DNA from: Leptolyngbya sp. NIES-3755
GTDB lineage: Bacteria > Cyanobacteriota > Cyanobacteriia > Leptolyngbyales > Leptolyngbyaceae
Assembly: GCA_001548435.1 (NCBI GenBank)
Contig: AP017308.1
Span: 1,993,030-2,057,029 of the forward strand
Direction: 5' to 3'
Length of the DNA: 64,000 nt
The notes below the pieces were generated by a model. It was not told where the DNA came from. It ran no database searches and saw nothing but the letters and a program-made list of their open reading frames with translations. Numbering within the stretch: position 1 is the stretch's first letter; every line of letters starts with the position of its first letter. A program made the position numbers and the translations under genes. Below, piece by piece: positions 1 to 64,000 of the stretch.

Positions 1-2
1 AT

Positions 3-350
3 ACACAGCAATATCTGAAAGCAGGCGGAAAAAAATCATTTTCAGAATACTATACTGCTGCTTACGAGAATGCAATTTTTAGATCATCATTACGTGACAA
101 TATCGTGTTCTCGCAGCATAATCTTGTCACCGATGGATCATTTAATGAATTCAATGTGATTATCTGTCGGAACGTTTTAATTTACTTCGATCGCTCACTT
201 CAAGATCGAGTTCATGACCTGTTTTATCAGAGTCTTTGCTCATTCGGAATTCTGGCACTGGGACGACAGGAGACCTTGCGATTTACATCCAAGCAAGATC
301 AATACGAAGAACTCTCAAGATCCGAAAAACTCTATCGGAGGTTGAGTTAG
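3..350 (+). CDS. cheR: CheR-type protein-glutamate methyltransferase, C-terminal part (5' end outside window)
   Basis: The open frame enters from the left edge and stops at TAG 348-350, so only about 115 C-terminal residues are present. The segment FNVIICRNVLIYFD is the hallmark of the CheR S-adenosylmethionine-dependent methyltransferase domain, and a GxLALGRQETL-like stretch follows. The family methylates glutamates of chemoreceptors, or in cyanobacteria of photo- and chemosensory MCPs. The stop codon overlaps the GTG start of a CheB gene by one base, which supports co-translation and a methylation/demethylation pair. The first GTG visible in this frame, at 105, is internal and not a start. 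Nothing can be said about domains that lie upstream. Confidence 0.88.
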   Translation, partial: TQQYLKAGGKKSFSEYYTAAYENAIFRSSLRDNIVFSQHNLVTDGSFNEFNVIICRNVLIYFDRSLQDRVHDLFYQSLCSFGILALGRQETLRFTSKQDQYEELSRSEKLYRRLS

Positions 351-916
351 TGCCGTTTGAGATCATCGTTGTGGGTACATCCCTGGGAGGATTGTCAGCC
401 TTAAGAATTATGTTACAAGCATTACCAGGAGACTTTAAAGCTGCCATTGCGATCGTTCAACATCGCGATCGCAGTTCAGGAGAAGCCCTCAGTCGAATGC
501 TACAGCAGGAGAGTCGCTTGCCTATTCTGGATGTCGAAGATAAACAACCGATTTGCCCTGGATGCGTCTATCTGGCTCCCGCTGACTACCATCTTTTGGT
601 AGAACCTGGACAGTTCTCGCTTTCGGTTGATCCCCCAGTTTCCTTTGCCAAACCGTCGATCGATGTTCTCTTTGAATCCGCTGCAGAAGCGTATCGGAAT
701 CACACGATCGGCATTGTCTTAACCGGGGCAAACCACGACGGGGCAGCAGGACTGGCAAAAATCAAAGCAAGAGGAGGCTACACGATCGTGCAAGACCCGC
801 GAACGGCTGAATGTCCGTCAATGCCCGAAGCTGCAATTGCCAAAAGTGTGGTCGATCGAGTTTTACCGTTAGACCAAATTCCATCTCTCCTCGTCACGTT
901 ATGTTCCCTGTGTTAG
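350..916 (+). CDS. cheB: CheB-type protein-glutamate methylesterase, catalytic domain only
   Basis: The gene encodes 188 residues if translation starts at GTG 350, which shares its first base with the upstream cheR stop. The catalytic triad is visible: Ser11 in GTSLGG, His38 in VQHRD and Asp130 in GANHDGAAG. CheB removes methyl groups from receptor glutamates. The usual N-terminal receiver domain (about 130 residues) is absent, so the esterase cannot be switched by its own phosphorylation; the REC-carrying kinase just downstream may provide that input. A longer frame reaches back to 236, but its first 38 residues lie inside cheR and do not resemble CheB. I am sure of the family and fairly sure of the start. 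Confidence 0.9.
   Translation: MPFEIIVVGTSLGGLSALRIMLQALPGDFKAAIAIVQHRDRSSGEALSRMLQQESRLPILDVEDKQPICPGCVYLAPADYHLLVEPGQFSLSVDPPVSFAKPSIDVLFESAAEAYRNHTIGIVLTGANHDGAAGLAKIKARGGYTIVQDPRTAECPSMPEAAIAKSVVDRVLPLDQIPSLLVTLCSLC
465..472. repeat. HIP1 palindrome GCGATCGC, one of many copies
   Basis: The octamer GCGATCGC and its core CGATCG recur through all genes and many spacers, for example here and at 1569-1576. This is the Highly Iterated Palindrome of many cyanobacterial genomes; only one copy is marked. It helps to identify the host and should not be read as a local signal. Confidence 0.9.
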
Positions 917-949
917 CTCAATCTTTTTAACGTTTTAGGATCGCGCCTC

Positions 950-2590
950 ATGCCGTTGAACACTCCTGTTAACATCTTGCTCGTTGATGATCAGCCCGAA
1001 AATCTGCTGGCGTTGGAAGCGGTTTTGGGTAAACTCGGCGAGAATCTGGTTCAGGCATCCTCTGGAGAAGAAGCACTACGCTGTTTGCTGAATCGAGATT
1101 TTGCGGTGATTTTGCTGGATGTTCAAATGCCCGGAATCGATGGGTTTGAGACGGCAAGTTTGATTCGGAGTCGAGCACGATCGCAACATACGCCAATTAT
1201 TTTTCTCACCGCGTTTGATGCCAGCGACCAAGGAATTTTTCGAGGCTATTCACTCGGTGCAGTCGATTATCTGATCAAGCCAATTAACTCCGATATTCTC
1301 GTTTCAAAAGTATCGGTGTTCGTGGATCTGTTCAAGAAAACCGCAGAAGTGAAACAACAAGCGGCACAATTAACCGCGATCAATGCAGAACTGAGACAGA
1401 GCGAGGAACGATTTCGATCGCTGTCTGCTTCATCTCCGATCGGGATTTTTGTGATTGATCCCAACGGACACTGCACCTATACCAATCCCAGATTTCAATC
1501 GATTTGCGGGATTGTGCCTGATTTGATCTCCGATCGCAATTGGCATCAGTGTGTTCATCCTGAAGATTGCGATCGCGCTCATTCTCAATGGAAAACGTAT
1601 CTCGAACACGGTGGCGAATTTTCCGAAGAATTGCGATTTCTCATGAGAGACGATCGAACTCGTTGGGTCCATGTGCGATCGTGTCCGATGCTGTCACAAA
1701 CTGGGGATTCGATCGGACATGTCGGCACGATCGAAGATATTACCGAGCGCAAAGAAGCCGAAGTCACTCGCGCTCAAGTGATGCGGGAACAGCTTGCAAG
1801 ACAAGAAGCCGAAGCTGCGAATCGGATGAAAGACGAGTTTCTCGCAGTTCTCTCACATGAATTGAGAACGCCCTTGAATTCGATGTTGGGTTGGGTGCGG
1901 CTGTTGCGGACGAAACAATATGAGAAAAACATGGTCGATCGAGCACTGGAAACGATCGAGCGAAATGCGGAAACTCAGTCGCAACTGATCGAGGATATTC
2001 TGGATGTCTCGAAGATTATTCGCGGCAAATTGCGATTGAACTATCGATCGATTCACCCGATCGCCGTGATTCAAGCTGCGATCGATGCGGTTCGTCCTCA
2101 ACTTGAAACCAAATCGATTCGATTGATGACAGATTTTGATCCCGATGTCAGTCATGTCTGGGGAGATTCAACGCGACTTCAGCAGATTGTTTGGAACTTG
2201 CTGACGAATGCGGTGAAGTTCACTCCGGAGTCTGGAGAAGTGAAGATTCAACTCCGAGCCGAAGATACCAAAACGGTGAAAATTTCAGTGAAAGATACGG
2301 GGATCGGGATCGAGCCAGAATTTTTGCCGCATGTGTTCGATCGATTCCGACAAGCGGATAGTACGACAACGCGATCGCATAACGGATTAGGTCTCGGTTT
2401 AGCGATCGTGCGGCATTTGGTTGAACTGCATGGAGGCTCGATCGAGGCGAATAGTCCAGGGGTTGGAAAGGGGGCGACGTTTACGGTTCGTTTTCCTGTG
2501 TTGCAGGCGAATGAACTGCATGAAAAACTGCGTGGAACTGGAACGCCAATCTCTGCTGATATGGCACGTAGGGAGCAGAAAATTTGGTAG
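950..2590 (+). CDS. Histidine kinase with N-terminal receiver and PAS domain
   Basis: This 546-residue soluble protein has a receiver domain (about 7-125, phosphoacceptor Asp57 in LLDVQMPG, Lys110 in IKP), a short coiled linker, a PAS/PAC sensor (about 150-270, ending ITERKEA), a HisKA dimerisation domain with His303 in SHELRTP, and an HATPase domain with N, G1 (KDTGIGI) and G2 (GLGLGLAIV) boxes. I see no membrane segment. It lies 33 bases after cheB on the same strand, so cheR, cheB and this kinase probably form one unit. An N-terminal receiver implies that it takes phosphate or a signal from another kinase before signalling onward. The partner regulator is not in the immediate surroundings. 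Confidence 0.93.
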   Translation: MPLNTPVNILLVDDQPENLLALEAVLGKLGENLVQASSGEEALRCLLNRDFAVILLDVQMPGIDGFETASLIRSRARSQHTPIIFLTAFDASDQGIFRGYSLGAVDYLIKPINSDILVSKVSVFVDLFKKTAEVKQQAAQLTAINAELRQSEERFRSLSASSPIGIFVIDPNGHCTYTNPRFQSICGIVPDLISDRNWHQCVHPEDCDRAHSQWKTYLEHGGEFSEELRFLMRDDRTRWVHVRSCPMLSQTGDSIGHVGTIEDITERKEAEVTRAQVMREQLARQEAEAANRMKDEFLAVLSHELRTPLNSMLGWVRLLRTKQYEKNMVDRALETIERNAETQSQLIEDILDVSKIIRGKLRLNYRSIHPIAVIQAAIDAVRPQLETKSIRLMTDFDPDVSHVWGDSTRLQQIVWNLLTNAVKFTPESGEVKIQLRAEDTKTVKISVKDTGIGIEPEFLPHVFDRFRQADSTTTRSHNGLGLGLAIVRHLVELHGGSIEANSPGVGKGATFTVRFPVLQANELHEKLRGTGTPISADMARREQKIW

Positions 2591-2603
2591 AGAGGCGATC
2601 GTT

Positions 2604-3374
2604 CTAACTGCGTCTATTCGGCAAAATTGCACCTGCCAAATGCGCCCCTTTCAAATTTGTCCCCGCCAAATTCGCCCCGCTAAAATTTGCTTTCCCCAGA
2701 TTCGTCCAGGACAAATCCGCTCCTGACAAATCGGCTCCACTAAAATCAGCCCCAAACAAATACGCTCCACTCAAATGAGCCAATTTCAAATTCGCTTTGT
2801 GGAAGCTCGATCGATAAAAATGCGTCTGACTCAATTCTGCCTCAACCAGATTCGCATCGGCTAAATTCGCATCGGCTAAATTCGCTTGAATCAAAATCGC
2901 ATTGCTCAAATCTGCTCGACGTAAATCCGCACGAGTGAGATCCGATCGCTTAAATTTTGCTCCCCGCAATTCTGTCCCAATCAAATTCGCGCCAATCAAA
3001 TCAGCATCGCTAAAATTTGCCCCTTTCAAATCTGAGCCAATGAAATTCGCATCGTTCAAATTCGACTTATGAAAATCTGCCCCCACCAAATTCGCATCAA
3101 TGAACTGTGCTCCTTGAAGTTGAGCATGAATGAATTCTGTTTTGTGCAGGATCGCTTTGTTAAACTTCGCCAAGCTTAGATTCGACTCGTTTAGAACTGC
3201 CCAACAGAGACTCGATCGACAAAAATTTGCTCTTTGTAAATCGGCTCCTCGCAATTCCAATTCATCCAAATCCGCGTCGCTCAGATCCGGTTCGATCGTG
3301 GGGTAGCGCGATCGCCAATCCGACCATACGATCGCGCCCTGGTGCAGAGTCATCAAATGCGCCATCACAGCCAC
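2604..3374 (-). CDS. Pentapeptide-repeat protein
   Basis: The protein has 256 residues. From about residue 30 to the end it consists of A(D/N)LxX pentapeptides such as GADLQ, ADLIG, GANLI, SGADL and GANLA, which fold as a right-handed quadrilateral beta helix. The first 30 residues (MAVMAHLMTLHQGAIVW) are unrelated to the repeat. GTG 3374 is preferred because AAGGAG sits 9 bases upstream, inside the last codons of ccmP; an ATG at 3365 is a weaker option. The gene ends 13 bases from the convergent kinase gene. Cyanobacteria have many such proteins, mostly of unknown role, and no specific function can be assigned. Confidence 0.9.
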   Translation of the reverse strand: MAVMAHLMTLHQGAIVWSDWRSRYPTIEPDLSDADLDELELRGADLQRANFCRSSLCWAVLNESNLSLAKFNKAILHKTEFIHAQLQGAQFIDANLVGADFHKSNLNDANFIGSDLKGANFSDADLIGANLIGTELRGAKFKRSDLTRADLRRADLSNAILIQANLADANLADANLVEAELSQTHFYRSSFHKANLKLAHLSGAYLFGADFSGADLSGADLSWTNLGKANFSGANLAGTNLKGAHLAGAILPNRRS

Positions 3375-3380
3375 GATCGA

Positions 3381-4019
3381 TTACTCCTTACGATCGTTGT
3401 AGTGTTCGCGTCCCGGCAGATTTTCCATCGTCTCGATCACTGCCTTCGATGCGGCAATAATATCGCGCTCTTCTCCACCCAGATACAACCGTCCAAAGCT
3501 CCCGATCGCTGAAATTTGCAGAATATTAATCAACGCGGCTTTCTCGGCTTCATTGGCGGCTAAGGCTGCATACGCGGCAGGTTCAACCTCGAACACATAT
3601 AGGGTTTGACCCGACAAAATCATATTTCCGCGCCGAGTTCGGTTAATCAATTGCGTGTGATGAGCATCAATATTCCGAATAATCTGGCTGGAAATCACAC
3701 GCGGGCGCAGACAGTCCTGTTTTCGCACATCTAACGCGGCTAAAATTGCTCGTCCCGCCGCATTCACTTCTCCTTGATTGCTGGCGTGAATTTCCAAGAC
3801 TCCGTACAATCGTTCGACCATTTGCACAGCCGGACGCACCACAGCCGCTTTTAGCGCCACATCCATGATGCGATTGATCTCAATCCCTGGCGTAATTTCA
3901 ATCCATAGCGACGCATCTCCAGGAAGCGGCAGAAATCCAAGTGCCTCAGTTCCTAGATACGCAGCATGTTGCGGCTGTAATCGATCGATATAAACGTAAC
4001 TGCGAAGATCGATGCCCAA
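3381..4019 (-). CDS. ccmP: Carboxysome shell protein with two BMC domains, CcmP type
   Basis: The protein is a tandem bacterial-microcompartment domain protein. The two halves, about 1-105 and 110-205, each contain a shell-protein core; recognisable stretches are ELRSYVYID-like near the start, [10 protein letters not shown], then [18 protein letters not shown] and [10 protein letters not shown] near the end. CcmP forms stacked trimers proposed as gated pores for larger metabolites in the beta-carboxysome shell. The frame is open back to 4091 (236 residues), but the CcmP family is about 213 residues and starts at M-G-(V/I)-(E/D)-LRSYVY. This matches TTG 4019 here and gives 212 residues. It stands apart from any ccmKLMN cluster, as is usual for ccmP. 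The start is the uncertain part. Confidence 0.83.
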
Positions 4020-4189
4020 GAGTAAACGATTGTAAATTGCTTTCCTAGTATACGGTTTGCCGAGTGCGATCGTATCCTTCAATCGAAGCAATCGGTTTTT
4101 GATTCAATAAAGGCATAATCTACTATCTTTGGGAAGATGACAAATTGTGCTTGGATCTTCAAATTTTAAGGAGTCGAAGCCTTCACCCG

Positions 4190-5119
4190 ATGATGAATTC
4201 TACATCTCCCACGCTTTCAATCTGTGTTGCAACCCGCAATCGACCGGATGATCTGATTCGCTGTCTCAATTCTTTGACTTTGCTGGAGCAACTAGAATTT
4301 GAGATTTTGGTGATTGATGATGCGTCAGAAGTACCGATCGAAAACCGAGTGTTTCAGGAAGTCGATCGCGCATTGGTCGATCGGATTCAAGTCTTTCGGC
4401 ATGAGAAAAATAAAGGTGTCCCTGCAACCCGAAACGAACTAGCTGAACGTGCGAAAGCTCCTTATTTGCTGATTTTGGATGATGATGCTCAACTTCTAAG
4501 TGCAGAGAGTGTGTATGCAGGTTTGGATGTGCTGAAAACTAGCTCTGATGTGGGAGCGGTGGCACTTTCTCAAAGTGATGAAACTGGAAAGTTGTTACCT
4601 GGGCAACCTACGCCTGCGGAATATCGGTGCTATACTGCAACCTTTATCGGGTACGGGCATTTATTACGACGTGAATTGTTCGTTGAACTCGGTGGATATC
4701 GGGAGATGTTTGCCGCGTATTATGAAGAGCCAGAATTTTGTAAACGAATGCTCGATCGAGGATTTTATGTGGTCTATCTTCCAGATGCACGAGTGATTCA
4801 TTATCAATCTCCGATCGGTCGAAACAATTTAGTAGCGCTCAAAAATGGCTGTCGAAATAAATGTTTTGCTGCCATCTACAATGAGCCGCTACCAATGATG
4901 ATTTTGAGCATTCCCGCGAGAATCTTGCTTTATACCTTCAAACACTGGGCGTACTGTCGCAAACACAAAATTGAGAGTGAATTTGGAGCCGATTGGATTA
5001 TTCGAGAACTGCGGCAGAACTTTCCAACCCTGTGGCGCGATCGACGGGCATTGAAATGGAGCACATATTACAAGTGGCATAAGATCAAACAAGCACCCGC
5101 TTATCAACTTGCAGAATAG
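4190..5119 (+). CDS. Glycosyltransferase family 2 (GT-A)
   Basis: The protein has 309 residues. An N-terminal GT-A domain opens with SICVATRNRPDDL, carries Asp43-Asp44 in LVIDDAS and a metal-binding DDD at 97-99 (LILDDDA), and the region around YGHLLRRELFVELGGY fits the acceptor-site part of family 2. The C-terminal 80 residues contain a short hydrophobic stretch that may sit at the membrane. ATG 4190 (followed by ATG 4193) is chosen; the open frame begins at 4145, but AAGGAG at 4168-4173 lies between them. It is closely similar to the gene at 19494-20426, so the two are paralogues. The sugar donor is unknown. A GT4 gene follows 20 bases downstream and is probably co-transcribed. Confidence 0.88.
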   Translation: MMNSTSPTLSICVATRNRPDDLIRCLNSLTLLEQLEFEILVIDDASEVPIENRVFQEVDRALVDRIQVFRHEKNKGVPATRNELAERAKAPYLLILDDDAQLLSAESVYAGLDVLKTSSDVGAVALSQSDETGKLLPGQPTPAEYRCYTATFIGYGHLLRRELFVELGGYREMFAAYYEEPEFCKRMLDRGFYVVYLPDARVIHYQSPIGRNNLVALKNGCRNKCFAAIYNEPLPMMILSIPARILLYTFKHWAYCRKHKIESEFGADWIIRELRQNFPTLWRDRRALKWSTYYKWHKIKQAPAYQLAE

Positions 5120-5139
5120 TTTTTTCACCTGGTGCAATC

Positions 5140-6321
5140 ATGAAGCTTTTAATCGTGAATCATTCTTGTACGGTTTCTGTTGCTCAGCAGTTTTATGCAG
5201 AAATTGAGCGACAAACTGGATGGGAAATCACGATCGTGGTTCCTGAAAATTGGAAAGATGAGTATGGGATTCAGCGCGAAGTCAAACGCTGGAAAGACTT
5301 TCATGGGAAACTCATTAGTATTCCGGTTTGGCAATCTGGAAGCATTCCACTGCATCGTTATCGATCGCTGTTTGTAAAACTCTTGCGCGAGTTCAATCCT
5401 GATTTCATCTATCTGCATCAGGAACCGTATGCGCTAGTCACTTTACAGGTTTATTTGGCAAACTATTTCACGATTCGGAAACCAATTAGTTTCTTTACCT
5501 GGCAAAACATTTTCAAACGTTATCCGATTCCTTTTCGACAGATGGAACGCTGGATTTTAGATCATACGGATGTGATGTTTCCAGGGTCTTATAGTGCTGA
5601 AGCCGTGATGCGAGAAAAAGGATATACCGGGCGGAGTGTGTTGATGCCGTCAGGAATTGATCCAACGATTTACTATCCTCGATCGAACAATTTAAAGCCC
5701 GAATTAGGCGCAAAAGATCACGAAGTTCTGATCGGATATGTCGGGCGAGTTGTTGAACAAAAAGGACTTAAAACCTTACTCACTGCTTTAAATGAAATTC
5801 GCGAATTACCTTGGCGATTGGTGATGGTTGGAACTGGAGAATTTGATGCCGAATTTGACTCGATCGCGAAAGAATTGAATTTAAGCGATCGGATTCAAAA
5901 GCTCGGTTTTGTTCCATTCACAGAAACCCCAAACTATCTTTCTGCATTTGATCTCTTAGTGCTGCCTTCTGAAACGCGATCGAACTGGAAAGAACAATTT
6001 GGGCGAGTCATTATCGAAGCAATGGCGTGTGGAACTCCGGTGATTGGTTCAGATTCCGGTGAAATTCCACATTTGATTCATGTCACAAAAGGCGGATTGG
6101 TTTTTCCTGAAGGAGACGCGATCGCGCTTTCCCAACGGTTGAGCGAATTGATACAAAATGCTGAACTGCGATCAAACTATGCCGAAACTGGAAAGCAAGC
6201 CGTTTTGAGTAATTACACGAATTCTTTATTAGCTCAGCGATTTGCTGAAACTGTTAAGAACACTGTGGAGTTTGATCCGCGATCGCAGCGTTCAGGAGTA
6301 CAATCGTTTCCGACTCCTTAA
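5140..6321 (+). CDS. Glycosyltransferase family 4 (GT-B)
   Basis: The protein has 393 residues in a two-domain GT-B arrangement. The C-terminal donor domain shows GYVGRVVEQKGLKTLL and the retaining-enzyme EX7E-type segment (FGRVIIEAMACGTPVIGSDSG, split here by position), followed by GEIPHLI. No signal peptide or membrane span is seen, so the enzyme is probably cytosolic or peripheral on the inner membrane face. It follows the GT2 gene by 20 bases and precedes recJ by 13. The pair suggests assembly of a small glycan, possibly linked to the large glycan locus on the opposite strand. Donor and acceptor cannot be told from sequence. Confidence 0.9.
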   Translation: MKLLIVNHSCTVSVAQQFYAEIERQTGWEITIVVPENWKDEYGIQREVKRWKDFHGKLISIPVWQSGSIPLHRYRSLFVKLLREFNPDFIYLHQEPYALVTLQVYLANYFTIRKPISFFTWQNIFKRYPIPFRQMERWILDHTDVMFPGSYSAEAVMREKGYTGRSVLMPSGIDPTIYYPRSNNLKPELGAKDHEVLIGYVGRVVEQKGLKTLLTALNEIRELPWRLVMVGTGEFDAEFDSIAKELNLSDRIQKLGFVPFTETPNYLSAFDLLVLPSETRSNWKEQFGRVIIEAMACGTPVIGSDSGEIPHLIHVTKGGLVFPEGDAIALSQRLSELIQNAELRSNYAETGKQAVLSNYTNSLLAQRFAETVKNTVEFDPRSQRSGVQSFPTP

Positions 6322-6334
6322 GTGTGCGTAAGTT

Positions 6335-8287
6335 ATGTCTGTACGATCGAGCATTCCGGATCAACGATGGTCTATTCATCCTCAACAGCCAGATCGTGCG
6401 ATTCAGCTTGCCGCAGACACTCACCGATCGCCGCTTCTCACGCAGATTTTGATCAATCGCGGCTTTGACACCCTCGAATCGATTCAAGAATTTCTCGATC
6501 CAGAACGTCAAGAGCTACCTTCACCGCTAGAAGATTTCCCCGATCTTGCAATCAGTTTGGAACTCTTGATCAATGCAATCAATGACAAAACTCGAATTGC
6601 AATTTGTGGCGATTACGATGCGGATGGAATGACCAGCACAGCCTTGTTGCTCAGAGCATTACGACACTTAGGCGCAAGAGTAGATTATGCAATTCCGAGT
6701 CGAATGAGCGAAGGGTATGGAATCAATCGCCGTATCATCGAAGACTTTCACGAAGAAGGCATTGGGCTAATTCTGACTGTGGATAACGGCATCGCAGCCC
6801 ATGATCCGATCGCACGAGCCAGAGAACTTGGACTCACGATCATTGTTACTGATCACCACGATTTGCCGCCTACACTTCCAAATGCGAATGCGATTCTCAA
6901 TCCGAAGCTAATTTCGGAGTCATCCCCATATCGTGGAATGGCTGGAGTCGGTGTTGCGTATGTTCTTGCCGTCTGTCTAGCTCAGAGTTTTGGACAAACG
7001 CGAGACTTACAGAAATCTTTGTTAGAGCTATTCACATTAGGCACGATCGCTGATTTAGCTCCCCTCACCGGAGTCAATCGTCGCTGGGTAAAACGCGGCT
7101 TACATCTCTTGCCAAAATCCAAAATGGCAGGCATTCAAGCTCTGATTCAAATTGCAGGTTTGAGCAATGAGAAAAATCTGAAACCTGAAGCGATCGGCTT
7201 TCGATTGGGTCCGCGAATTAATGCGATCGGGCGTTTATCTGATCCGCAAATCGTGATCGAACTCTTAATTACCGATGATGATGGAGTCGCATTAGAACGC
7301 GCCATGCAATGCGAACAGGTGAACAAACAACGTCAACAATTGTGTGAACAAATCGAGAAAGAAGCGATCGAGGCTTACGAAAATAGTCCGCTCGATGCAA
7401 AAGACGATCGTGTTCTATTGCTGGTAAAAAAAGGTTGGCATCATGGCGTAATCGGGATTGTTGCTTCTCGATTAGTCGAACGTTATGGAGTTCCAGTTTT
7501 CATCGGAACTTACGAAGATGAGCATCACATTCGCGGTTCTGCCCGAAGCATTCCAGAATTCAATGTGTTTGAAGCCTTAGAATTCTGCAAAGATCTGATG
7601 CTGAAAGCGGGAGGGCACAAAGCAGCAGGCGGATTTTCGTTTGAAGCCGATCGATTAGATGAGATTCGATCGAGATTAAGAACGTTTGCACACAAATTAC
7701 TCAAACCCGAACACTTGAAGCCTCTGGTGACGATCGATGCTCAAGCCGATCTGTCTCAACTCGATTTAGCGCTTCATGCTCAACTCGATGCCCTTCACCC
7801 TTGCGGCATGGAGAATCCCGATCCAGTGTTTTGGACACCGAACGTTTGCCTTGATGAGCAACGACGAATCGGTAAAGGGCATATCAAATTTGTATTGCGA
7901 TCGGGAAATCAGAAAATTAATGCGATCGCGTGGCGTTGGGGTGAATATTTCCCGCTTCCGAGCACGTTAGATATTGCTTACCGATTGAAATCGAATGAAT
8001 GGAACAACGAAGTTTCAGTGCAATTAGAAGTGGTCGGCGTTCGGTTGCCTCAAGTTCAACGGACAGAATTTTTATTTAGCGATCGACCGTATACCTGTAC
8101 GTTGCTCGAACAGCGTGGAATTCAAGAACTGAGAATCCAGAACACAAAAGGTGAAACTTTAGTCATCCAAAAAGGACAAAGAATTGGAACACTTGGAAAA
8201 CTAAATCAATCAATGCAAGAAATCGATGTTTCGCAAGCTCCGTACTATGATTTGGTGAAAGCTGCGGTGAATGCTTTACGAGTCTAA
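6335..8287 (+). CDS. recJ: Single-stranded-DNA-specific exonuclease RecJ
   Basis: The protein has 650 residues. The DHH phosphoesterase core is clear: CGDYDADG with Asp93, Asp95 and Asp97 as metal ligands, then TVDNG (about 148-152) and VTDHHD with Asp173-His174-His175. The DHHA1 region contains GGHKAAGGFSF, and an OB-like C-terminal part follows. RecJ degrades single-stranded DNA 5' to 3' in recombination and mismatch or base-excision repair. Length and motif order match cyanobacterial RecJ. It lies 13 bases after a glycosyltransferase gene, which looks like chance adjacency rather than function. Confidence 0.96.
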   Translation: MSVRSSIPDQRWSIHPQQPDRAIQLAADTHRSPLLTQILINRGFDTLESIQEFLDPERQELPSPLEDFPDLAISLELLINAINDKTRIAICGDYDADGMTSTALLLRALRHLGARVDYAIPSRMSEGYGINRRIIEDFHEEGIGLILTVDNGIAAHDPIARARELGLTIIVTDHHDLPPTLPNANAILNPKLISESSPYRGMAGVGVAYVLAVCLAQSFGQTRDLQKSLLELFTLGTIADLAPLTGVNRRWVKRGLHLLPKSKMAGIQALIQIAGLSNEKNLKPEAIGFRLGPRINAIGRLSDPQIVIELLITDDDGVALERAMQCEQVNKQRQQLCEQIEKEAIEAYENSPLDAKDDRVLLLVKKGWHHGVIGIVASRLVERYGVPVFIGTYEDEHHIRGSARSIPEFNVFEALEFCKDLMLKAGGHKAAGGFSFEADRLDEIRSRLRTFAHKLLKPEHLKPLVTIDAQADLSQLDLALHAQLDALHPCGMENPDPVFWTPNVCLDEQRRIGKGHIKFVLRSGNQKINAIAWRWGEYFPLPSTLDIAYRLKSNEWNNEVSVQLEVVGVRLPQVQRTEFLFSDRPYTCTLLEQRGIQELRIQNTKGETLVIQKGQRIGTLGKLNQSMQEIDVSQAPYYDLVKAAVNALRV

Positions 8288-8419
8288 TTTGTGAAACTAC
8301 AGATTTCATTCATATTTGCCCAAAGAGGGACGCGCTACGCTAGAGATACACCTCGTGATCCACCTCGTAAGGTTGAGGTACTCGCTACGTAGCCCGTTCT
8401 ATCTTTTAAGGACAAATTT
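8288..8419. repeat. Intergenic segment with short direct and inverted repeats
   Basis: The spacer between recJ and the next gene contains CACCTCGT twice (8349-8356 and 8361-8368), followed by the complementary GAGGT at 8375-8379, so either copy could fold with it. CGCTACG occurs at 8333-8339 and 8383-8389, the second inside the perfect palindrome GCTACGTAGC at 8384-8393. The pattern resembles small dispersed cyanobacterial repeats, but I cannot show other copies in this window. AAGGAC at 8409-8414 is the ribosome-binding site of the next gene. Confidence 0.45.
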
Positions 8420-8866
8420 GTGACCCACTTCGATCGCGCATTTCCTATGGCATCAGAACAGCAAGTTAGACAATATCTCGCCTACTGGTTTCAACTCGGT
8501 AAGCGATTGATGACGCACAATGGCAGACAAGCGATCAAGCCAAGTTCGATCATCGCAGGCGATCGCTATAGTGACGAGTTTGAAGCCTGCTGGAATTTGG
8601 TGCGCTCTCCAGAATCCGGCGATTGCTACATCGAGGGCACATCTCAAACGATTCAAGAACTTCTGTCGCCCGAATGGGAAATTAGCCCGTGTGCAAGATG
8701 TGAGATGCCTGTTCCCACTCGATCGTTAGGAATGCCGCCGGGTGAGTGTCCTTGTGCGGATCTGTCATTCTGGCCCGATTCCGAAGCGCCACAACCTCGA
8801 TCGCCCATCAGCACCTCGAATTCGCTTCAGAAGATTCGAGATCGACTTTCTCGATCAAGCCAATAA
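8420..8866 (+). CDS. Small protein with a CxxC...CxC cluster, function unknown
   Basis: The protein has 148 residues. GTG 8420 is supported by AAGGAC 5-10 bases upstream; an in-frame ATG at 8450 is an alternative. Residues about 95-115 hold CARC followed by CPC, a plausible zinc- or metal-binding knuckle (CARCEMP...ECPCADL). The C-terminus is Pro/Ser-rich and ends in a basic stretch (IRDRLSRSSQ). There is no signal peptide or membrane span. I do not recognise the family, although the style is that of conserved cyanobacterial hypotheticals. Its neighbours, recJ and an ABC transporter, give no clear clue. Confidence 0.75.
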   Translation: MTHFDRAFPMASEQQVRQYLAYWFQLGKRLMTHNGRQAIKPSSIIAGDRYSDEFEACWNLVRSPESGDCYIEGTSQTIQELLSPEWEISPCARCEMPVPTRSLGMPPGECPCADLSFWPDSEAPQPRSPISTSNSLQKIRDRLSRSSQ

Positions 8867-8938
8867 CTCAAAATTCGTGCCACGTTTAAAATTCGTGGGT
8901 ATTCTTCATAGAAGAGTCATTCCCGTTTTGATTTCTTC

Positions 8939-9823
8939 ATGAAAGCGCCCTCAATTTCAGAATCCGCCACTCCAATTTCCCCGTGTTGGTTACAGCCCGT
9001 TTTGATGCTGGCTCCAGCGGGACTCTGGTTATTATTGCTGCTGATTGTTCCGACGCTGATCATTTTCCAACTCAGCCTCGTTCCCAACATCAGACCCGGC
9101 GATATCGTCAATCCATCCGGACTCGATAACTATTGGCGAATTTTTCAGCCTGAAAGTTTTCCGGTGATTCTACGATCGCTCTTTTTCGCAGGCGGATCGA
9201 TGCTTTCATGTTTGCTTCTAGGATTTCCGGTTGCGTACTGGATCGCATTATCTTCTCCAAAACGCTGGCGTAATTTATTGCTCATCGGATTTACGTTGCC
9301 GCTTTGGACTTCGACATTATTGCGATCGTATGCCTGGATTAGTATTTTACGCAGAACGGGCGTTCTCAATAGTATTCTTACTAGCGTTGGTTTACCTGCA
9401 CTCGATTTATTAAATCAGCCGATCGCAGTCTTAATCGGAATGACGTACAGCCTATTGCCTTATATGGTTCTAATTCTGTATGCGTCCTTGGAAAAGCTCG
9501 ATCGACAATTGCTCGAAGCCGCCGCAGATTTAGGAGCCACACCGAGCCAAGCGTTTTGGAAAGTCACAGTTCCTCAATGCTTACCAGGAATCACGGCAGG
9601 CTGTTTATTAGTGTTCATCACCGGATTAGGGGACTTTATTAACCCAGAATTGCTCGGTGGAACTTCGAGCCGAACCGCAGCCCGATTAGTCTACGATCAA
9701 TTTCTTGGTGCAACACAGAATTGGGGATACGGTTCTGCGCTGAGTATGATTTTGATTTTTGTCGTTAGTCTTGCGATCGCGCTTCTCATCAAATACGGAG
9801 ATAAAAATGCAAAGTCAATCTAA
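8939..9823 (+). CDS. ABC transporter permease, PotB-like (polyamine/Fe-type importer)
   Basis: The 294-residue protein has about six membrane segments, beginning with LMLAPAGLWLLLLLIVPTL. The cytoplasmic EAA loop reads EAAADLGATPSQAFWKVTVPQ, cut here at the conserved Gly and typical of the PotB/PotC permease family of spermidine/putrescine-type importers. It overlaps the next permease gene by 17 bases, so the two form a heterodimer. Neither the ATP-binding subunit nor the binding protein is present next to the pair. Polyamine import is the usual family role, but other small organic cations are possible. Confidence 0.88.
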   Translation: MKAPSISESATPISPCWLQPVLMLAPAGLWLLLLLIVPTLIIFQLSLVPNIRPGDIVNPSGLDNYWRIFQPESFPVILRSLFFAGGSMLSCLLLGFPVAYWIALSSPKRWRNLLLIGFTLPLWTSTLLRSYAWISILRRTGVLNSILTSVGLPALDLLNQPIAVLIGMTYSLLPYMVLILYASLEKLDRQLLEAAADLGATPSQAFWKVTVPQCLPGITAGCLLVFITGLGDFINPELLGGTSSRTAARLVYDQFLGATQNWGYGSALSMILIFVVSLAIALLIKYGDKNAKSI

Positions 9824-10601
9824 ACTGAATACCTCAGCGTTTTTCACGGTGCTGATGTTTGGCTTTATGTATTTGCCGATCGCAGTTCTCACGTTTTACA
9901 GTTTCAACGAAGCTCCAAATAGCGCTCAGTGGAAAGGATTTACGTTTTCTTGGTACGTCAGATTTTTCCAAGATAGTCGAATTTTATCCGCACTTTGGGA
10001 TAGCTTACTCGTTGCCAGTTTAGCGACCGGAATTGCTGCGGTGATTGGAACCCTGATGGCGATCGGGCTTGCGAGATATCAATTCTTTGGTAAGAAACTC
10101 TTCCAAGGTGCGGCGTACTTGCCGTTGATCATTCCAGATATTGCGATCGCGGTTGCAACACTCGTATTTCTCGCAGTGATCGCCGTTCCATTGAGTTTAG
10201 GGACGATCGTTGCGGCTCACGTTGTATTTTGTTTAGCGTATGTGGCTCTAGTCGTTTCTACGAGATTAACGAATCTTGATCCGCATTTAGAAGAAGCCGC
10301 TTTAGATTTAGGCGCAACACCGTTTCAATCGTTGACGTTAGTATTGCTGCCACAGTTAACACCTGCGATCGTTTCAGGATGTCTTTTAGCATTCATTCTC
10401 AGTATGGATGATTTCTTGATTTCCAGTTTCACAGCAGGCGGCGGAATCACCACTTTACCGATGGAAATCTTTAGCCGCATTCGTACCAGCGTTCGACCGG
10501 ATATGAATGCGCTTAGCGTTGTATTAATGATTGCTTCCGCTGGTGTGGCTCTCGTTGCCGAAGTGATTCGCTATCGAGGCGAAAAGCGACGATTCCAGTA
10601 G
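9807..10601 (+). CDS. ABC transporter permease, PotC-like
   Basis: The protein has 264 residues and about six membrane segments, starting after MQSQSKLNTSAFF. The EAA loop reads EAALDLGATPFQSLTLVLLPQ, here trimmed at both ends by position. The open frame begins at 9759, but ATG 9807 is preferred: GGAG lies 6 bases upstream and the homologous region starts here. It overlaps the upstream permease by 17 bases (9807-9823), indicating coupled translation. It would pair with that PotB-like subunit in an importer whose ATPase and periplasmic protein are encoded elsewhere or outside the window. Confidence 0.88.
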   Translation: MQSQSKLNTSAFFTVLMFGFMYLPIAVLTFYSFNEAPNSAQWKGFTFSWYVRFFQDSRILSALWDSLLVASLATGIAAVIGTLMAIGLARYQFFGKKLFQGAAYLPLIIPDIAIAVATLVFLAVIAVPLSLGTIVAAHVVFCLAYVALVVSTRLTNLDPHLEEAALDLGATPFQSLTLVLLPQLTPAIVSGCLLAFILSMDDFLISSFTAGGGITTLPMEIFSRIRTSVRPDMNALSVVLMIASAGVALVAEVIRYRGEKRRFQ

Positions 10602-10622
10602 CGATCGCAGTTTGAATCTACT

Positions 10623-11018
10623 TTAAAGCAATCCCTCTAACTGGCGACGAATTCGATCGAGATCCCGATTCGACATTTCCGATTCGTCCTCCGGTTTCTC
10701 CTCCGGATTCCAGTCAGTCTCTTCAATATTTCTTTCAGGTGGAGCCAGCAACAACCGCTCAAAATCGCTCTGGGGCATAAAATTCTCTGGAATCAGATAT
10801 GCCTCGTAACCCGCATCCTGGCAGAACTCTTCAATTTCTTCCTGCTCAATCTTTTCCACACTCGGAACCGCAAAATCTTGAGCCTCTAACATTAGCGCGT
10901 ATCGAGTCGCATCGTCTTCCTGAGCAAACATCAACACGAGATTCTGATCGCCCACACTAATCGTATGGATACCTGGATTATCAGTGTCGGCGTTGAAAAG
11001 TAAGACGAATACTTGCAT
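10623..11018 (-). CDS. DUF3110 protein
   Basis: The protein has 131 residues. The N-terminal 90 residues, with MQVFVLLFNAD and then GIHTI, fit the cyanobacterial DUF3110 family of unknown function. The C-terminal third is strongly acidic (Glu/Asp-rich, about 95-120) and ends in a short helix. No signal peptide or membrane span is seen. The gene converges on the PotC-like gene with a 21-base gap. DUF3110 proteins are typical of oxygenic phototrophs, which helps identify the host. Confidence 0.85.
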   Translation of the reverse strand: MQVFVLLFNADTDNPGIHTISVGDQNLVLMFAQEDDATRYALMLEAQDFAVPSVEKIEQEEIEEFCQDAGYEAYLIPENFMPQSDFERLLLAPPERNIEETDWNPEEKPEDESEMSNRDLDRIRRQLEGLL

Positions 11019-11089
11019 AGATCTAGAGAAATCGATGGGCTAGATCTCAGGTTACTTCAATTAGGTTCGATTGCTGCTTTTCTGTTAAT

Positions 11090-11554
11090 TTATTGTTTTT
11101 TTGGAAGTTGCTGATTCATTTGTTCGATCGCTTCGTAAAGCCGCGATTGATACGAAGAAAAACTGCGATCGCGATCAATATGATTTAACGCTTGTCTAAA
11201 ACTCGATCGTGCCGTTTCGTAGTCTTTTTTCTCTGCCGCCGCACATCCCGTTCTAATGTCGTTTCTAATGTTGAATTTATCGTCGGATGAGCCTGAATCG
11301 ATGCCAACCGTGAGACACATTCTGGGAACCACAGGCTGATTTATGCGATCGATGCCTGCCCAGATTAAGGCAATTGAAAGCGCGATCGCAATCACTCCAA
11401 GCCCCATTTGCGCCACTTCCCAGACCAGTGTACGCTCCGAAACTTGTCCCTGCATTTGATTCGTCAATTTCTGCAATTCCCACCAAGCGTCTCTTGCAAA
11501 GATGAGAGAGCAGGCGAAAATCAGTAACAAAAGACCGAGCAAGAGCAATATCAT
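11090..11554 (-). CDS. Small membrane protein, function unknown
   Basis: The protein has 154 residues. A leucine-rich N-terminal segment (MILLLLGLLLLIFACSLIF) and a second hydrophobic segment around 50-68 are likely membrane spans. The remaining 80 residues are polar; they include two cysteines and a helical region with ARSSFRQALNHIDRD and probably lie outside the membrane. That helical region resembles a single TPR-like unit, but I would not call the family. The gene is in the same direction as the allantoinase gene 33 bases upstream of it. Confidence 0.65.
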   Translation of the reverse strand: MILLLLGLLLLIFACSLIFARDAWWELQKLTNQMQGQVSERTLVWEVAQMGLGVIAIALSIALIWAGIDRINQPVVPRMCLTVGIDSGSSDDKFNIRNDIRTGCAAAEKKDYETARSSFRQALNHIDRDRSFSSYQSRLYEAIEQMNQQLPKKQ

Positions 11555-11587
11555 AAGCCGGACATTAGGGATGCTCCCATTTTGGCA

Positions 11588-12496
11588 TTAGGTTTCTGGC
11601 TTGTGATGTTCGTGCCAGTGACGGGCGATATCAATCCGACGACAGAGCCAAACGCGATCGTGCCCCTGAATGTAATCCAAAAATCGCGCCAGTGCTGCTG
11701 CTCTTCCGGGTCTTCCGACTAATCGACAATGTAAGCCCACGCTCATCATTTTTGGAGCCGTTTCACCTTCTTCGTACAAGACATCAAACGCATCTTGTAA
11801 ATAAGCAAAAAATTGATCGCCTGAATTAAATCCTTGGCTTGTAGAGAACCGCATATCGTTATTATCCAGCGTATACGGAATCACCAAATGCGGTTTGCCA
11901 TTGCCTTTCACCCAATACGGGAGATCATCAGCATAGCTATCCGAATCGTAGAGAAATCCTCCTTCTTCGATTACGAGCTTCTGAGTATGGGGACTGTTCC
12001 GCCCGGTGTACCAACCCAAGGGACGACTTCCAGTGACGCGGGTATGAATGTCGATCGCTCTTTTCAAATGTTCCCGCTCGGCTTCCTCGGAAAAATCCTT
12101 GTAGTCGATCCAGCGGTATCCATGACTGGCAATTTCCCAATCCGCTGCTTTCATCGCTGCTACGACATCGGGATTTCGTTCTAGCGCCATCGCCACCCCA
12201 TAAATCGTCACGGGAATTCCACGAGACGTAAACATCCGATGTAAGCGCCAAAATCCTGCTCGACTCCCGTATTCGTAGCAAGATTCCATATTCATGTGGC
12301 GCAATCCGACAAACGGCGCGGCTCCAGGAATTTCTGATAAAAAAGCCTCCGAAGCGGGATCACCATGCAAAATACAGTTTTCGCCACCTTCTTCGTAGTT
12401 GATGACAAACTGAACCGCGATTTTAGCTTGATCTTTCCATTGCGGGTGAGGCGGGTTTTGTCCGTAACCCACCATATCTCTGGGATATGCAGACAT
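11588..12496 (-). CDS. puuE: Allantoinase PuuE, polysaccharide-deacetylase fold
   Basis: The protein has 302 residues. It begins YPRDMVGYGQNPPHPQW, the signature start of PuuE-type allantoinases. The NodB-like fold is marked by NYEEGGE near 34-40, the SHGYRW metal-site motif (about 144-149), and GWYTGRNSPHT. This cofactor-independent family hydrolyses allantoin to allantoate in purine catabolism. No other ureide genes are adjacent, so it may recycle purine nitrogen alone, or it may act as a related deacetylase. The small gene upstream ends 12 bases before this start. Confidence 0.88.
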   Translation of the reverse strand: MSAYPRDMVGYGQNPPHPQWKDQAKIAVQFVINYEEGGENCILHGDPASEAFLSEIPGAAPFVGLRHMNMESCYEYGSRAGFWRLHRMFTSRGIPVTIYGVAMALERNPDVVAAMKAADWEIASHGYRWIDYKDFSEEAEREHLKRAIDIHTRVTGSRPLGWYTGRNSPHTQKLVIEEGGFLYDSDSYADDLPYWVKGNGKPHLVIPYTLDNNDMRFSTSQGFNSGDQFFAYLQDAFDVLYEEGETAPKMMSVGLHCRLVGRPGRAAALARFLDYIQGHDRVWLCRRIDIARHWHEHHKPET

Positions 12497-12508
12497 CAGC
12501 GTGACCGT

Positions 12509-12916
12509 TTAGAGTTGCTGATTGAGAAATATAACAAGATCTCGAACCGTATGCAGCATACTGATGTCTAATCGATCGCGAATTTCGACTCCAAAGCGAT
12601 CGTGAAAGTCTTCACACAAGTCCCATTCCCAATCGAACCAACAGACCAAGGGAAGCTGCAAATCTTCGGTCAATCGATCCATCGGGGTCACTTTAGCAAA
12701 CGGCAATCCTGAATAAGATTCCATTTGCTGATACACAAAAGTTGAGAGATCTTGAGAAACGGACATCGGTTGCCAAAACGAACGATACCAATCATCAGGG
12801 CTACGTTCGGGACGCGATCGCCAACCTTGATGAATGCGATGCCGCACACCCAGGTCAGGACTGAGATCGGCGTATGTTCTAATATTCAGCACTGCGTTAT
12901 TGAGTTCGCGCCACAT
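12509..12916 (-). CDS. Small hypothetical protein upstream of allantoinase
   Basis: The protein has about 135 residues from ATG 12916, which has AAGGGAG immediately upstream; the open frame extends to GTG 12961. The C-terminal half (DRLTEDLQLP..., then FHDRFGVEIRDRLDI) resembles acyl-carrier-like DUF1493 helical domains, but a serine attachment motif is not evident. The N-terminal half is rich in Trp, Arg and Pro. It has no signal peptide. It probably shares a transcript with puuE. I do not assign a function. Confidence 0.6.
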   Translation of the reverse strand: MWRELNNAVLNIRTYADLSPDLGVRHRIHQGWRSRPERSPDDWYRSFWQPMSVSQDLSTFVYQQMESYSGLPFAKVTPMDRLTEDLQLPLVCWFDWEWDLCEDFHDRFGVEIRDRLDISMLHTVRDLVIFLNQQL

Positions 12917-12996
12917 GCTCCCTTCTGTCCGGTTGCGATCGATTGATCTCAGTATTCCCACTCAGAAGGCGAGCCCCACAGAGAATTGCAAAAGTC

Positions 12997-13020
12997 CCCC
13001 AAATTTCTGAAATTCAGGGG
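12997..13020 (-). terminator. Probable hairpin terminator after the WecA/WbpL-like gene
   Basis: The inverted repeat CCCC-A-AATTT-CTG-AAATT-CA-GGGG lies just downstream of the minus-strand gene ending at 13031. On the minus strand the hairpin is followed by ACTTTTGC, a weak T-run. The stem is short, with a mismatch next to the G/C part, so this is a moderate call. Confidence 0.45.
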
Positions 13021-13030
13021 CACAACCGAA

Positions 13031-14071
13031 TTAACCGGCTCGCAATCCTGTAATCAAGTTACGAACAGAAGCATAAATCTTCGTTCGCATTTTCATCCCT
13101 TGTTGATGACTGAGATAGCGTTCTCCAAGCGCGATCGCACACATGACTTCGACAACACTTAAAACCGCGCCTGTCGCCTCAAAAAAGTGCAAATTCAACG
13201 CAATTCCAATCGTCGCAAGAATATAAGCCGTTGCCACTTGTGCATGACTCCATCCAGACTGTTGCAGGCGTTGATAAAGATGCGTCCGATGTGGCTTAAA
13301 GATATTCTCTTTGCGAATCAGACGACGAACTAACGTGTAAATCGCATCGGCAATCAACGGTAAAGTAATCGCTAACGATGACCAGGCTTGGATGGTGTTT
13401 TCCTGATGTAAAAGCGCGATCGCAATCGTCGCTCCTAAAACGGTACTACCCACATCGCCCATAAAAATCTTTGCAGGCGACCAGTTCCACCACAGAAATC
13501 CAAGCAGCGCAACCACTAATAGTAAAAGAATTGGCTGATTGATCTCGATCGCTAAGTAAGTCAGTTGTACCGCAGACACGCCAGCGACTAAGCCATCGAG
13601 TCCATCCATGAAATTGTAGAAATTGATCAGTGCGGTCATGCCGATCGCAGTTAACCCGATCGCGATCGCAATTCCTACCATTCCAAACTGACTCAGCCAG
13701 GGTTGAGGAAACGCGCCATAAATCGCGATCGCAATTCCTGCTGCACTCAGTTGCACGAGATAGCGAATCCGAGCCGGAACATCGCCGCGATCGTCAAAGA
13801 TGCCAACAATGACCAACGGAATCAACGCAGTCCAGATCGAGAGAACATCACGAGAGCCGACAGATTGCCAATCTAAGAGCGCAAATCCAACACTGGTGAG
13901 CGCAAAAGCCACCACAAAACCCAGACCTCCACCTCGCGGAGTCGGTTGCGTATGAGAACTACGATCGTTGGGAATGTCCAATAGGAAGCGGCTGAGGTAC
14001 TGCTTGATTGAGGCAACCAGCAGAAAACTCAGAGAACCACTCGCCAGTAAAAAACTGAGGGAGATATTCAT
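13031..14071 (-). CDS. WecA/WbpL-type polyprenyl-phosphate sugar-1-phosphate transferase
   Basis: The 346-residue polytopic protein (about 10 spans) belongs to the MraY/WecA/WbpL family. Visible active-site motifs are PTPRGGG (44-50), Asp93-Asp94 in IFDDRGD, NFMDGLDG (153-160), MGDVGS (204-209) and HRTHLYQRL (261-269). The family transfers an amino-sugar phosphate such as GlcNAc-1-P, or a QuiNAc/FucNAc-type sugar, from UDP to undecaprenyl phosphate on the cytoplasmic face, starting glycan synthesis. The epimerase gene next to it commonly accompanies WbpL-type enzymes and may make its donor. It closes the glycan locus at this end. Confidence 0.92.
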   Translation of the reverse strand: MNISLSFLLASGSLSFLLVASIKQYLSRFLLDIPNDRSSHTQPTPRGGGLGFVVAFALTSVGFALLDWQSVGSRDVLSIWTALIPLVIVGIFDDRGDVPARIRYLVQLSAAGIAIAIYGAFPQPWLSQFGMVGIAIAIGLTAIGMTALINFYNFMDGLDGLVAGVSAVQLTYLAIEINQPILLLLVVALLGFLWWNWSPAKIFMGDVGSTVLGATIAIALLHQENTIQAWSSLAITLPLIADAIYTLVRRLIRKENIFKPHRTHLYQRLQQSGWSHAQVATAYILATIGIALNLHFFEATGAVLSVVEVMCAIALGERYLSHQQGMKMRTKIYASVRNLITGLRAG

Positions 14072-14143
14072 AGGTGAAAGAAACCGAAACCTATCTCTAG
14101 CCGTTGAGAGCAGAACCTCCAGAAGTACCGTTACTCCAACAAG

Positions 14144-15079
14144 TCAATGAGCGTCTTGAAACCATTTCGCAGTGCGATCCAGACCTTGAGCGGAGGTAAA
14201 CGGGGGATGCCAATTGAGTGTTTGGCGAATCTTAGAACTATCAATCGTCAATGAACCGAATAGCCGATCGAGAGTTGCCGTTTTACCAAAGATCCGGGCG
14301 AGTATAGTCAGTAATACGGGAGAAATTGGCAGTAACCGGACAGGTTTGTTCAGAGATTTTGCGATATTTTTCACGAGTTCGGCAGTGGAAAGATCCGCGT
14401 TATCACTGATGAGAAAAGTCTGTCCAGCCGCATTCGGATGAGTGGCGCATTGTGCGATCGCATCGACTAAGTTACCGACATACACTAAGCTACGTCGATT
14501 GTTCACGGCTCCTAGTGGTAGCGGAATCCCTTGATTCACGAGCTTCATTAAGTTGAGAAAGTTCGCCCGCACTTCTGCACCGTAAACCAGTGGCGGACGT
14601 AGAATCACAACTTCTAAACCTTTAATTTCTTTTAATGCACATTCCGCTTCCCATTTACTGATGCCGTAAGGATCATTCGGTTTGGGTTCACTTTGCTCGG
14701 TGTAGGGTGTGGCTTGTCCATCGCCATTCACTTTAATTGAACTGAGATAGACAAAGCGTTTTACGCCTGCGGACTGAGCCGCGATCGCTAAATTCTCAGT
14801 TGTCTCAGTGTTGATCGATCGAAATTCACTCAGCGGATCAGCACTCGTATCTTTCATTTGATGGACTCGTGCGGCTAAGTGAATCACCACATCAATTTCA
14901 GACAAGATTGGATGATCGTAGAGATCCGCAAGAGACGAAACTAAAATCGGTTTGGTCGAACCGGGTAACACCGCATCAGAACGACGAACGACTCCATAAA
15001 CCGTATGTTCTGATGGTTCTAAAAGCTTGCAGAGTGCCGAACCTACGAAACCAGTTGCACCAGTAATGAGATAGTTCAT
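14144..15079 (-). CDS. NAD-dependent sugar epimerase/dehydratase (extended SDR)
   Basis: The protein has 311 residues. The Rossmann motif GATGFVG occupies 7-13, the catalytic serine region is YLSSIKVNG (111-119), and Tyr138-Lys142 form YGISK, the YxxxK pair. This architecture converts a nucleotide sugar, for example by 4-reduction or 4-epimerisation in WbpV/WbpK-like enzymes. ATG 15079 is chosen over the open frame at 15166 because the Rossmann fold starts here and the ATGA overlap with the upstream gene is preserved. It is encoded beside the lipid-sugar initiator at 13031-14071 and probably supplies it. The substrate is inferred, not shown. Confidence 0.88.
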   Translation of the reverse strand: MNYLITGATGFVGSALCKLLEPSEHTVYGVVRRSDAVLPGSTKPILVSSLADLYDHPILSEIDVVIHLAARVHQMKDTSADPLSEFRSINTETTENLAIAAQSAGVKRFVYLSSIKVNGDGQATPYTEQSEPKPNDPYGISKWEAECALKEIKGLEVVILRPPLVYGAEVRANFLNLMKLVNQGIPLPLGAVNNRRSLVYVGNLVDAIAQCATHPNAAGQTFLISDNADLSTAELVKNIAKSLNKPVRLLPISPVLLTILARIFGKTATLDRLFGSLTIDSSKIRQTLNWHPPFTSAQGLDRTAKWFQDAH

Positions 15080-15831
15080 GCAGGGCGCGCCACGAGTTGA
15101 AACACTTTGACAAAATACTTCGATAGCACCTTCGTCATGTTCGTTTGAATGCCGTTTTCCAAGCATCCTCGAACAATCTCACGATTGAGAATCCAATTGC
15201 TCGATAGATTAGCAGTACTCGCGCCACCCGTCCGCATCTTGACGAGTACTTGTGGAATGTAGTGATAACTGAGCTTGTGGATTGCTAAGAAGCGGATTAA
15301 TAGCTCGTAGTCTGCTGCAATCTTGTAATCGGTTTTGAAGTAGCCGTACTGCTCAAATGCCGATCGCTTCACCACAAAAGTCGGATGAGCAGGCATCCAG
15401 CCATACGCGAACTTTCCAGGATGAAAACTAGCTGAACTGTAATAACGCACAATTTTCTCTGGATCATCATGCTTCACATACACCAAGTCCGCAAACACTG
15501 AATCGACTTGATGTTGCTCAAACTGTTCCACGATCGTTGAGACCACCTGCGAATCAATGTAGAAATCGTCGGCATTCAAAATTGCAATTACATCCCCTGT
15601 AGCAAGCTTGATCCCTTTATTCATGCCGTCATACATGCCGCGATCGGGTTCTGAAACAAACCGGGCAATTCGATCTCCATACGATCGAACTATCTCAGCC
15701 GTATGATCTTTCGATGCGCCATCAATGATGATATGTTCAATGCTCGGATAGTCCTGCGAGAGCACAGATTCGATCGTATCTCGAATGGTTGCGCCTGCAT
15801 TGTAGGTCACAGTAATGATAGAAACTTTCAT
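15076..15831 (-). CDS. Glycosyltransferase family 2 (WcaA/WcaE-like)
   Basis: The protein has 251 residues with a GT-A domain from the first residue: KVSIITVTYNAG, IIIDGASKD, and the metal-binding LNADD around 96-100 (AILNADDFY). The single domain with no large membrane segment suggests a soluble or peripheral enzyme adding one sugar. Both ends overlap neighbours by 4 bases (ATGA at 15076-15079 and 15828-15831), so acetyltransferase, transferase and epimerase are translated in sequence. Donor and linkage are unknown. Confidence 0.9.
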   Translation of the reverse strand: MKVSIITVTYNAGATIRDTIESVLSQDYPSIEHIIIDGASKDHTAEIVRSYGDRIARFVSEPDRGMYDGMNKGIKLATGDVIAILNADDFYIDSQVVSTIVEQFEQHQVDSVFADLVYVKHDDPEKIVRYYSSASFHPGKFAYGWMPAHPTFVVKRSAFEQYGYFKTDYKIAADYELLIRFLAIHKLSYHYIPQVLVKMRTGGASTANLSSNWILNREIVRGCLENGIQTNMTKVLSKYFVKVFQLVARPA

Positions 15832-16400
15832 GCGTTTAACAGTTCAGTAGATTTGATCACGCGAGGTTTAACCGCAACAGCAGGATTGCCAGCATAGATT
15901 GTCCAAGGAGCTAGATCTCGAACGGCAACACTTCCTAAGCTCAAAACGGCTCCTTCTCCGATTTCAACACCAGGAGCAACAGTCGATCGAGCCGCTAACC
16001 AACTTCCCGATCGCACCGTAATCGGAGCCACCCGCAAATCAAAGGTCGGCTCTGTCCAATCATGATTTCCGGTGCAGAAATAGACCGATTGCGACACACA
16101 GATATGGTCTTCGAGCACGATCGAAGCTAAGTTATCAATCCAGACATCTTCCCCAATCCAACAATAGTCACCGATCGTTAACCGCCAGGGGAACTTTACT
16201 CGTACACCAGGTTTGAGGTTGACACCTTGTCCGATCGAAGCTCCAAACAGTCGCAGCATCCAGACTTTGAGACTGGAGATCGGCAGAAAATGACTTTTAA
16301 CGATCGGGCTACCGATGAAAAACCAGAGCAATTGCTTCCAAATCGGTGCGCCGGGAGAGTAGTCTTTAATCGTGTATTGGTCGAGATGAATGAATGCCAC
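15828..16400 (-). CDS. WcaF-like sugar O-acetyltransferase (left-handed beta helix)
   Basis: The protein has 190 residues. After an N-terminal helical part, hexapeptide repeats (about 70-175) such as TIGDYCWIGEDVWID and IVLEDHICVS form a left-handed beta helix. The catalytic-type His lies in CTGNHDW, as in WcaF/CysE-type acetyl-CoA-dependent enzymes. It starts with GTG 16400; no better in-frame ATG is near. It overlaps the GT2 gene by 4 bases. It probably acetylates a sugar of the glycan made by this block, in the cytoplasm. Confidence 0.9.
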   Translation of the reverse strand: MAFIHLDQYTIKDYSPGAPIWKQLLWFFIGSPIVKSHFLPISSLKVWMLRLFGASIGQGVNLKPGVRVKFPWRLTIGDYCWIGEDVWIDNLASIVLEDHICVSQSVYFCTGNHDWTEPTFDLRVAPITVRSGSWLAARSTVAPGVEIGEGAVLSLGSVAVRDLAPWTIYAGNPAVAVKPRVIKSTELLNA

Positions 16401-16418
16401 AATGATTAGAAGTAAAAA

Positions 16419-17471
16419 TTACAAACGACGATTGTTTGGGTTCCAAGTACAACAGCGATCGCCATAAGCAGTGCGGTACAGCTTTCGCACGACTTCATGA
16501 TATTCATCCGGATACCAGACATTAATCATCAACAAATCCCCAGCTTGCACCTTTGGCAATAAATAATCATAGAGAGACTGTTGGTAGAGTTTTTCAAATT
16601 GCTTTGGATTGCGAATCAGAATCGCTTTAAATCCAGAAGGATGTTGTTTGCGGTGTTCGGTGTTCAAATCATATTTCCAGCGATCGACGCGTTCTAAGGG
16701 AGCAGAAAACCCTAAATAAGCAGGATTTTTACCTGTATGCTCTGGAATCAGCAGCGTATCTGGAAACTTCTGCTGAAGTTTTTCAATAACACTCAGCGCT
16801 TTTTCATTATTCGAGTCAATGTAGAATAACGTTGCTCCCCAACGCTTTCTCGCATAAGCAATCTTTTTGCTGATTCCTTCGATCGCTTCTTCATCCGTTC
16901 TATACGACCAATATCGAGCTAGATTTTTATCTTTCTCCCACCAGCGACGCGGCAAAGGTGTTGGATAAGGAAACATAAATTGCGCTCGAATCGTTACACC
17001 CACCCGAAATCCTGCTTTTTTGAAAGTCTGAAAAAATTCATCCGCAATTTCCTCCATTTCAGGAGCGCGTTCTCCCACTAGCCTTGGATCGCCGACCCAG
17101 GTGTATTCTCCACTCTCTGCTTCACCCCCTTCTATGTCAAACACAAGCACCCCTTGGGCATCGATTTGCTTCAGGTGAGTAATCGAAAAATTAGCCAGTG
17201 CGATCATGCGTTTTCGGAACTCTTCTTTGCCTGCTGCGGTGGATAGATCGAGATCTCTTGCATTGAGCCATTTTCTGGGGTTGTTTGGTGTGTAGGCAGT
17301 CCCATTGCTTAAAAACATCGTTCCAATCGGTCGTCGATCGATCCAGGTGAAGGATTTTGCTGCAACTTGTGCAGACGCTTGAGAATGCGAGGCAGCAGAA
17401 TTAGAAGGCTGAGTGCAAGCACTTAAAATGCACAATGGGAGTAATAACCCCAACAATCTCAGGATTCGCAT
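16419..17471 (-). CDS. Lipoprotein with possible glycoside-hydrolase-like fold
   Basis: The protein has 350 residues. The N-terminal signal ends in the lipobox LSAC (Cys about 19), so it is a predicted lipoprotein on the periplasmic side. After a Ser/Ala-rich linker the mature part contains VLVFDIEGGE, GFRVGVTIRAQ and LFYIDSNNE, a spacing that resembles strands of a TIM-barrel glycosidase with acidic residues at strand ends. I cannot name a family. Its place within the glycan locus suggests trimming or modification of an exported polysaccharide. Two cysteines near the C-terminus (DRCC) may form a disulfide. Confidence 0.7.
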   Translation of the reverse strand: MRILRLLGLLLPLCILSACTQPSNSAASHSQASAQVAAKSFTWIDRRPIGTMFLSNGTAYTPNNPRKWLNARDLDLSTAAGKEEFRKRMIALANFSITHLKQIDAQGVLVFDIEGGEAESGEYTWVGDPRLVGERAPEMEEIADEFFQTFKKAGFRVGVTIRAQFMFPYPTPLPRRWWEKDKNLARYWSYRTDEEAIEGISKKIAYARKRWGATLFYIDSNNEKALSVIEKLQQKFPDTLLIPEHTGKNPAYLGFSAPLERVDRWKYDLNTEHRKQHPSGFKAILIRNPKQFEKLYQQSLYDYLLPKVQAGDLLMINVWYPDEYHEVVRKLYRTAYGDRCCTWNPNNRRL

Positions 17472-17525
17472 ACATCTTTTCTCGCTAGAAACGTCTTGTC
17501 TCTTGTCATTCTGATAGCGTTCTTA

Positions 17526-18074
17526 TTACCGTTTCAGAACTGCACCAGTCCGCCCAGTACCTAACCAGAGGATTGCGCGTCCTACATCTCGTAAGGTACG
17601 AAGTTTCGGTTCCGGTGGATAGAAGGGATTGTAAGCAGCAACTGGAGTGTAGGTAACGCCCTGACTGCCAAACACAATGTTGGCGATCGCGGTGGATCGA
17701 GCCAGATGAAAATCTGAAGTGACGACATAAACATGATGAATGTCACGCTGCTTCAGGAACTCGATCGCCGTTGTGAAGTTTGTAACGGTGTCGGTGGCGC
17801 GATTGTCGAAATGCAGTCGTGATTTAGCAATACCTGCTTCATCAAAAATTTGAGCTGCCTCTGAGGTTCCAGAAGAAATCAATATCTCTAGATTTGGATG
17901 GTTTTGGGCAAGCTGAGCGGCTTTCCGTTCTCGATCAGGTGTGCCTCCTACAACTAGAATCAGCTTTGGATTCGGAAAAGAGTGTTTTGCGATCGCAAGT
18001 CTGACTGGAATATAGCTGCCGATACCGCACAAACAAAGGACAATGGCAATCGCGACCCGACGAGAGCACTTCAA
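17526..18074 (-). CDS. YdcF-family (DUF218) protein, copy 1
   Basis: The protein has 182 residues. A hydrophobic N-terminus (about 8-28) anchors or exports it. The DUF218 motifs are LVVGGTPDRE, RATDTVTNF and VTSDFHLARS. TTG 18074 is the likely start, with GGAG 9 bases upstream. YdcF/SanA-like proteins bind nucleotides or S-adenosylmethionine and are linked to envelope integrity and polysaccharide genes, but their reaction is unsettled. It is clearly paralogous to the next gene upstream (18121-18678), with the same motifs in the same order. Confidence 0.85.
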   Translation of the reverse strand: MKCSRRVAIAIVLCLCGIGSYIPVRLAIAKHSFPNPKLILVVGGTPDRERKAAQLAQNHPNLEILISSGTSEAAQIFDEAGIAKSRLHFDNRATDTVTNFTTAIEFLKQRDIHHVYVVTSDFHLARSTAIANIVFGSQGVTYTPVAAYNPFYPPEPKLRTLRDVGRAILWLGTGRTGAVLKR

Positions 18075-18120
18075 CCTAATCTCTCCAGTAATTTAAGGCG
18101 GTCATTCAAGGCAACGATAG

Positions 18121-18678
18121 CTATCGCAAAGAAGGCATTCGATCTCGCAAACTGGCTCCCGTTCGTCCAGTCATCAGCCAAACGATCGAGCGTCCTACAT
18201 CCCGTAGAATTCGCAGTTTTGATTCTTGGCGTTGCTCTCCAGACACTTTAATCGGGGTAAACGTAATTCCCTGGCTTCCAAAGACAACCGTCGCGATCGC
18301 TTTTGCTCGCGGCATATGATAATCCGAGGTCACAATGTACACATGTCGGATACCAAGCCGCTGAAAGTCTGGAACAACTGTTGTGAAATTCGTCACGGTA
18401 TCAGTGGCGCGTCTATCCAGGTAAAAGTGGGAGATTCCGGCGGCTTTAAAGAGGTAATCTTCTGAAGTTCCCGTCGAAACCCAAATCTTGAGCGATGGAT
18501 TTTTCTGGGCTAGCTGTATTGCGGACACTTCTCGATCTGAGCTTCCGCCCAGAACTAAAATGATTTCTGGAGCGGGTGCTTGTTGTCGCGCTAGCGTGAG
18601 ACGCACTGGAATGTACCCTACGCCAAGGATAACGGCAGCAGAAATCACGCACCGAAGCCATCGAATATGAGTAAGCAC
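18121..18678 (-). CDS. YdcF-family (DUF218) protein, copy 2
   Basis: The protein has 185 residues starting at GTG 18678. It has a hydrophobic N-terminal segment followed by LVLGGSSDRE, RRATDTVTNF and VTSDYHMPRA. The close match in order and spacing to the gene at 17526-18074 shows a tandem duplication. The C-termini diverge slightly but both end in a GRTGA(V/S)L segment. The pair probably acts at the membrane on envelope or glycan metabolism, as suggested only by context. No residue loss that would suggest a dead copy is visible. Confidence 0.85.
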   Translation of the reverse strand: MLTHIRWLRCVISAAVILGVGYIPVRLTLARQQAPAPEIILVLGGSSDREVSAIQLAQKNPSLKIWVSTGTSEDYLFKAAGISHFYLDRRATDTVTNFTTVVPDFQRLGIRHVYIVTSDYHMPRAKAIATVVFGSQGITFTPIKVSGEQRQESKLRILRDVGRSIVWLMTGRTGASLRDRMPSLR

Positions 18679-18734
18679 GGTAGACCCTGAACACTGGTAG
18701 AAAACCCAACCCCAGTGTACCTGGTTTCATCATT

Positions 18735-19493
18735 TTACGAACCCTTCTCCGCTTGAATCAGATGGATCGATAACAAGATTTCAGCCAGAACGCGCTGAAA
18801 AGCGTAGTACCATCCTGCCCATCCATCCAGAATGCCGCGTTTGAGAACAAGGCAATAAATCAAGATGACAAAAGGAGCGAGAATTTTCGTTTTGCGAATG
18901 CGATCGCCCAAGCTCAATTCACGAGCAGGAAGCGAAAGCAGTTTTTTCACTTCTAACACCATGTAGCGCTCCTGTGCCCATAACCAACGAGCCATCGGCT
19001 TACGATCGTCATGGTAGATCGGTGAAGTTAACGTGCTGGATCTGCCTTGAACTTCGAGCAGTTGAGTATGACCATCATCGATATAAGTGGCTTTCTTACG
19101 GCGAAAAAGAGCTTGTCTCGGTGGTAAAAGGGTTCCCCGTAAGGGTTTGCCGAAGACGCAGTACTTGAATCGAATGAAAAAACCATTGATCGCCTCGTCA
19201 GCACGAAGCGATCGGATTTCATCAATCAATTCGTCAGACAGCACGTAATCCGCATCGAGTGAGAGAACCCATTCTGACTGAACTTTATCTAAGCCATAGT
19301 TCCACTGTTGAGCGTGAGTGTCAAATGGGCGAGTAAAAATCTCGACTTGCGGATAGAGACTTAAAATGTCGATCGTGTCATCGGTGCTGCCGCTATCGAT
19401 CACGACAATTCGCTTTGCCCAAGTCAGTTGTTCCAGCGTTCGACGAAGATTAGCAGCTTCGTTATAGGTAAGAATCAGCGGTGTGATTTCCAT
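18735..19493 (-). CDS. Glycosyltransferase family 2 (WaaE/KdtX-like)
   Basis: The protein has 252 residues. The GT-A domain shows PLILTYNEAANL, VVIDSGSTD and LSLDADY (about 77-83). The charged C-terminal part ends with a hydrophobic stretch (about 205-225). The compact NEAANLRRTL form matches the family that includes LPS core beta-glucosyltransferases such as WaaE. It abuts the paralogue of the + strand GT2 gene: its ATG at 19493 directly follows the TAG of that gene, without spacing. The substrate is unknown. Confidence 0.88.
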   Translation of the reverse strand: MEITPLILTYNEAANLRRTLEQLTWAKRIVVIDSGSTDDTIDILSLYPQVEIFTRPFDTHAQQWNYGLDKVQSEWVLSLDADYVLSDELIDEIRSLRADEAINGFFIRFKYCVFGKPLRGTLLPPRQALFRRKKATYIDDGHTQLLEVQGRSSTLTSPIYHDDRKPMARWLWAQERYMVLEVKKLLSLPARELSLGDRIRKTKILAPFVILIYCLVLKRGILDGWAGWYYAFQRVLAEILLSIHLIQAEKGS

Positions 19494-20426
19494 CTAAGCG
19501 ACTCCTTCATATTTAGGTCGATTTTGCTTGATTTTGTAGAGCTTGTAGTACGTACTCCATCTCAGAGCTTTACGCTCCAAGTAGATCGATCGAGCAGCAG
19601 TCATGAGTTCTCTAACCAGCCATTGCGGTCCTTTTTCGAGTCGCTTCTTGCGCTTGTAGCAAAGCGTTTGGTGAGTCCAGAAATAAAGTAGGACATGGAG
19701 TGGAATAGTACATAACATCAGCAATAAAGGCTGATTATAAAGAGCTGCATAGCACTTATTTCGGTAGGAATTGCTCAAGCACTTTAAGGGATCTCGACCG
19801 ACTGAGGAATGATGATGCACAATAATCGAATCGGGCAGATAAACGACGTAATATCCTCGATCAAGCATTCGTGCACACAGTTCTGCTTCCTCATAATAAG
19901 CAACGAAAATCTCTCGATATCCACCCAGCTCAACAAAGATGTCGCGGCGCAAAACGTGACCGTATCCGATGTACCAGGGGTTATAGCAGTTATAGGACTG
20001 TGGAGAAGGTTGTCCTGGGAATAAAGTTCTTTCACTCGTCATCTGAGAAAACGCGATCGCGCCAATTCGCGAGTCGGTCTCTAAGACCTGGATGGCAGCT
20101 TCAATGCTTGCTGCATCAAACAACTCCGCATCATCGTCAATCCCCAGCACGTAAGAAGCTTTAGCGAGCTTGACCATCTGGTTACGCGCTGCTGGACAGC
20201 CTTGATTTTGCTCATTGCGAAATAAGGAGATTTTAGAAGTAAGGTCGGGATCAACTTTCTCGAAGAGATAAGTTGCAACCGGAATTTCAGACGCATCATC
20301 TAGAACAATCACCTCGAATTCGACTTGCTTCAGCAACTCGAAAGAGTTGATGCACCGCACGATATCATTGGGGCGGTTGCGTGTGGCAACGCAAATTGAA
20401 AGAATTGGAATGGGGTTGAGAGTCAT
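19494..20426 (-). CDS. Glycosyltransferase family 2, paralogue of the gene at 4190
   Basis: The protein has 310 residues. Its N-terminus (LSICVATRNRPNDIVRC) and central part (AYYEEAELCARMLDRGYY) match the 309-residue protein at 4190-5119 almost motif for motif, including the DDDAELF metal site and a C-terminal KWSTYYKL(Y)KIKQ-like tail (here RWSTYYKLYKIKQ). The two genes lie on opposite strands, 15 kb apart. Both should use a similar donor with different acceptors. The protein has a single predicted hydrophobic stretch near 240. It directly precedes the gene at 18735-19493. Confidence 0.9.
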   Translation of the reverse strand: MTLNPIPILSICVATRNRPNDIVRCINSFELLKQVEFEVIVLDDASEIPVATYLFEKVDPDLTSKISLFRNEQNQGCPAARNQMVKLAKASYVLGIDDDAELFDAASIEAAIQVLETDSRIGAIAFSQMTSERTLFPGQPSPQSYNCYNPWYIGYGHVLRRDIFVELGGYREIFVAYYEEAELCARMLDRGYYVVYLPDSIIVHHHSSVGRDPLKCLSNSYRNKCYAALYNQPLLLMLCTIPLHVLLYFWTHQTLCYKRKKRLEKGPQWLVRELMTAARSIYLERKALRWSTYYKLYKIKQNRPKYEGVA

Positions 20427-20488
20427 GTTAAGTTCCTAAGTTCATCCCTTCAGAAATCGGCGTAGAACGGGTCAAAGCATCGCAGCAC

Positions 20489-21679
20489 TTACTGGGATTG
20501 AGATGAGAGGGGCGGGGAAGGCTGGAGGATATTGTTGTAAATCTGGTGTAACTTGCTAGCGATTTGATCCCAGGTGTAGTGTTGAAGAATGAACTCGTGA
20601 GCGCGTTGTCCGAGTGCGTCCGCAGAGTCGCGATTTGCAAGTCGGAGTTGCATTGCTTTTGCGATCGCATCTGCATCAATTTCAACAACATCGGCGGCAT
20701 TCGCGATCGCCGCTTCGGGAAAGTTGCATCCGGTTGTAAAAATACAGGGCAACCCCGATGCCATTCCCTCTAACACAGACAGACTAAACCCTTCTGAATA
20801 AGAAGGAGCGACATAGAGATGCACCGCCGCAAATGCGGCATATTTCAGTTCTCCGGTTAGCATTCCGGCGAATGTCGTCGCTTCGAGGCATCCTGCTTGT
20901 TCAAAATAAGATTGGGCAGTCGGTAAAAAGCCGGTATTATCGGGTCCCGCCACTACAAGATGCGTATGAGGAAATTGAGCATGAACTTGAGCAAAAGCAG
21001 GCGCTAAAAGATCCAATCCTTTTTTCGGGTCAATCCGTCCTAGAAACAAAATCAGGGTTTTGCCGCGCAAGGCTGGAAACCGTCGATAAAACAGTTCGGC
21101 ATCAGGTAAGCTTTCAAAGTCCTGCCGGTCCACACCATTCGGAACAATCATTAATGGAGTTGGCAGAAGCAGAGGTTGAATCCCCTCTGCTTCTGCTTGA
21201 GACAGCATTTGAATCACACTCGCTTTTCGCAGACTGGGACGCTCGATCAAAGTATAGTACAGCTTTTTCTTTAGCCCTTTGTATTCCAGCGCCCACGGTT
21301 CTAGCATTCCTTGAGGATTGATCACATAAGGAATGCGGTAGCATTGACACAGCCAATGCGCGATCGCGATAGGGTAAGTAAAGAGTGAAATGGTATGCAC
21401 TAAGTCATACTCTCGGATGTGCTGAAACAGCCAAGTCGTCAGAGAGTAGCTAAATTTATATTCACTTAACCGCCAGCGCGGAAAGTATTGAATCCGATAA
21501 GTGTCTTTCTGCTGCCAAGTATGCAGAGGTACTTCTAAATTAGTCGAACCATTTGCATTTGTGGTGATCACATCAATCTGAAGATTGCGATCGCCAAGTG
21601 CTTTTGCAAGTTCCAGGACTAATTTAGAGGTTCCCCCGTAGACCAGACCGACTGCGGGAATGACGATTAGAACTTTCAT
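20489..21679 (-). CDS. Glycosyltransferase family 4
   Basis: The protein has 396 residues. The N-terminal domain has a glycine-rich opening (PAVGLVYGGTSKLVLELAKAL), and the C-terminal domain shows FLGRIDPKKGLDLL, PSYSEGFSLSVLEGMASGLP and FTTGCNFPEA. This is a typical GT-B retaining enzyme with the EX7E region in SEGFSLSVLEGM. It is followed by a 62-base gap before the next minus-strand gene. The C-terminus is Pro/Ser-rich. Cytoplasmic, donor unknown. Confidence 0.9.
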   Translation of the reverse strand: MKVLIVIPAVGLVYGGTSKLVLELAKALGDRNLQIDVITTNANGSTNLEVPLHTWQQKDTYRIQYFPRWRLSEYKFSYSLTTWLFQHIREYDLVHTISLFTYPIAIAHWLCQCYRIPYVINPQGMLEPWALEYKGLKKKLYYTLIERPSLRKASVIQMLSQAEAEGIQPLLLPTPLMIVPNGVDRQDFESLPDAELFYRRFPALRGKTLILFLGRIDPKKGLDLLAPAFAQVHAQFPHTHLVVAGPDNTGFLPTAQSYFEQAGCLEATTFAGMLTGELKYAAFAAVHLYVAPSYSEGFSLSVLEGMASGLPCIFTTGCNFPEAAIANAADVVEIDADAIAKAMQLRLANRDSADALGQRAHEFILQHYTWDQIASKLHQIYNNILQPSPPLSSQSQ

Positions 21680-21688
21680 GCTCCACCT

Positions 21689-22825
21689 TCACTTCGATAC
21701 CGACTGAACCGCTTGATATAAACCCTGAGCAAAATGACTCGGAGAAAACTTTTGAATATGCGCCAAAGCTGCGTTTCCCATGATTTTGACGCGTGCTTCA
21801 TCCGCGCTAATCTGAGTCATTAACTGCTGCATCTGTTCGACCCGATCTGGGTCAAATCCCCATCCCGTCACTCCTTCAATCACTAAGTCCTCAAAACATC
21901 CACAGCGATTGGAAACCAAAACAGGTAGACCTGCTGCCATTGCTTCATTGACAACCAATCCCCATTGTTCTTGATAGCTAGCGTGGATAAAACAATGGGC
22001 ATGAGCAAAATAAGGCATCAATTCATCCTGTTGAAGAAAGCCTGGTAAATGAATGCGATCGCTCAGTCCCAACTCATCGATCTGCTGCTCAAGTTGAGGT
22101 CGCAATTCGCCATCTCCACATAAAACAAGATCCCAGGGGTTTGCTGCTTGCTGAACGTAAGCGGCATAAGCCGTAATTAAATTAGGTAAGTTCTTTTTCT
22201 CAATGAATCGGTTGATCGATAAGAAAAAAGGAGCCTTGATCGGATTCGGCAACGATCGCAACCGATCGGGATGAAACACGTCATTGCCGACCACGTTATA
22301 CCCGGTAAAGATCACGTCACTGGGCATCTTAAGTTTCAGCAAATATCGTTTCTGGGGCTGTCCTCCCACTAATGCTGCTTGATAGTAATTGACCAAGTGC
22401 TGCTTGATTTGCTCTTTCAAGCCTTGGCGAGGAGCATCATCTTCTTTAGAAGCTGATAAAAGAATGGCAGGCTTGCGGTGCCAACGGCTCCAACCTAATG
22501 CGGCTAACATTCCAGGCTGAAAATATCCTGCGATCGCGACGACATCTGGATTAACTTTCGATAAGACACTGCAAACAGAAGGGACTAGTCGGCTGACTTT
22601 TACAGATTGGAGCGGTTGATCTTGAATCACCGTCACAAACGGACAGTCGGATTGTTCAACTGTGGCTTCCCAGGCATAATCGGCATCGGCGCGAGCGAGT
22701 TCAATTCCAACACACTGCATTCCAGATTCTGTACATAACGCATGAAACCGATTGACTCTCGCGAAATGGTAAGGACCATAGCTTGAGAAGAGAATCGCGA
22801 TTTTTAATTGTTCTTGCATCTTCAC
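21689..22825 (-). CDS. Glycosyltransferase family 4
   Basis: The protein has 378 residues. The start MKMQEQLKIAILFSSYGPYHFARV gives the first Rossmann strand; the donor domain contains FLSINRFIEKKNLP, VLCGDGELR, HASYQEQWGLVVNEAMAAGLPV and SNRCGC. Its ATG overlaps the stop of the upstream polymerase-like gene by 4 bases (22822-22825), and the next gene begins 9 bases downstream, so it belongs to a tight operon. No membrane span is seen. Donor unknown. Confidence 0.9.
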   Translation of the reverse strand: MKMQEQLKIAILFSSYGPYHFARVNRFHALCTESGMQCVGIELARADADYAWEATVEQSDCPFVTVIQDQPLQSVKVSRLVPSVCSVLSKVNPDVVAIAGYFQPGMLAALGWSRWHRKPAILLSASKEDDAPRQGLKEQIKQHLVNYYQAALVGGQPQKRYLLKLKMPSDVIFTGYNVVGNDVFHPDRLRSLPNPIKAPFFLSINRFIEKKNLPNLITAYAAYVQQAANPWDLVLCGDGELRPQLEQQIDELGLSDRIHLPGFLQQDELMPYFAHAHCFIHASYQEQWGLVVNEAMAAGLPVLVSNRCGCFEDLVIEGVTGWGFDPDRVEQMQQLMTQISADEARVKIMGNAALAHIQKFSPSHFAQGLYQAVQSVSK

Positions 22826-24096
22826 AATCGAGGAACATAGTTGAGTTTAGAAGTAGGAACCTTGCGACGGGCATAAAGCGCTACACCTAAAACGAAGATA
22901 GTGTAGAAGACAAAATCTGAGAGACAGGTTCCAGTCCCATGCGTTACCGCCTTCATCGAGCCAGAGAGAAAGGTAATATAAAGCACCTGACTCAGAATAG
23001 AATCATGCCTAACTGCTGAGACCCAAAGCGTTTTGATAAGAAGACCAAGCACAACAAAGACTAAGCAACCAAAATAATCAAATTCTCGGAACGTATCAGC
23101 AATTCCTGTAGGCACTAAGCCTGGATTCGGAACGTAATTATAAAGCGCTCTTAGGTCAAGCTCTTGTAGTCTGAGCATTAAGCCTTCTTTTAAATCTGAA
23201 CCCAATAGCTGTGCTGGAATAAAGCGAAAGACCAGAATATTCCAGTAGCCTGTGCCGTAACCGTACTGTTGAGTTTTAATAGTTGCATCAATCTGTAATG
23301 CAGCATATTCAAGTTCTAGATCACTTGCGTTGCCGACTACATTTTTGAGATTTTCAATCGGCTTTAAATTCCAAAGCTGATCCCAATTGCCCGATGAAGC
23401 CACTGAGCGGTACTGACCAATCAGCGGAATGGCGAGTAGGGCAAAAATCACGGCTGCGATCGCTAAGGGTCGCGGCACCGTCCATCGTTTGCGGAAAAAT
23501 AATGCCAGTCCGATTGTGAGTAGGAACGTTGCGATCGTCTCACGTCGTCCGAAAGCAATGATGCGATAAACCGGAATCACACAAGCGAAAAGAGTCGCAG
23601 CGATATTCGTAAAATTAGGACGCTTTAAGGTGAGAAGGAGAAGAATCGCCAACCCAGGAACAGATAAGTGAGAAAAAGTAGAGTAAATGGTACGAAGCCC
23701 AGTGAGTTGCCCGCGTGCATTGAGGGTGAGTTCGGTCGCTAAGGCGAGTCTTGAGAAAAAGAAGCCAAGAACTGCTAACAATAGCCCTCCCTGAAAAAGC
23801 TTCTTTTCGTTTGTCGGAAAGCTTAATGCTTTTACAACCTTGGCAGAGGTGGGTAAAGCATAACTGAGCAAGCACATCAGTAAGCAGAGCGCTGACATGA
23901 GTAGTGCTCTTTCCAGGACTTTTGGGCTGGGGAGAATCGGGTTGAGAATTAGTGAAATTCCCTGGGGCACAAGGAATGCTGCAAAGATGCCCGCCATTAC
24001 AAAAGGAAATTGATAGATCCGGGATGGACGATCGACGCTCCACCCGATCCCAGCAATACAGAGAAGAATAATGACTGCAAGATAAATTGTTGACAT
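22822..24096 (-). CDS. O-antigen polymerase/ligase-like membrane protein
   Basis: The 424-residue protein has about 10-12 predicted membrane segments. A long loop between about 240 and 340 lies outside the membrane and contains YGYGTGYWNIL and PTGIADTFREFDYFG. The layout fits Wzy polymerases or WaaL-like ligases: many spans, a large periplasmic loop, and Arg and Glu residues in the loops (FGRRETIATFL). Wzy joins repeat units on the periplasmic side after a Wzx flippase; no Wzx is seen in this window, so its partner is unclear. It shares a 4-base overlap with the GT4 gene. Confidence 0.72.
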   Translation of the reverse strand: MSTIYLAVIILLCIAGIGWSVDRPSRIYQFPFVMAGIFAAFLVPQGISLILNPILPSPKVLERALLMSALCLLMCLLSYALPTSAKVVKALSFPTNEKKLFQGGLLLAVLGFFFSRLALATELTLNARGQLTGLRTIYSTFSHLSVPGLAILLLLTLKRPNFTNIAATLFACVIPVYRIIAFGRRETIATFLLTIGLALFFRKRWTVPRPLAIAAVIFALLAIPLIGQYRSVASSGNWDQLWNLKPIENLKNVVGNASDLELEYAALQIDATIKTQQYGYGTGYWNILVFRFIPAQLLGSDLKEGLMLRLQELDLRALYNYVPNPGLVPTGIADTFREFDYFGCLVFVVLGLLIKTLWVSAVRHDSILSQVLYITFLSGSMKAVTHGTGTCLSDFVFYTIFVLGVALYARRKVPTSKLNYVPRL

Positions 24097-24116
24097 CGTT
24101 CTTGAATTAATCTGGA

Positions 24117-25376
24117 CTAAACAACAGAGATCGAGGCAGCAGGCGGAGATAGAGCATCAACTGTATCCGGAACCAGGTGAGAAATTAGCGCCGTCGAAAA
24201 CTTTTCTGCCAGATTAAGTTGGGTCAATTCGTTCATCTTTTCAAGCTTGCACAAGTCCTCGATCGACGAATTCAGCATTTGATCAATCCCCCGCGCAATT
24301 GCGATCGCGTCTTCTGACTGAACCGCTAAACCAAGCTCGTACTGCTCAGTTAATCTACCCATCAGACCATAGTTTGAACTGAGAACAGGTTTTTGAGCTG
24401 CTGCTGCTTGTAGTAAGATTCCACTCATTCCGACATGGCGCTGATACGGCGCGAGAACGATATCAGCAAGCTGGAAATAAGCGCTAACTTCGGACTCGGT
24501 GACATAGCGTTCATCTAGAATGATCTGAGCAGTGGTCTGAGGCGCTATCGTCTCAATCTGTGCATGAATACCCGATCGCTCTGAGGCTGGAATTTCTCCG
24601 ACAATCAGTAAGCAAATTTTTTCGCAGGTTGCTGGATCGAGATGCTGAATCGATTCGAGCAATTGATGGATTCCCTTACGTCCGCTGACTCTGCCAAATA
24701 ACAGCAGAATCTTACGATCGCGCTCGATTCCCAATTCCGATCGCAAATCTTGCTCGATCAGGGCATGATCAATCTTAATCGGATCAGATAAATGAATGGC
24801 TTTGACCGGACTAAGCGCTGAGATTGCATCGATCGCATAGGGATCAATGCAAAATAACGAATTGAGTTGTCCGGATCGAAGACTCAGCGTTAACAATAGC
24901 TTCTGTCGCCATTGTCGAATTGCTTCTTTCCAAGTCGGGCGAAAGTTGCCAAACTCGGCATAGTGAAAGGTCGGTCTGAAATAGATCCCCGATACCGGAC
25001 ACGGTGAACGCTTGCCAAAGACGATCGGAAGTTGAAACGGATCAAAATACATCAGCAATCCTTGTGTTGCTTGCAGCCTTGTGGCGTAGTGACAAAAAAT
25101 ATCCCACTCCGCAAACGCACGCGCAATCGATGAACGTTGACGTTTAATGTTTGCAAGCTCTTCAGCAGAAATCGGGAACAAATGGATACTTTGATCCGCA
25201 CTTTGGCGAATTAAATCGACCACTTCAGCGTGCTGCTCGACAAATTGAGGAGCAACGACAAGACTGAGACTCGCTGGAACATTAAGGCGCTTCCAATCGC
25301 TGACAAAGTTCCAGAGATACGCTCCATGATGTCCTCCAACGGCTAAGTCAAATAAGATAAGTTGATTGTGCTGCAT
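24117..25376 (-). CDS. Glycosyltransferase family 4
   Basis: The protein has 419 residues. The donor domain carries LLFGRVSGRKGIHQLLES, LLIVGEIP and the EX7E-like region within VGMSGILLQAAAAQKPVLSS. The N-terminal segment LFDLAVGGHHGAYLW is a glycine-rich loop typical of family 4. Unusually, the second Glu position is replaced by a Gln/Ala-rich segment (ILLQAAAAQ), so the catalytic role of that site needs caution. It is followed closely by another GT4 gene at 25382, leaving only 5 bases. Confidence 0.85.
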   Translation of the reverse strand: MQHNQLILFDLAVGGHHGAYLWNFVSDWKRLNVPASLSLVVAPQFVEQHAEVVDLIRQSADQSIHLFPISAEELANIKRQRSSIARAFAEWDIFCHYATRLQATQGLLMYFDPFQLPIVFGKRSPCPVSGIYFRPTFHYAEFGNFRPTWKEAIRQWRQKLLLTLSLRSGQLNSLFCIDPYAIDAISALSPVKAIHLSDPIKIDHALIEQDLRSELGIERDRKILLLFGRVSGRKGIHQLLESIQHLDPATCEKICLLIVGEIPASERSGIHAQIETIAPQTTAQIILDERYVTESEVSAYFQLADIVLAPYQRHVGMSGILLQAAAAQKPVLSSNYGLMGRLTEQYELGLAVQSEDAIAIARGIDQMLNSSIEDLCKLEKMNELTQLNLAEKFSTALISHLVPDTVDALSPPAASISVV

Positions 25377-25381
25377 GATTT

Positions 25382-26500
25382 CTACCCAACCGGAACCAAG
25401 GCTTTCGACAGTTCTAAATAAGCGTTTGCAGTTTTACAGATCGAATATTCGCTCAAATCTCGCTGCCATCGTCGCATTGCTCCAGCCTGCACGACATCAC
25501 CGATACACTGGACAAACTCATCGACCTGATGCGGCGAAATTAAATGAACTCCTGAAAACGCTGTACCAAATTGAAAAGGTTCAATCTCTGAAGCGATAAC
25601 AGTGATCCCACTTGCCAGCGCTTCGATAAAAGCAACACTATGCGCTTCAATTAACGAAGGCATTAAGTAAATATCAGCCGCAGCCAAAAGTGCAGGAATA
25701 TCCGATCGCACTCCCAGAAATAGAACCTGTCCAGTTAAACCAAGGCGATCGACTTGCTGTTTGAGATCTGCCTCGTATGCAGGATCTTGAGAGATTCCAA
25801 CAAAACAGAGCTTACCGAGAACATTAAACCGCTTCAGTGCTTCAGAAAATGCCGCTAAAGAGTGGTGTTGCTGCTTGGTTGAAGCAATCCGTCCGACTTG
25901 TAGAAACACAATCTGTTGATCATCGGCGTTGAAAATCTTTTTTCTCACCTCAGCGCGATCGCACTTCGGCGCAAGAAAAGCCTCTAGCTGAATCCCATTC
26001 GCGATCGTCTGCGGTTTGATTTTTGATCGAATCCGACGCTGATAGTTTTCTGCACTCGTTTCAGATACAGAGACGATTCCAGCAGGCAAAGGAGCCAGCC
26101 AACGCTCAAACAGCCTGAAATAGTCGGAGGCATAGTCATCTTGAGACCCATCGTGTAGAACGCTGACAACAGGGATTTTTCGCAGTCCAGCTAGTACTGC
26201 ATAACGAGCATAAAAACTCGGAATCACTGCATGAGCAAAGACCACATCAGGAGCAAATTGTTTGAACGCTTGGATGAGGAACTGTAGACGCTGCCACTGA
26301 TTGAGACCTCGATCGGGGAAGTTGAGCATTACCCCGATCGAGGCTAACTCTTGCTGAGCGATCGCAAAAGACTGGTCAGGAGGCATGATTGCGACAATGC
26401 TGATTTGATGTCCTTCAGGGATGTGCTTTCTCGCTAAGTTAGAGACTAAGACTTCAGCCCCAGAGAAGCGAGGAATGTAAATGACATGGCAAATTTTCAT
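25382..26500 (-). CDS. Glycosyltransferase family 4
   Basis: The protein has 372 residues. It opens with ICHVIYIPRFSGAEVLVSNLA, and the donor domain holds LQVGRIASTKQQHHSLAA, LFLGVRSDIPALLAAADIY and MPSLIEAHSVAFIEALASGI, which is the EX7E segment. The pattern closely follows the CapM/PglA-like family. It begins 27 bases downstream of the gene at 26528 and ends 5 bases before the start of the next gene, consistent with one operon. Cytoplasmic; donor unknown. Confidence 0.9.
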   Translation of the reverse strand: MKICHVIYIPRFSGAEVLVSNLARKHIPEGHQISIVAIMPPDQSFAIAQQELASIGVMLNFPDRGLNQWQRLQFLIQAFKQFAPDVVFAHAVIPSFYARYAVLAGLRKIPVVSVLHDGSQDDYASDYFRLFERWLAPLPAGIVSVSETSAENYQRRIRSKIKPQTIANGIQLEAFLAPKCDRAEVRKKIFNADDQQIVFLQVGRIASTKQQHHSLAAFSEALKRFNVLGKLCFVGISQDPAYEADLKQQVDRLGLTGQVLFLGVRSDIPALLAAADIYLMPSLIEAHSVAFIEALASGITVIASEIEPFQFGTAFSGVHLISPHQVDEFVQCIGDVVQAGAMRRWQRDLSEYSICKTANAYLELSKALVPVG

Positions 26501-26527
26501 AGAATTACTGGCGATATTGCAATCTCG

Positions 26528-27634
26528 TTAAACCTGACTAGAATCCGTCATCTGCCGTACACACTCAATAAACCGTTTCTCTGCATCGACAGGACGCTGC
26601 GGCAGATCAGGCATTTCAAAAGATTGCAACAATAAAGCCGCTAACTCTGGCAAGGTGTCATAGCAATGAATACCAGAGAAACAGTATGCACTTCTGGCGG
26701 CGACACTATTTGCAATCAGTGGAACCCCTGCAATCAGCAATTCAGGAATCCGGGTCAACGCACCTGCCGCAGCCTTTTGATGAACTAAAGCAACGGTCGC
26801 ATGAGTTAAGAACTGATTTAATTCTTCTGGGGTCACAGCCCCGTGAACAACAAAGTCATCGTGTTTGCAATAGGGTTGGAGCAACTGAGTTTGATAGCCA
26901 ACAATATCTACTGTGAACGCTTGCTGTTCTCGTAGGTGATGTAGCCATTGAATCTGCTCGACCATGCCTTGAAAAGTAGGAATATTACCAGCACTGCCTA
27001 AAATCAACAAGTTTTTTTTCGGTGATGTTTTGCGAAGTGTTCTCACTTCTAACAGCCGTTCTACGATCGACGCTGGAGGGTAATACGGCAAAAAGTCTGC
27101 ATTGATACCTCTGAGTTTTAGAAGCCACTGTTCCTCACGCGAAATACAAAAGACCACTTGTGCTGCCCGTAGAGACTCGATTTCTTGGTCAAAATTTTGA
27201 TGAAAGTGCTGCGGAGGAAGAACAAAGCAGTCCAGATTATGAGGGACAGCAATCACCTTAAATCCGCGTTGTTTGGCAATATAAGGCGCAGTAGAATGCT
27301 TGGTTGTTTCCCAGATCAGGACTTTGCTGCCGTTGTGCTGCTTGATGGCTTCACTGTAAATTTGACTTTGAAAACCGAACTTAACGATTTCAGCAGGAGG
27401 TGTGATTCTGCTGAGTGAGTGTTTCACCACAAATGGCAGCGTTTTATAATTCAATAGCGCTTTGAATCCTGCCTGATACCGTTCGATCTGAGTGTTGAAT
27501 CTTGGCTTCTCCATCACGGCAATCTTCAGATTAGCTTGCTCTAGCAGTTCAAAGAGTTGACTTGTGCGGTGATCGCCGCCATGTCCATTGATCCCTGCGG
27601 TGTAGAAAGCGTCTATCAGAACGGTCTGGGTCAT
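26528..27634 (-). CDS. Glycosyltransferase family 4-like
   Basis: The protein has 368 residues in a GT-B layout, with ILGSAGNIPTFQGMVEQI and FLTHATVALVHQKAAAGALTR in the C-terminal domain and IAVPHNLDCF in the first domain. The retaining EX7E pair is less clear than in the neighbours: RIPELLIAGVPLIANSV has only one obvious acidic residue. It therefore belongs to a divergent branch, perhaps one that binds but transfers slowly, or uses another residue. It is co-directional with its neighbours, with gaps of 27 and 26 bases. Confidence 0.75.
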   Translation of the reverse strand: MTQTVLIDAFYTAGINGHGGDHRTSQLFELLEQANLKIAVMEKPRFNTQIERYQAGFKALLNYKTLPFVVKHSLSRITPPAEIVKFGFQSQIYSEAIKQHNGSKVLIWETTKHSTAPYIAKQRGFKVIAVPHNLDCFVLPPQHFHQNFDQEIESLRAAQVVFCISREEQWLLKLRGINADFLPYYPPASIVERLLEVRTLRKTSPKKNLLILGSAGNIPTFQGMVEQIQWLHHLREQQAFTVDIVGYQTQLLQPYCKHDDFVVHGAVTPEELNQFLTHATVALVHQKAAAGALTRIPELLIAGVPLIANSVAARSAYCFSGIHCYDTLPELAALLLQSFEMPDLPQRPVDAEKRFIECVRQMTDSSQV

Positions 27635-27660
27635 GGGTATTGATATGGGATAAAAAATAA

Positions 27661-28779
27661 TTAGCCTTTCGCTACCACAGTGTATTGATCGAGATGTCGA
27701 TCGAAGATTACCGGCATTTCAAGCTGTCGATGCAGTTGAACGATCACGGAATCGTCTTGGGTTTGCTCGATCGATTGCTCGATCGCGGTTGCTAAATTGT
27801 CCGGAGTGTAAGCAGAAAACGTTGCGATCGCGTTTGGCTGTAATCGGTTGTATTCGGCAATTTGGGGCAGATCGAATGCCAAAATTGGCTTGTGAGATGA
27901 AATCCAAGTGCAAAGAGATCCGGAGGCTGAAGTTTGCTTAAACGGGCAGACTGCTAGATGCGTGGCTGCGAGATATAGAGCTTGATCCGCTTCAGAAAGA
28001 TATCCGGTGACTCGAATGCGATCGAAGACTCCCAAAGTTTTTGCAAGCTCGATTACCTCCTGTAAAAAGTCTTCGTGTCCTAGTCCCCCTGCAAATACAA
28101 CTTCATAGTTCGATGGCAGTTGTGCCAAGGCTCTGACTAATAGGTCGTGACCTTTACCCCGATAGATAAATCCTAAAAGCGTAATCACCGTCTTTCCGGT
28201 TAGGTTCAACTGTTCACGAGCCGCTTCTGGCGTGATGTTGAAACTGCGAGATTCGACAAAGTGAGGAATTGTTTTCACTACAGAAGTGTATCGATCGAGG
28301 CGTTTGGCTTCTTCTTCGGTACACACCAGCACGAATGGAGTTCGATCGAGAATTTGTCGCAATCCTCGAAGGTTCGGGGACAACTGTGCTCGTGCGATCG
28401 CTTTTAACCAGTCAATCACCGATCGCTTTCCGTGACGAACTTGCTGCCAGAGATAAGAATGATGCGGTGGATAAAACACATCGTGTAAGGTAGCGATTTT
28501 TGGAGGAACACAGGCATTGAGAAAGGTTTTGAGATGCTGAACTTGATGTTTTTTGCCCCAGATATGGGCATTGTGCTGAAAATGAATCAGATCGGCTTCG
28601 GAAAGGGTTGCAGCAGCAGTGAGCAGAGTTTGTCGATCGACGGTTTGATCTCCGGTTAAGACAACTTCCGCTTCGATCACGCTCAATTCAGGACGAGTTC
28701 TGGCTTCATTTGCTAAATATCGCCCGTAGCGCACAATTCCATGCTCTGGCTCTCCGATGTGTAAATATCCAATTTTCAT
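27661..28779 (-). CDS. Glycosyltransferase family 4
   Basis: The protein has 372 residues. The first domain begins KIGYLHIGEPEHGIVRYGRYL; the second has TLLGFIYRGKGHDLLVRAL, VFAGGLGHEDF and FKQTSASGSLCTWISSHKPILAFDLP. The GxGxG-like donor loop and the order of motifs fit family 4. It starts 4 bases after the stop of the GT2 gene at 28784. Gln-rich C-terminal helices (SIEQTQDDS) follow. The acceptor is unknown. Confidence 0.88.
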   Translation of the reverse strand: MKIGYLHIGEPEHGIVRYGRYLANEARTRPELSVIEAEVVLTGDQTVDRQTLLTAAATLSEADLIHFQHNAHIWGKKHQVQHLKTFLNACVPPKIATLHDVFYPPHHSYLWQQVRHGKRSVIDWLKAIARAQLSPNLRGLRQILDRTPFVLVCTEEEAKRLDRYTSVVKTIPHFVESRSFNITPEAAREQLNLTGKTVITLLGFIYRGKGHDLLVRALAQLPSNYEVVFAGGLGHEDFLQEVIELAKTLGVFDRIRVTGYLSEADQALYLAATHLAVCPFKQTSASGSLCTWISSHKPILAFDLPQIAEYNRLQPNAIATFSAYTPDNLATAIEQSIEQTQDDSVIVQLHRQLEMPVIFDRHLDQYTVVAKG

Positions 28780-28783
28780 AGCG

Positions 28784-29599
28784 TTAAGATTTCAGCGATC
28801 GAGCAATCTTTCCCATTCCCCGTTTGAGCAGTCGGTTTGAATCGTAAGCTGTGTTTAAAACTGTGTATAGAATCGCATTTTGGGTTCGGGCGAGAACGGG
28901 AAGTCGATCGCGGTAGCGTTTGAGAAGTGCAGCAGATCGGGCGGCTCCTTGCCCCGTTTGCCAATCTGTAACCGTTTTAGTGCCAGCAATTTCGCGGTAG
29001 TTGCCCCAAGTACGATCGATATGTTTCACGGTTGCGACTTGAACCGCTCTTAAAATGAAATCAACATCTAGCGCGAAATGTTCATCCACGTTGTACAGTC
29101 CGATCGTGTCATGTAGACAAGCATGATAAAAGTAAGCGGAAGGATTCACCGGATGGGGATGAATATTCGCACCGAGTAATAAATCAGGGAGGCTGAGTTT
29201 TTTCGGACGATTGTATTTTTTCAGATTGCCGTGATCGTCCCACACATTACAGTTACCGACTATAAAGCTGGGAACAGGAAGCGATTTGAAGAGTTCTACA
29301 GCTTGATTAAGCACCTCTGGTTCGTAGTAGTCATCCACGTTTAGAAATCCAACAATCTCACCTTTTGCCAGTCGAATTCCTTTATTCATCGCGTCGGATT
29401 GTCCCTGATCTTTTTCAGACACCCAGCGAATATGGGGATAGTTTTCGGCATAGCGTTTGACAATCTCGATCGTGCGATCGCTTGATCCCCCATCAATGAT
29501 CAGATGTTCAACTTCTGCACAATCCTGCTGAATCACCGACCTCAAACAAGATTCGATGTATTGTTCGCCGTTATAGACTGGCGTAATCACTGTGATCAT
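28784..29599 (-). CDS. Glycosyltransferase family 2, paralogue of the gene at 44771
   Basis: The protein has 271 residues from ATG 29599; the longer frame to TTG 29662 would overlap the upstream gene and adds no family sequence. Motifs are ITVITPVYNGEQY, IIDGGSSDRTIEI, MNKGI, FLNVDDYY (metal site) and FILRAVQVATVKHIDRTWGNYR. The protein at 44771-45586 shares these stretches and the same length, so the two are recent paralogues in different blocks of the locus. GT2 enzymes of this group act in the cytoplasm and add single sugars. Confidence 0.9.
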   Translation of the reverse strand: MITVITPVYNGEQYIESCLRSVIQQDCAEVEHLIIDGGSSDRTIEIVKRYAENYPHIRWVSEKDQGQSDAMNKGIRLAKGEIVGFLNVDDYYEPEVLNQAVELFKSLPVPSFIVGNCNVWDDHGNLKKYNRPKKLSLPDLLLGANIHPHPVNPSAYFYHACLHDTIGLYNVDEHFALDVDFILRAVQVATVKHIDRTWGNYREIAGTKTVTDWQTGQGAARSAALLKRYRDRLPVLARTQNAILYTVLNTAYDSNRLLKRGMGKIARSLKS

Positions 29600-29643
29600 T
29601 CTAGAAGCAGGTAGTAAAGTTTGCTGTATTCGCTCGATGTTGC

Positions 29644-30237
29644 TTACCAAAAGGCAATACAAGCGTTTAGTTTGTAGTCGAGGTTTTGATTGCGCTCTCC
29701 GATCTTTTTGGCAGGTACGCCGCCCACAATCTCGAAGGGTGCTACTGATTTTGTGACTACTGCACCAGCCGCGACTACTGCCCCATGTCCGATCGTCACT
29801 CCGGGTAAGATCGTGGTGCGAGAACTTATCCAGGCATAATCTTCGATCACAACCGGAGCCTCAACCCCTTCAAACCCGATCGCATTCGGATCATGTTGTG
29901 CTGTCCAAATCCAAGCACCCGTCGAGAGATTCACTGAATTGCCGATGATTAGCCCCGATCGACCATCTAAAACACATTGATCCCCGATGCTCGTATTGTC
30001 GCCAATGGTGATTTTTTCAGGAGAGCGAATATGACAACTGTTATAAATGACCGAGCCTTCTCCGAGCGTGAGTCCATACCACTGAACATAGAACCAACGG
30101 CGCAGAGTTTGAGAAGGAATTTTGCCAATATATTGCAGTGCCAAAAACTGAAAAGACTGCCAGAGATACCGAAACGGCGGAATAAAGGTGAGGGATGCCC
30201 GAATCGATGATAGTTTTGAAGAAAGTTGGACTGTCAT
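29644..30237 (-). CDS. WcaF/CysE-like sugar acetyltransferase
   Basis: The protein has 197 residues. The helical N-terminus of about 60 residues (FRYLWQSFQFLALQYIGK) is followed by hexapeptide repeats: ITIGDNTSIGDQCVLDG, LIIGNSVNLSTG and VVIEDYAWISSRTTILPGVTIG, broken here at the repeat boundaries. WTAQHDP carries the catalytic His. It resembles putative colanic-acid acetyltransferases and is distantly related to the protein at 15828-16400. It ends 44 bases before the GT2 start. Confidence 0.88.
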   Translation of the reverse strand: MTVQLSSKLSSIRASLTFIPPFRYLWQSFQFLALQYIGKIPSQTLRRWFYVQWYGLTLGEGSVIYNSCHIRSPEKITIGDNTSIGDQCVLDGRSGLIIGNSVNLSTGAWIWTAQHDPNAIGFEGVEAPVVIEDYAWISSRTTILPGVTIGHGAVVAAGAVVTKSVAPFEIVGGVPAKKIGERNQNLDYKLNACIAFW

Positions 30238-30246
30238 TATGAACGG

Positions 30247-31536
30247 TTACGAATAGAGTTGCTGCAAGAGTGCATCGACGGTTCGCTGTAAGGAGTTGCC
30301 ATCTAGACGGTATGTAAATTCGCGCTCTAAGTCGAAATGAGCGGAGTTTGAAGCAGGGCAAGGTTCAAAGAGTGCAGCGTGTACTGCTTGTTTGAGAGCT
30401 TCTGGAGCAGATAGATAAACGGTTTTATAGCTGCCATATTCTTCTAGATGGTGATAAGCACTCGCAGGACCAGACGCATCGACATCTACTGCAATTACTT
30501 TTTTATTCATTAACAATGCTTCTTCTGCCACTGTTGAGGCACGAGTTACCAACACATCCGACAGGTGAAGCAGACCATAAACATCAAGCTGCGTGTGTTG
30601 AGGTTCGATAATACAAATCGAGTGAGATTGTTTGAGCGATTCTGGAATCGATGCTCGATAGAGGTTTGGATCTTTCTGGTCGCCGGGGTGCATTTTGATC
30701 ACCAGACAGACTTGTGAGAAATCGAGATTTTCATAGAGATACTGCATATAGGCAGTGTAGAGTTCGGCTTCGTTGGGTCGATCGCGATATTCGGTATGTA
30801 AACAAGTCGCCAGCAGAATCACTTTCTTCTGACAGACCTCAGACCAGAATGCAGGCGAGAACTGTTTCAACGCCTCTAGCACTTGATGACGATCGATGTT
30901 GAGAATGCGATCGTGCAGATGATTGCCGACAAGCTGGATTCGCTCTGATGGCACTTCATACTGATGAATCAATTCACGATAAACGCGCTCTCCCCAGACT
31001 AAGAGGCGCTCTGAAGTCGTTGAAGCCAGTCCTTGCACAGAATCTTGTCGCGTTCCTCCATGTTGAATCGAGGCGGTTTTCACACCGAATTGCTTTAATG
31101 TTTCTGCCGCATCGACTCCACGGGCATGAGCGGTGTAGAAGAACCGATGATCCAAGCAAAACAATCCAAGCGTTTGCTCAGGATGAAGGCAGGGCATGAG
31201 AATATCACTCAGTTGCTCTTTAACTTGGCAACCTGCGTCTCTGAGTTGCTGTTTTAACTGAGGATTGAGCGTACTGGGGATCACCGCCGTAACCTTGAGA
31301 GTAGGCTTTTCCAACAATTTGAATAATACAGGCACTAACACTCGCTCATCAGTTGGCGTACAGATTAAAGCGCGGATTTCGGACGTGCGAGCTTTCCAGA
31401 ACTGCGATCGCACAATGAGCAGATTGATCACCAAGGAGACTCGATCCCGAAAACTCAGCCTTGATTTGAGTGGATAGTCCCGCACGAAGACGATCGACTC
31501 AAACCCCGACAAAATCCAATTCAGAACTGACTTCAT
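30247..31536 (-). CDS. GT-B glycosyl- or glycerophosphotransferase-like protein
   Basis: The protein has 429 residues. The C-terminal half contains SIQHGGTRQD (about 165), IKMHPGDQKDP, and TRASTVAEEALLMNKKVIAVD, the pattern seen in CDP-glycerol/KpsC-KpsS-like capsule transferases, with a conserved His-Pro and a Ser/Thr-Glu-Glu site. Such enzymes often use CMP- or CDP-linked donors. The N-terminal part is not typical. Because the CMP-Kdo genes lie about 1-8 kb upstream, this is one of two candidates for a Kdo transferase (the other is at 45638). The assignment is inference. Confidence 0.65.
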   Translation of the reverse strand: MKSVLNWILSGFESIVFVRDYPLKSRLSFRDRVSLVINLLIVRSQFWKARTSEIRALICTPTDERVLVPVLFKLLEKPTLKVTAVIPSTLNPQLKQQLRDAGCQVKEQLSDILMPCLHPEQTLGLFCLDHRFFYTAHARGVDAAETLKQFGVKTASIQHGGTRQDSVQGLASTTSERLLVWGERVYRELIHQYEVPSERIQLVGNHLHDRILNIDRHQVLEALKQFSPAFWSEVCQKKVILLATCLHTEYRDRPNEAELYTAYMQYLYENLDFSQVCLVIKMHPGDQKDPNLYRASIPESLKQSHSICIIEPQHTQLDVYGLLHLSDVLVTRASTVAEEALLMNKKVIAVDVDASGPASAYHHLEEYGSYKTVYLSAPEALKQAVHAALFEPCPASNSAHFDLEREFTYRLDGNSLQRTVDALLQQLYS

Positions 31537-31548
31537 AGAATTCTAAGC

Positions 31549-32496
31549 TTAGTTTGCGATCGCTTGCTTGCGATATCGGAGGATAGCCAGAGCAGATTTC
31601 GCCGTTCTTCGACCCAGAAAAGCGGTCGCTGCCCAAGTTCGCCAAAGATAGTTTCTTAGCTGTCCAAAACTGCCCTTCATGTTCGGTAAATTCTTGATTC
31701 GCTTGGAAATCACGCCGCGATCGTAAGCTTCTTCAATCTCTTTGGGTTGAACAAATCCTTGGTCGATCGCTTCGAGATAAAACTTCTCCCAAAAGGCACT
31801 GACCGCATTGTGATGAAATAACCAAGGCTGGCTGGTTAAATCGGTGAAATGGACGATTTTAGAGCTAGGCGTTAAGACATCTAGATGATTCCAAGCGCTC
31901 GGTAAATCCACGATCGAGGTTGGAGCTTGTTGCAAAAACGGCTTGCCCAAGAACATTAAATCGGGATATGAGAACTGATCTTGATTCAAGCCTTGAACGA
32001 TCGCATCAATCTTCCACGACTGTAATTTTGAGCAATCTAGCAGCATCACACTCGTGAGATAGTACGCTTCTGGGGACGCGATCAACTGCTGAAGAAAGTT
32101 ATTCACATAATCCTTGCCGCTTTCCGCTGCTTTGACATTGACGGCTGCAACGGCTCGATCGTCTAGCGTGTAGTTCCACAGATTCACGATATCTTCGAGC
32201 GAAATTTGGTCGGAGTCACAATAGATGGCTTTGCCCTCAAAGTTGCACCATTCGGGAATCGCATAGCGAGCGAGCGAAAATGCGGTTGCCCCTTTGAGTC
32301 GATCGCTGACGATCGCGGGTAATTGTTTCGTTTCCCCGTTGTGCATCGTCACCGAACCCGTCTCCCCGTTGATAATGTTGATTTCCAGGGGTGAGTTTGT
32401 GTGTTTGAGCAATGAATAGACAAACACTTTTTCTTCGACGCGGTTGCGGCAACTTGACCCGATGAAAATCCGAACGGGTTGAGTCGTCGTTTGCAT
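31549..32496 (-). CDS. Glycosyltransferase family 8-like, paralogue of the gene at 50782
   Basis: The protein has 315 residues from ATG 32496, which is preferred over ATG 32505 because AGGAG lies 9 bases upstream of it, immediately before the first ATG. The GT8 DxD motif is CDSDQISLEDI, followed by a SWNHLDVL-like acceptor segment and KIVHFTDLTSQPW with the conserved His. The protein at 50782-51570 shares the F(L)Y/YIDSDT frame and the KLIHYTNLYTQPW motif. Family 8 enzymes are retaining galactosyl- or glucosyltransferases; the donor cannot be inferred. Confidence 0.85.
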   Translation of the reverse strand: MQTTTQPVRIFIGSSCRNRVEEKVFVYSLLKHTNSPLEINIINGETGSVTMHNGETKQLPAIVSDRLKGATAFSLARYAIPEWCNFEGKAIYCDSDQISLEDIVNLWNYTLDDRAVAAVNVKAAESGKDYVNNFLQQLIASPEAYYLTSVMLLDCSKLQSWKIDAIVQGLNQDQFSYPDLMFLGKPFLQQAPTSIVDLPSAWNHLDVLTPSSKIVHFTDLTSQPWLFHHNAVSAFWEKFYLEAIDQGFVQPKEIEEAYDRGVISKRIKNLPNMKGSFGQLRNYLWRTWAATAFLGRRTAKSALAILRYRKQAIAN

Positions 32497-32508
32497 TCTA
32501 AACATCTC

Positions 32509-33021
32509 CTAATCTAGAGCTTGTACGGAGAGGAGTAAATCACATACTTCTCGAACGGCACCCTGACCACCTCGATGCCGCGTAATGTAAAGCGCGATCG
32601 CTTGATTGGCAGGCATGGCATCTGCCACCGTGATCGGACATCCCACTCGCTCAAGAATCGGCACGTCGATCAAGTCATCGCCCACATACGCAACTTCTGA
32701 CAGCGAGACATTCAACTGCTGACATAACTGCTCTAGCGTTTCTAGCTTGTTCTCGATCCCGGTAAACACCGAATCAATTCCAAGCCGTTTGGCTCGATGT
32801 AGAGTCGAGGCTGAAAAGCCCGCAGAAATGATCGCCACTTGAATCCCGGCAGTCATTAACAGCTTGATTCCAAGTCCATCTTTGACGTTGAACTTCTTCA
32901 GTTCTTCGCCTGTCTCGGTGTAGTAAAGTCCGCCATCGGTCATGACTCCATCGACATCGAGCGCGAGGAGTTTGACTTGGGCAAGACGGCTTCTGAGGTC
33001 GTCGGACAGGTCGTTAATCAT
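32509..33021 (-). CDS. kdsC: 3-deoxy-D-manno-octulosonate-8-phosphate phosphatase (KdsC-like HAD)
   Basis: The protein has 170 residues, the usual KdsC length. HAD motif I is [13 protein letters not shown] with nucleophile Asp22 and Asp24; motif III and IV parts are [10 protein letters not shown] and [12 protein letters not shown]. KdsC removes the phosphate from Kdo-8-P to give Kdo. Its ATG overlaps the TGA of kdsA by 4 bases (33018-33021). This pairing is what separates it from other HAD phosphatases and makes the assignment secure. Confidence 0.93.
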
Positions 33022-33857
33022 AGCGAGACCGAGGGAGCAACTTCGAGCGCATTCCGAATGCTGAGGACTTGTTTCAATAGATTTTCTAACTCTGCTAACG
33101 GCACCATATTCGGACCATCACTGAGCGCGATCGCAGGATTTTCGTGAACTTCCATGAATAGCGCATCCACTCCAATCGCCATCGCCGCACGAGTGAGGTA
33201 CGGAACAAAGTGCCGCTGTCCACCTGAAGAAGTGCCTTGTCCACCGGGCATCTGAACGCTGTGAGTCGCATCAAACACGACCGGATATCCCAGCGATCGC
33301 AGTTGAGGAAGCGATCGGAAATCTACCACTAGCGTGTTATAGCCAAAACTGGTTCCACGCTCCGTGACGAGAATTTTTTGGGTTCCCGCTTCTTCTAACT
33401 TCTGCACCACATTCTTCATGTCCCAGGGAGCGAGAAACTGTCCCTTTTTCACATTCACCGTTTTTCCGGTCGCTGCTGCTGCCACCAATAGATCCGTTTG
33501 ACGACAGAGAAATGCAGGAATCTGAAGCACATCGACCACCTCTGCCACCGGAGCCGCCTGATAGCTCTCGTGAATGTCCGTCAGCACAGGGACACCGATT
33601 TCCTGCTTGACTCTTTGCAGAATCGCCAACCCGGTTTCCATCGATTGTCCTCGGAATGACTCGATCGAGGTGCGATTCGCCTTATCAAACGACGATTTGA
33701 AGATAAACGAGATATTTAAGCGATCGCAGATTTTCCGAATCTCGGCTGCCATTTTTAAGGTGAACTCTTCAGATTCGATCACACAAGGACCACTGATCAG
33801 CGCGAGTGGCTGTTGATCCCCGATCGTAATCGTGTCTGTAACTTGTACTTGCTGCAT
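33018..33857 (-). CDS. kdsA: 3-deoxy-8-phosphooctulonate synthase (KdsA)
   Basis: The protein has 279 residues. It condenses phosphoenolpyruvate with arabinose-5-phosphate to form Kdo-8-P. Recognisable parts are [10 protein letters not shown] (PEP site), [43 protein letters not shown] and FDATHSVQ. The Cys in GPC is at about residue 22, but metal dependence cannot be judged by eye. It lies upstream of kdsC with a 4-base overlap, while the two remaining Kdo genes, kdsB and kdsD, are 2.5 kb upstream beyond an acylation pair. Both sets probably serve one product. Confidence 0.96.
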
Positions 33858-33904
33858 TTCGCCACTCCGGCTTGTGTTCGATTAATATCATTCGCAGAAC
33901 TATC

Positions 33905-33936
33905 ATCGCTCTGAGTCTATCTCATCGTAGAGCGAT
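33905..33936. other. 8-bp inverted repeat between the SGNH gene and kdsA
   Basis: ATCGCTCT (33905-33912) and AGAGCGAT (33929-33936) form a perfect stem with a 16-base loop in the 90-base gap between genes on the same strand. No T-run follows in either direction, so a rho-independent terminator is not supported. It could be a transcript processing or regulatory hairpin ahead of kdsA. HIP1-like GCGATCGC overlaps its right arm (33932-33939). Confidence 0.4.
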
Positions 33937-33947
33937 CGCTTCACCGA

Positions 33948-34895
33948 TCAGTTTCTAGCAACTTTCTGGGTCACTAAAGGGCGAAGCTGCTCCGCTAATT
34001 CTTCGGTTCTGAGCTTTTGCCCTTCTCTCGTGAGATGAAACGTGGTATCGCCAAACAAAGAAATATCCTCTTTCAAATTGAGCGTTTTTGGATTGTAGAC
34101 AACCGGGGCAATCTTCGAGAGCGATCCGATCACCTGGCGGAGTTGAGACTGTGTTTTTGGTTCACTCTTAGCGAGTTTCCAGGGAATGCCCAGAATTAGC
34201 TTTCCTTGCCGTTGTTCAACAAACTGCCGAAAGTGATCAATTTGCTGAAAAGAAGCATCTGATAGTTCAACGCTGGTTTCCCCAAAGGGCGGCTTGCCTG
34301 ACAGTGAATCGAGTGAATCCCCATTCTGATTCACATCGAACTGATACCAGGTCGGCTTTCTGCGGGTGAAGATCTCACTCCTGAGTGCAGCAACGACATC
34401 AAACAGTCTCGGAGACCCCACTAGGATGAGTCGATTCGCTACATTTTTCGGATTTTCTTGCTCTCCCTGCAAGAGATCAAATCGCTGACTTCTCAGCCCC
34501 ACCAGCGTCGCTAAAATTCCTGAATTCTCCTCTGGGGTATAACTGAGCAAATCATGTTCTGGAAAGAGCACAACAATGTCACCCGCTCGAATTTCGTTCT
34601 GAACGAGCTTGAAAATTCCGTCTAGTCCCAACCCTGCATGTAATCCCAGATTCACAACCGGAATGTTTAGCTTCTTTTGCAGGCGTTCTGCTTGTAAGCC
34701 AAAATGGGTCGAAGATCCGCCGACGAGCAGAATCCGTCTTGGTGCTTTAATTGCCTCAGCACGAGCAATCTTTTGGGTATAAATCGAATTCACCCAAGCG
34801 GGATCTTGGAAGTAATACAAATTAAACCAAGCCCCGATCGACCAAGCCGCTCCTGCGACCATCGCCCACGGCAGGACTCTGATTACGCCTTTCAT
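33948..34895 (-). CDS. SGNH-hydrolase-like partner of an MBOAT acyltransferase
   Basis: The protein has 315 residues starting at ATG 34895, supported by AAGGAG upstream. A single N-terminal hydrophobic segment (about 8-25) anchors it outside the membrane. GGSSTHFGL is the block-I serine motif of SGNH/GDSL-like enzymes, and TFHLTREGQ near residue 290 supplies the Asp/His-type block. AlgJ/AlgX- and DltD-like proteins with this layout work with MBOAT proteins to O-acylate exported polysaccharide. The neighbouring MBOAT gene ends 10 bases upstream. The acyl donor and sugar are inferred. Confidence 0.78.
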   Translation of the reverse strand: MKGVIRVLPWAMVAGAAWSIGAWFNLYYFQDPAWVNSIYTQKIARAEAIKAPRRILLVGGSSTHFGLQAERLQKKLNIPVVNLGLHAGLGLDGIFKLVQNEIRAGDIVVLFPEHDLLSYTPEENSGILATLVGLRSQRFDLLQGEQENPKNVANRLILVGSPRLFDVVAALRSEIFTRRKPTWYQFDVNQNGDSLDSLSGKPPFGETSVELSDASFQQIDHFRQFVEQRQGKLILGIPWKLAKSEPKTQSQLRQVIGSLSKIAPVVYNPKTLNLKEDISLFGDTTFHLTREGQKLRTEELAEQLRPLVTQKVARN

Positions 34896-34905
34896 CAAGT
34901 CTCCT

Positions 34906-36333
34906 TCAGAATGAGAAGTAAATGAACTTGGAAGATTCTTTCGCCGAAACGAGGATCAACAGAAACAGCAACAATCGAGCGATCGGCGAAGATAAAAACA
35001 ATTGATACCCATGCGGAAGCTTCCGAGCAACTGCCGTCCGTTCAAGGAACAGAAAGAGCACCGACAAGCAGACGATGACGATCAAAGCAGACCGCTGAAT
35101 CGGACTGACAATGACTTTGAGATTAGCCAAAGAATAAGCGGCTGGTGTGATCAGCGATCGTAATTTCATCATCATCCGGCTCATGTCGGTTTCCATGAAA
35201 AAGAACCAGCCAAAGGTGACAAGATTGAACGTGATCAACCAAGCAACCTGCTTAGAGAGTCGAATGACTTGACCGAAGGTGCGATGCAGGATGAGCAATA
35301 GCCCGTGATAGCCGCCCCACAGCACAAAGTTCCAGCCTGCCCCATGCCACAGTCCCGAAATCAAGAAGACGGTCAACAAATTTGCACTCGCCCACGGCAC
35401 TCTCGATCCGCCTAACGGGAAATAGATATAGTCGCGAAACCAAGTGCTGAGGGTAATATGCCAACGTCGCCAAAACTCCTGAATGTTTGTTGAAACGTAG
35501 GGAGAATTAAAGTTCAGCGTCAGTGAAACACCAAGTAACTGTGCCAAACCTAAAGCAATCAAACTGTAGCCTGCGAAGTCAAAATAGATTTGCAAGCCGA
35601 ATAAATAGGTTGAAAGCCAGATCGTCCAAGCATTCATCGCTTCTGAGACTTGAACATGCGTGGATAGATTGTCTGACAGCACCAGCTTCATGAACAAGCC
35701 GACAATGATCCAGCGCATCCCGATCGAGACATTCGCCATGGAAAACCGAAAGCGAAAGGATTGCATCTGAGGTAATAAGTCAGCCCGTCGTTCAATCGGT
35801 CCAGCAACGACTTGGGGAAAAAACGATGTGAAATTAACATAATCTACGAAGGTCAGCATTTTCTCATCGGTTGCTCTCATCGAATCCACCACAAAGGCAA
35901 CCATCTGGAATGTATAAAACGAGATCCCAGGAGGAATTTGAGACAAGCCTGAAAAGATGCCGTCTGACGGTCTGAAGCTTGCACTCGCGATCGAGCCACC
36001 CAAGATATCTCTAGCAATGAAGTCTAGATACTTGAAATACACCAGAATCAGCAGGTTGGTGAGAATGGTCACGGCTGCGATCGCAGTTCTACCCCAGCCT
36101 TTGGTTCGCTGTATCCAGTAAACCGCAAGATAGTTAAAAACAAGTTCTAGAACAAAGATCAGCGTACTTTCACGAGAAGCAGCATAGAAAATCGTCAACG
36201 AGAGACCCATTAATCCGATGCGATCGAGGGCATCGCTCCAAAGCTTTAGGTTTCGTCCGATCCAACGAACAAGCAGTAAGACAACACTACTGACAATCAA
36301 CGTCCACCAAAACGAAAAATCAGCAAAGTTCAT
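34906..36333 (-). CDS. MBOAT-family O-acyltransferase (AlgI/DltB-like)
   Basis: The 475-residue membrane protein has about 11-12 spans. MBOAT landmarks are SFYTFQMVAFVVD, PQVVAGPIERR, FWRRWHITLSTWFRDYIYFPLGG (given in two pieces around the Trp) and LISGLWHGAGWNFVLWGG, whose His is the catalytic-type residue. The family moves an acyl group across the inner membrane for transfer to a glycan by a periplasmic partner, here the SGNH-like protein encoded next. The position between kdsB and kdsA suggests O-acetylation of a Kdo-containing glycan. Confidence 0.92.
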   Translation of the reverse strand: MNFADFSFWWTLIVSSVVLLLVRWIGRNLKLWSDALDRIGLMGLSLTIFYAASRESTLIFVLELVFNYLAVYWIQRTKGWGRTAIAAVTILTNLLILVYFKYLDFIARDILGGSIASASFRPSDGIFSGLSQIPPGISFYTFQMVAFVVDSMRATDEKMLTFVDYVNFTSFFPQVVAGPIERRADLLPQMQSFRFRFSMANVSIGMRWIIVGLFMKLVLSDNLSTHVQVSEAMNAWTIWLSTYLFGLQIYFDFAGYSLIALGLAQLLGVSLTLNFNSPYVSTNIQEFWRRWHITLSTWFRDYIYFPLGGSRVPWASANLLTVFLISGLWHGAGWNFVLWGGYHGLLLILHRTFGQVIRLSKQVAWLITFNLVTFGWFFFMETDMSRMMMKLRSLITPAAYSLANLKVIVSPIQRSALIVIVCLSVLFLFLERTAVARKLPHGYQLFLSSPIARLLLFLLILVSAKESSKFIYFSF

Positions 36334-36359
36334 GAGTTGATCTGAAGATAAGTAGCGGG

Positions 36360-37094
36360 TTAGCCGTTGTCTGGTGTGATGAACGATTGAGCTTTGATCA
36401 AGTCTTCTGGAGTATTAATTTCGGGGACGGCAGCTTGAGTCCGACACACCCGAATCTGATATCCATGTTCAAGGACTCGGAGTTGTTCGAGCGCTTCACA
36501 GAGTTCGAGCGGGGTTGGAGTCAGACTGGCATAGTTCGCGAGAAAGTCACGTCGAAACGCATACAGCCCCAAATGGTGAAACACGGGAGCCGGGGCGGAA
36601 TTGCGATAGTAGGGAATCGGAGCACGAGAAAAATAAAGCGCTCGCTGATGTCGATCGCAGATGACTTTCACGACATTCGGATCAAGATACGCTGATTCTT
36701 CAGACAGTGGACAAGCGAGCGTCGTCATCTCTGGCTGTTCTCCGTCGAGATAGGGAGTCACCAATTCAGTCAACATCTCAGAAGTGACAAACGGTTGATC
36801 CCCCTGAACATTGACTACAACATCCATCTCTGGATATCGCTCTGCTACTTCAGCAACGCGATCGGTTCCGGTTTCGTGTGTGGAGCTTGTCATCTCAACG
36901 GAGCCACCGAAGCCCCTCACACAATCGGCAATTCTTTGATCATCGGTCGCGACGACGACTTGATCAAACACTGAGCATTGTTTCGCCGCTTCATACACCC
37001 ATTGCACCATGGGTCGATCGCCAATCGTCACGAGCGGTTTACCTGGAAAGCGTTGGGAACTATAGCGGGCGGGAATTACAGCAAGAATTTTCAA
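36360..37094 (-). CDS. kdsB: CMP-Kdo synthetase (KdsB)
   Basis: The protein has 244 residues. It begins ILAVIPARYSSQRFPGKPL, the nucleotide-binding motif of CMP-Kdo synthetases, and later shows VVVATDD, VNVQGDQPF and YFSRAPIPY. The reaction is CTP + Kdo to CMP-Kdo. The start is TTG 37094, whose bases overlap the kdsD stop as TTGA, and GGAG lies 9 bases upstream. A TTG start on a core pathway gene suggests low or coupled expression. CMP-Kdo is the donor for any Kdo transferase encoded in this locus. Confidence 0.96.
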   Translation of the reverse strand: MKILAVIPARYSSQRFPGKPLVTIGDRPMVQWVYEAAKQCSVFDQVVVATDDQRIADCVRGFGGSVEMTSSTHETGTDRVAEVAERYPEMDVVVNVQGDQPFVTSEMLTELVTPYLDGEQPEMTTLACPLSEESAYLDPNVVKVICDRHQRALYFSRAPIPYYRNSAPAPVFHHLGLYAFRRDFLANYASLTPTPLELCEALEQLRVLEHGYQIRVCRTQAAVPEINTPEDLIKAQSFITPDNG

Positions 37095-38092
37095 AGTAAA
37101 CCACTCCGTGCAATATCGTGAAGCCGAATCAATCCTAAACAGCGCTGCGATCGATCAATGACCGGAAGCACTGCGATTTGTGAGGAGCGATTCTCCATCA
37201 GTTGCAGGGCTTCATACGCAAGTTGATCCGGCAGAACTGTGATCGGGTGATCTGTCATGATCGATCGAGCAGTGAGCGAGGCTAACTCCGCAGGGTGCAA
37301 TTTACTAAACACGCGGCGTAAATCCCCATCGGTGATTAGTCCTAGCAGGTTGCCCTCTGCATCAACGACATTAACCGCACCCAGTCCCCCCTGAGTAATG
37401 GCGCTGATAATTTCTAGCCAGCTTGCTTCCGGTGAGATCATCGGATTGTCGATCGCGTTGTGCATCAAATCGCTCACCGTCAGGGTTAATCGCTTGCCTA
37501 AGCGTCCTGCGGGGTGATTCAGCGCAAAATGTTCTGGGGTCAACTCTTTGAGCTGCATCAAGGTCATTGCCAACGCATCCCCGATCGCGAGTGCGACAGT
37601 CGTACTGGTGGTTGGAGCTAGATTTAAGGGACAAGCTTCTCGATCGACGGAAGCATCTAACACCACATCCGCCTGCTTTGCCAGAGTCGAATCGAGATTA
37701 CCGAGAATTGCCACAACCGGGACATGACGGTGCTTCAGGTGTGGCACCATTTCGATCAGTTCCGCAGTTTCGCCACTATTACTCAAGATCACGGCGACAT
37801 CCGTTGTGCCCACAATCCCTAAATCACCGTGTAGGGCATCACAAGGATGGAGACAAACCGACATGATGGCAATGCTGTTGAGCGTAGCCGAGATTTTCTG
37901 AGCGACAATTCCTGATTTCCCCACTCCCGACAGAATGACTTTGCCCCGGCAGTGAATCAGGAGATCGATCGCGGCTTCCACCGCTTCCGCGTTCAAATTT
38001 TGGGCAGATTTTGCGATCGCGCTTGCTTCGAGTTGCAGCAAATGAGCGACTTGAGAAAAGTGCGTCGAATGAGGAGGAACTGTAGTTTGCAT
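37091..38092 (-). CDS. kdsD: Arabinose-5-phosphate isomerase (KdsD/KpsF) with CBS domains
   Basis: The protein has 333 residues. The SIS domain (about 40-180) shows LSGVGKSGIVAQK and LSNSGETAELIEM, with HPAGRLG at 193-199. Two CBS domains fill about 205-330. This arrangement is standard for KdsD/KpsF/GutQ, which convert ribulose-5-phosphate to arabinose-5-phosphate, the KdsA substrate. CBS domains usually sense nucleotides or CMP-Kdo. The stop codon overlaps the TTG of kdsB, so these two are translated together. Confidence 0.95.
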   Translation of the reverse strand: MQTTVPPHSTHFSQVAHLLQLEASAIAKSAQNLNAEAVEAAIDLLIHCRGKVILSGVGKSGIVAQKISATLNSIAIMSVCLHPCDALHGDLGIVGTTDVAVILSNSGETAELIEMVPHLKHRHVPVVAILGNLDSTLAKQADVVLDASVDREACPLNLAPTTSTTVALAIGDALAMTLMQLKELTPEHFALNHPAGRLGKRLTLTVSDLMHNAIDNPMISPEASWLEIISAITQGGLGAVNVVDAEGNLLGLITDGDLRRVFSKLHPAELASLTARSIMTDHPITVLPDQLAYEALQLMENRSSQIAVLPVIDRSQRCLGLIRLHDIARSGLL

Positions 38093-38120
38093 GAATCATT
38101 CAGTGAATCGAGGACACAGG

Positions 38121-39623
38121 TTAGGCAGAGTGCACACTTAGAGAAGAGAAGAGTTTCCGAGCTGTGACTTTTGCCGTAAAGACTAAGCGGTTCGGTAAAC
38201 TCAGCGGTTTCTTAATAGGCAAATTCAGTGGCTCGATCGTCTCATCAGCAACGATACGAGGGTTTTGATAGACGCGACAAGCCCCTTCACCGGATTCTTG
38301 TAGCTGAATCGGCTTCCAGCCTAATGCTCGAATCGTCGCATCCCAACGCCTTGCGGTTCGCCCTAGAATCAGTACAATCCCATTCGGCTGTAGCTGCGCC
38401 TGGAGTTGATCGAGCGCGGTTTGAAGCTGCGGTTTCGTACTGGGACAATTCAGCAGCGCGATCGCGGCAAGTTGCGGCGGTTGAACGATTTCTAGTCGGG
38501 GTAAATCCCGTAGATCCTTTAACGTCTCGGTGTAATCTCCTTCGGGCGCAAGCAGAGTGAGCCTATCATTACAGCGATGGAGTTCATGAATCAGTTCATA
38601 GATTCTAATGCGATCGCGCAAAGCTTCAGAAGTATAAGACTGAATTGGGCGATGAGTGCGATCGTCATCCGTCGCTAAACACAGCGCTGGAATCGGTTGA
38701 CCTTTGACCACGATGTTTAGAAACTGCTCATCGAGATCATGCGGATAGTAGGACTGCATAAACAGTGCTTGTCCTTGACGAGCGATCTGTGCTGCTCGAT
38801 CAGGGTGCGCTAGATAGTACTGCACTTTCTCTAATAGCTCTTGTTCGGAGCCATAGCATTCTAAATGCACTCCTTCTTGAAACATCTGTGTCAGTCCAGA
38901 TTCAGCCGCAAGTCGATCAGTCAACAAAAATCCACCCGCCATCAGCACTTCATAGACGCGACGATTTAAATCTCCATTCAGGCTACAGTTAAAGACAATA
39001 TGCGCTGCTGTGTAGGCATCTAATGAATCAGTGTAGGACTTTCGCGCTACCGTAAGATCAACGCCTGCGGTTTCTAAAGTAGCTAACAATTTCGCTCGAC
39101 GGGCATGATCGGTTGGCGAATTGTTGCCGCAGAACAGCACATCATAGCGTTTTTGCGGTGCGATCGTTGGCTCATACGGTGCGATCGAAAAGGCTCCAGG
39201 CATCCAGAAGGGATTCGAGAGTCCTGCTTCCCGAAAAAAGTGCAAGTGATGTCGATCGTAGGCTGTCCAATGATACTGACACCCGACTTCCTGAGCATAC
39301 TCAATCAAGGATTGAATCGGACGATGCCGAAAATGACTATCAGACAGTTTCATCACGGTTGGACAGTTCAGCCGTGATAATCCGATCGGGATCACAGGGG
39401 GTTGAGTGAAGATTCCCAAGCTAGAACTGATGTGAACGCAGTCCGGTTGCTGCCACTCAGAAGGAAGCTGTGCCAACCATTGTTCGATCGCGAATCGTCC
39501 TGAAGGGAGCTTAATTCCGTCGATCGCTGATTCTGGCGGATTGAGGCAGGCATACATCAGGTCATGATGCGATCGTAAACTAATCGCTCTTGGATAGTCG
39601 CGAGTCAAAGATAGAATTCGCAT
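38121..39623 (-). CDS. CgeB-like glycosyltransferase with extra C-terminal domain (copy 1)
   Basis: The protein has 500 residues from ATG 39623; the longer frame from 39683 adds no family sequence. About residues 100-310 form a CgeB-type GT-B region with NCPTVMKLSDSHF, FNCSLNGDLNRRVYEVLMAGG and VHLECYGSEQEL. The C-terminal 180 residues look like a Rossmann methyltransferase fold without a clear SAM glycine motif (RIYELIHELHRC... then LQPNGIVLILG). It is paralogous to the protein at 48315-49883. It opens the first block with its own ABC transporter. Confidence 0.82.
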   Translation of the reverse strand: MRILSLTRDYPRAISLRSHHDLMYACLNPPESAIDGIKLPSGRFAIEQWLAQLPSEWQQPDCVHISSSLGIFTQPPVIPIGLSRLNCPTVMKLSDSHFRHRPIQSLIEYAQEVGCQYHWTAYDRHHLHFFREAGLSNPFWMPGAFSIAPYEPTIAPQKRYDVLFCGNNSPTDHARRAKLLATLETAGVDLTVARKSYTDSLDAYTAAHIVFNCSLNGDLNRRVYEVLMAGGFLLTDRLAAESGLTQMFQEGVHLECYGSEQELLEKVQYYLAHPDRAAQIARQGQALFMQSYYPHDLDEQFLNIVVKGQPIPALCLATDDDRTHRPIQSYTSEALRDRIRIYELIHELHRCNDRLTLLAPEGDYTETLKDLRDLPRLEIVQPPQLAAIALLNCPSTKPQLQTALDQLQAQLQPNGIVLILGRTARRWDATIRALGWKPIQLQESGEGACRVYQNPRIVADETIEPLNLPIKKPLSLPNRLVFTAKVTARKLFSSLSVHSA

Positions 39624-39694
39624 ATTAGAGGTCTGAGCACGACGTAAGAAGCGTTCAGAATAGCAGGGACAAGGGTTGTGCAATAGACAGAAAC

Positions 39695-40744
39695 TTAGGC
39701 AGATCTCAACAGCGATCGCGTCACCGTTTTCGATCGATGAACGACAGATTTCAGCAGGGCAGTCGAAGATAACTCAACTCGTTTCCAAACTTTCTGCCCG
39801 ATCGTCGGACTGAGATAAGTATTGCGATCGGGATTGACCAACGGATCATTGAGAATCCGAGTCACGAGCCAAATCCAGTTGCTATCAGAGCCAATAAAGT
39901 AGTCGCATCCTGCTAGAACATAGAGGTCAAGCAGCATTTGTTCTCCCTTGGTGCGCTTGGCTCCTCCGCAAAGATGCGTGGCGGTACTGGTTTCGGAGCG
40001 AATACAATCTGTATAGCAAATCTGATCGCCATAAATCCGTTTGAACTTAACAGCCGTTTTCGCGCAATCCGTGGCTAAGAAGAGCTTCGCAGGCTGCTTC
40101 AGATCTGCCATCCGAGACTTTACAGCATTGATATACATCGAATCTGACGGAACGGCTCGAAGTGCGGCAAAATCGGTTTTGCGAATTCTCAAGCCGATGC
40201 TGATGTGATCGTTGAAGTGCGTGTCCTGAAAGTCTTTAACTCGCTGCTTTAGATAAGGTTTTAACTCTAGTTGCCCTTGAAAGTGCTGAGACAGTACCTC
40301 TAGCTCAGACAGCCCACGAAAGCGATCGTAAGTGTTCAATAGCGCAGGTAAGTAGGAAGTAATTCCTGGATATTCGCTAATGACCAATACATCCGCTTCA
40401 CTCCCCGAAAACTCTGGTTCAACGGGCAGTGAAAGATGCGCTGCACGATTGTGCTGAAGGAGTGTGTCGTCGAGAATGTTTTGATCATTCCAGCACGCAG
40501 GGTAGTAGGTATATTGCTTGCCGATCACATCCGCGATCGTGGCATCCGACAGCGGCTCGAAATACGTCTCGAACGTATTCTCTAAGGTTTCTTTGCTCGT
40601 GGATTCATAGTAAAGACACCGTTGCCGCCACAATACGATCGGAATTCTACCGGTCAGTTGGGCATATATCTTTCCACACAGGGTCGTCACCATCAATGAC
40701 CCCAATCCCACAGGTGGAGCTTTCAAAATCAAATATTTTGCCAT
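39695..40744 (-). CDS. NodZ/fucosyltransferase-like glycosyltransferase
   Basis: The protein has 349 residues from ATG 40744 (GTG 40759 is an alternative). SIGLRIRKTDF resembles the HxRRTD donor motif of NodZ and FUT8, followed by LFLATDCAKTAVKF and a LYVLAGCDYFIGSDSN stretch typical of this GT-B fold. Such enzymes often transfer fucose, but the donor is not proven. It sits between the CgeB-like gene and the Wzt-like ATPase, in the same direction, and probably modifies the glycan that this transporter exports. Confidence 0.6.
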   Translation of the reverse strand: MAKYLILKAPPVGLGSLMVTTLCGKIYAQLTGRIPIVLWRQRCLYYESTSKETLENTFETYFEPLSDATIADVIGKQYTYYPACWNDQNILDDTLLQHNRAAHLSLPVEPEFSGSEADVLVISEYPGITSYLPALLNTYDRFRGLSELEVLSQHFQGQLELKPYLKQRVKDFQDTHFNDHISIGLRIRKTDFAALRAVPSDSMYINAVKSRMADLKQPAKLFLATDCAKTAVKFKRIYGDQICYTDCIRSETSTATHLCGGAKRTKGEQMLLDLYVLAGCDYFIGSDSNWIWLVTRILNDPLVNPDRNTYLSPTIGQKVWKRVELSSTALLKSVVHRSKTVTRSLLRSA

Positions 40745-40808
40745 CGAATCTTCACCCACAGATGAACTTGAAAAATTTCTGAGCCTAACGCTAATCTTTA
40801 ATCAAGCT

Positions 40809-42083
40809 TTAGACTTGCCATTCTCTAGGCTGATAAAAATTGCACTGAGTCATTAGCTCATCACTATCAACACAGAACTTAAACGTCTCTACCATGTCAT
40901 AGACAAAGCCAGGGGGTCTACTAATCGTAAGCTTGGCAATGTATGAACCAATGCGGAGACCACAGTAAGGCAAATAAAGTCGAAGCTCATTCATTCCAGG
41001 AGTCACTTTTAACGATCGCTGATCTCGGTAGCAACTCAGATCTAGCAACCAATCTCCCTCGCCGACTTGGTCGCGAATCAAGACATCTAAGCTCACCTCT
41101 GTTTCGACATCAGACCGACATTGAATGCAGAGATAACCGCTCTGTCCACTCACCAGCGCATTGATGAGTTTTCCCTGCTCGTTCTTGAGACTCACCTCGG
41201 TGATATCGATGCCTGCACTTTGAGCTTTCGGCTTCTCTGGAATTTGCAAATAGCCGTTCGAGTCCTCATGAGAAGTCATGAACAATTCTTTCTCGTACTG
41301 ATTCATGACCGAGGCGGCATCGCCCTTTGCAATCAGGCAGCCCTTCTTCAAGTACAGCGCTGAATCACACATCGAAAGAATCGTCTGTGGGTTGTGAGAC
41401 ACCAGAATAAAAGTGGTTCCCTTTTCTCGTAAGGCTGCCAAACGGCGATAGCATTTCATCCGAAACAAAATGTCGCCAACCGAAAGCACTTCATCGAGCA
41501 GCAAGATATCGGGTTCTGAAAAAATGGCGCAGGCAAATCCCAATCGAGCAGACATTCCAGAACTGTAACTTTGAATCGGGGTATCGATCGCATCGCCCAA
41601 CTCGGCAAATTCCACCACTTGATCGAATCGTTGCCGAATCTCTTTTTGCGACACACCCAAGATGGACATATTCGCGTAAATGTTCTCGCGTCCGGTCAGC
41701 ACTGGACTAAACCCAGCTCCCAACGCAATCAGCGGTGCAATTCGTCCCCGCACTTCGACTTCACCCGTGTCTGGCTTAATCAAGCCGCTGATAATTCGCA
41801 GCAGCGTCGATTTACCTCCTCCATTTCGACCGATTAGCCCGATCGCTTCACCCCGCTTCACCTCGAAACTAATGTCTTGTAGTGCCCAAAACTCTTTCGA
41901 TCGCAGATGACGATTTTCTCGCCGGAGTCCGGTTAGCTCAGCCGCGATGTCTTGAACTCCGTAGATCATCGATCGCTTCAGATCCCGGCAAAACTTTTTG
42001 GAGATGTGACGGACAGATAGAATCACCTCGCCCTCTGGCTCTGACGAGAGGTTAGAGCGAGGCTGCTCGATACTTTTTACCAT
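40809..42083 (-). CDS. Wzt-type polysaccharide ABC transporter ATPase (block 1)
   Basis: The protein has 424 residues from ATG 42083; the longer frame to 42206 overlaps the permease gene. Walker A is GRNGGGKST (85-93), with Gly in place of the usual Ala; the signature is SYSSGM (172-177) and Walker B is ILLLDE (Asp197-Glu198). Residues about 290-424 form a C-terminal beta domain as in Wzt, where it reads the terminal modification of the polymer. It pairs with the permease at 42127-43020 and exports an undecaprenyl-linked glycan across the inner membrane. Confidence 0.92.
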   Translation of the reverse strand: MVKSIEQPRSNLSSEPEGEVILSVRHISKKFCRDLKRSMIYGVQDIAAELTGLRRENRHLRSKEFWALQDISFEVKRGEAIGLIGRNGGGKSTLLRIISGLIKPDTGEVEVRGRIAPLIALGAGFSPVLTGRENIYANMSILGVSQKEIRQRFDQVVEFAELGDAIDTPIQSYSSGMSARLGFACAIFSEPDILLLDEVLSVGDILFRMKCYRRLAALREKGTTFILVSHNPQTILSMCDSALYLKKGCLIAKGDAASVMNQYEKELFMTSHEDSNGYLQIPEKPKAQSAGIDITEVSLKNEQGKLINALVSGQSGYLCIQCRSDVETEVSLDVLIRDQVGEGDWLLDLSCYRDQRSLKVTPGMNELRLYLPYCGLRIGSYIAKLTISRPPGFVYDMVETFKFCVDSDELMTQCNFYQPREWQV

Positions 42084-42126
42084 TGGAAACCCACCATAAC
42101 TGGCACTTGTACAAAAATGCAACCGC

Positions 42127-43020
42127 TCAAGAACTAATGCGTTCAACGGCATAGGGAATCGCAAGGCGATAGATAATCCAAGCGACCAGCAAGCCGACGA
42201 TCGCAATCAAGCTGGCAATCCAAAATCCTTGAGGGTCAGAAATAATCCCCGTCGTCGCTAACTCTCGCGTCGTTACCAGCAACGGAGTGACTGGATTCAA
42301 GCGCACGATCGTACCAAAAACGCCACCGCTCGGAACCGGATACACAACCGGGGTTAGAAACAGCCAGAATCCGGTAATCAGGGTGAGTGCAAGCGAAAGA
42401 TCTTGAAACAACACGCCAATCGGTGTCAGCAATAGCCCGAAAAATGTTCCAAGAATGACTAAATGAATCAGCGCGACAGGCGCAATCAGAACGCTCCAAG
42501 TCACTGGAATTTTGAACCAGAGAAACAGTCCGATAATCAACACCAGTTTAATTCCGAAGTTGAAGAATACTTCTCCAAGCTTGGCGATAATGAGTGCTTC
42601 TCGTGGAAAGCTGATCTTTGCCATCATTGCTTTGGCGCTTCCAACAGCTTGAATCGGACCATTCAGCGCTTCGACAAACGTTTGCCACAGCGTCATGCTA
42701 AACATAATGTAAGCGGGATAAGGTAAGTTCACCTCGCCCACGTTCACGACTCCGCTGGCTCGTGCTAAGGTAAACCCGATCGCCATCACCACGGGCGGGA
42801 GCACTGCCCAAGCGATTCCTAACGCGGATTGTCGATATTTTGCGCTAATGTCACGGATGCAGAGTTGCCAAGCGAGTTCTCGACTACTGAGCAAATCCCG
42901 CTTCATCTCTTGAAGCAACTGCAATGGATGACGGAGTTTGCTTTCGGGGGTGTAGCGAATGCTCGATCGAGAAGACGGGTAGGGATTCGACCCAGACCGA
43001 TGGCGTTTGGACTGATTCAT
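42127..43020 (-). CDS. Wzm-type polysaccharide ABC transporter permease (block 1)
   Basis: The protein has 297 residues with a long cytoplasmic N-terminus (about 60 residues, Ser/Arg/His-rich) and six membrane spans, as in ABC-2 permeases. RYSQSALGIAWAVLPPV-like sequence (seen as KYRQSALGIAWAVLPP) and LFLTPVVYPVP mark the family. It is the first gene of the unit on the minus strand, 64 bases downstream of the small zinc-type protein gene. The extended basic N-terminus is longer than in the block-2 permease. Confidence 0.92.
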   Translation of the reverse strand: MNQSKRHRSGSNPYPSSRSSIRYTPESKLRHPLQLLQEMKRDLLSSRELAWQLCIRDISAKYRQSALGIAWAVLPPVVMAIGFTLARASGVVNVGEVNLPYPAYIMFSMTLWQTFVEALNGPIQAVGSAKAMMAKISFPREALIIAKLGEVFFNFGIKLVLIIGLFLWFKIPVTWSVLIAPVALIHLVILGTFFGLLLTPIGVLFQDLSLALTLITGFWLFLTPVVYPVPSGGVFGTIVRLNPVTPLLVTTRELATTGIISDPQGFWIASLIAIVGLLVAWIIYRLAIPYAVERISS

Positions 43021-43084
43021 ATCAATAAAAGCTGAGGGCTAGGAAGGGTCACAAGTTGACAAGTGAAACTGGGGACGGCGGTGA

Positions 43085-43513
43085 CTAGCTCACAAAGTGA
43101 AACTGGCTGACTCCGCCATAGCGCACCATTCGAGCTTGCTGCTTTGTGAATTCTCCAACAGACGGATTGCCTGTGGGGTGCATGACTCCGATCGCTTGTT
43201 GCCATAGTTCTGCTGGAGCCAGTGAAATTTGATAGTGATTCCCCTCTAAACGTCGCACATGATACCACTCAGTGGATTGACATTCATCGCACCAAAAGGC
43301 TTCAAGCCATTCGCCTGATAATAACACCGTGTTTTGGGTTGCCACTAGCATTAGGGCATTCCGCCGACCCACACCTCTTGCTTGAAGTTGTTCTGCACGA
43401 TCGGCATAGAGCGGAAATTTTTTGCTGACGCTCTGTAAGTAGCACCCATGGTTGGGGCAATAGATACTCCGCCGTTTAGAACGTTTCCGATTTCGGTCAC
43501 ACCTTTTCTGCAA
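43085..43513 (-). CDS. Small Cys/His protein, cyanobacterial hypothetical
   Basis: The protein has 142 residues. TTG 43513 is the likely start because GGGAGGT lies directly upstream with 4 bases between; no in-frame ATG or GTG is near. The N-terminus is very basic (QKRCDRNRKRSKRRS), followed by CPNHGC and later CDEC, so two Cys pairs with a His could bind zinc. The core LQARGVGRRNALMLVATQ and FWCDECQSTEWYHV look conserved, but I cannot name a family. Its role in the neighbouring glycan export unit is unknown. Confidence 0.72.
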   Translation of the reverse strand: MQKRCDRNRKRSKRRSIYCPNHGCYLQSVSKKFPLYADRAEQLQARGVGRRNALMLVATQNTVLLSGEWLEAFWCDECQSTEWYHVRRLEGNHYQISLAPAELWQQAIGVMHPTGNPSVGEFTKQQARMVRYGGVSQFHFVS

Positions 43514-44167
43514 TTCGACCTCCCTGACGACTTGTCTGAACGAAGGTTACGGCGGAGAGACTGAGATCTAAATTGACCATCGAAGCCCACTCCATTAAGA
43601 AGCCATTAAGTTTTTGACTGAGATATATAGAACTACGTCCGTGAATACTGAGATCAGGAAGAAACCGATTTCGACGGTGTAACTTAATCTTTTCTATTTT
43701 TCTGTGAAATTACGACGATAAAACGCTACATGATTCAAGTTTGTATTAGATGCAATTTGCTGCGACTGTATTTTCTTGATCTAAAGTTCTAATCTCTGTA
43801 AGTCTCCCTCTTGCTGACTTTTTGCGGATGAGGTTTCTACGATCAGTACGGAGATTACACGGTGAAAAAGACCGTATTTTCACATAGAAAGACTAGGAAG
43901 TTTTAGAAGGGTGCGAAGGCGATTTTTTAGAGATTTCCTCGATAATAAGCGAAAGAATAATGACTGATTGAAGTAATATGAATCCGTGCTTTCGTGTAAA
44001 TACGGAGAGGAGTTTGAGATGACTCCGTAGATTTTGGGATACGGAGAAAACTTAGGACGGACGTTTGTGCTGATGACAACTCAGCATACTCCCGCGCAGT
44101 ATGAAGGATAGAAAAGGAAATCCGAGAATTTGCGGAAGAACTGATCAAAATAGGAACAGCGGCGATT
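43514..44167. other. 654-base intergenic region with repeated TACGGAG motifs
   Basis: The region divides the minus-strand block from the + strand response regulator gene. It is AT-rich and contains no supported gene; the one open frame (43927-44148, -) has no coding character. TACGGAG occurs at 43847-43853, 44001-44007 and 44040-44046 and its complement CTCCGTA at 44023-44029. It must hold promoters for both divergent sides, but I cannot point to certain -10 and -35 boxes. Nothing else stands out. Confidence 0.6.
44001..44046 (+). promoter_or_regulatory. Overlapping inverted repeats upstream of the LuxR-type regulator
   Basis: The arms A (TACGGAG, 44001-44007), B (CTCCGTA, 44023-44029) and A' (TACGGAG, 44040-44046) let B pair with either A or A'. 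These are two mutually exclusive 7-bp hairpins in DNA or in a leader RNA. A fourth TACGGAG lies at 43847. The spacing from B to the gene start is about 140 bases. Inverted heptamers of this size are also usual binding sites for LuxR/NarL-type regulators, so autoregulation is an alternative to RNA control. Confidence 0.5.
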
Positions 44168-44806
44168 ATGGCTTTGGATGTAGAGACGAAAGGCGAAATT
44201 CTATTAGTAGACGACGATGTGAACTTTGTGGCACTGATGCGGGGCTATCTGGCTCATCAGGGATATAAGGTGACGATCGCAGAAACGGGTACAGAAGCGA
44301 TCGAGCTTTTGGGGGATGTGAGACCGGATTTGATCATCTCGGATATTGTCATGCCTGAGATGAATGGCTACAAGTTTGCGGAAACGGTTCGGAAGTCGCC
44401 AGAAATTAACTGGATTCCGATTATTTTTCTATCCGCACGAGATCAAAGTCAGGATCGGGTGCGCGGTTTGAGTTCGGGTGCGACGGTCTATATGATCAAG
44501 CCGTTTGAATTGGCGGAGTTGAATGCTCAGATCGAATCGGCTTTGCGATCGTCTCAGTTAATGCAGCAAAATCGAGCGAAACGGGCAGAATCGAGAATTT
44601 CTGTACCGGAAGGCGTGAAATTGACGAACACAGAGTTAACGGTGGCGAGATTGGTGGCGCAGGGATTGTCGAATTTGGAAATTGCTCAGCGGTTGAATGC
44701 GAGTAAGCGAACGATCGAGAGTCATATTAGCCACATGTTGAAGAAGACTTTGCTGAACAATCGAACGGAACTATCGCGCTGGATCATTGAGAATAATATG
44801 GAATAG
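44168..44806 (+). CDS. NarL/LuxR-type response regulator inside the glycan locus
   Basis: The protein has 212 residues. The receiver domain (about 10-125) has acidic residues DDD at 15-17, phosphoacceptor Asp59 in LIISDIVMPEM and Lys111 in MIKPF. The helix-turn-helix (about 150-208) shows LTNTELTVARLVAQGLSNLEIA and SKRTIESHISHMLKK, split here, as in LuxR-type output domains. No kinase gene is adjacent. It is the only + strand gene between two minus-strand glycan blocks, so it may regulate them. Its last 36 bases overlap the end of the convergent GT2 gene. Confidence 0.94.
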   Translation: MALDVETKGEILLVDDDVNFVALMRGYLAHQGYKVTIAETGTEAIELLGDVRPDLIISDIVMPEMNGYKFAETVRKSPEINWIPIIFLSARDQSQDRVRGLSSGATVYMIKPFELAELNAQIESALRSSQLMQQNRAKRAESRISVPEGVKLTNTELTVARLVAQGLSNLEIAQRLNASKRTIESHISHMLKKTLLNNRTELSRWIIENNME

Positions 44807-45586
44807 TTTGCGAATGGCTCTGAGATAAAGTGATTTGAATTGCGCCCAGAGCTTCCAATACAGACATTCAATTTGTTCGATCGGGGTTAAATTTTGGCGG
44901 TATTTTTTCAGAAGTTGCCGGACTCGTCGATCCGAGCTTCCATCTGCCATCGCAATAAAGGTTTTTGTGCCTTTGATTCTGCGATAGTTGCCCCAGATTT
45001 GATCGACATGTTTAATGTGTGCGACTTGCACTGCACGTAGGATGAAATCAAGATCCATTGCGTGATGATCGTCGATCGCATAATTGCCAATTTGATCGTG
45101 CAGCGATCGATGATAAAAGTAAGCACAAGGATTACAAGGATACGGATTTACATTGATTCCAACCACTAAGTCAAGCAATCTTAGCTTTGTCGGTTTATTG
45201 ATATCAATGATTTGGTTGTGATCATTCCAGATTTGACAGTTCCCAACGACAAAGCTTGGTTCTGGTAGAGTTTTGAAGAGTTCAGCAACTTGATTCAGTA
45301 CATTTGACTCATAGTAATCATCGACGTTGAGAAAGCTGAGAATTTCGCCTTTGGCAAGCTGAATGCCCTTATTCATCGCATCGGATTGTCCGCGATCTGC
45401 TTCAGAGATCCAGCGAATATGGGGATAGCGATCGGCATAATTTTTGACGATCGACAGGGTGTTATCCGTTGAGCCGCCATCAATGATCCAATGTTCAACG
45501 TCGCTACAGTGTTGAGCAATAACGGTTTGAAGACAGGACTCAATAAATTTTTCTCCGTTAAAAACAGGTGTAACAATGGTAATCAT
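44771..45586 (-). CDS. Glycosyltransferase family 2, paralogue of the gene at 28784
   Basis: The protein has 271 residues from ATG 45586 (a TTG at 45592 is possible). Motifs are MITIVTPVFNGEKF, IIDGGSTDNTLSI, MNKGI, FLNVDDYY and FILRAVQVAHIKHVDQIWGNYR, closely matching the protein at 28784-29599. The two share length and nearly every conserved block, so a duplication is likely. It is the last gene of the second glycan unit, and its end overlaps the response-regulator gene by 36 bases. Confidence 0.9.
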   Translation of the reverse strand: MITIVTPVFNGEKFIESCLQTVIAQHCSDVEHWIIDGGSTDNTLSIVKNYADRYPHIRWISEADRGQSDAMNKGIQLAKGEILSFLNVDDYYESNVLNQVAELFKTLPEPSFVVGNCQIWNDHNQIIDINKPTKLRLLDLVVGINVNPYPCNPCAYFYHRSLHDQIGNYAIDDHHAMDLDFILRAVQVAHIKHVDQIWGNYRRIKGTKTFIAMADGSSDRRVRQLLKKYRQNLTPIEQIECLYWKLWAQFKSLYLRAIRKLFHIILNDPAR

Positions 45587-45637
45587 GATCAATGCACGGA
45601 ACCTGATGGTTGATCAATACCATGTTCGGCTGTGAAA

Positions 45638-46804
45638 TCAAAGTTGTTCGATCGCATGATGCAAGGTTTCCTCATGCTCTAATCGGGCTGTGATAAAGTC
45701 TGGATCAAAGTAGCGCGTCGTTAGTTCTTGCCCGAAACCAATAAAGCTTGGAACATCGAAAAGCAGCTTTAACGATAAACAGGCAGAACTCACCGCGAAC
45801 ACACGAACATCATCGTTCTGGAAAGCTTTTAGAAAGAAGATCTCAAACGGTAGAAAGAATAAGTTCGGATCAGTGAGTAGAACAATTGTTTGATAGAGAT
45901 CAGATAGATTTTCTTTTAATCGATGAATCTTATTGAGATCGTCTCTGGGATGGGGCTTGATTACTAAAACACTATTGGGTAAGATTTCGTGCGAACTCAG
46001 AAACTCCCGATAAGCTTGGATTTCATTATTTTGAGATAAGCGATCGCCTTCTGAAAAATTCGAGGTTAAAAGAATCGAAACTGGAGATTGTGCAATTGCG
46101 GTTTGAACTTCTCTAACTTGAGCCTCATCGACAAAACAAGTGAACTGTTGAAACACGGTGAGTAAATGATTGGGACCGAGTTTTACGATCGACATCGGTG
46201 GTGTTTCGCCAAAAATGTCTGGTAGCACAAAGTAACCCACTTCAAACGGCATGGAATAGAGCTTAGTTTTTAGTTTTAACCGCTCTCGAATTCGATGCCA
46301 GAGCGACCTCGCTCTCCACCAAGTCCAATCAAACCATTGATCAGGGGTAGGGGGCGGCGTAAACGGACGACGAACAACTGCCGAATTTTCAGAGAAATAC
46401 AACCCAACTCCGTCCCCGTAGCAGATTCGGCTTGCAGTTGGATAAGCATTGATCAAAAGTTGATTCGTGAATTGCCAATTGCGACATAGGTAAATTTCAT
46501 CCGCTTGATCCAACCCAATCCATTGATGAACTGTGCTGTAGATTCGATGCGGTGGAGTGGAATCTAATTGATGTCCGATCGAGTGAAGCTGCTCTGGTGT
46601 GAGATAGACGATCGAGATCCAACTGCAAACCGATTCTGCCATTTGCTGAATGAATTTTGCGAACTCATCATGCTGTTGGTCAGGCGCATACAATTCGTAG
46701 ATGACAAGATAGTTCTCATCAGACTGCGATCGCGTTTTGTAGAACAGTGTTGAGAGTGCTGCAATTAGCTGAATGCTGCCTTGACAAGTAATGATACGCT
46801 TCAT
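45638..46804 (-). CDS. Polysialyltransferase-like glycosyltransferase
   Basis: The protein has 388 residues. The bacterial polysialyltransferase motifs are visible: ICYGDGVGLY with Asp131 in the D/E-D/E-G region, IKPHPRDD with His285-Pro286, and AVSSACLS with Ser339-Ser340. This family uses CMP-activated acidic sugars such as CMP-sialic acid. No sialic acid genes are seen here, whereas a full CMP-Kdo pathway is present in the same locus, so a Kdo transferase role is plausible. The start overlaps the stop of the GT39 gene by 4 bases. Confidence 0.72.
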   Translation of the reverse strand: MKRIITCQGSIQLIAALSTLFYKTRSQSDENYLVIYELYAPDQQHDEFAKFIQQMAESVCSWISIVYLTPEQLHSIGHQLDSTPPHRIYSTVHQWIGLDQADEIYLCRNWQFTNQLLINAYPTASRICYGDGVGLYFSENSAVVRRPFTPPPTPDQWFDWTWWRARSLWHRIRERLKLKTKLYSMPFEVGYFVLPDIFGETPPMSIVKLGPNHLLTVFQQFTCFVDEAQVREVQTAIAQSPVSILLTSNFSEGDRLSQNNEIQAYREFLSSHEILPNSVLVIKPHPRDDLNKIHRLKENLSDLYQTIVLLTDPNLFFLPFEIFFLKAFQNDDVRVFAVSSACLSLKLLFDVPSFIGFGQELTTRYFDPDFITARLEHEETLHHAIEQL

Positions 46805-48318
46805 TTCGGGAGAATTCGGAAGAGTTGATTTTTATAGATCGGTTGTAGTTGATAAGTTCGTTCAAGTGCCTCCTGCACATCGTTCAATGGTTTATAGAGA
46901 TAGACATTGGGCTGATTTGGAATCATTGGAACTTGGGGCTGAATCACAAGTTGGAACCGGGTTTCAGGTCGAACTAGGTGGCTCAGCGCCAAGATATCTC
47001 CGATCGTACCTTCTCCCTGAGCCGAAACTTCATTGCTAATCACGATCGGAGTCTGAGACTGATTGATTAATTGTGCGATCGCTTTATTTTCCTGAATTTG
47101 ATTCTGAAAGACTTGTGTAGAACAAGAAAGGACTCCTGCTGTTAGAACTGCGAAGAGTGTAAACCTCCAGAACATGGGATATCTTGCAGTTTGAATTCGA
47201 GTGGCGAACAGAGAAGCAACAGCAATTTGGATTCCTAGATAGGTTGGAACAAAGTAGCGACTGTTGGTCGATCGTATTCCACCAAAAATCAGATCAGGAA
47301 CAGCAATGCAAAGCACGACTGGCAATATCAGCAACAATACAAAGCTCCAGACTGCTTTCGGGGTTTGCTGAATGAGAGATTTAATCGCGAGCAACACGAA
47401 GAGTGCGATCGCGCTTGCAAACAATAGATTGAATCTTCCAGTTAAGTTCTCGGTAAGGAACACAAACTGAAAATTGGTGATCCAATGTTTGAATAGATCT
47501 GATGTTGGAATCGATCGCGTCATCCAAGCACTCGTTCTTCTCACTTCACCAAAGTTCAATCCCACAATCACAAACCAAGGCAAAGCCAGACTTGCACCGA
47601 TTAAGACTGCCTTGTGAATCTTATCGCGATAGAACTGATAACCGACTTGGCTGATCACCAGAGGAACCGACAGTATCATCGTGTAGAGCAAAGCAACGAT
47701 CGACAAACTATACATGCTCCAAGCTGCTTTCGTCTGCACTCGAATCGCCCGCAGCAACGCCGCTGATGTTCCTAAAATCGTCACTGTCCAAAGCGCATAT
47801 TCTCGAACTTCTTGAGCATAGTAAACATGAAATGGAGAAACAGCCATCAGCATCACTGCAATCCAGGCGGTCAGGGATTGGGAAAATAGTTCGATGCAGA
47901 GCCAGAACAGCGCAGGAAATCCTAATAGACTGAAGAAAACAGACAGCGATCGCATTGAAACTACATCACTTCCGACCCCTTGCATCCAACCTCGTGCGAT
48001 CAGAGGATACAATGCTCCTCGATGCGGCTCTTCTGCAACCAAAGCACCGATCGTATCAAGCCAGGTTTTCTCTGGCGTAACCTGTTGAAACTGGAGCAAT
48101 TCTGCACGATCGATGAGTTGCCCATTAAACGCTTTCTGCGTAATCTCAACAGTTGTATATCCTGCCGCTCGAATCAGGGTAAAAGCTTCATCATGCCAGT
48201 AAGGTCTTTCTGCAAGTGCGGTACACCGAAAAAAGATGCCCAGGATCAGTAGAGTGACCACTAACGCCTTCAAGGTGCGATCGAGACTGTTCCAATAATA
48301 AAGTAGCTTTGTACTCAT
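46801..48318 (-). CDS. Membrane glycosyltransferase, GT39/PMT-like (GT-C)
   Basis: The protein has 505 residues, with about 11-12 membrane spans. The first loop has PYWHDEAF, the acidic motif of GT-C enzymes of the PMT/ArnT type, and a second acidic loop site is seen as EEPHRGALYPLIARGW. Such enzymes use polyprenyl-phosphate sugars on the periplasmic face. It is linked by 4-base overlaps to the genes on both sides (46801-46804 and 48315-48318). Donor and acceptor are unknown; possible roles include glycosylation of proteins or side branches on the glycan. Confidence 0.88.
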   Translation of the reverse strand: MSTKLLYYWNSLDRTLKALVVTLLILGIFFRCTALAERPYWHDEAFTLIRAAGYTTVEITQKAFNGQLIDRAELLQFQQVTPEKTWLDTIGALVAEEPHRGALYPLIARGWMQGVGSDVVSMRSLSVFFSLLGFPALFWLCIELFSQSLTAWIAVMLMAVSPFHVYYAQEVREYALWTVTILGTSAALLRAIRVQTKAAWSMYSLSIVALLYTMILSVPLVISQVGYQFYRDKIHKAVLIGASLALPWFVIVGLNFGEVRRTSAWMTRSIPTSDLFKHWITNFQFVFLTENLTGRFNLLFASAIALFVLLAIKSLIQQTPKAVWSFVLLLILPVVLCIAVPDLIFGGIRSTNSRYFVPTYLGIQIAVASLFATRIQTARYPMFWRFTLFAVLTAGVLSCSTQVFQNQIQENKAIAQLINQSQTPIVISNEVSAQGEGTIGDILALSHLVRPETRFQLVIQPQVPMIPNQPNVYLYKPLNDVQEALERTYQLQPIYKNQLFRILPK

Positions 48319-49883
48319 AAACGAATTGAGCGTAAAAGATCGATCGCGAAACGCACAACAGAGCGGTGCTTAACCTGTTGTTTTATCACTTTCTCGACAG
48401 GAATTTGCTTCACTGCTAAATTTGCCACACAATCCTTTTTCGTGCTATCACCTTCAGGCGTGATTTTTTGATAGAGAATACCCTGACCTTCAAGTGACAG
48501 ACAATACGATCGACCAAACAGTTCTACGGATAGCTCAATTGGAAAACAGTAATATTGTTCTAAGCATCGATTCAATTGCTGTAGCGCCATTAAACGCGGA
48601 TTCAGAACAATCAAAAATCCCAGATGGCTTAAATGAGCAATAGAATCTTGCAGTGATTCAGCATGATCCATCAAAACTAGCTGAAAGGTTGAATCTGCTT
48701 GTAGCGACTGCTGTAATCTAATCTGATTCTGGATTCCAGCTTGCATGTATGCGGATTGAACTTTTGTGATTTGGTTAGGTTCGACTCGATAAGTTAGATC
48801 CAATCGAGATAAATCCGCCAAGTCCGAGACGATTTCAGGACTGATGCGATCGCACAATAGATTCACTGCTGGATAGATGCGATGAAGCTCCTGAACTAGC
48901 TCATATAGCTTGATGCGTGTTTGGAGCTTGACTGTTGATTGCGATCGTCGATCGTGATCTCCTTGAAATGGCGATTCAATTTGATGATTGAAAATATAGT
49001 CATAAAGCTTTTGCTGAATGGCTTGGGGGGAATATCGATCGAGAAAACGCTGATGTCCTGTTGCCGCAATTTGAGCCGCTTTTTCTGGATGTGCGAGATA
49101 GAACTGGATTTTGTCATGTAATTCGGTCTCGTTCCCGTAGCACTCAAAGTGAACGCCTTCTTCAAGAAGCTCGAATAACCCTGTTTGTGGACGAATACGA
49201 TCGGTGAGTAAGAAGCCGCCCGCCATCAGCACCTCAAATACTCGTCGATTCAAATCGCCATTCAGGCTGGTGTTTACAACAATGTGGGCTTTTGCATAAT
49301 CCTGTAGAGAGCTAACGTAATCTTTGGTTTGAACATCACAGTGATTAAGTCGAGCTAAAAGATAGTTCCGGTAACAATGCAGTTCTGATTTTGAACCTCG
49401 AAATATCACATCGTAGATCTTCTCAGAAGCAGGCGGAACATAGAAATCAAGCACGATCGAGACTGGCAACCAAAACAGATTTTTCAGACCCGATTCAGCG
49501 AAAAAATGGAGATGTTGCGGGCTTTGATACGTCCAGTGGTAGTCACAACCTAGCTGTTGACAGTAGCGAATCATTTGGCTCAATGCCCCATCACCAAAGT
49601 GAAAGGTATCACCGAGTTTCATTACGGTTGGGCAATTAAGCTGAGACAATCCACGCGGTTGAAAAGACATCAGACGAGCCGAGAGACTAACCAAATCAGG
49701 CTCAAATGGGAGTTGTTTAACAATTTGACGAACATTAAAACGATCGTCCTCAATTGCGATCGCACATCCAGCTTGAACGGCTTCAATGGGTGGATTCGGA
49801 CAAGCAATGATTCGAGAGAATTGCGATAGTTCAAACGAAGACAGTGGAACGGGTTTATGATGCAACAACAGTTCCTTAATCAT
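48315..49883 (-). CDS. CgeB-like glycosyltransferase with extra C-terminal domain (copy 2)
   Basis: The protein has 522 residues. It shares NCPTVMKLGD, VNTSLNGDLNRRVFEVLMAGGF (split by position) and VHFECYGNETEL with the protein at 38121-39623. As in that copy, the C-terminal 200 residues (about 310-520) are outside the GT core; a Rossmann-like order is suggested by LLCDRIS and FQLVLMDHAES, but no SAM glycine loop is present. Both copies keep the IRLYEL(V/I)-type linker (KLYELVQELHR here). Overlap with neighbours is 4 bases on each side. Confidence 0.82.
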   Translation of the reverse strand: MIKELLLHHKPVPLSSFELSQFSRIIACPNPPIEAVQAGCAIAIEDDRFNVRQIVKQLPFEPDLVSLSARLMSFQPRGLSQLNCPTVMKLGDTFHFGDGALSQMIRYCQQLGCDYHWTYQSPQHLHFFAESGLKNLFWLPVSIVLDFYVPPASEKIYDVIFRGSKSELHCYRNYLLARLNHCDVQTKDYVSSLQDYAKAHIVVNTSLNGDLNRRVFEVLMAGGFLLTDRIRPQTGLFELLEEGVHFECYGNETELHDKIQFYLAHPEKAAQIAATGHQRFLDRYSPQAIQQKLYDYIFNHQIESPFQGDHDRRSQSTVKLQTRIKLYELVQELHRIYPAVNLLCDRISPEIVSDLADLSRLDLTYRVEPNQITKVQSAYMQAGIQNQIRLQQSLQADSTFQLVLMDHAESLQDSIAHLSHLGFLIVLNPRLMALQQLNRCLEQYYCFPIELSVELFGRSYCLSLEGQGILYQKITPEGDSTKKDCVANLAVKQIPVEKVIKQQVKHRSVVRFAIDLLRSIRL

Positions 49884-50785
49884 TGCTTACGGTGACGTAG
49901 AAAGTAAAAAGAAATAGAAAGTAATCCAATCACTTTTCGTAGTTTAGATAACTGGGCGCAACGAACGATCGAGAAAAAAGTCTCAAACTCTTGTTGGGTT
50001 GGATGGGGAATTGATCGAAACTCTTGATCGGCAAATTGATCGAGATTTTCAGGCTGATTAAATTTGACTAACCAGAATTTGAATAAGCGATCGATGGCTT
50101 GATCATAGTGCTGAAAATATTCCGTCGATCGCGCTGTACTTTTTCCATAAAATCCATTGTTTCCATGTACTCGATATTTTACTAAAGGCTGATTGAGATA
50201 GTACTTATGAGCATTCGCAATTGAAGCGCCATAACACAAACAATCATCAGCCCGAATTCGCCAATCTTCAAGATAAGGAATCGGAAAAATTCGCTCTAAA
50301 ATCTGCCTTTTCATCGAAACAGTCGAAGTTCGATGTCCGATCCAAGTTCTGCGAAACAGAGTACTAATTTTCGAGTAGCCGAGATCGCGAGTACGATCGT
50401 AACAAGTTGCAATTCTTTCCTCATTTCCGAATAGTTCTGCACTGGTAAATAAGAACTCACAATCGGAATGATTTTGATAGAATTCTAAAGCGGTTTCAAT
50501 GTAAGTGTCTTTATACAAATCATCAGCATCTAGAAAAAAGATAATGTCTCCACTTGCCGCGCTCACTCCAGCTTGGAATGCTGAAAGTTGTCCTTCGTTC
50601 TTGTCTTTTAGAATGAGACGAACTTGCTCTGATTTGCTTTGGAGAACTTCAGTCGATCGATCTGAAGAACAATCATCTACAACGATAATTTCATCAGCAG
50701 GTATTGTTTGATTGAATGCACTCTCGATCGCATCAATCACATAATCTTGATAATTATAGTTATTAATAATAATTGAAGTCTTCAT
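49880..50785 (-). CDS. Glycosyltransferase family 2
   Basis: The protein has 301 residues. The GT-A domain opens with SIIINNYNYQDYV and shows VVDDCSSDRST and the metal-site FFLDADDLY (about 85-94). A second part contains RRTWIGHRTSTVSMKRQ and ends with a helical region that includes FQHYDQAIDRL. The opening NNYNYQ is characteristic of a GT2 subgroup common in glycan clusters. It overlaps both neighbours by 4 bases. Donor unknown. Confidence 0.9.
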   Translation of the reverse strand: MKTSIIINNYNYQDYVIDAIESAFNQTIPADEIIVVDDCSSDRSTEVLQSKSEQVRLILKDKNEGQLSAFQAGVSAASGDIIFFLDADDLYKDTYIETALEFYQNHSDCEFLFTSAELFGNEERIATCYDRTRDLGYSKISTLFRRTWIGHRTSTVSMKRQILERIFPIPYLEDWRIRADDCLCYGASIANAHKYYLNQPLVKYRVHGNNGFYGKSTARSTEYFQHYDQAIDRLFKFWLVKFNQPENLDQFADQEFRSIPHPTQQEFETFFSIVRCAQLSKLRKVIGLLSISFYFLRHRKQ

Positions 50786-51570
50786 CGCAGTAACTCCTTA
50801 ATTCGCGATCGCAGTGATTTCTTAGTCAAGTTGCCTTGACGAATATCAGGGCGCACATACGATCGAAGGATGCTCAATTCAATATCTCTCTCGGTTAAAA
50901 TTCCTGCTTCTAATGCTTCTCTAAAGTATTGAAACCACAACTCACCAAACGGATGATTTTGAGCTTTCCAAGGCTGAGTATAGAGATTTGTATAATGAAT
51001 TAGTTTCGTTTGAGAATCGCAAAAATCGAATTGATTCCAATTTGGATCGAGTTCAGCGATCGAGAAATGATGATATTCCAAAAACCGAGAATTCATTTGA
51101 TTAAAATCGGTATAACTGTACAAACCTTGATCAATCTCGTCGCAGTACTTTTCTAAATTAAATCGACAGCGATCGCAATCAATTAGCATCACGCTCAAAC
51201 CCCAAACCCCAGTCGATTCACGTTTTGCTAAAAAATCGCTTCCTGCTAAATCAGTCTCAAACAATTCACGAATATCAGATAAACAAACGGTATCAGAATC
51301 GATATAAATTGCTCGTCCTTGAAACTCACAAATCTGTGGAATCAAATATCGATAAAGACTAAATTCTGTGACATTTCGATATTTAATGTCGAGCGACATT
51401 GGAGCGGGAACGGGAGCTTGATCATTTCGCTCGATCGCATTATGCGTTCCATTCAAAACATAGATGTCTAAATCGTGCTGAGTTTGTTTTTTAAGCGAAT
51501 AGATTGCGACTTTTCGTTCGACTAAGCTTGCTTCTCCTGACCCGATAAACACCCGAATACAATCGCTCAT
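50782..51570 (-). CDS. Glycosyltransferase family 8-like, paralogue of the gene at 31549
   Basis: The protein has 262 residues from ATG 51570, preferred over TTG 51585 because AAGG lies 9-12 bases before it and the upstream stop codon is cleared. The GT8 metal motif is YIDSDTVCLSDI, and KLIHYTNLYTQPW matches the paralogue's KIVHFTDLTSQPW. It is shorter than the gene at 31549, lacking about 50 C-terminal residues. It follows the block-2 transporter genes and precedes a GT2 gene with a 4-base overlap. Confidence 0.85.
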   Translation of the reverse strand: MSDCIRVFIGSGEASLVERKVAIYSLKKQTQHDLDIYVLNGTHNAIERNDQAPVPAPMSLDIKYRNVTEFSLYRYLIPQICEFQGRAIYIDSDTVCLSDIRELFETDLAGSDFLAKRESTGVWGLSVMLIDCDRCRFNLEKYCDEIDQGLYSYTDFNQMNSRFLEYHHFSIAELDPNWNQFDFCDSQTKLIHYTNLYTQPWKAQNHPFGELWFQYFREALEAGILTERDIELSILRSYVRPDIRQGNLTKKSLRSRIKELLR

Positions 51571-51574
51571 GATA

Positions 51575-52837
51575 CTACCCTTCAACGGTTGACCATTCTG
51601 CTCGTTTCAAAATCTTGCAGTGATTGGGCAATCCACCACTTCCAGTCCCAAAAAAATCTCCCCCTTCTACGATCGAGGGTGCAACGTCCGTGATGTAGTC
51701 CAGCACCTCTGCATTTCCATGAGAAATAAAGATCGAAAATCGGTAAGATCCATTCGCCAATGGCAAATCCCGCACACAGCATCGAATCGCGCCACCCGAT
51801 GGAACGAGCGACACATTTTCATTGGTAAAATTGCTGCGGAACAAGAGTAGGCGATTGGCTCGATCGTCAAACACATCCAAGCTGACTGCAACATTATGCA
51901 ATGGATCATTTACTGTACTTTGATAGCCAATTTCAAACAGGTAATCTCCGCCCGATTGCATCACGCTCACTTCTGATCCATCCAAATCGAGAATGCGAAA
52001 ATGCGAAGCTCGAACTTTTCCGCTCCCACTACGATCGCTTCTCAACTGCAACTCAGTCGAATTCGCCAAATCATAAGCGGCATCGAGATAGTATTGCACT
52101 GCTGCGTGTGCCGTTCCATCAAACTTCAAACTTCCCTGTTGTAGTACCATTCCACGAGTACAAAGCGATTCCACCGTACTCAAATTGTGGCTGACAAACA
52201 GTACAGTGCGTCCTTCTTTGCCGACATCCTCCATCTTGTTCAAGCATTTCTTTTGAAACTGCACATCACCTACAGCCAGCACTTCATCGACAATCAAAAC
52301 TTCTGGTTCTAAATGTGCTGCAACTGCAAACGCCAGACGGACATACATTCCCGATGAATAGCGCTTGACAGGCGTATCGAGAAACCGTTCCACCTCAGCA
52401 AAGGCAACAATCTCATCAAACTTCCGCGCAATCTCCGATCGAGTCATTCCCAAAATTGCGCCATTGAGATAAATATTCTCGCGTCCGGTTAGCTCTGGGT
52501 GAAAGCCCGTTCCGACTTCCAGCAAACTCGCCACTCGTCCCCAAATTTCGACTCTGCCGCGTGTCGGTTCAGTAATGCGACTCAGAATCTTTAATAGCGT
52601 TGATTTTCCCGCTCCGTTGCGCCCAATAATGCCAACTCGTTCACCTTGCTCGATCGTAAAAGATACGCTATTCAACGCCCAAAATTCTTCCGATCGCGTT
52701 CTCGGTTTTCGCTGAATGATCGACTTTGCAGTATCCACGATCGTATCTCTCAGCGTCATTGTATTCTGATGGGCTAGACGCGAGACTTGGTAGCATTTTC
52801 CCAGATTTTCAACCCGCAGCATTGGCATCGATCGCAC
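51575..52837 (-). CDS. Wzt-type polysaccharide ABC transporter ATPase (block 2)
   Basis: The protein has 420 residues from GTG 52837, which directly abuts the permease stop (52838-52840); ATG 52828 is an alternative. Walker A is GRNGAGKST (72-80), the signature is YSSGM (160-164) and Walker B is LIVDE (Asp184-Glu185). The C-terminal domain (about 270-420) has no clear resemblance to that of the block-1 ATPase, so the two transporters probably select different glycans. The HxxS switch histidine is in LFVSHNLS. It works with the permease at 52838. Confidence 0.92.
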   Translation of the reverse strand: MRSMPMLRVENLGKCYQVSRLAHQNTMTLRDTIVDTAKSIIQRKPRTRSEEFWALNSVSFTIEQGERVGIIGRNGAGKSTLLKILSRITEPTRGRVEIWGRVASLLEVGTGFHPELTGRENIYLNGAILGMTRSEIARKFDEIVAFAEVERFLDTPVKRYSSGMYVRLAFAVAAHLEPEVLIVDEVLAVGDVQFQKKCLNKMEDVGKEGRTVLFVSHNLSTVESLCTRGMVLQQGSLKFDGTAHAAVQYYLDAAYDLANSTELQLRSDRSGSGKVRASHFRILDLDGSEVSVMQSGGDYLFEIGYQSTVNDPLHNVAVSLDVFDDRANRLLLFRSNFTNENVSLVPSGGAIRCCVRDLPLANGSYRFSIFISHGNAEVLDYITDVAPSIVEGGDFFGTGSGGLPNHCKILKRAEWSTVEG

Positions 52838-53674
52838 CTAAATAATATCGGCAAACGTTCTTTCAACGCCACGGAAATAATAAATCCCCGTCCACACAAA
52901 CAGCAATATCACAATCAATGCTAGAACGAATCCAGGCAGATACAGCGATTGATCACCATTAAGAATCGCCCAGCGAAACCCATCGATCACACCCACCATC
53001 GGATTCAGCGAATATAACAATCGCCACCGCTCCGGAATCACATCAATGCTATAACCAACCGGAGAAAGATACTGTCCAAGCTGAATCACAAATGGAATCA
53101 CTTGCGCCACATCGCGGAATTTCACATAGATCGACGCAAACCACAACCCAAACCCAAACGCAGTCATGGCTGCCATCAGAACGAAAAACGGTAACGTGAT
53201 GATCCGCCAAGATGGAACATACCGATACCCAATCATCAATCCGAGCAACAACAATCCGGAAACCAGAAAGTCCACGAAATTTACCACGATCGCACTCGCA
53301 GGAACAATCAGTCGCGGGAAATAAATTTTAGAAATCAAATTCGCATTGCTCACCAAACTATTGCTCGTCTGAGCCAGCGAACTTGCAAAAAACTGCCAAG
53401 GTAACAAACCTGCTAATACCAAAATCGGATACGGAGTCGTGCCTTGAGTCGGCAATTTAGCGAGGTTGCTAAAAATCACCGTGAATACAATCATCGTCAG
53501 GAACGGTCTGATGATTGCCCAAGCGATCCCGATCGCAGTTTGCTTGTATCGCACCAAAATATCTCGCCAAGACAAAAAGTAAAATAATTCGCGATATTGC
53601 CACAAGTCCCGCCAGTATTGTTGTTCTGTTCGTCCCGCTTCGATCACGAATTTGGGTTCTGGCGATCGCTGCAT
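52838..53674 (-). CDS. Wzm-type polysaccharide ABC transporter permease (block 2)
   Basis: The protein has 278 residues and six membrane spans, as in the ABC-2 family. The region RDILVRYKQTAIGIAWAIIRP (split here) precedes the first span, and SPVGYSIDVIPERW lies near the last periplasmic loop. It shares the KQTAIGIAWA-type motif with the block-1 permease (RQSALGIAWA), so the pair is homologous. The gene diverges from the + strand exporter at 53719 with 44 bases between the starts. It begins the second transport unit. Confidence 0.92.
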   Translation of the reverse strand: MQRSPEPKFVIEAGRTEQQYWRDLWQYRELFYFLSWRDILVRYKQTAIGIAWAIIRPFLTMIVFTVIFSNLAKLPTQGTTPYPILVLAGLLPWQFFASSLAQTSNSLVSNANLISKIYFPRLIVPASAIVVNFVDFLVSGLLLLGLMIGYRYVPSWRIITLPFFVLMAAMTAFGFGLWFASIYVKFRDVAQVIPFVIQLGQYLSPVGYSIDVIPERWRLLYSLNPMVGVIDGFRWAILNGDQSLYLPGFVLALIVILLFVWTGIYYFRGVERTFADII

Positions 53675-53718
53675 TCCCGCTCCTCCTCAATTTCCTGATC
53701 AAACGCTATCGTAAAAGA

Positions 53719-55548
53719 ATGCAGATTCGACGATTTCAACGCTTATTTGGCAGCGTTACTCAATTTTTATCGATTTTTCGCTACTGTGGACGGGCGATCG
53801 AGCTAGTTTGGACAACCAACCGCAGATTAACGATCGCGATCGCGCTATTCACATTGATTGGCGGGCTTGTTCCTGCCGCGATCGCTTACGTTGGCAAGTT
53901 GATTGTAGATGCGGTAGTTCTCGCGTCTCGAACTGGATTAGAAAGCGATCGATGGATGGCTCTGACTTATCTTGGTTTTGAAGCGATTATGGTGGCAGTT
54001 CAATCCGGAAGCAAACAAGGACTCGCATTAGTTCAATCGCTGCTCCGAGTGTTGCTGGGTCAGAAAGTCAATGAACTGATTCTCGAAAAGGCACTGACGC
54101 TGAATTTGACGCATTTCGAGGATTCAGAGTTCTATGACAAAATGACCCGCGCTAGACGAGAAGCTTCAAGTCGTCCGCTCAGTTTAGTGGGTCGTACCTT
54201 CGGAATTGTTCAAGATTCGCTCACTCTCATCACTTATGGCGGATTGTTAGTTCGATTCTCGGTTTGGGCGGTTGTGATGTTAATGATCGCGGCAGTTCCA
54301 GCCTTTGTCGCAGAAACGAGATTTGCTGGAGAAGCGTTTCGATTGTTCCGTTGGCGAACTCCTGAAACTCGCGAACAGAATTATCTCGAATGGTTGATTG
54401 CAAACGAATCCCCTGCAATGGAAATTCGGCTCTATCAGTTGGGCGGATTGTTGCTCGATCGATACAGATCAATCTTTCACCGCTTGTATTCCGAAGATCG
54501 AGATTTGACGGTTCGACGCGGCATTTGGAGCTATGTGCTTGGACTGGTTAGCTCTGCTGCATTTTATGGAGCTTACGTTTGGATTGTCTGGGAAACGATC
54601 GCAGGCAGAATCTCACTGGGTGAACTCACGATGTATTTAGTCGTATTCCGCCAAGGACAAGGCGCGTTTGCTTCGATTCTTAGTTCAATTGGGGGCATGT
54701 ACGAAGATTCGCTTTATCTGTCGAATCTCTATGAATACTTAGGACAAGAGATTCCGCGATCGCAAGGAAACGCGACTCGTGGAACTTTACCCGGTGACGG
54801 TTTGCGATTTGAAAACGTGACCTTCTACTATCCCGAAGCAGATAAACCTGCGCTGAATCAAGTCACCTTCCATCTCAAACCAGGGGAAAAATTAGCGATC
54901 GTTGGCGAAAATGGCTCTGGTAAAACTACTTTAATCAAGCTACTCACACGCCTCTACACCCCCACTTCTGGACGGATTCTCTTAGATGGTTTAGATCTAC
55001 AAACTTGGGACGTTTTAGCCTTGCAACGTCGAATTGGCGTAATCTTTCAGAACTTCATGCGCTATCAATTCAGCGTTGGGGAAAATGTTGGCGTTGGTGA
55101 TGTGCAGAATTTAGACGATCGAGATCAATGGATCATTGCATCCGACAAAGGCAACGCGCTTTCGTTTATCAAAGACCTTCCAGAAACCTTTGATACCCGC
55201 TTAGGACGATGGTTCAAAACCGGACGAGAACTATCTGGGGGACAATGGCAGCGAATTGCTTTATCTCGCGCATTTATGCGAACCAGTGCGGATATTCTAG
55301 TGCTAGATGAACCCACTTCCGCGATGGATGCAGAATCAGAGGTGCAAATCTTCGATCGATTCCGCGAAATGACTCCTGACCAAATGGCAATTCTGATTTC
55401 TCACCGTTTCTCGACTGTTCGCATGGCAGATCGGATTCTCGTGATGTCAGCGGGCGAAGTCGTGGAACAAGGAAGCCACGAGGAATTGGTCGCATTGGGC
55501 GGACGATATGCACATTTGTTTGCGATTCAAGCGGCAGGCTATCAGTAA
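53719..55548 (+). CDS. MsbA-like ABC exporter (fused membrane and ATPase domains)
   Basis: The protein has 609 residues from ATG 53719. The open frame starts at 53515, but that part overlaps the divergent permease gene and lacks family sequence. The membrane domain (about 40-330) has six spans. The ATPase shows Walker A GENGSGKTT (396-404), signature LSGGQ (505-509), Walker B LVLDE (Asp530-Glu531) and His562. Exporters of this type carry lipids, peptides or lipid-linked sugars. It sits at the end of the glycan locus, but a link is only positional. It ends 1 base before the next convergent gene. Confidence 0.93.
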   Translation: MQIRRFQRLFGSVTQFLSIFRYCGRAIELVWTTNRRLTIAIALFTLIGGLVPAAIAYVGKLIVDAVVLASRTGLESDRWMALTYLGFEAIMVAVQSGSKQGLALVQSLLRVLLGQKVNELILEKALTLNLTHFEDSEFYDKMTRARREASSRPLSLVGRTFGIVQDSLTLITYGGLLVRFSVWAVVMLMIAAVPAFVAETRFAGEAFRLFRWRTPETREQNYLEWLIANESPAMEIRLYQLGGLLLDRYRSIFHRLYSEDRDLTVRRGIWSYVLGLVSSAAFYGAYVWIVWETIAGRISLGELTMYLVVFRQGQGAFASILSSIGGMYEDSLYLSNLYEYLGQEIPRSQGNATRGTLPGDGLRFENVTFYYPEADKPALNQVTFHLKPGEKLAIVGENGSGKTTLIKLLTRLYTPTSGRILLDGLDLQTWDVLALQRRIGVIFQNFMRYQFSVGENVGVGDVQNLDDRDQWIIASDKGNALSFIKDLPETFDTRLGRWFKTGRELSGGQWQRIALSRAFMRTSADILVLDEPTSAMDAESEVQIFDRFREMTPDQMAILISHRFSTVRMADRILVMSAGEVVEQGSHEELVALGGRYAHLFAIQAAGYQ

Positions 55549-55549
55549 A

Positions 55550-58500
55550 CTATCGATAAAGCCAAACCCGTAGCAATGACAACAATTGTTCGGTATCAAC
55601 AGGTTTAGTAATATAGTCCGATGCACCTGCCTCGATACATTTTTCCCGATCGCCCTGCATCGCTTTCGCCGTTAGCGCAATGATCGGCAGCGATCGAAAC
55701 TGTTGTTGCTGTCGAATCGCTTGTGTCGTCTCATACCCATCCATTTCCGGCATCATAATGTCCATCAGAACGACATTGATTTCTGGATGAGCTTGTAACG
55801 TCTCAATGCCTTCACGTCCATTTTCAGCATAAAACACTTCCATCTGTTGACGTTCTAGCAAGCTCGTGAGCGCGAAAATGTTCCGCACATCATCATCAAC
55901 AATCAAGACTTTTTTGTTTGCTAACACCGAATCAACTTGGCGCACATCTTCGATCATTTGGCGCTTCGGTTGCGGTAAATTCGCTTGAATTCGATGCAGG
56001 AACAATGCAGTTTCATCGAGTAAGCGTTCTGGCGATCGCACATCTTTGATAATGATTGTTTCCGCCAGTCGTTTTAGTTGTGTCTCTTCTTGGCGAGTCA
56101 GTTCTTTTCCGGTGTACACAATGATTGGAATTTTAGATAGAGCTTCATCTTGTTTGATCTGCTCAATCAATTCAAAGCCGCTCATATCAGGCAATCCCAG
56201 ATCCATCACAATACAATCAATCTGGTGTGTTTGTAATCTTTCAAGTGCTTCTTTCGCAGTGTAAGCTGCAATGCTCTTCACATCTCCATTTCCGATTAAA
56301 TCAATGATACTTTGAGCTTGTACCTGATCATCTTCAATGACTAACAAGTTCTTGACTCGTCGATCGATAAACGTCTGAATCTCTCCAAACAACTGCGTCA
56401 GATCATCCGAAGAGACAGGTTTTTGCAAATATGCGATCGCGCCTAACTGTAATCCGCGCTGCTTCTGATCATCACTCGATAAGATATGCACCGGAATATG
56501 TCGCAGTTCAGGATCACGTTTTAAGCGATCGAGCACTGTCCAGCCATCCAGATCTGGCAAATGGAGATCCAGCAAAATTGCACGAGGTTTAAACTGTTGA
56601 GCTAATGTCAGTCCGGACTGACTTCTCAAAGCTGAAAGTACTTTGAATCCTTGTTGTCGCGCAATATCGGTGAGGATTTTAACGAAGTTCACATCATCTT
56701 CGATGATCAATAAAACGCGATCGCCGGGTTGAATCAAAGCTCGATCGTCCGGAACTTCAGTGGTCAATTTTGGAAGCTCGATCGGGTGGGAAATTGGAGC
56801 AGCAGTCGGAGTGACCGGAGGAGCAGATTCAGTTGTCGGAACGGTTTGGGGAAGATAGAGCGTGAACGTACTACCCCGATCGATTTCGCTGTTCAGTTGA
56901 ATAAAGCCACCTAAACGATGTGCTAATTCTCGACTGATCGAGAGTCCCAAACCTGTACCACCATATTTACGGCTCGTCGTTCCATCGACTTGCTGAAACG
57001 CTTCAAAAATTAACTGTTGTTTATCAGGCGGAATCCCGATGCCTGTATCTTTCACAGCAAAGAATATCTTCTGATCTTGAGTTGAACCAATGTGAATGGT
57101 AACGCTACCTTGCTCCGTGAATTTGAACGCATTTGCCAGTAGGTTCTTGAGAATTTGCTGGAGACGTTTGCTATCGGTTTCAATCACTTCAGGAGTTTGT
57201 GAATCACGATCGATAGAGAAATTCAGTCCCTTACTGTTCGCAATCTGACGGAATGAGCGATCGAGACTCACCTGGAGTTCTGTGAGATTGAGTGGCTCAT
57301 TGTCGATCGTAATTGTGCCCGATTCAATCTTGGCAAGATCGAGAATATCATTGATCAAATTCAGCAAATCACAGCCCGCAGAATAGATCGTTTTACTATA
57401 TTCAACTTGCTTATCTGTTAGATTTTGCTCACCATTGTCGCTGAGAATCTTTGCCAGAATTAGCAAACTATTCAGCGGTGTCCTCAACTCGTGCGACATG
57501 TTCGCGAGAAATTCAGATTTGTATCGCGATGAAATCTCTAACTGTTCTGCTTTTTCTCGCAGTGCTAACATCGCTTGATCAATTTCATCGTTCTTCTGTT
57601 CAACTTGACGCTTCTGCGCCTCTAATAGTTCAGCTTTTTCTTCTAGCTCTTCGTTGAGTTGCTGTAGTTCTTCGTTCGAGACTTTCAATTCTTCTTGTTG
57701 CTCTTGCAATCGAAGTTCCGATTCTTCTAAAGCACGAGCTTGTTCTTGAAGCTGCCGATTGCTGCGATACAGTTCTTCTTGCTGACTTTGTAGCTCTTCA
57801 GTGAGTGCTTGTGACTCTTCGAGTAATTGTTGTGTTTTCGCATCAGACGCGATCGCTCTTAGCACGACTCCCAGAGTTTGCGCCAGTCGATCTAATAATG
57901 TTAGCTGAATTTCATTAAACGCCTGTATCGATGCAAGTTCAATCACCGCAACGACTTCATTCTCAAACAATACAGGCAGCACAATCACATTCAACGGAGT
58001 CATTTCTCCCAAGCCCGATCGAATCCGAATATAGTCACCGGGAACATCGGTTAACAGAATTCGCTGCTTCTCTAACGCACATTGTCCAACTAATCCTTCG
58101 CCTAAATGAAACTGATTTGATAGTTGTTTTCGCTCTTGGAACGCATAGCTACTTAAGAGCTTCAAGACAGGCGGCGATTGTTCTGCATCCAATACATAGA
58201 ATGCACCATGCTGTGCGCCCACTAATGGAGCAAGATGCGACAACATCAATCGCGAAACCGTCTCTAAGCTGCGCTCTCCCTGAATCAAATGACTGAACTC
58301 TGCTAAATTCGCCTGGAGCCACGTTTGTCGATCGCTCTTTGCTAAACTCTCCCGCAGATTCTCAACCATCTGATTGAAGGTGCGCGTTAAAATCCCGACT
58401 TCATCTTGTCGATCGAGCAATGGCAATTTTGTAGATAAGTCTCCTCCTGCAATGCGTTCAGCCGTTTGTGAAACTGTTGTAAGCGGTTTAGAAATATGTC

Positions 58501-59122
58501 GATTCAACAGAAATCCCAACACAGCTAAAAGGGCAAATGCTAACGGCATCCCGATCGCAATACTATCCAGCGTATTCTGGGCTGCATCTCTGGCACCATT
58601 CGATCGCTGATCCAGTAAAGTTTGCTCACGTCCTCTCATCTCAGAGATGATACTTTCGATCTGTTTCATCACTGGAATCGCATTGGGAATTGAATCAGTG
58701 CGAATTGATGCCTGGAATCCCTGAGCGTCTCTTGCTTTCAGCCGTTGTTCCATGATCGACATGCGTTGCTCAATCAGCGGCTTCAAGCGCTCAAGGCTTC
58801 GCTGTTGAGTTGGATTATCTGAGGTGAGTTGCTGAAGTGTGACCAGCCTTTGATCCAGGGTTGATCGTGCCGTATTGTAAGGTCCTAAAGATTGAAGATC
58901 AGGTCTGAGGAGATACCCTCGCACAGCGCTTTCTGCATCTTTAATCACGGAATACACTTGATCGAGTTCAGTCAAAACGCGGTAGGTATGCGCCACTGAT
59001 GTCGAAGTATCAATCAGTTGCCGAGTTCCACGATATGAAATGATTCCGATCGCTGCAAAAAGCGCTAATCCAATTCCAAACGTCGCACCGATCTTTGTGC
59101 CAATTCGTAAGCGTTTCAACAT
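55550..59122 (-). CDS. CHASE3-HAMP-GAF hybrid histidine kinase with three receivers
   Basis: The protein has 1190 residues from ATG 59122; the longer frame to 59263 overlaps msrB. It has an N-terminal span (about 12-30), a CHASE3-like sensor (about 35-180) and a second span (190-206). HAMP follows (208-260), then GAF (280-425) and a long Glu/Gln-rich coiled coil (430-535). HisKA carries His544 (SHELRTP) and HATPase shows KDTGIGI and GTGLGL. The receivers have Asp852, Asp974 and Asp1121. It resembles cyanobacterial kinases that feed chemotaxis or motility pathways. REC2 lacks the usual Lys-Pro pair (IKDVRSPER), so it may be altered. Confidence 0.94.
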   Translation of the reverse strand: MLKRLRIGTKIGATFGIGLALFAAIGIISYRGTRQLIDTSTSVAHTYRVLTELDQVYSVIKDAESAVRGYLLRPDLQSLGPYNTARSTLDQRLVTLQQLTSDNPTQQRSLERLKPLIEQRMSIMEQRLKARDAQGFQASIRTDSIPNAIPVMKQIESIISEMRGREQTLLDQRSNGARDAAQNTLDSIAIGMPLAFALLAVLGFLLNRHISKPLTTVSQTAERIAGGDLSTKLPLLDRQDEVGILTRTFNQMVENLRESLAKSDRQTWLQANLAEFSHLIQGERSLETVSRLMLSHLAPLVGAQHGAFYVLDAEQSPPVLKLLSSYAFQERKQLSNQFHLGEGLVGQCALEKQRILLTDVPGDYIRIRSGLGEMTPLNVIVLPVLFENEVVAVIELASIQAFNEIQLTLLDRLAQTLGVVLRAIASDAKTQQLLEESQALTEELQSQQEELYRSNRQLQEQARALEESELRLQEQQEELKVSNEELQQLNEELEEKAELLEAQKRQVEQKNDEIDQAMLALREKAEQLEISSRYKSEFLANMSHELRTPLNSLLILAKILSDNGEQNLTDKQVEYSKTIYSAGCDLLNLINDILDLAKIESGTITIDNEPLNLTELQVSLDRSFRQIANSKGLNFSIDRDSQTPEVIETDSKRLQQILKNLLANAFKFTEQGSVTIHIGSTQDQKIFFAVKDTGIGIPPDKQQLIFEAFQQVDGTTSRKYGGTGLGLSISRELAHRLGGFIQLNSEIDRGSTFTLYLPQTVPTTESAPPVTPTAAPISHPIELPKLTTEVPDDRALIQPGDRVLLIIEDDVNFVKILTDIARQQGFKVLSALRSQSGLTLAQQFKPRAILLDLHLPDLDGWTVLDRLKRDPELRHIPVHILSSDDQKQRGLQLGAIAYLQKPVSSDDLTQLFGEIQTFIDRRVKNLLVIEDDQVQAQSIIDLIGNGDVKSIAAYTAKEALERLQTHQIDCIVMDLGLPDMSGFELIEQIKQDEALSKIPIIVYTGKELTRQEETQLKRLAETIIIKDVRSPERLLDETALFLHRIQANLPQPKRQMIEDVRQVDSVLANKKVLIVDDDVRNIFALTSLLERQQMEVFYAENGREGIETLQAHPEINVVLMDIMMPEMDGYETTQAIRQQQQFRSLPIIALTAKAMQGDREKCIEAGASDYITKPVDTEQLLSLLRVWLYR

Positions 59123-59231
59123 GTTCCAGAAATATCGAGCGTTGCGTCGGATTGCTGATTGTCTAACGCCACGTTCAATTGATACATCTAGCGCTAGATA
59201 GAGGGATGAGCCAATCCCATCCCCCAAGTTG

Positions 59232-59639
59232 CTATTCTGGCTTAAATTCCATTGCGATTCCATTCATGCAGTATCTCAATCCAGTCGGACGAGGACCATC
59301 TTCAAACACGTGTCCTAAATGTCCACCGCATTTTGCACAGTGAACTTCCACTCGTGTCATGAACAAGGAGCGATCGACGTCCGTTTCGACTGCATCTTCC
59401 AACGGGGCATAGAAGCTGGGCCAACCCGTACCGCTATTAAACTTAGTTTCAGAAGTAAATAGCGGTGTTCCACAGCCTGCACAAGCAAATGTTCCTTTGC
59501 CATACTCTTTGTCGAGTGGACTGGTTCCAGCGCGTTCTGTACCATGCTTGCGTAACACTCGGAATTGATCTGGAGTCAGAGCGGTTTTCCACTCGTCTTC
59601 GGTTTTATTAATCTCAAACTGATTGTTTTCAGTACTCAT
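59232..59639 (-). CDS. msrB: Peptide methionine-R-sulfoxide reductase MsrB
   Basis: The protein has 135 residues from ATG 59639; the open frame to 59705 adds a basic stretch that is not typical. Zinc ligands are the pairs Cys53-Cys56 (CAGC) and Cys101-Cys104 (CAKC). The catalytic cysteine is Cys124 in RYCMNG, and GTGWPSF and [16 protein letters not shown] are family motifs. It repairs methionine-R-sulfoxide in damaged proteins, which suits an oxygen-evolving host. It is divergent from the Deg protease gene. Confidence 0.96.
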
Positions 59640-59767
59640 CGGGCAATCTTTTTTCTGTTGTTTGTATCTTGATTTTAACAAATTGGTTCTGAATTTCCCT
59701 CGCAAGCCAGAAGTAAAGCAATGTTCGATCGCGCTTGATATGAAGGAATTTTATTTCAAATGTTGCT

Positions 59768-60853
59768 ATGTTCAAAAGACTTCTAGGATTGTTTAGTGTC
59801 TTGCTGCTAGGGTTTGGATTACCTGCAAATGCGGCTCCATTCGGGGCAGGGGACAATTTTGTGACGGCTGCGATCGACAAGGTTGAACAAGCTGTCGTTC
59901 AGGTAAATGTCTCACGCAATATGGGCGGAGAAGTGCCAGGAGCGTTAAGACCGTTCCTCGGAAATCCTCAAGTTGGCGGAGGGCAAAGAGTCTTACGCGG
60001 ATTAGGTTCAGGCTTTGTGATTGATAAAGACGGTAAGATTCTGACGAATTCGCATGTGGTCGATAGTGCTGATACTGTAACCGTTTCATTCCAAGATGGA
60101 CGAGTGTTAGAAGGGAAAGTTTTAGGAAAAGATCCCGTCACAGATGTCGCAGTGATTCAAGTTCAGGCGGACAATTTACCCATTGCGACTTTGGGAAATT
60201 CCGATGATGTGCGGCAGGGACAATGGGCGATCGCAATTGGCAATCCGCTGGGTCTACAAGAAACGGTTACCGTCGGCGTGATTAGTGGAACTGAGCGATC
60301 GAGCGTTGATATTGGTGTTCCTGATAAGCGAGTCGGATTTATTCAAACCGATGCCGCGATCAATCCAGGAAATTCAGGTGGACCATTATTGAATGCGAAT
60401 GGTGATGTCATTGGCATCAATACTGCAATTATTCAAGGAACACAAGGATTAGGATTTGCAATTCCGATTAATACCGCCCAAAAGGTCGCTGAGCAATTAA
60501 TTGCAACGGGAACGATGACACATCCCTATATCGGAGTTCAATTAGTTGCGCTTGATCCGAATGTGAAAGATTTTATTAATCGCGCTCCCAATAGCCGCAT
60601 GAAAGTAGAAGGCGATCGCGGAATTTTAGTCGTGGGAGTCGGTCGCGGAACTCCTGCGGCGAAAGCTGGATTAAAAGCGGGTGATGTCATTCAATCGGTG
60701 AACGATCAATCGATCGAGAATGTCAAAACAATTCAGCAATTCGTAGATGAAGTGGGAATTGATGGCAGATTGAATGTGAATGTCAAACGGAACGATCGAA
60801 CAGTTGCTCTCACAATTTCACCCGAACAATTGCCAGCGGTGGAAACACAGTAA
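59768..60853 (+). CDS. Periplasmic serine protease, HhoA/Deg family
   Basis: The protein has 361 residues. A signal peptide with a cleavage site near residue 23 (LPANA-APF) directs it to the periplasm or lumen. The trypsin-like triad is His96 (TNSHVV), Asp126 (DPVTDVAVI) and Ser203 (GNSGGPL). One PDZ domain follows (about 255-345, with RGTPAAKAGLKAGDVI). The layout matches cyanobacterial HhoA/HhoB/HtrA; which of the three cannot be settled from the sequence. It is divergent from msrB and ends near a terminator. Confidence 0.95.
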   Translation: MFKRLLGLFSVLLLGFGLPANAAPFGAGDNFVTAAIDKVEQAVVQVNVSRNMGGEVPGALRPFLGNPQVGGGQRVLRGLGSGFVIDKDGKILTNSHVVDSADTVTVSFQDGRVLEGKVLGKDPVTDVAVIQVQADNLPIATLGNSDDVRQGQWAIAIGNPLGLQETVTVGVISGTERSSVDIGVPDKRVGFIQTDAAINPGNSGGPLLNANGDVIGINTAIIQGTQGLGFAIPINTAQKVAEQLIATGTMTHPYIGVQLVALDPNVKDFINRAPNSRMKVEGDRGILVVGVGRGTPAAKAGLKAGDVIQSVNDQSIENVKTIQQFVDEVGIDGRLNVNVKRNDRTVALTISPEQLPAVETQ

Positions 60854-60864
60854 ATAAAAAAATC

Positions 60865-60888
60865 GGGGTAGACTTTCTCGCCTACCCC
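60865..60888 (-). terminator. Rho-independent terminator between convergent genes
   Basis: GGGGTAG (60865-60871) pairs with CTACCCC (60882-60888) around a 10-base loop. On the minus strand the stem is followed by GATTTTTTTATTTA, a strong T-run, so it ends the site-2 protease transcript; on the + strand the run is weaker (AAATCATTTATC), and it may slow the Deg transcript too. Confidence 0.88.
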
Positions 60889-60895
60889 AAATCAT

Positions 60896-62128
60896 TTATC
60901 TCAGATCCGCTGCCGCCTGTGCGATCGCTCCTAATTGCAATCCGGGCGGATATGCCCCTTCTTCCTTAATTTGTTTTATCGCTGCATCCGAAATTCGCAG
61001 ATTCATCTTTAGGGCGATCGCTTTCACAATATCGCCTCGATCGATCACACCCGAAACCGCTTCCGCTGGCGATAATACCGTCACCCGCGCCAATTTCTGA
61101 TTTTCCAATAATTGAATCACTTCTACGATCGAAGTCGATTCCTGTACAGTCGGCACTTCCGTCAACGGATGAACGATATCTAATAATGTTTTCGTTTCCC
61201 ACTCGCTGCGCTCGATCCGCTGAAGATCCTCAGCATTTACAACCCCTCGATAGCGTCCATTCGAGGCTGCGTAGTAAATAGGGGCGCGAACATCACTAAT
61301 CAAATAATCATCCGCAAATTTCCGCAGTGGCATCTTCGCATCCAGCACCCGAAACTCACGAGTCATTGCATCTTCAGCTTTCACCTTCAACATAGCTTCC
61401 TGAAGTTCAGTAATGCGATCGTAAGCACTAGCATTCTGCACGACGAACCATCCAATCACCGCTCCCCACAGTCCACCGCCATAGGGCAATCCCAAAGATC
61501 GTGTCAGACCAAACGCATCCGCCAGTCCCCAGACGATCGCGATCGTTCCCAAGAATCGTCCAACTTTTGCGGCTGTCCGAATTCCTTTGATCTGGCTTCC
61601 AGTCAGCTTCCATACGATCGCTTTCAAGACTTGTCCACCATCCAGCGGCAGACCGGGGATCATGTTAAACAGCGTCAAGATTAGATTAATCGCTGCTAAA
61701 TCGCGTACCAGCACATTCAGCGGCACGTCTGTGTTGGGCGTAAAGACCGTGACTAGAGTGAGCAACAGAAATAGGATGAAACTAACCGCTGGACCTGCGA
61801 TCGCAACTTGGAACGCTTTTCCTGGGGTCTTTGGCTCTTGTGCGATCGCGGCAATTCCCCCAAAGAAGAACAGCGTAATCGACTGCACTCGAATCCCTTG
61901 AACTTTTGCGACCAGGCTATGCCCCAATTCGTGAAGGAGCACCGAAGCAAACAGTAACAATGCCATCGCAAACCCAGTTCCCCAGGCAACCGGAGTTCCC
62001 CAATCGGGATAGCGAATCTGCCACCGGAGTGCATTACTCAGCGTGACAATCACAAGGATAAAGAACCAGGACGGGTCAATAAGCAACGGAATGCCAAAGA
62101 GTGACCCAACTCGCCAACCGGATTGCAT
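60896..62128 (-). CDS. Site-2 protease family metalloprotease with CBS domains
   Basis: The protein has 410 residues. The S2P zinc site HELGH is at 66-70, and the third ligand is Asp163 in NMIPGLPLDGG. About six membrane spans fill residues 10-230. Two CBS domains (about 250-400) follow, as in the cyanobacterial and archaeal S2P-CBS subfamily, where they sense nucleotides. Such proteases cut membrane-bound regulators by intramembrane proteolysis. The substrate here is unknown. It ends at a strong terminator. Confidence 0.95.
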   Translation of the reverse strand: MQSGWRVGSLFGIPLLIDPSWFFILVIVTLSNALRWQIRYPDWGTPVAWGTGFAMALLLFASVLLHELGHSLVAKVQGIRVQSITLFFFGGIAAIAQEPKTPGKAFQVAIAGPAVSFILFLLLTLVTVFTPNTDVPLNVLVRDLAAINLILTLFNMIPGLPLDGGQVLKAIVWKLTGSQIKGIRTAAKVGRFLGTIAIVWGLADAFGLTRSLGLPYGGGLWGAVIGWFVVQNASAYDRITELQEAMLKVKAEDAMTREFRVLDAKMPLRKFADDYLISDVRAPIYYAASNGRYRGVVNAEDLQRIERSEWETKTLLDIVHPLTEVPTVQESTSIVEVIQLLENQKLARVTVLSPAEAVSGVIDRGDIVKAIALKMNLRISDAAIKQIKEEGAYPPGLQLGAIAQAAADLR

Positions 62129-62238
62129 GAATGGTTATTCCAAAAGCATCTATATTCAGCATAAGAGATGAACCGGATGTGGGGCGGGTGAGATAACCCA
62201 ACCTGCTAAAAGTTTAGATTTTGTTCATGTACCCGAAT

Positions 62239-63378
62239 CTAACTTTCTGAAGCTTTCGAGAGTTCTTCCGATCGCGGAACATTCATCGCCACCGAATCCG
62301 CTGCAACGACGATCGTAGAATGCGGTGCTCTTAAAGATACCAGAATACTTTTCAGTACGACTGCGATCGGAACCGCCACAACAACGCCCAACAGTCCCCC
62401 AACTCGCGCTCCCATCAGAATCGAGATAAACACCCAAACCGGATTCAATCCCGTAAAGCTTCCCAAAACACGGGGCATGATTAGATTTTCAATAATCTGC
62501 TGCACGATCAAAGACGCAATTAATACTTCCACACCGAGTCCAATATCACGCAGTGCCACGAGTAAGGATACGACCGCAATCCCAACCGAGCCACCAAAAG
62601 GAATCAGTGCCATTGTTCCGATCGTTAATCCAAACAGCAATCCAAACGGGACTCGCAAAGTTAGAAAAATTACAGTCAGTACGAATCCCATCGAAGTCGA
62701 TGAAATCAATTGACTGAAAAAGAAATTCTGAAAGCTGAGGCGCAACGTCTCGGTGAATGGATCTCGAATGCGATGTGGCAACCATTCGACTAAACTTTCC
62801 CAAAGTCGATCGCTATGTTGTAGCAAATAAAACGTCAATACCAGCGTCAACAGTAAATCAAGCAAACTGGTTACAGTAATCACCGCTAATCCAAGAATGT
62901 CGCCTGCCAATCGTTGCAATTGATTTTTTACTGGAGCCGTGATTTGATCTGCCAATACATCAAGACTGATCGGAAATCCCGCTTTCTCGATTTGATCATT
63001 GAGTAAAATCAATTGTCGCTGTCCCGAATCGATCCAATCGGGCAATCGAATCACTAACTGTTGAGCTTGCTGGAGTGCCAAAGGAACGAGCGTCACCCCG
63101 ATCGCGAGCAAGATCGAAATCGTGAATAGAAACACCACGATCGCGGCTCTTCCTCGTGTGGTTCCGTGTTGCTGCATGTAGCTGACAGGATAATTCAGCA
63201 GAAAAGTGAGCAACGATGCGCCAACCACGATCGCTAAAAGGGAATGGAAATAACTAAAAATTGATGAGAGCGCCCAGGCATTTAATACTACAAGCGGCAC
63301 AAAAGTGGCGATTAAGATCGCTTTCGATACGGGAGTTAGGGACTCCCACCAAATCCACAATTTATTGCGATGAGGCAT
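62239..63378 (-). CDS. AI-2E/PerM-family membrane transporter
   Basis: The protein has 379 residues and about seven to eight spans. The family motif region is FGLLFGLTIGTMALIPFGGS (split here by helix), with VQQIIENLIMPRVLGSFTGLNPVWVFISIL-like C-terminal part (given in part: ENLIMPRVLG). A cytoplasmic N-terminus precedes the first span. PerM/AI-2E proteins transport small molecules or ions; the substrate is rarely known. It is divergent from the small membrane protein at 63489. Confidence 0.92.
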   Translation of the reverse strand: MPHRNKLWIWWESLTPVSKAILIATFVPLVVLNAWALSSIFSYFHSLLAIVVGASLLTFLLNYPVSYMQQHGTTRGRAAIVVFLFTISILLAIGVTLVPLALQQAQQLVIRLPDWIDSGQRQLILLNDQIEKAGFPISLDVLADQITAPVKNQLQRLAGDILGLAVITVTSLLDLLLTLVLTFYLLQHSDRLWESLVEWLPHRIRDPFTETLRLSFQNFFFSQLISSTSMGFVLTVIFLTLRVPFGLLFGLTIGTMALIPFGGSVGIAVVSLLVALRDIGLGVEVLIASLIVQQIIENLIMPRVLGSFTGLNPVWVFISILMGARVGGLLGVVVAVPIAVVLKSILVSLRAPHSTIVVAADSVAMNVPRSEELSKASES

Positions 63379-63488
63379 GATGCAACAACCAACAACAGAA
63401 ATTCACGAGAGTGTTTTGGGCAGTCTCTAGATATTATTATCGCGCTTTGGTTTCGGTTCATCCTCCTTCCTTGTGATTCCCTTGTGTT

Positions 63489-63845
63489 ATGAATGACTTC
63501 GATCGCTTAGAACCTGATGCAATTCGGCATCTTCGACTCTTTTTCTACCTTTTACCTGTTTTTGGGTTTTTCCCAGCAGTTTGGACGCTGTATCGTCGAT
63601 CGAGCAGTCGGCAAGAACGTATTCTGAGCCGATTTGTGGTGAAATTTGCGATGGGCTGGTTGCTTCTCTATGGATTGATGGGCGCGAGTGCGTTCACGTC
63701 CGAATCTGCTCAGTTGCCGTTATTACTCACTGCAAGCTTTATGACTTCGGGTTATTTCGTGCTGAATCTCTACCTAATGGTGCGATTATGGCAGCGAAAA
63801 ACGATCGAGCTTCCACTTATCGGGAAAGTCGGTCGATTGCTTTAA
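63489..63845 (+). CDS. Small membrane protein, function unknown
   Basis: The protein has 118 residues with three predicted spans, around residues 18-34 (LFFYLLPVFGFFPAVW), 50-68 and 78-96. The N-terminus starts MNDFDRLEPDAIRHLR and is not a signal peptide. The family is not recognised, although this type is common in cyanobacteria. Its last 29 bases overlap the end of the AAA ATPase gene on the opposite strand. The start follows a 110-base divergent spacer shared with the AI-2E gene. Confidence 0.7.
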   Translation: MNDFDRLEPDAIRHLRLFFYLLPVFGFFPAVWTLYRRSSSRQERILSRFVVKFAMGWLLLYGLMGASAFTSESAQLPLLLTASFMTSGYFVLNLYLMVRLWQRKTIELPLIGKVGRLL

Positions 63846-64000
63846 GAATGTGATGCAGTTCGATCGTGGATGACTTTTGGGAGAGGGCTTCGATCGCTGA
63901 AATTCGAGCAGTTTCCTGAATTTCTCCGCCTGTCAGAGTGTACTTTTTCGCCAGCGTTTTCCAGTCAATTTCGGCAACAGGAGTTTCTTTCGGGAAAGCT
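63817..64000 (-). CDS. AAA ATPase, C-terminal fragment (gene continues beyond right edge)
   Basis: On the minus strand an open frame enters from base 64000 and ends at TAA 63819-63817, giving 60 residues. The stretch KYTLTGGEIQETARISAIEA is the lid-helix pattern of AAA-family ATPases, where sensor-2 helices follow a (L/T)(S/T)GGEI motif. No Walker sites are inside the window, so the subgroup cannot be given. The frame overlaps the end of the convergent small membrane protein gene by 29 bases. Confidence 0.75.
   Translation of the reverse strand, partial: AFPKETPVAEIDWKTLAKKYTLTGGEIQETARISAIEALSQKSSTIELHHILKAIDRLSR

What the first reader, a model, noticed from the sequence alone, without database searches (positions are those of the whole stretch)
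32509..38092. Complete CMP-Kdo pathway interrupted by an O-acylation pair
Seen: kdsD, kdsB, MBOAT, SGNH-like, kdsA and kdsC lie together on one strand, with 4-base overlaps at both Kdo pairs. Known: these four Kdo enzymes make CMP-Kdo, and MBOAT/SGNH pairs O-acylate exported glycans. Chemical work on some cyanobacterial LPS reports little or no Kdo, so a dedicated set is notable. Inference: Kdo, perhaps O-acetylated, is part of a surface glycan here rather than of a lipid A core. No waaA or other lipid A gene is in the window.
Basis: partly seen in the sequence, partly recalled or inferred. Interest (0 to 1): 0.62.

Follow-up and report, generated by a model that had tools for sequence, protein, structure and literature searches.

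The report
Kdo sugar operon without lipid-A transferase
A cyanobacterium carries a full set of genes for the sugar Kdo inside a surface-sugar export locus but lacks the enzyme that normally attaches Kdo to lipid A, and the neighbouring genes point to an uncharacterised kind of Kdo-attaching enzyme that it shares with the model cyanobacterium Synechococcus elongatus.

Summary
In detail: kdsD-kdsB-[MBOAT-SGNH-like]-kdsA-kdsC lie on the minus strand at 38092-32509, with 4-base overlaps at both Kdo pairs. The host (same genus code as Leptolyngbya boryana) has LpxC but no match for WaaA, LpxK or KpsC/KpsS, and KdsB is its only CMP-sugar synthetase over the Pfam cut-off. So Kdo probably goes somewhere other than the classical lipid A core, by another transferase. 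The operon lies in a glycan locus with two Wzm/Wzt exporters. Two unassigned glycosyltransferases are candidates: a GT-B protein two genes after kdsC (30247-31536, family A1) and a polysialyltransferase-like protein (45638-46804, family A2). In 388 cyanobacterial genomes A1 occurs in 8, all with kds genes; strong A2 hits occur in 13, all KdsA+; A3, a distant homologue of A1, occurs in 9, all KdsA+. A1 and A3 never co-occur and can fill the same slot. A1 also occurs in the Synechococcus elongatus group, whose LPS is reported to hold about 1.5% Kdo. Most likely Kdo is added to an ABC-exported polysaccharide, perhaps as its cap. That Kdo itself is O-acetylated is not shown. Activity of A1 is inferred; known Kdo-transferase families GT99, GT137 and GT140 were not searched for.

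The parts
37091..38092 (-). kdsD, arabinose-5-phosphate isomerase (SIS + 2 CBS)
   Evidence: TIGR00393 over cut-off, PF01380, PF00571
36360..37094 (-). kdsB, CMP-Kdo synthetase; the only PF02348 match over the cut-off in the genome
   Evidence: TIGR00466 over cut-off; solved KdsB structures match; genome search
34906..36333 (-). MBOAT O-acyltransferase (DltB/AlgI type), inserted between kdsB and kdsA
   Evidence: PF03062 over cut-off; TIGR04091 182 bits, under its cut-off of 375
33948..34898 (-). partner of the MBOAT, SGNH-like by recalled motifs only
   Evidence: no family hit; pairs with MBOAT in relatives
33018..33857 (-). kdsA, Kdo-8-phosphate synthase
   Evidence: TIGR01362 over cut-off; solved KdsA structures match
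32509..33021 (-). kdsC, Kdo-8-phosphate phosphatase
   Evidence: TIGR01670 over cut-off
31549..32505 (-). GT8-family glycosyltransferase, partner of the A1 or A3 gene in relatives
   Evidence: PF01501; its 11 best matches are the GT8 genes beside A3 or A1 in 11 relative loci, 44-51% identity
30247..31536 (-). family A1: GT-B protein, candidate CMP-Kdo-dependent transferase
   Evidence: alignment (invariant QHGGT and KxHP); linkage; model pLDDT 84.8
45638..46804 (-). family A2: polysialyltransferase-like protein, second candidate CMP-Kdo transferase
   Evidence: PF07388 58 bits against cut-off 23.3; alignment; distribution
40809..42206 (-). Wzt-like ABC ATPase with C-terminal extension (exporter 1)
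   Evidence: PF00005; aligns to Wzt 8dku, query 104-422 on chain 33-344; no PF14524 match
42127..43020 (-). Wzm-like ABC permease (exporter 1)
   Evidence: PF01061
51575..52837 (-). Wzt with Wzt_C domain (exporter 2)
   Evidence: PF00005 and PF14524
52838..53674 (-). Wzm (exporter 2)
   Evidence: PF01061
13031..14071 (-). WecA/TagO-type family (PF00953), possible starter of a lipid-carrier-linked glycan
   Evidence: PF00953 107 bits; role inferred

Best explanation
The segment is a complete CMP-Kdo operon that serves an ABC-transporter-dependent surface polysaccharide, not the classical Kdo-lipid A core. KdsD, KdsA, KdsC and KdsB make CMP-Kdo from ribulose-5-phosphate (enzymes assigned by family membership). 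In the cytoplasm a dedicated glycosyltransferase, most likely the GT-B protein 30247-31536 together with the GT8 enzyme beside it, adds Kdo to the glycan (inferred). The polysialyltransferase-like protein 45638-46804 is a second candidate, perhaps for another Kdo linkage. The finished chain is recognised and flipped by Wzm/Wzt; Kdo may be its non-reducing cap, as in Klebsiella O4 and O12 (analogy). The MBOAT/SGNH-like pair would then O-acylate some residue of the exported glycan (inferred, target unknown).
For: No WaaA match in the own genome (99.99% complete), with E. coli, Caulobacter and Bacteroides as ringing controls; no LpxK; no KpsC/KpsS; LpxC present. KdsB is the only PF02348 match over the cut-off. 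The two 'NeuB' hits (43.7 and 33.2 bits) look like DAHP synthases: true NeuB scores 283-294 bits, one hit overlaps a sub-cut-off KdsA-model hit, and a DAHP synthase in L118 gives the same weak pattern. A1 occurs in 8 of 388 genomes, 7 of them KdsA+ (G515's KdsA is a fragment under the cut-off); the eighth, G373, has kdsC 15 bases upstream of A1 at a contig end. A kds gene lies within two genes of A1 in 10 of 11 distinct loci; the 11th starts at a contig edge. Strong A2 hits: 13 of 388, all KdsA+; two weak hits are in KdsA- genomes. A3: 9 of 388, all KdsA+. A1 and A3 never share a genome, are homologous (hhalign probability 97.9, E 6e-13) and can fill the same place after kdsC-GT8. A1, A2 and A3 each have an invariant K-x-H-P, a CMP-binding motif of sialyl- and retaining Kdo-transferases (PMC12887879, passages).
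Against: No activity is shown for any A1, A2 or A3 member. The best fold matches of the A1 model are UDP-GlcNAc 2-epimerases (Z about 23), not Kdo transferases. The QXXXD nucleophile motif of known retaining Kdo transferases is not conserved in A1. The families were picked because they lie near kds genes, so only their absence from KdsA- genomes is a test, and no control family was searched the same way. Six of 26 KdsA+ genomes outside family f19 have none of A1-A3. Homologues of the Kdo transferase KrkA (GT140) are reported in cyanobacteria (PMC12887879, passage) and were not searched for here. Nothing shows which exporter carries the Kdo glycan.
Confidence: 0.55

Rival explanations
1. The polysialyltransferase-like protein 45638-46804 (A2) is the only Kdo transferase; A1 uses another donor or is a sugar 2-epimerase-like enzyme that happens to sit near kdsC.
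For: A2 belongs to a sialyltransferase-type family and is found in all 8 genomes listed for the genus. Lst, a sialyltransferase, can add Kdo to gonococcal LOS (PMC8092323, title, start of abstract and section headings). A1 folds most like UDP-GlcNAc 2-epimerases.
Against: A1 occurs without A2 in G215, G403, G409, G373 and G515, and follows kdsC in the four of them where the neighbour is visible. In the partial alignment to epimerase 4neq the HRxEN and DSGG stretches (roles recalled) are not kept in A1: the His position is H or Q. A1 alternates with its homologue A3.
Confidence: 0.18
2. Kdo does link the polysaccharide to lipid A, but an unrelated enzyme (A1, A2 or A3) has replaced WaaA, so this is a core sugar after all.
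For: LpxC is present and Anacystis LPS is reported to contain Kdo (PMC4515613, passages); the passages do not say where in the LPS it sits.
Against: The operon lies in a variable glycan locus with different candidate enzymes in close relatives. LpxK is missing too.
Confidence: 0.12
3. A relative of a known Kdo transferase family (GT99, GT137 or GT140) elsewhere in the genome, not A1 or A2, adds the Kdo.
For: KrkA (GT140) homologues are reported in cyanobacteria (PMC12887879, passage). I had no family model for these and ran no search for them.
Against: Two glycan-locus proteins without a Pfam family (26528-27634, 22822-24096) have no convincing sequence match among solved structures, which is weak evidence. 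A1 and A2 lie closer and follow the kds genes across families.
Confidence: 0.08
4. Kdo forms a linker between a capsule and a phospholipid, as in group 2 capsules.
For: ABC exporter plus CMP-Kdo genes resemble a group 2 locus; A3 in relatives is weakly KpsC/KpsS-like.
Against: No KpsC/KpsS match in the own genome. Wzt 2 has a Wzt_C domain, typical of O-antigen exporters (recalled).
Confidence: 0.05
5. The operon is a leftover without function.
For: Patchy distribution.
Against: All six frames are intact with tight spacing, and all 8 genomes listed for the genus have KdsA.
Confidence: 0.02

Closest known systems
Klebsiella O12 (WbbB, GT99) and O4 (ORF7, GT137) Kdo-capped O-polysaccharides
   Same: CMP-Kdo used by an ABC-exported O-polysaccharide; Wzt with a carbohydrate-binding part (PMC11231755, passages)
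   Different: A1 and A2 were not matched to WbbB or ORF7 (no search by these families was made; the A1 and A2 profiles found neither in the PDB); the host has no WaaA match
WaaA (GT30), lipid A Kdo transferase
   Same: Uses CMP-Kdo (recalled)
   Different: No match in the own genome; over the cut-off in only 5 of 53 KdsA+ Cyanobacteriia, with 3 more sub-cut-off hits
KpsC/KpsS (GT107 and relatives, PF05159)
   Same: (K/R)XHP motif; A3 of relatives has a weak PF05159 match
   Different: No PF05159 match in the own genome; A1 has no conserved QXXXD
Sialyltransferases of the GT38/GT52 kind (PF07388)
   Same: A2 scores 58 bits against a cut-off of 23.3 and keeps YGD, KPHP and SSA stretches
   Different: No NeuA- or NeuB-type gene was found in the own genome, so the donor is most likely CMP-Kdo (inference)
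UDP-GlcNAc 2-epimerases
   Same: Fold of A1 (Z about 23, 4.4 A, 335 residues)
   Different: Epimerase stretches not conserved in a partial alignment; K-x-H-P instead

Membership tests
CMP-Kdo pathway | KdsD, KdsA, KdsC and KdsB all present | tested here: met
   NCBIfam subfamily or equivalog models over cut-off for all four
Kdo-lipid A (WaaA) pathway | WaaA (PF04413) in the genome | tested here: not met
   0 matches in G000, controls ring
Kdo-lipid A (WaaA) pathway | LpxK (PF02606) in the genome | tested here: not met
   0 matches in G000, controls ring
Group 2 capsule | KpsC/KpsS (PF05159) | tested here: not met
   0 matches in G000, E. coli control rings
ABC-dependent O-polysaccharide locus | Wzm/Wzt pair among glycosyltransferases, Wzt with carbohydrate-binding part | tested here: met
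   two pairs; Wzt 2 has PF14524; Wzt 1 lacks a PF14524 match but aligns with 8dku into its C-terminal part
A1 as a retaining Kdo transferase (GT99/107/140 kind) | (K/R)XHP motif | tested here: met
   K281-x-H283-P284 invariant in 6 of 6 rows and 7 of 7 rows
A1 as a retaining Kdo transferase (GT99/107/140 kind) | conserved QXXXD with nucleophilic Asp | tested here: not met
   QHGGT is invariant but has Thr in the Asp place and lies over 100 residues before KxHP; about 34 residues before KxHP, where KrkA has the motif, A1 has (H/Q)xEY, a literal QXXXD only in the two S. elongatus-group rows
A1 as a retaining Kdo transferase (GT99/107/140 kind) | closest fold is WbbB, KpsC or KrkA | tested here: inconclusive
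   GT-B fold; listed rows are epimerases and other GT-B enzymes; an unlisted family is not excluded
A1 as a Kdo transferase of any kind | transfer of Kdo from CMP-Kdo | not testable with these tools
   needs an enzyme assay
A2 as a GT38/GT52-like transferase | PF07388 over the curated cut-off | tested here: met
   58.3 bits, cut-off 23.3
O-acetylated Kdo | acylation genes consistently linked to kds genes | tested here: not met
   MBOAT relatives in 8 of 32 fetched loci, the pair at the kdsB/kdsA junction only in G000 and G454; also a MBOAT near A1 in L119 and L121
Own genome carries GT99, GT137 or GT140 | a relative of WbbB, ORF7 or KrkA | not tested
   no search by these families was made

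The most novel reading that the evidence does not exclude
A1 and its alternate A3 found a new CMP-Kdo-dependent glycosyltransferase group on an epimerase-like GT-B scaffold, exchanged as alternative cassettes beside the kds genes of cyanobacterial O-antigen loci, and A1 (or A2) accounts for the Kdo reported in the LPS of Anacystis (Synechococcus elongatus), which has no WaaA.
Probability: 0.4. Interest if true: 0.72.

Novelty: new variant of a known kind. Interest (0 to 1): 0.6.

Why it matters
Reviews state that cyanobacterial LPS lacks Kdo (PMC4515613, start of abstract and passages; PMC4390846, passage), yet about one in seven of the cyanobacterial genomes drawn has KdsA (53 of 388) and only 5 of those 53 have WaaA over the cut-off. 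[quoted passage not shown] This locus names concrete candidates and ties them to a tractable strain group, S. elongatus, where old chemistry reported Kdo, so the question can be settled by gene deletion and sugar analysis.

Tried and rejected
QXXXD reading of the QHG stretch: I first took QHGLD in A3 as the Kdo-transferase nucleophile motif. It lies over 100 residues before KxHP, whereas in KrkA Gln189 lies 36 before Ser225 of its S-x-H-P (passages), so I dropped it. A literal QXXXD at the right distance exists only in the two S. elongatus-group A1 rows.

NF046086 'BFO_1060 family glycosyltransferase' matches A1 and A3 far under its cut-off. I looked for a known function of BFO_1060; the term occurs in none of the 15 papers listed nor in the two Tannerella papers searched for it, so it adds nothing.

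A structure of A2 from its single sequence failed (pLDDT 38.6); no fold search was made with it. Known Kdo-transferase folds are not among the 50 rows shown for A1.

Exchange of the operon within the genus: a KdsA+KdsC tree rejects the 8 Leptolyngbya-genus rows as one clade (p-AU 2e-65), but with two same-family rows added it is not rejected (0.177), and the A1-linked operons as one clade are not rejected either (0.246). So transfer between families is not shown. That tree has 22 rows: I left out 9 loci (seven f19 rows, G248, the long-branched G299) and a second contig of G454, and G316 dropped out because no kdsC was found.

A1 was not found in the phage or plasmid collections. Paper searches for Kdo transfer in cyanobacteria listed no characterised cyanobacterial Kdo transferase in this open-access library. 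A search for Leptolyngbya LPS chemistry listed nothing relevant among its 8 rows.

Full report
Observation. The four Kdo enzymes score over curated cut-offs, KdsA and KdsB match solved enzymes of that name, and both 4-base overlaps are real. The SGNH-like label is only a motif guess, since no library recognises the protein.

Surroundings. All 58 frames of 150 aa or more were scanned with Pfam. Upstream lie a Wzm-like permease and a Wzt-like ATPase (42127-43020, 40809-42206), a NodZ-like protein under Pfam's cut-off and a GT. Downstream lie a GT8, the GT-B protein 30247-31536, a hexapeptide-repeat transferase-like protein, further GT1/GT2 proteins and, at 13031-14071, a WecA/TagO-type protein (PF00953). 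A second Wzm/Wzt pair and a polysialyltransferase-like protein lie at 45638-53674. Wzt 2 has a Wzt_C domain; Wzt 1 has none by Pfam but aligns with a Wzt of known structure into its C-terminal part, the part that recognises a capped chain in Aquifex (PMC9445017, abstract and passages).

Genome test. The window lies in a 6.76 Mb, 99.99% complete genome. It has LpxC and no match for WaaA, LpxK or KpsC/KpsS. One PF02348 match is over the cut-off, the KdsB of this operon; two more are below it (E 8e-4). Two NeuB-model hits are formally over that model's cut-off (43.7 and 33.2 bits) but look like DAHP synthases: true NeuB scores 283-294 bits in two relatives, and a DAHP synthase in L118 gives the same weak pattern. 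So CMP-Kdo is the only CMP-ulosonate that I can find a source for.

Distribution. KdsA occurs in 53 of 388 Cyanobacteriia (52 over cut-off), among them all 8 genomes listed for the window's genus. Of these 53, WaaA is over cut-off in 5, all in family f19, and three more f19 genomes have sub-cut-off hits. Strong KpsC/KpsS matches occur in 12 f19 genomes and weak ones in 11 others, nine of which are the A3 proteins below. LpxK is over cut-off in 0 of 26 KdsA+ genomes outside f19 (one sub-cut-off hit, G384) and in 3 of 3 WaaA+ f19 genomes tested. Synechococcus elongatus, a named control, rings for KdsA, PF02348 and LpxC, but not for WaaA, PF05159, LpxK or NeuB.

Candidate transferases. I fetched up to 40 kb around kdsA from 31 other KdsA+ genomes of the 53 and grouped their proteins with those of the window. 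Three families stand out: A1 (window 30247-31536), A2 (window 45638-46804) and A3 (absent from the window's genome). Over the 388 genomes: A1 in 8; A2 in 15, of which 13 strong (E at most 3e-134) and 2 weak (7e-20 and 3e-12); A3 in 9. Every strong hit lies in a KdsA+ genome except A1 in G373, where kdsC lies 15 bases upstream at a contig end; in G515 the KdsA match is a fragment under the cut-off. The two weak A2 hits are in KdsA- genomes. Hypergeometric values are 4e-6 (A1, G373 counted against), 1e-12 (A2 strong) and 9e-9 (A3) by genome, and 8e-5, 8e-5 and 6e-4 by genus with G373's genus counted as KdsA+. The families were chosen for lying near kds genes, so these figures only measure their absence elsewhere; related genomes are not independent, and no control family was run. 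A1 and A3 never co-occur; A1 shares 3 genomes with A2, and A2 shares 6 with A3. 20 of 26 KdsA+ genomes outside f19 have at least one of the three; G101, G172, G248, G299, G312 and G316 have none. Of 27 f19 genomes, 15 have WaaA or strong KpsC/KpsS and 12 have neither.

Same slot. kdsC-GT8-A1 is seen in the window and in both S. elongatus-group genomes, and kdsC-GT8-A3 in G326 and G391; in other genomes of the window's genus and family with A3 the GT8-A3 pair stands before kdsD. In G215, G403, G409, G373 and named Baaleninema simplex PCC 7105 (L121), A1 follows kdsC directly; in Leptolyngbyaceae MO_188.B28 (L119) it follows kdsA by 6 bases. A1 and A3 are homologues (hhalign 97.9%, E 6e-13). A2 shares with A1 only a 59-column stretch around KxHP (42.5%).

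What A1 is. Its model (7 sequences, mean pLDDT 84.8, pTM 0.79) is a GT-B fold nearest to UDP-GlcNAc 2-epimerases (Z 23.1, 4.4 A, 335 residues), with TagF, a CDP-glycerol polymerase (donor recalled), at Z 19.4. It keeps K-x-H-P, which binds CMP in sialyl- and retaining Kdo transferases (PMC12887879, passages), and does not keep the epimerase stretches in the partial alignment to 4neq. It lacks a conserved QXXXD. Glu249 of the (H/Q)xEY stretch is invariant in 6 of 6 and 7 of 7 rows and is a candidate catalytic residue (inference).

Link to chemistry. A review lists Kdo at about 1.5% in Anacystis nidulans LPS; in the same table Anabaena flos-aquae has 12.5, Phormidium 0.5 and Agmenellum 0.13, and three others are 'absent' (PMC4515613, passages and table; the flos-aquae figure may be a column slip, as its text calls Kdo absent in Anabaena). 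Anacystis nidulans is the old name of S. elongatus (recalled). G036 is S. elongatus PCC 11801 by its plasmids, and G261 shares its genus code. Both carry kds genes with GT8, A1 and A2, and no WaaA, LpxK or KpsC/KpsS match.

The acylation pair. MBOAT plus the SGNH-like protein stands between kdsB and kdsA in G000; in G454 the pair stands before kdsA, cut by a contig end, with one more gene between. In G391, G403 and G440 a related pair stands elsewhere in the cluster; G101, G384 and G409 have a MBOAT without a recognised partner, and L119 and L121 have one near A1. Kdo O-acetylation is possible but not shown.

Verdict. The new element is a set of concrete, partly alternating candidate Kdo transferases. 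The chemistry of the glycan, the donor of A1, the role of Kdo as cap, side branch or repeat sugar, and the absence of GT99, GT137 or GT140 relatives remain untested.

Noticed in passing
L118 5998-14350 (Geitlerinema sp. BBD 1991): A1 sits beside a KdsB-like synthetase, a ribulose-phosphate epimerase joined to KdsD-type CBS domains, a DAHP synthase over its model cut-off and a HAD phosphatase, with a KdsA-KdsC fusion downstream. This could be a pathway for a CMP-activated seven-carbon ulosonate.
   Followed up: partly
G239, G442, G510 (family f19): WaaA lies within about 2 kb of LpxK in these small-genome Cyanobacteriia, against the published view that cyanobacteria have only four lipid A genes (PMC3087551, passage).
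   Followed up: no
12 KdsA+ f19 genomes such as G189, G221, G485: KdsA without WaaA over the cut-off, strong KpsC/KpsS or A1-A3: their Kdo transferase is unknown.
   Followed up: no
L090 16560-17840 and L067 1342-2589: A family with a sub-cut-off match to DUF6716 'putative glycosyltransferase' (one member scanned) lies next to the kds operon in G299 and G312, a possible further Kdo-transferase candidate.
   Followed up: no
kdsB/kdsA junction in the fetched loci: In 7 of 20 loci with both genes (window included; G248, with kdsC between and opposite strands, not counted) other frames stand between kdsB and kdsA: the MBOAT pair, GT-like genes, a 556-aa family, a 100-aa and a reverse-strand frame.
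   Followed up: partly
window 46801-48318: 505-aa protein without a Pfam match that reads like a polytopic membrane glycosyltransferase; a relative lies next to A2 in most genomes of the genus.
   Followed up: no
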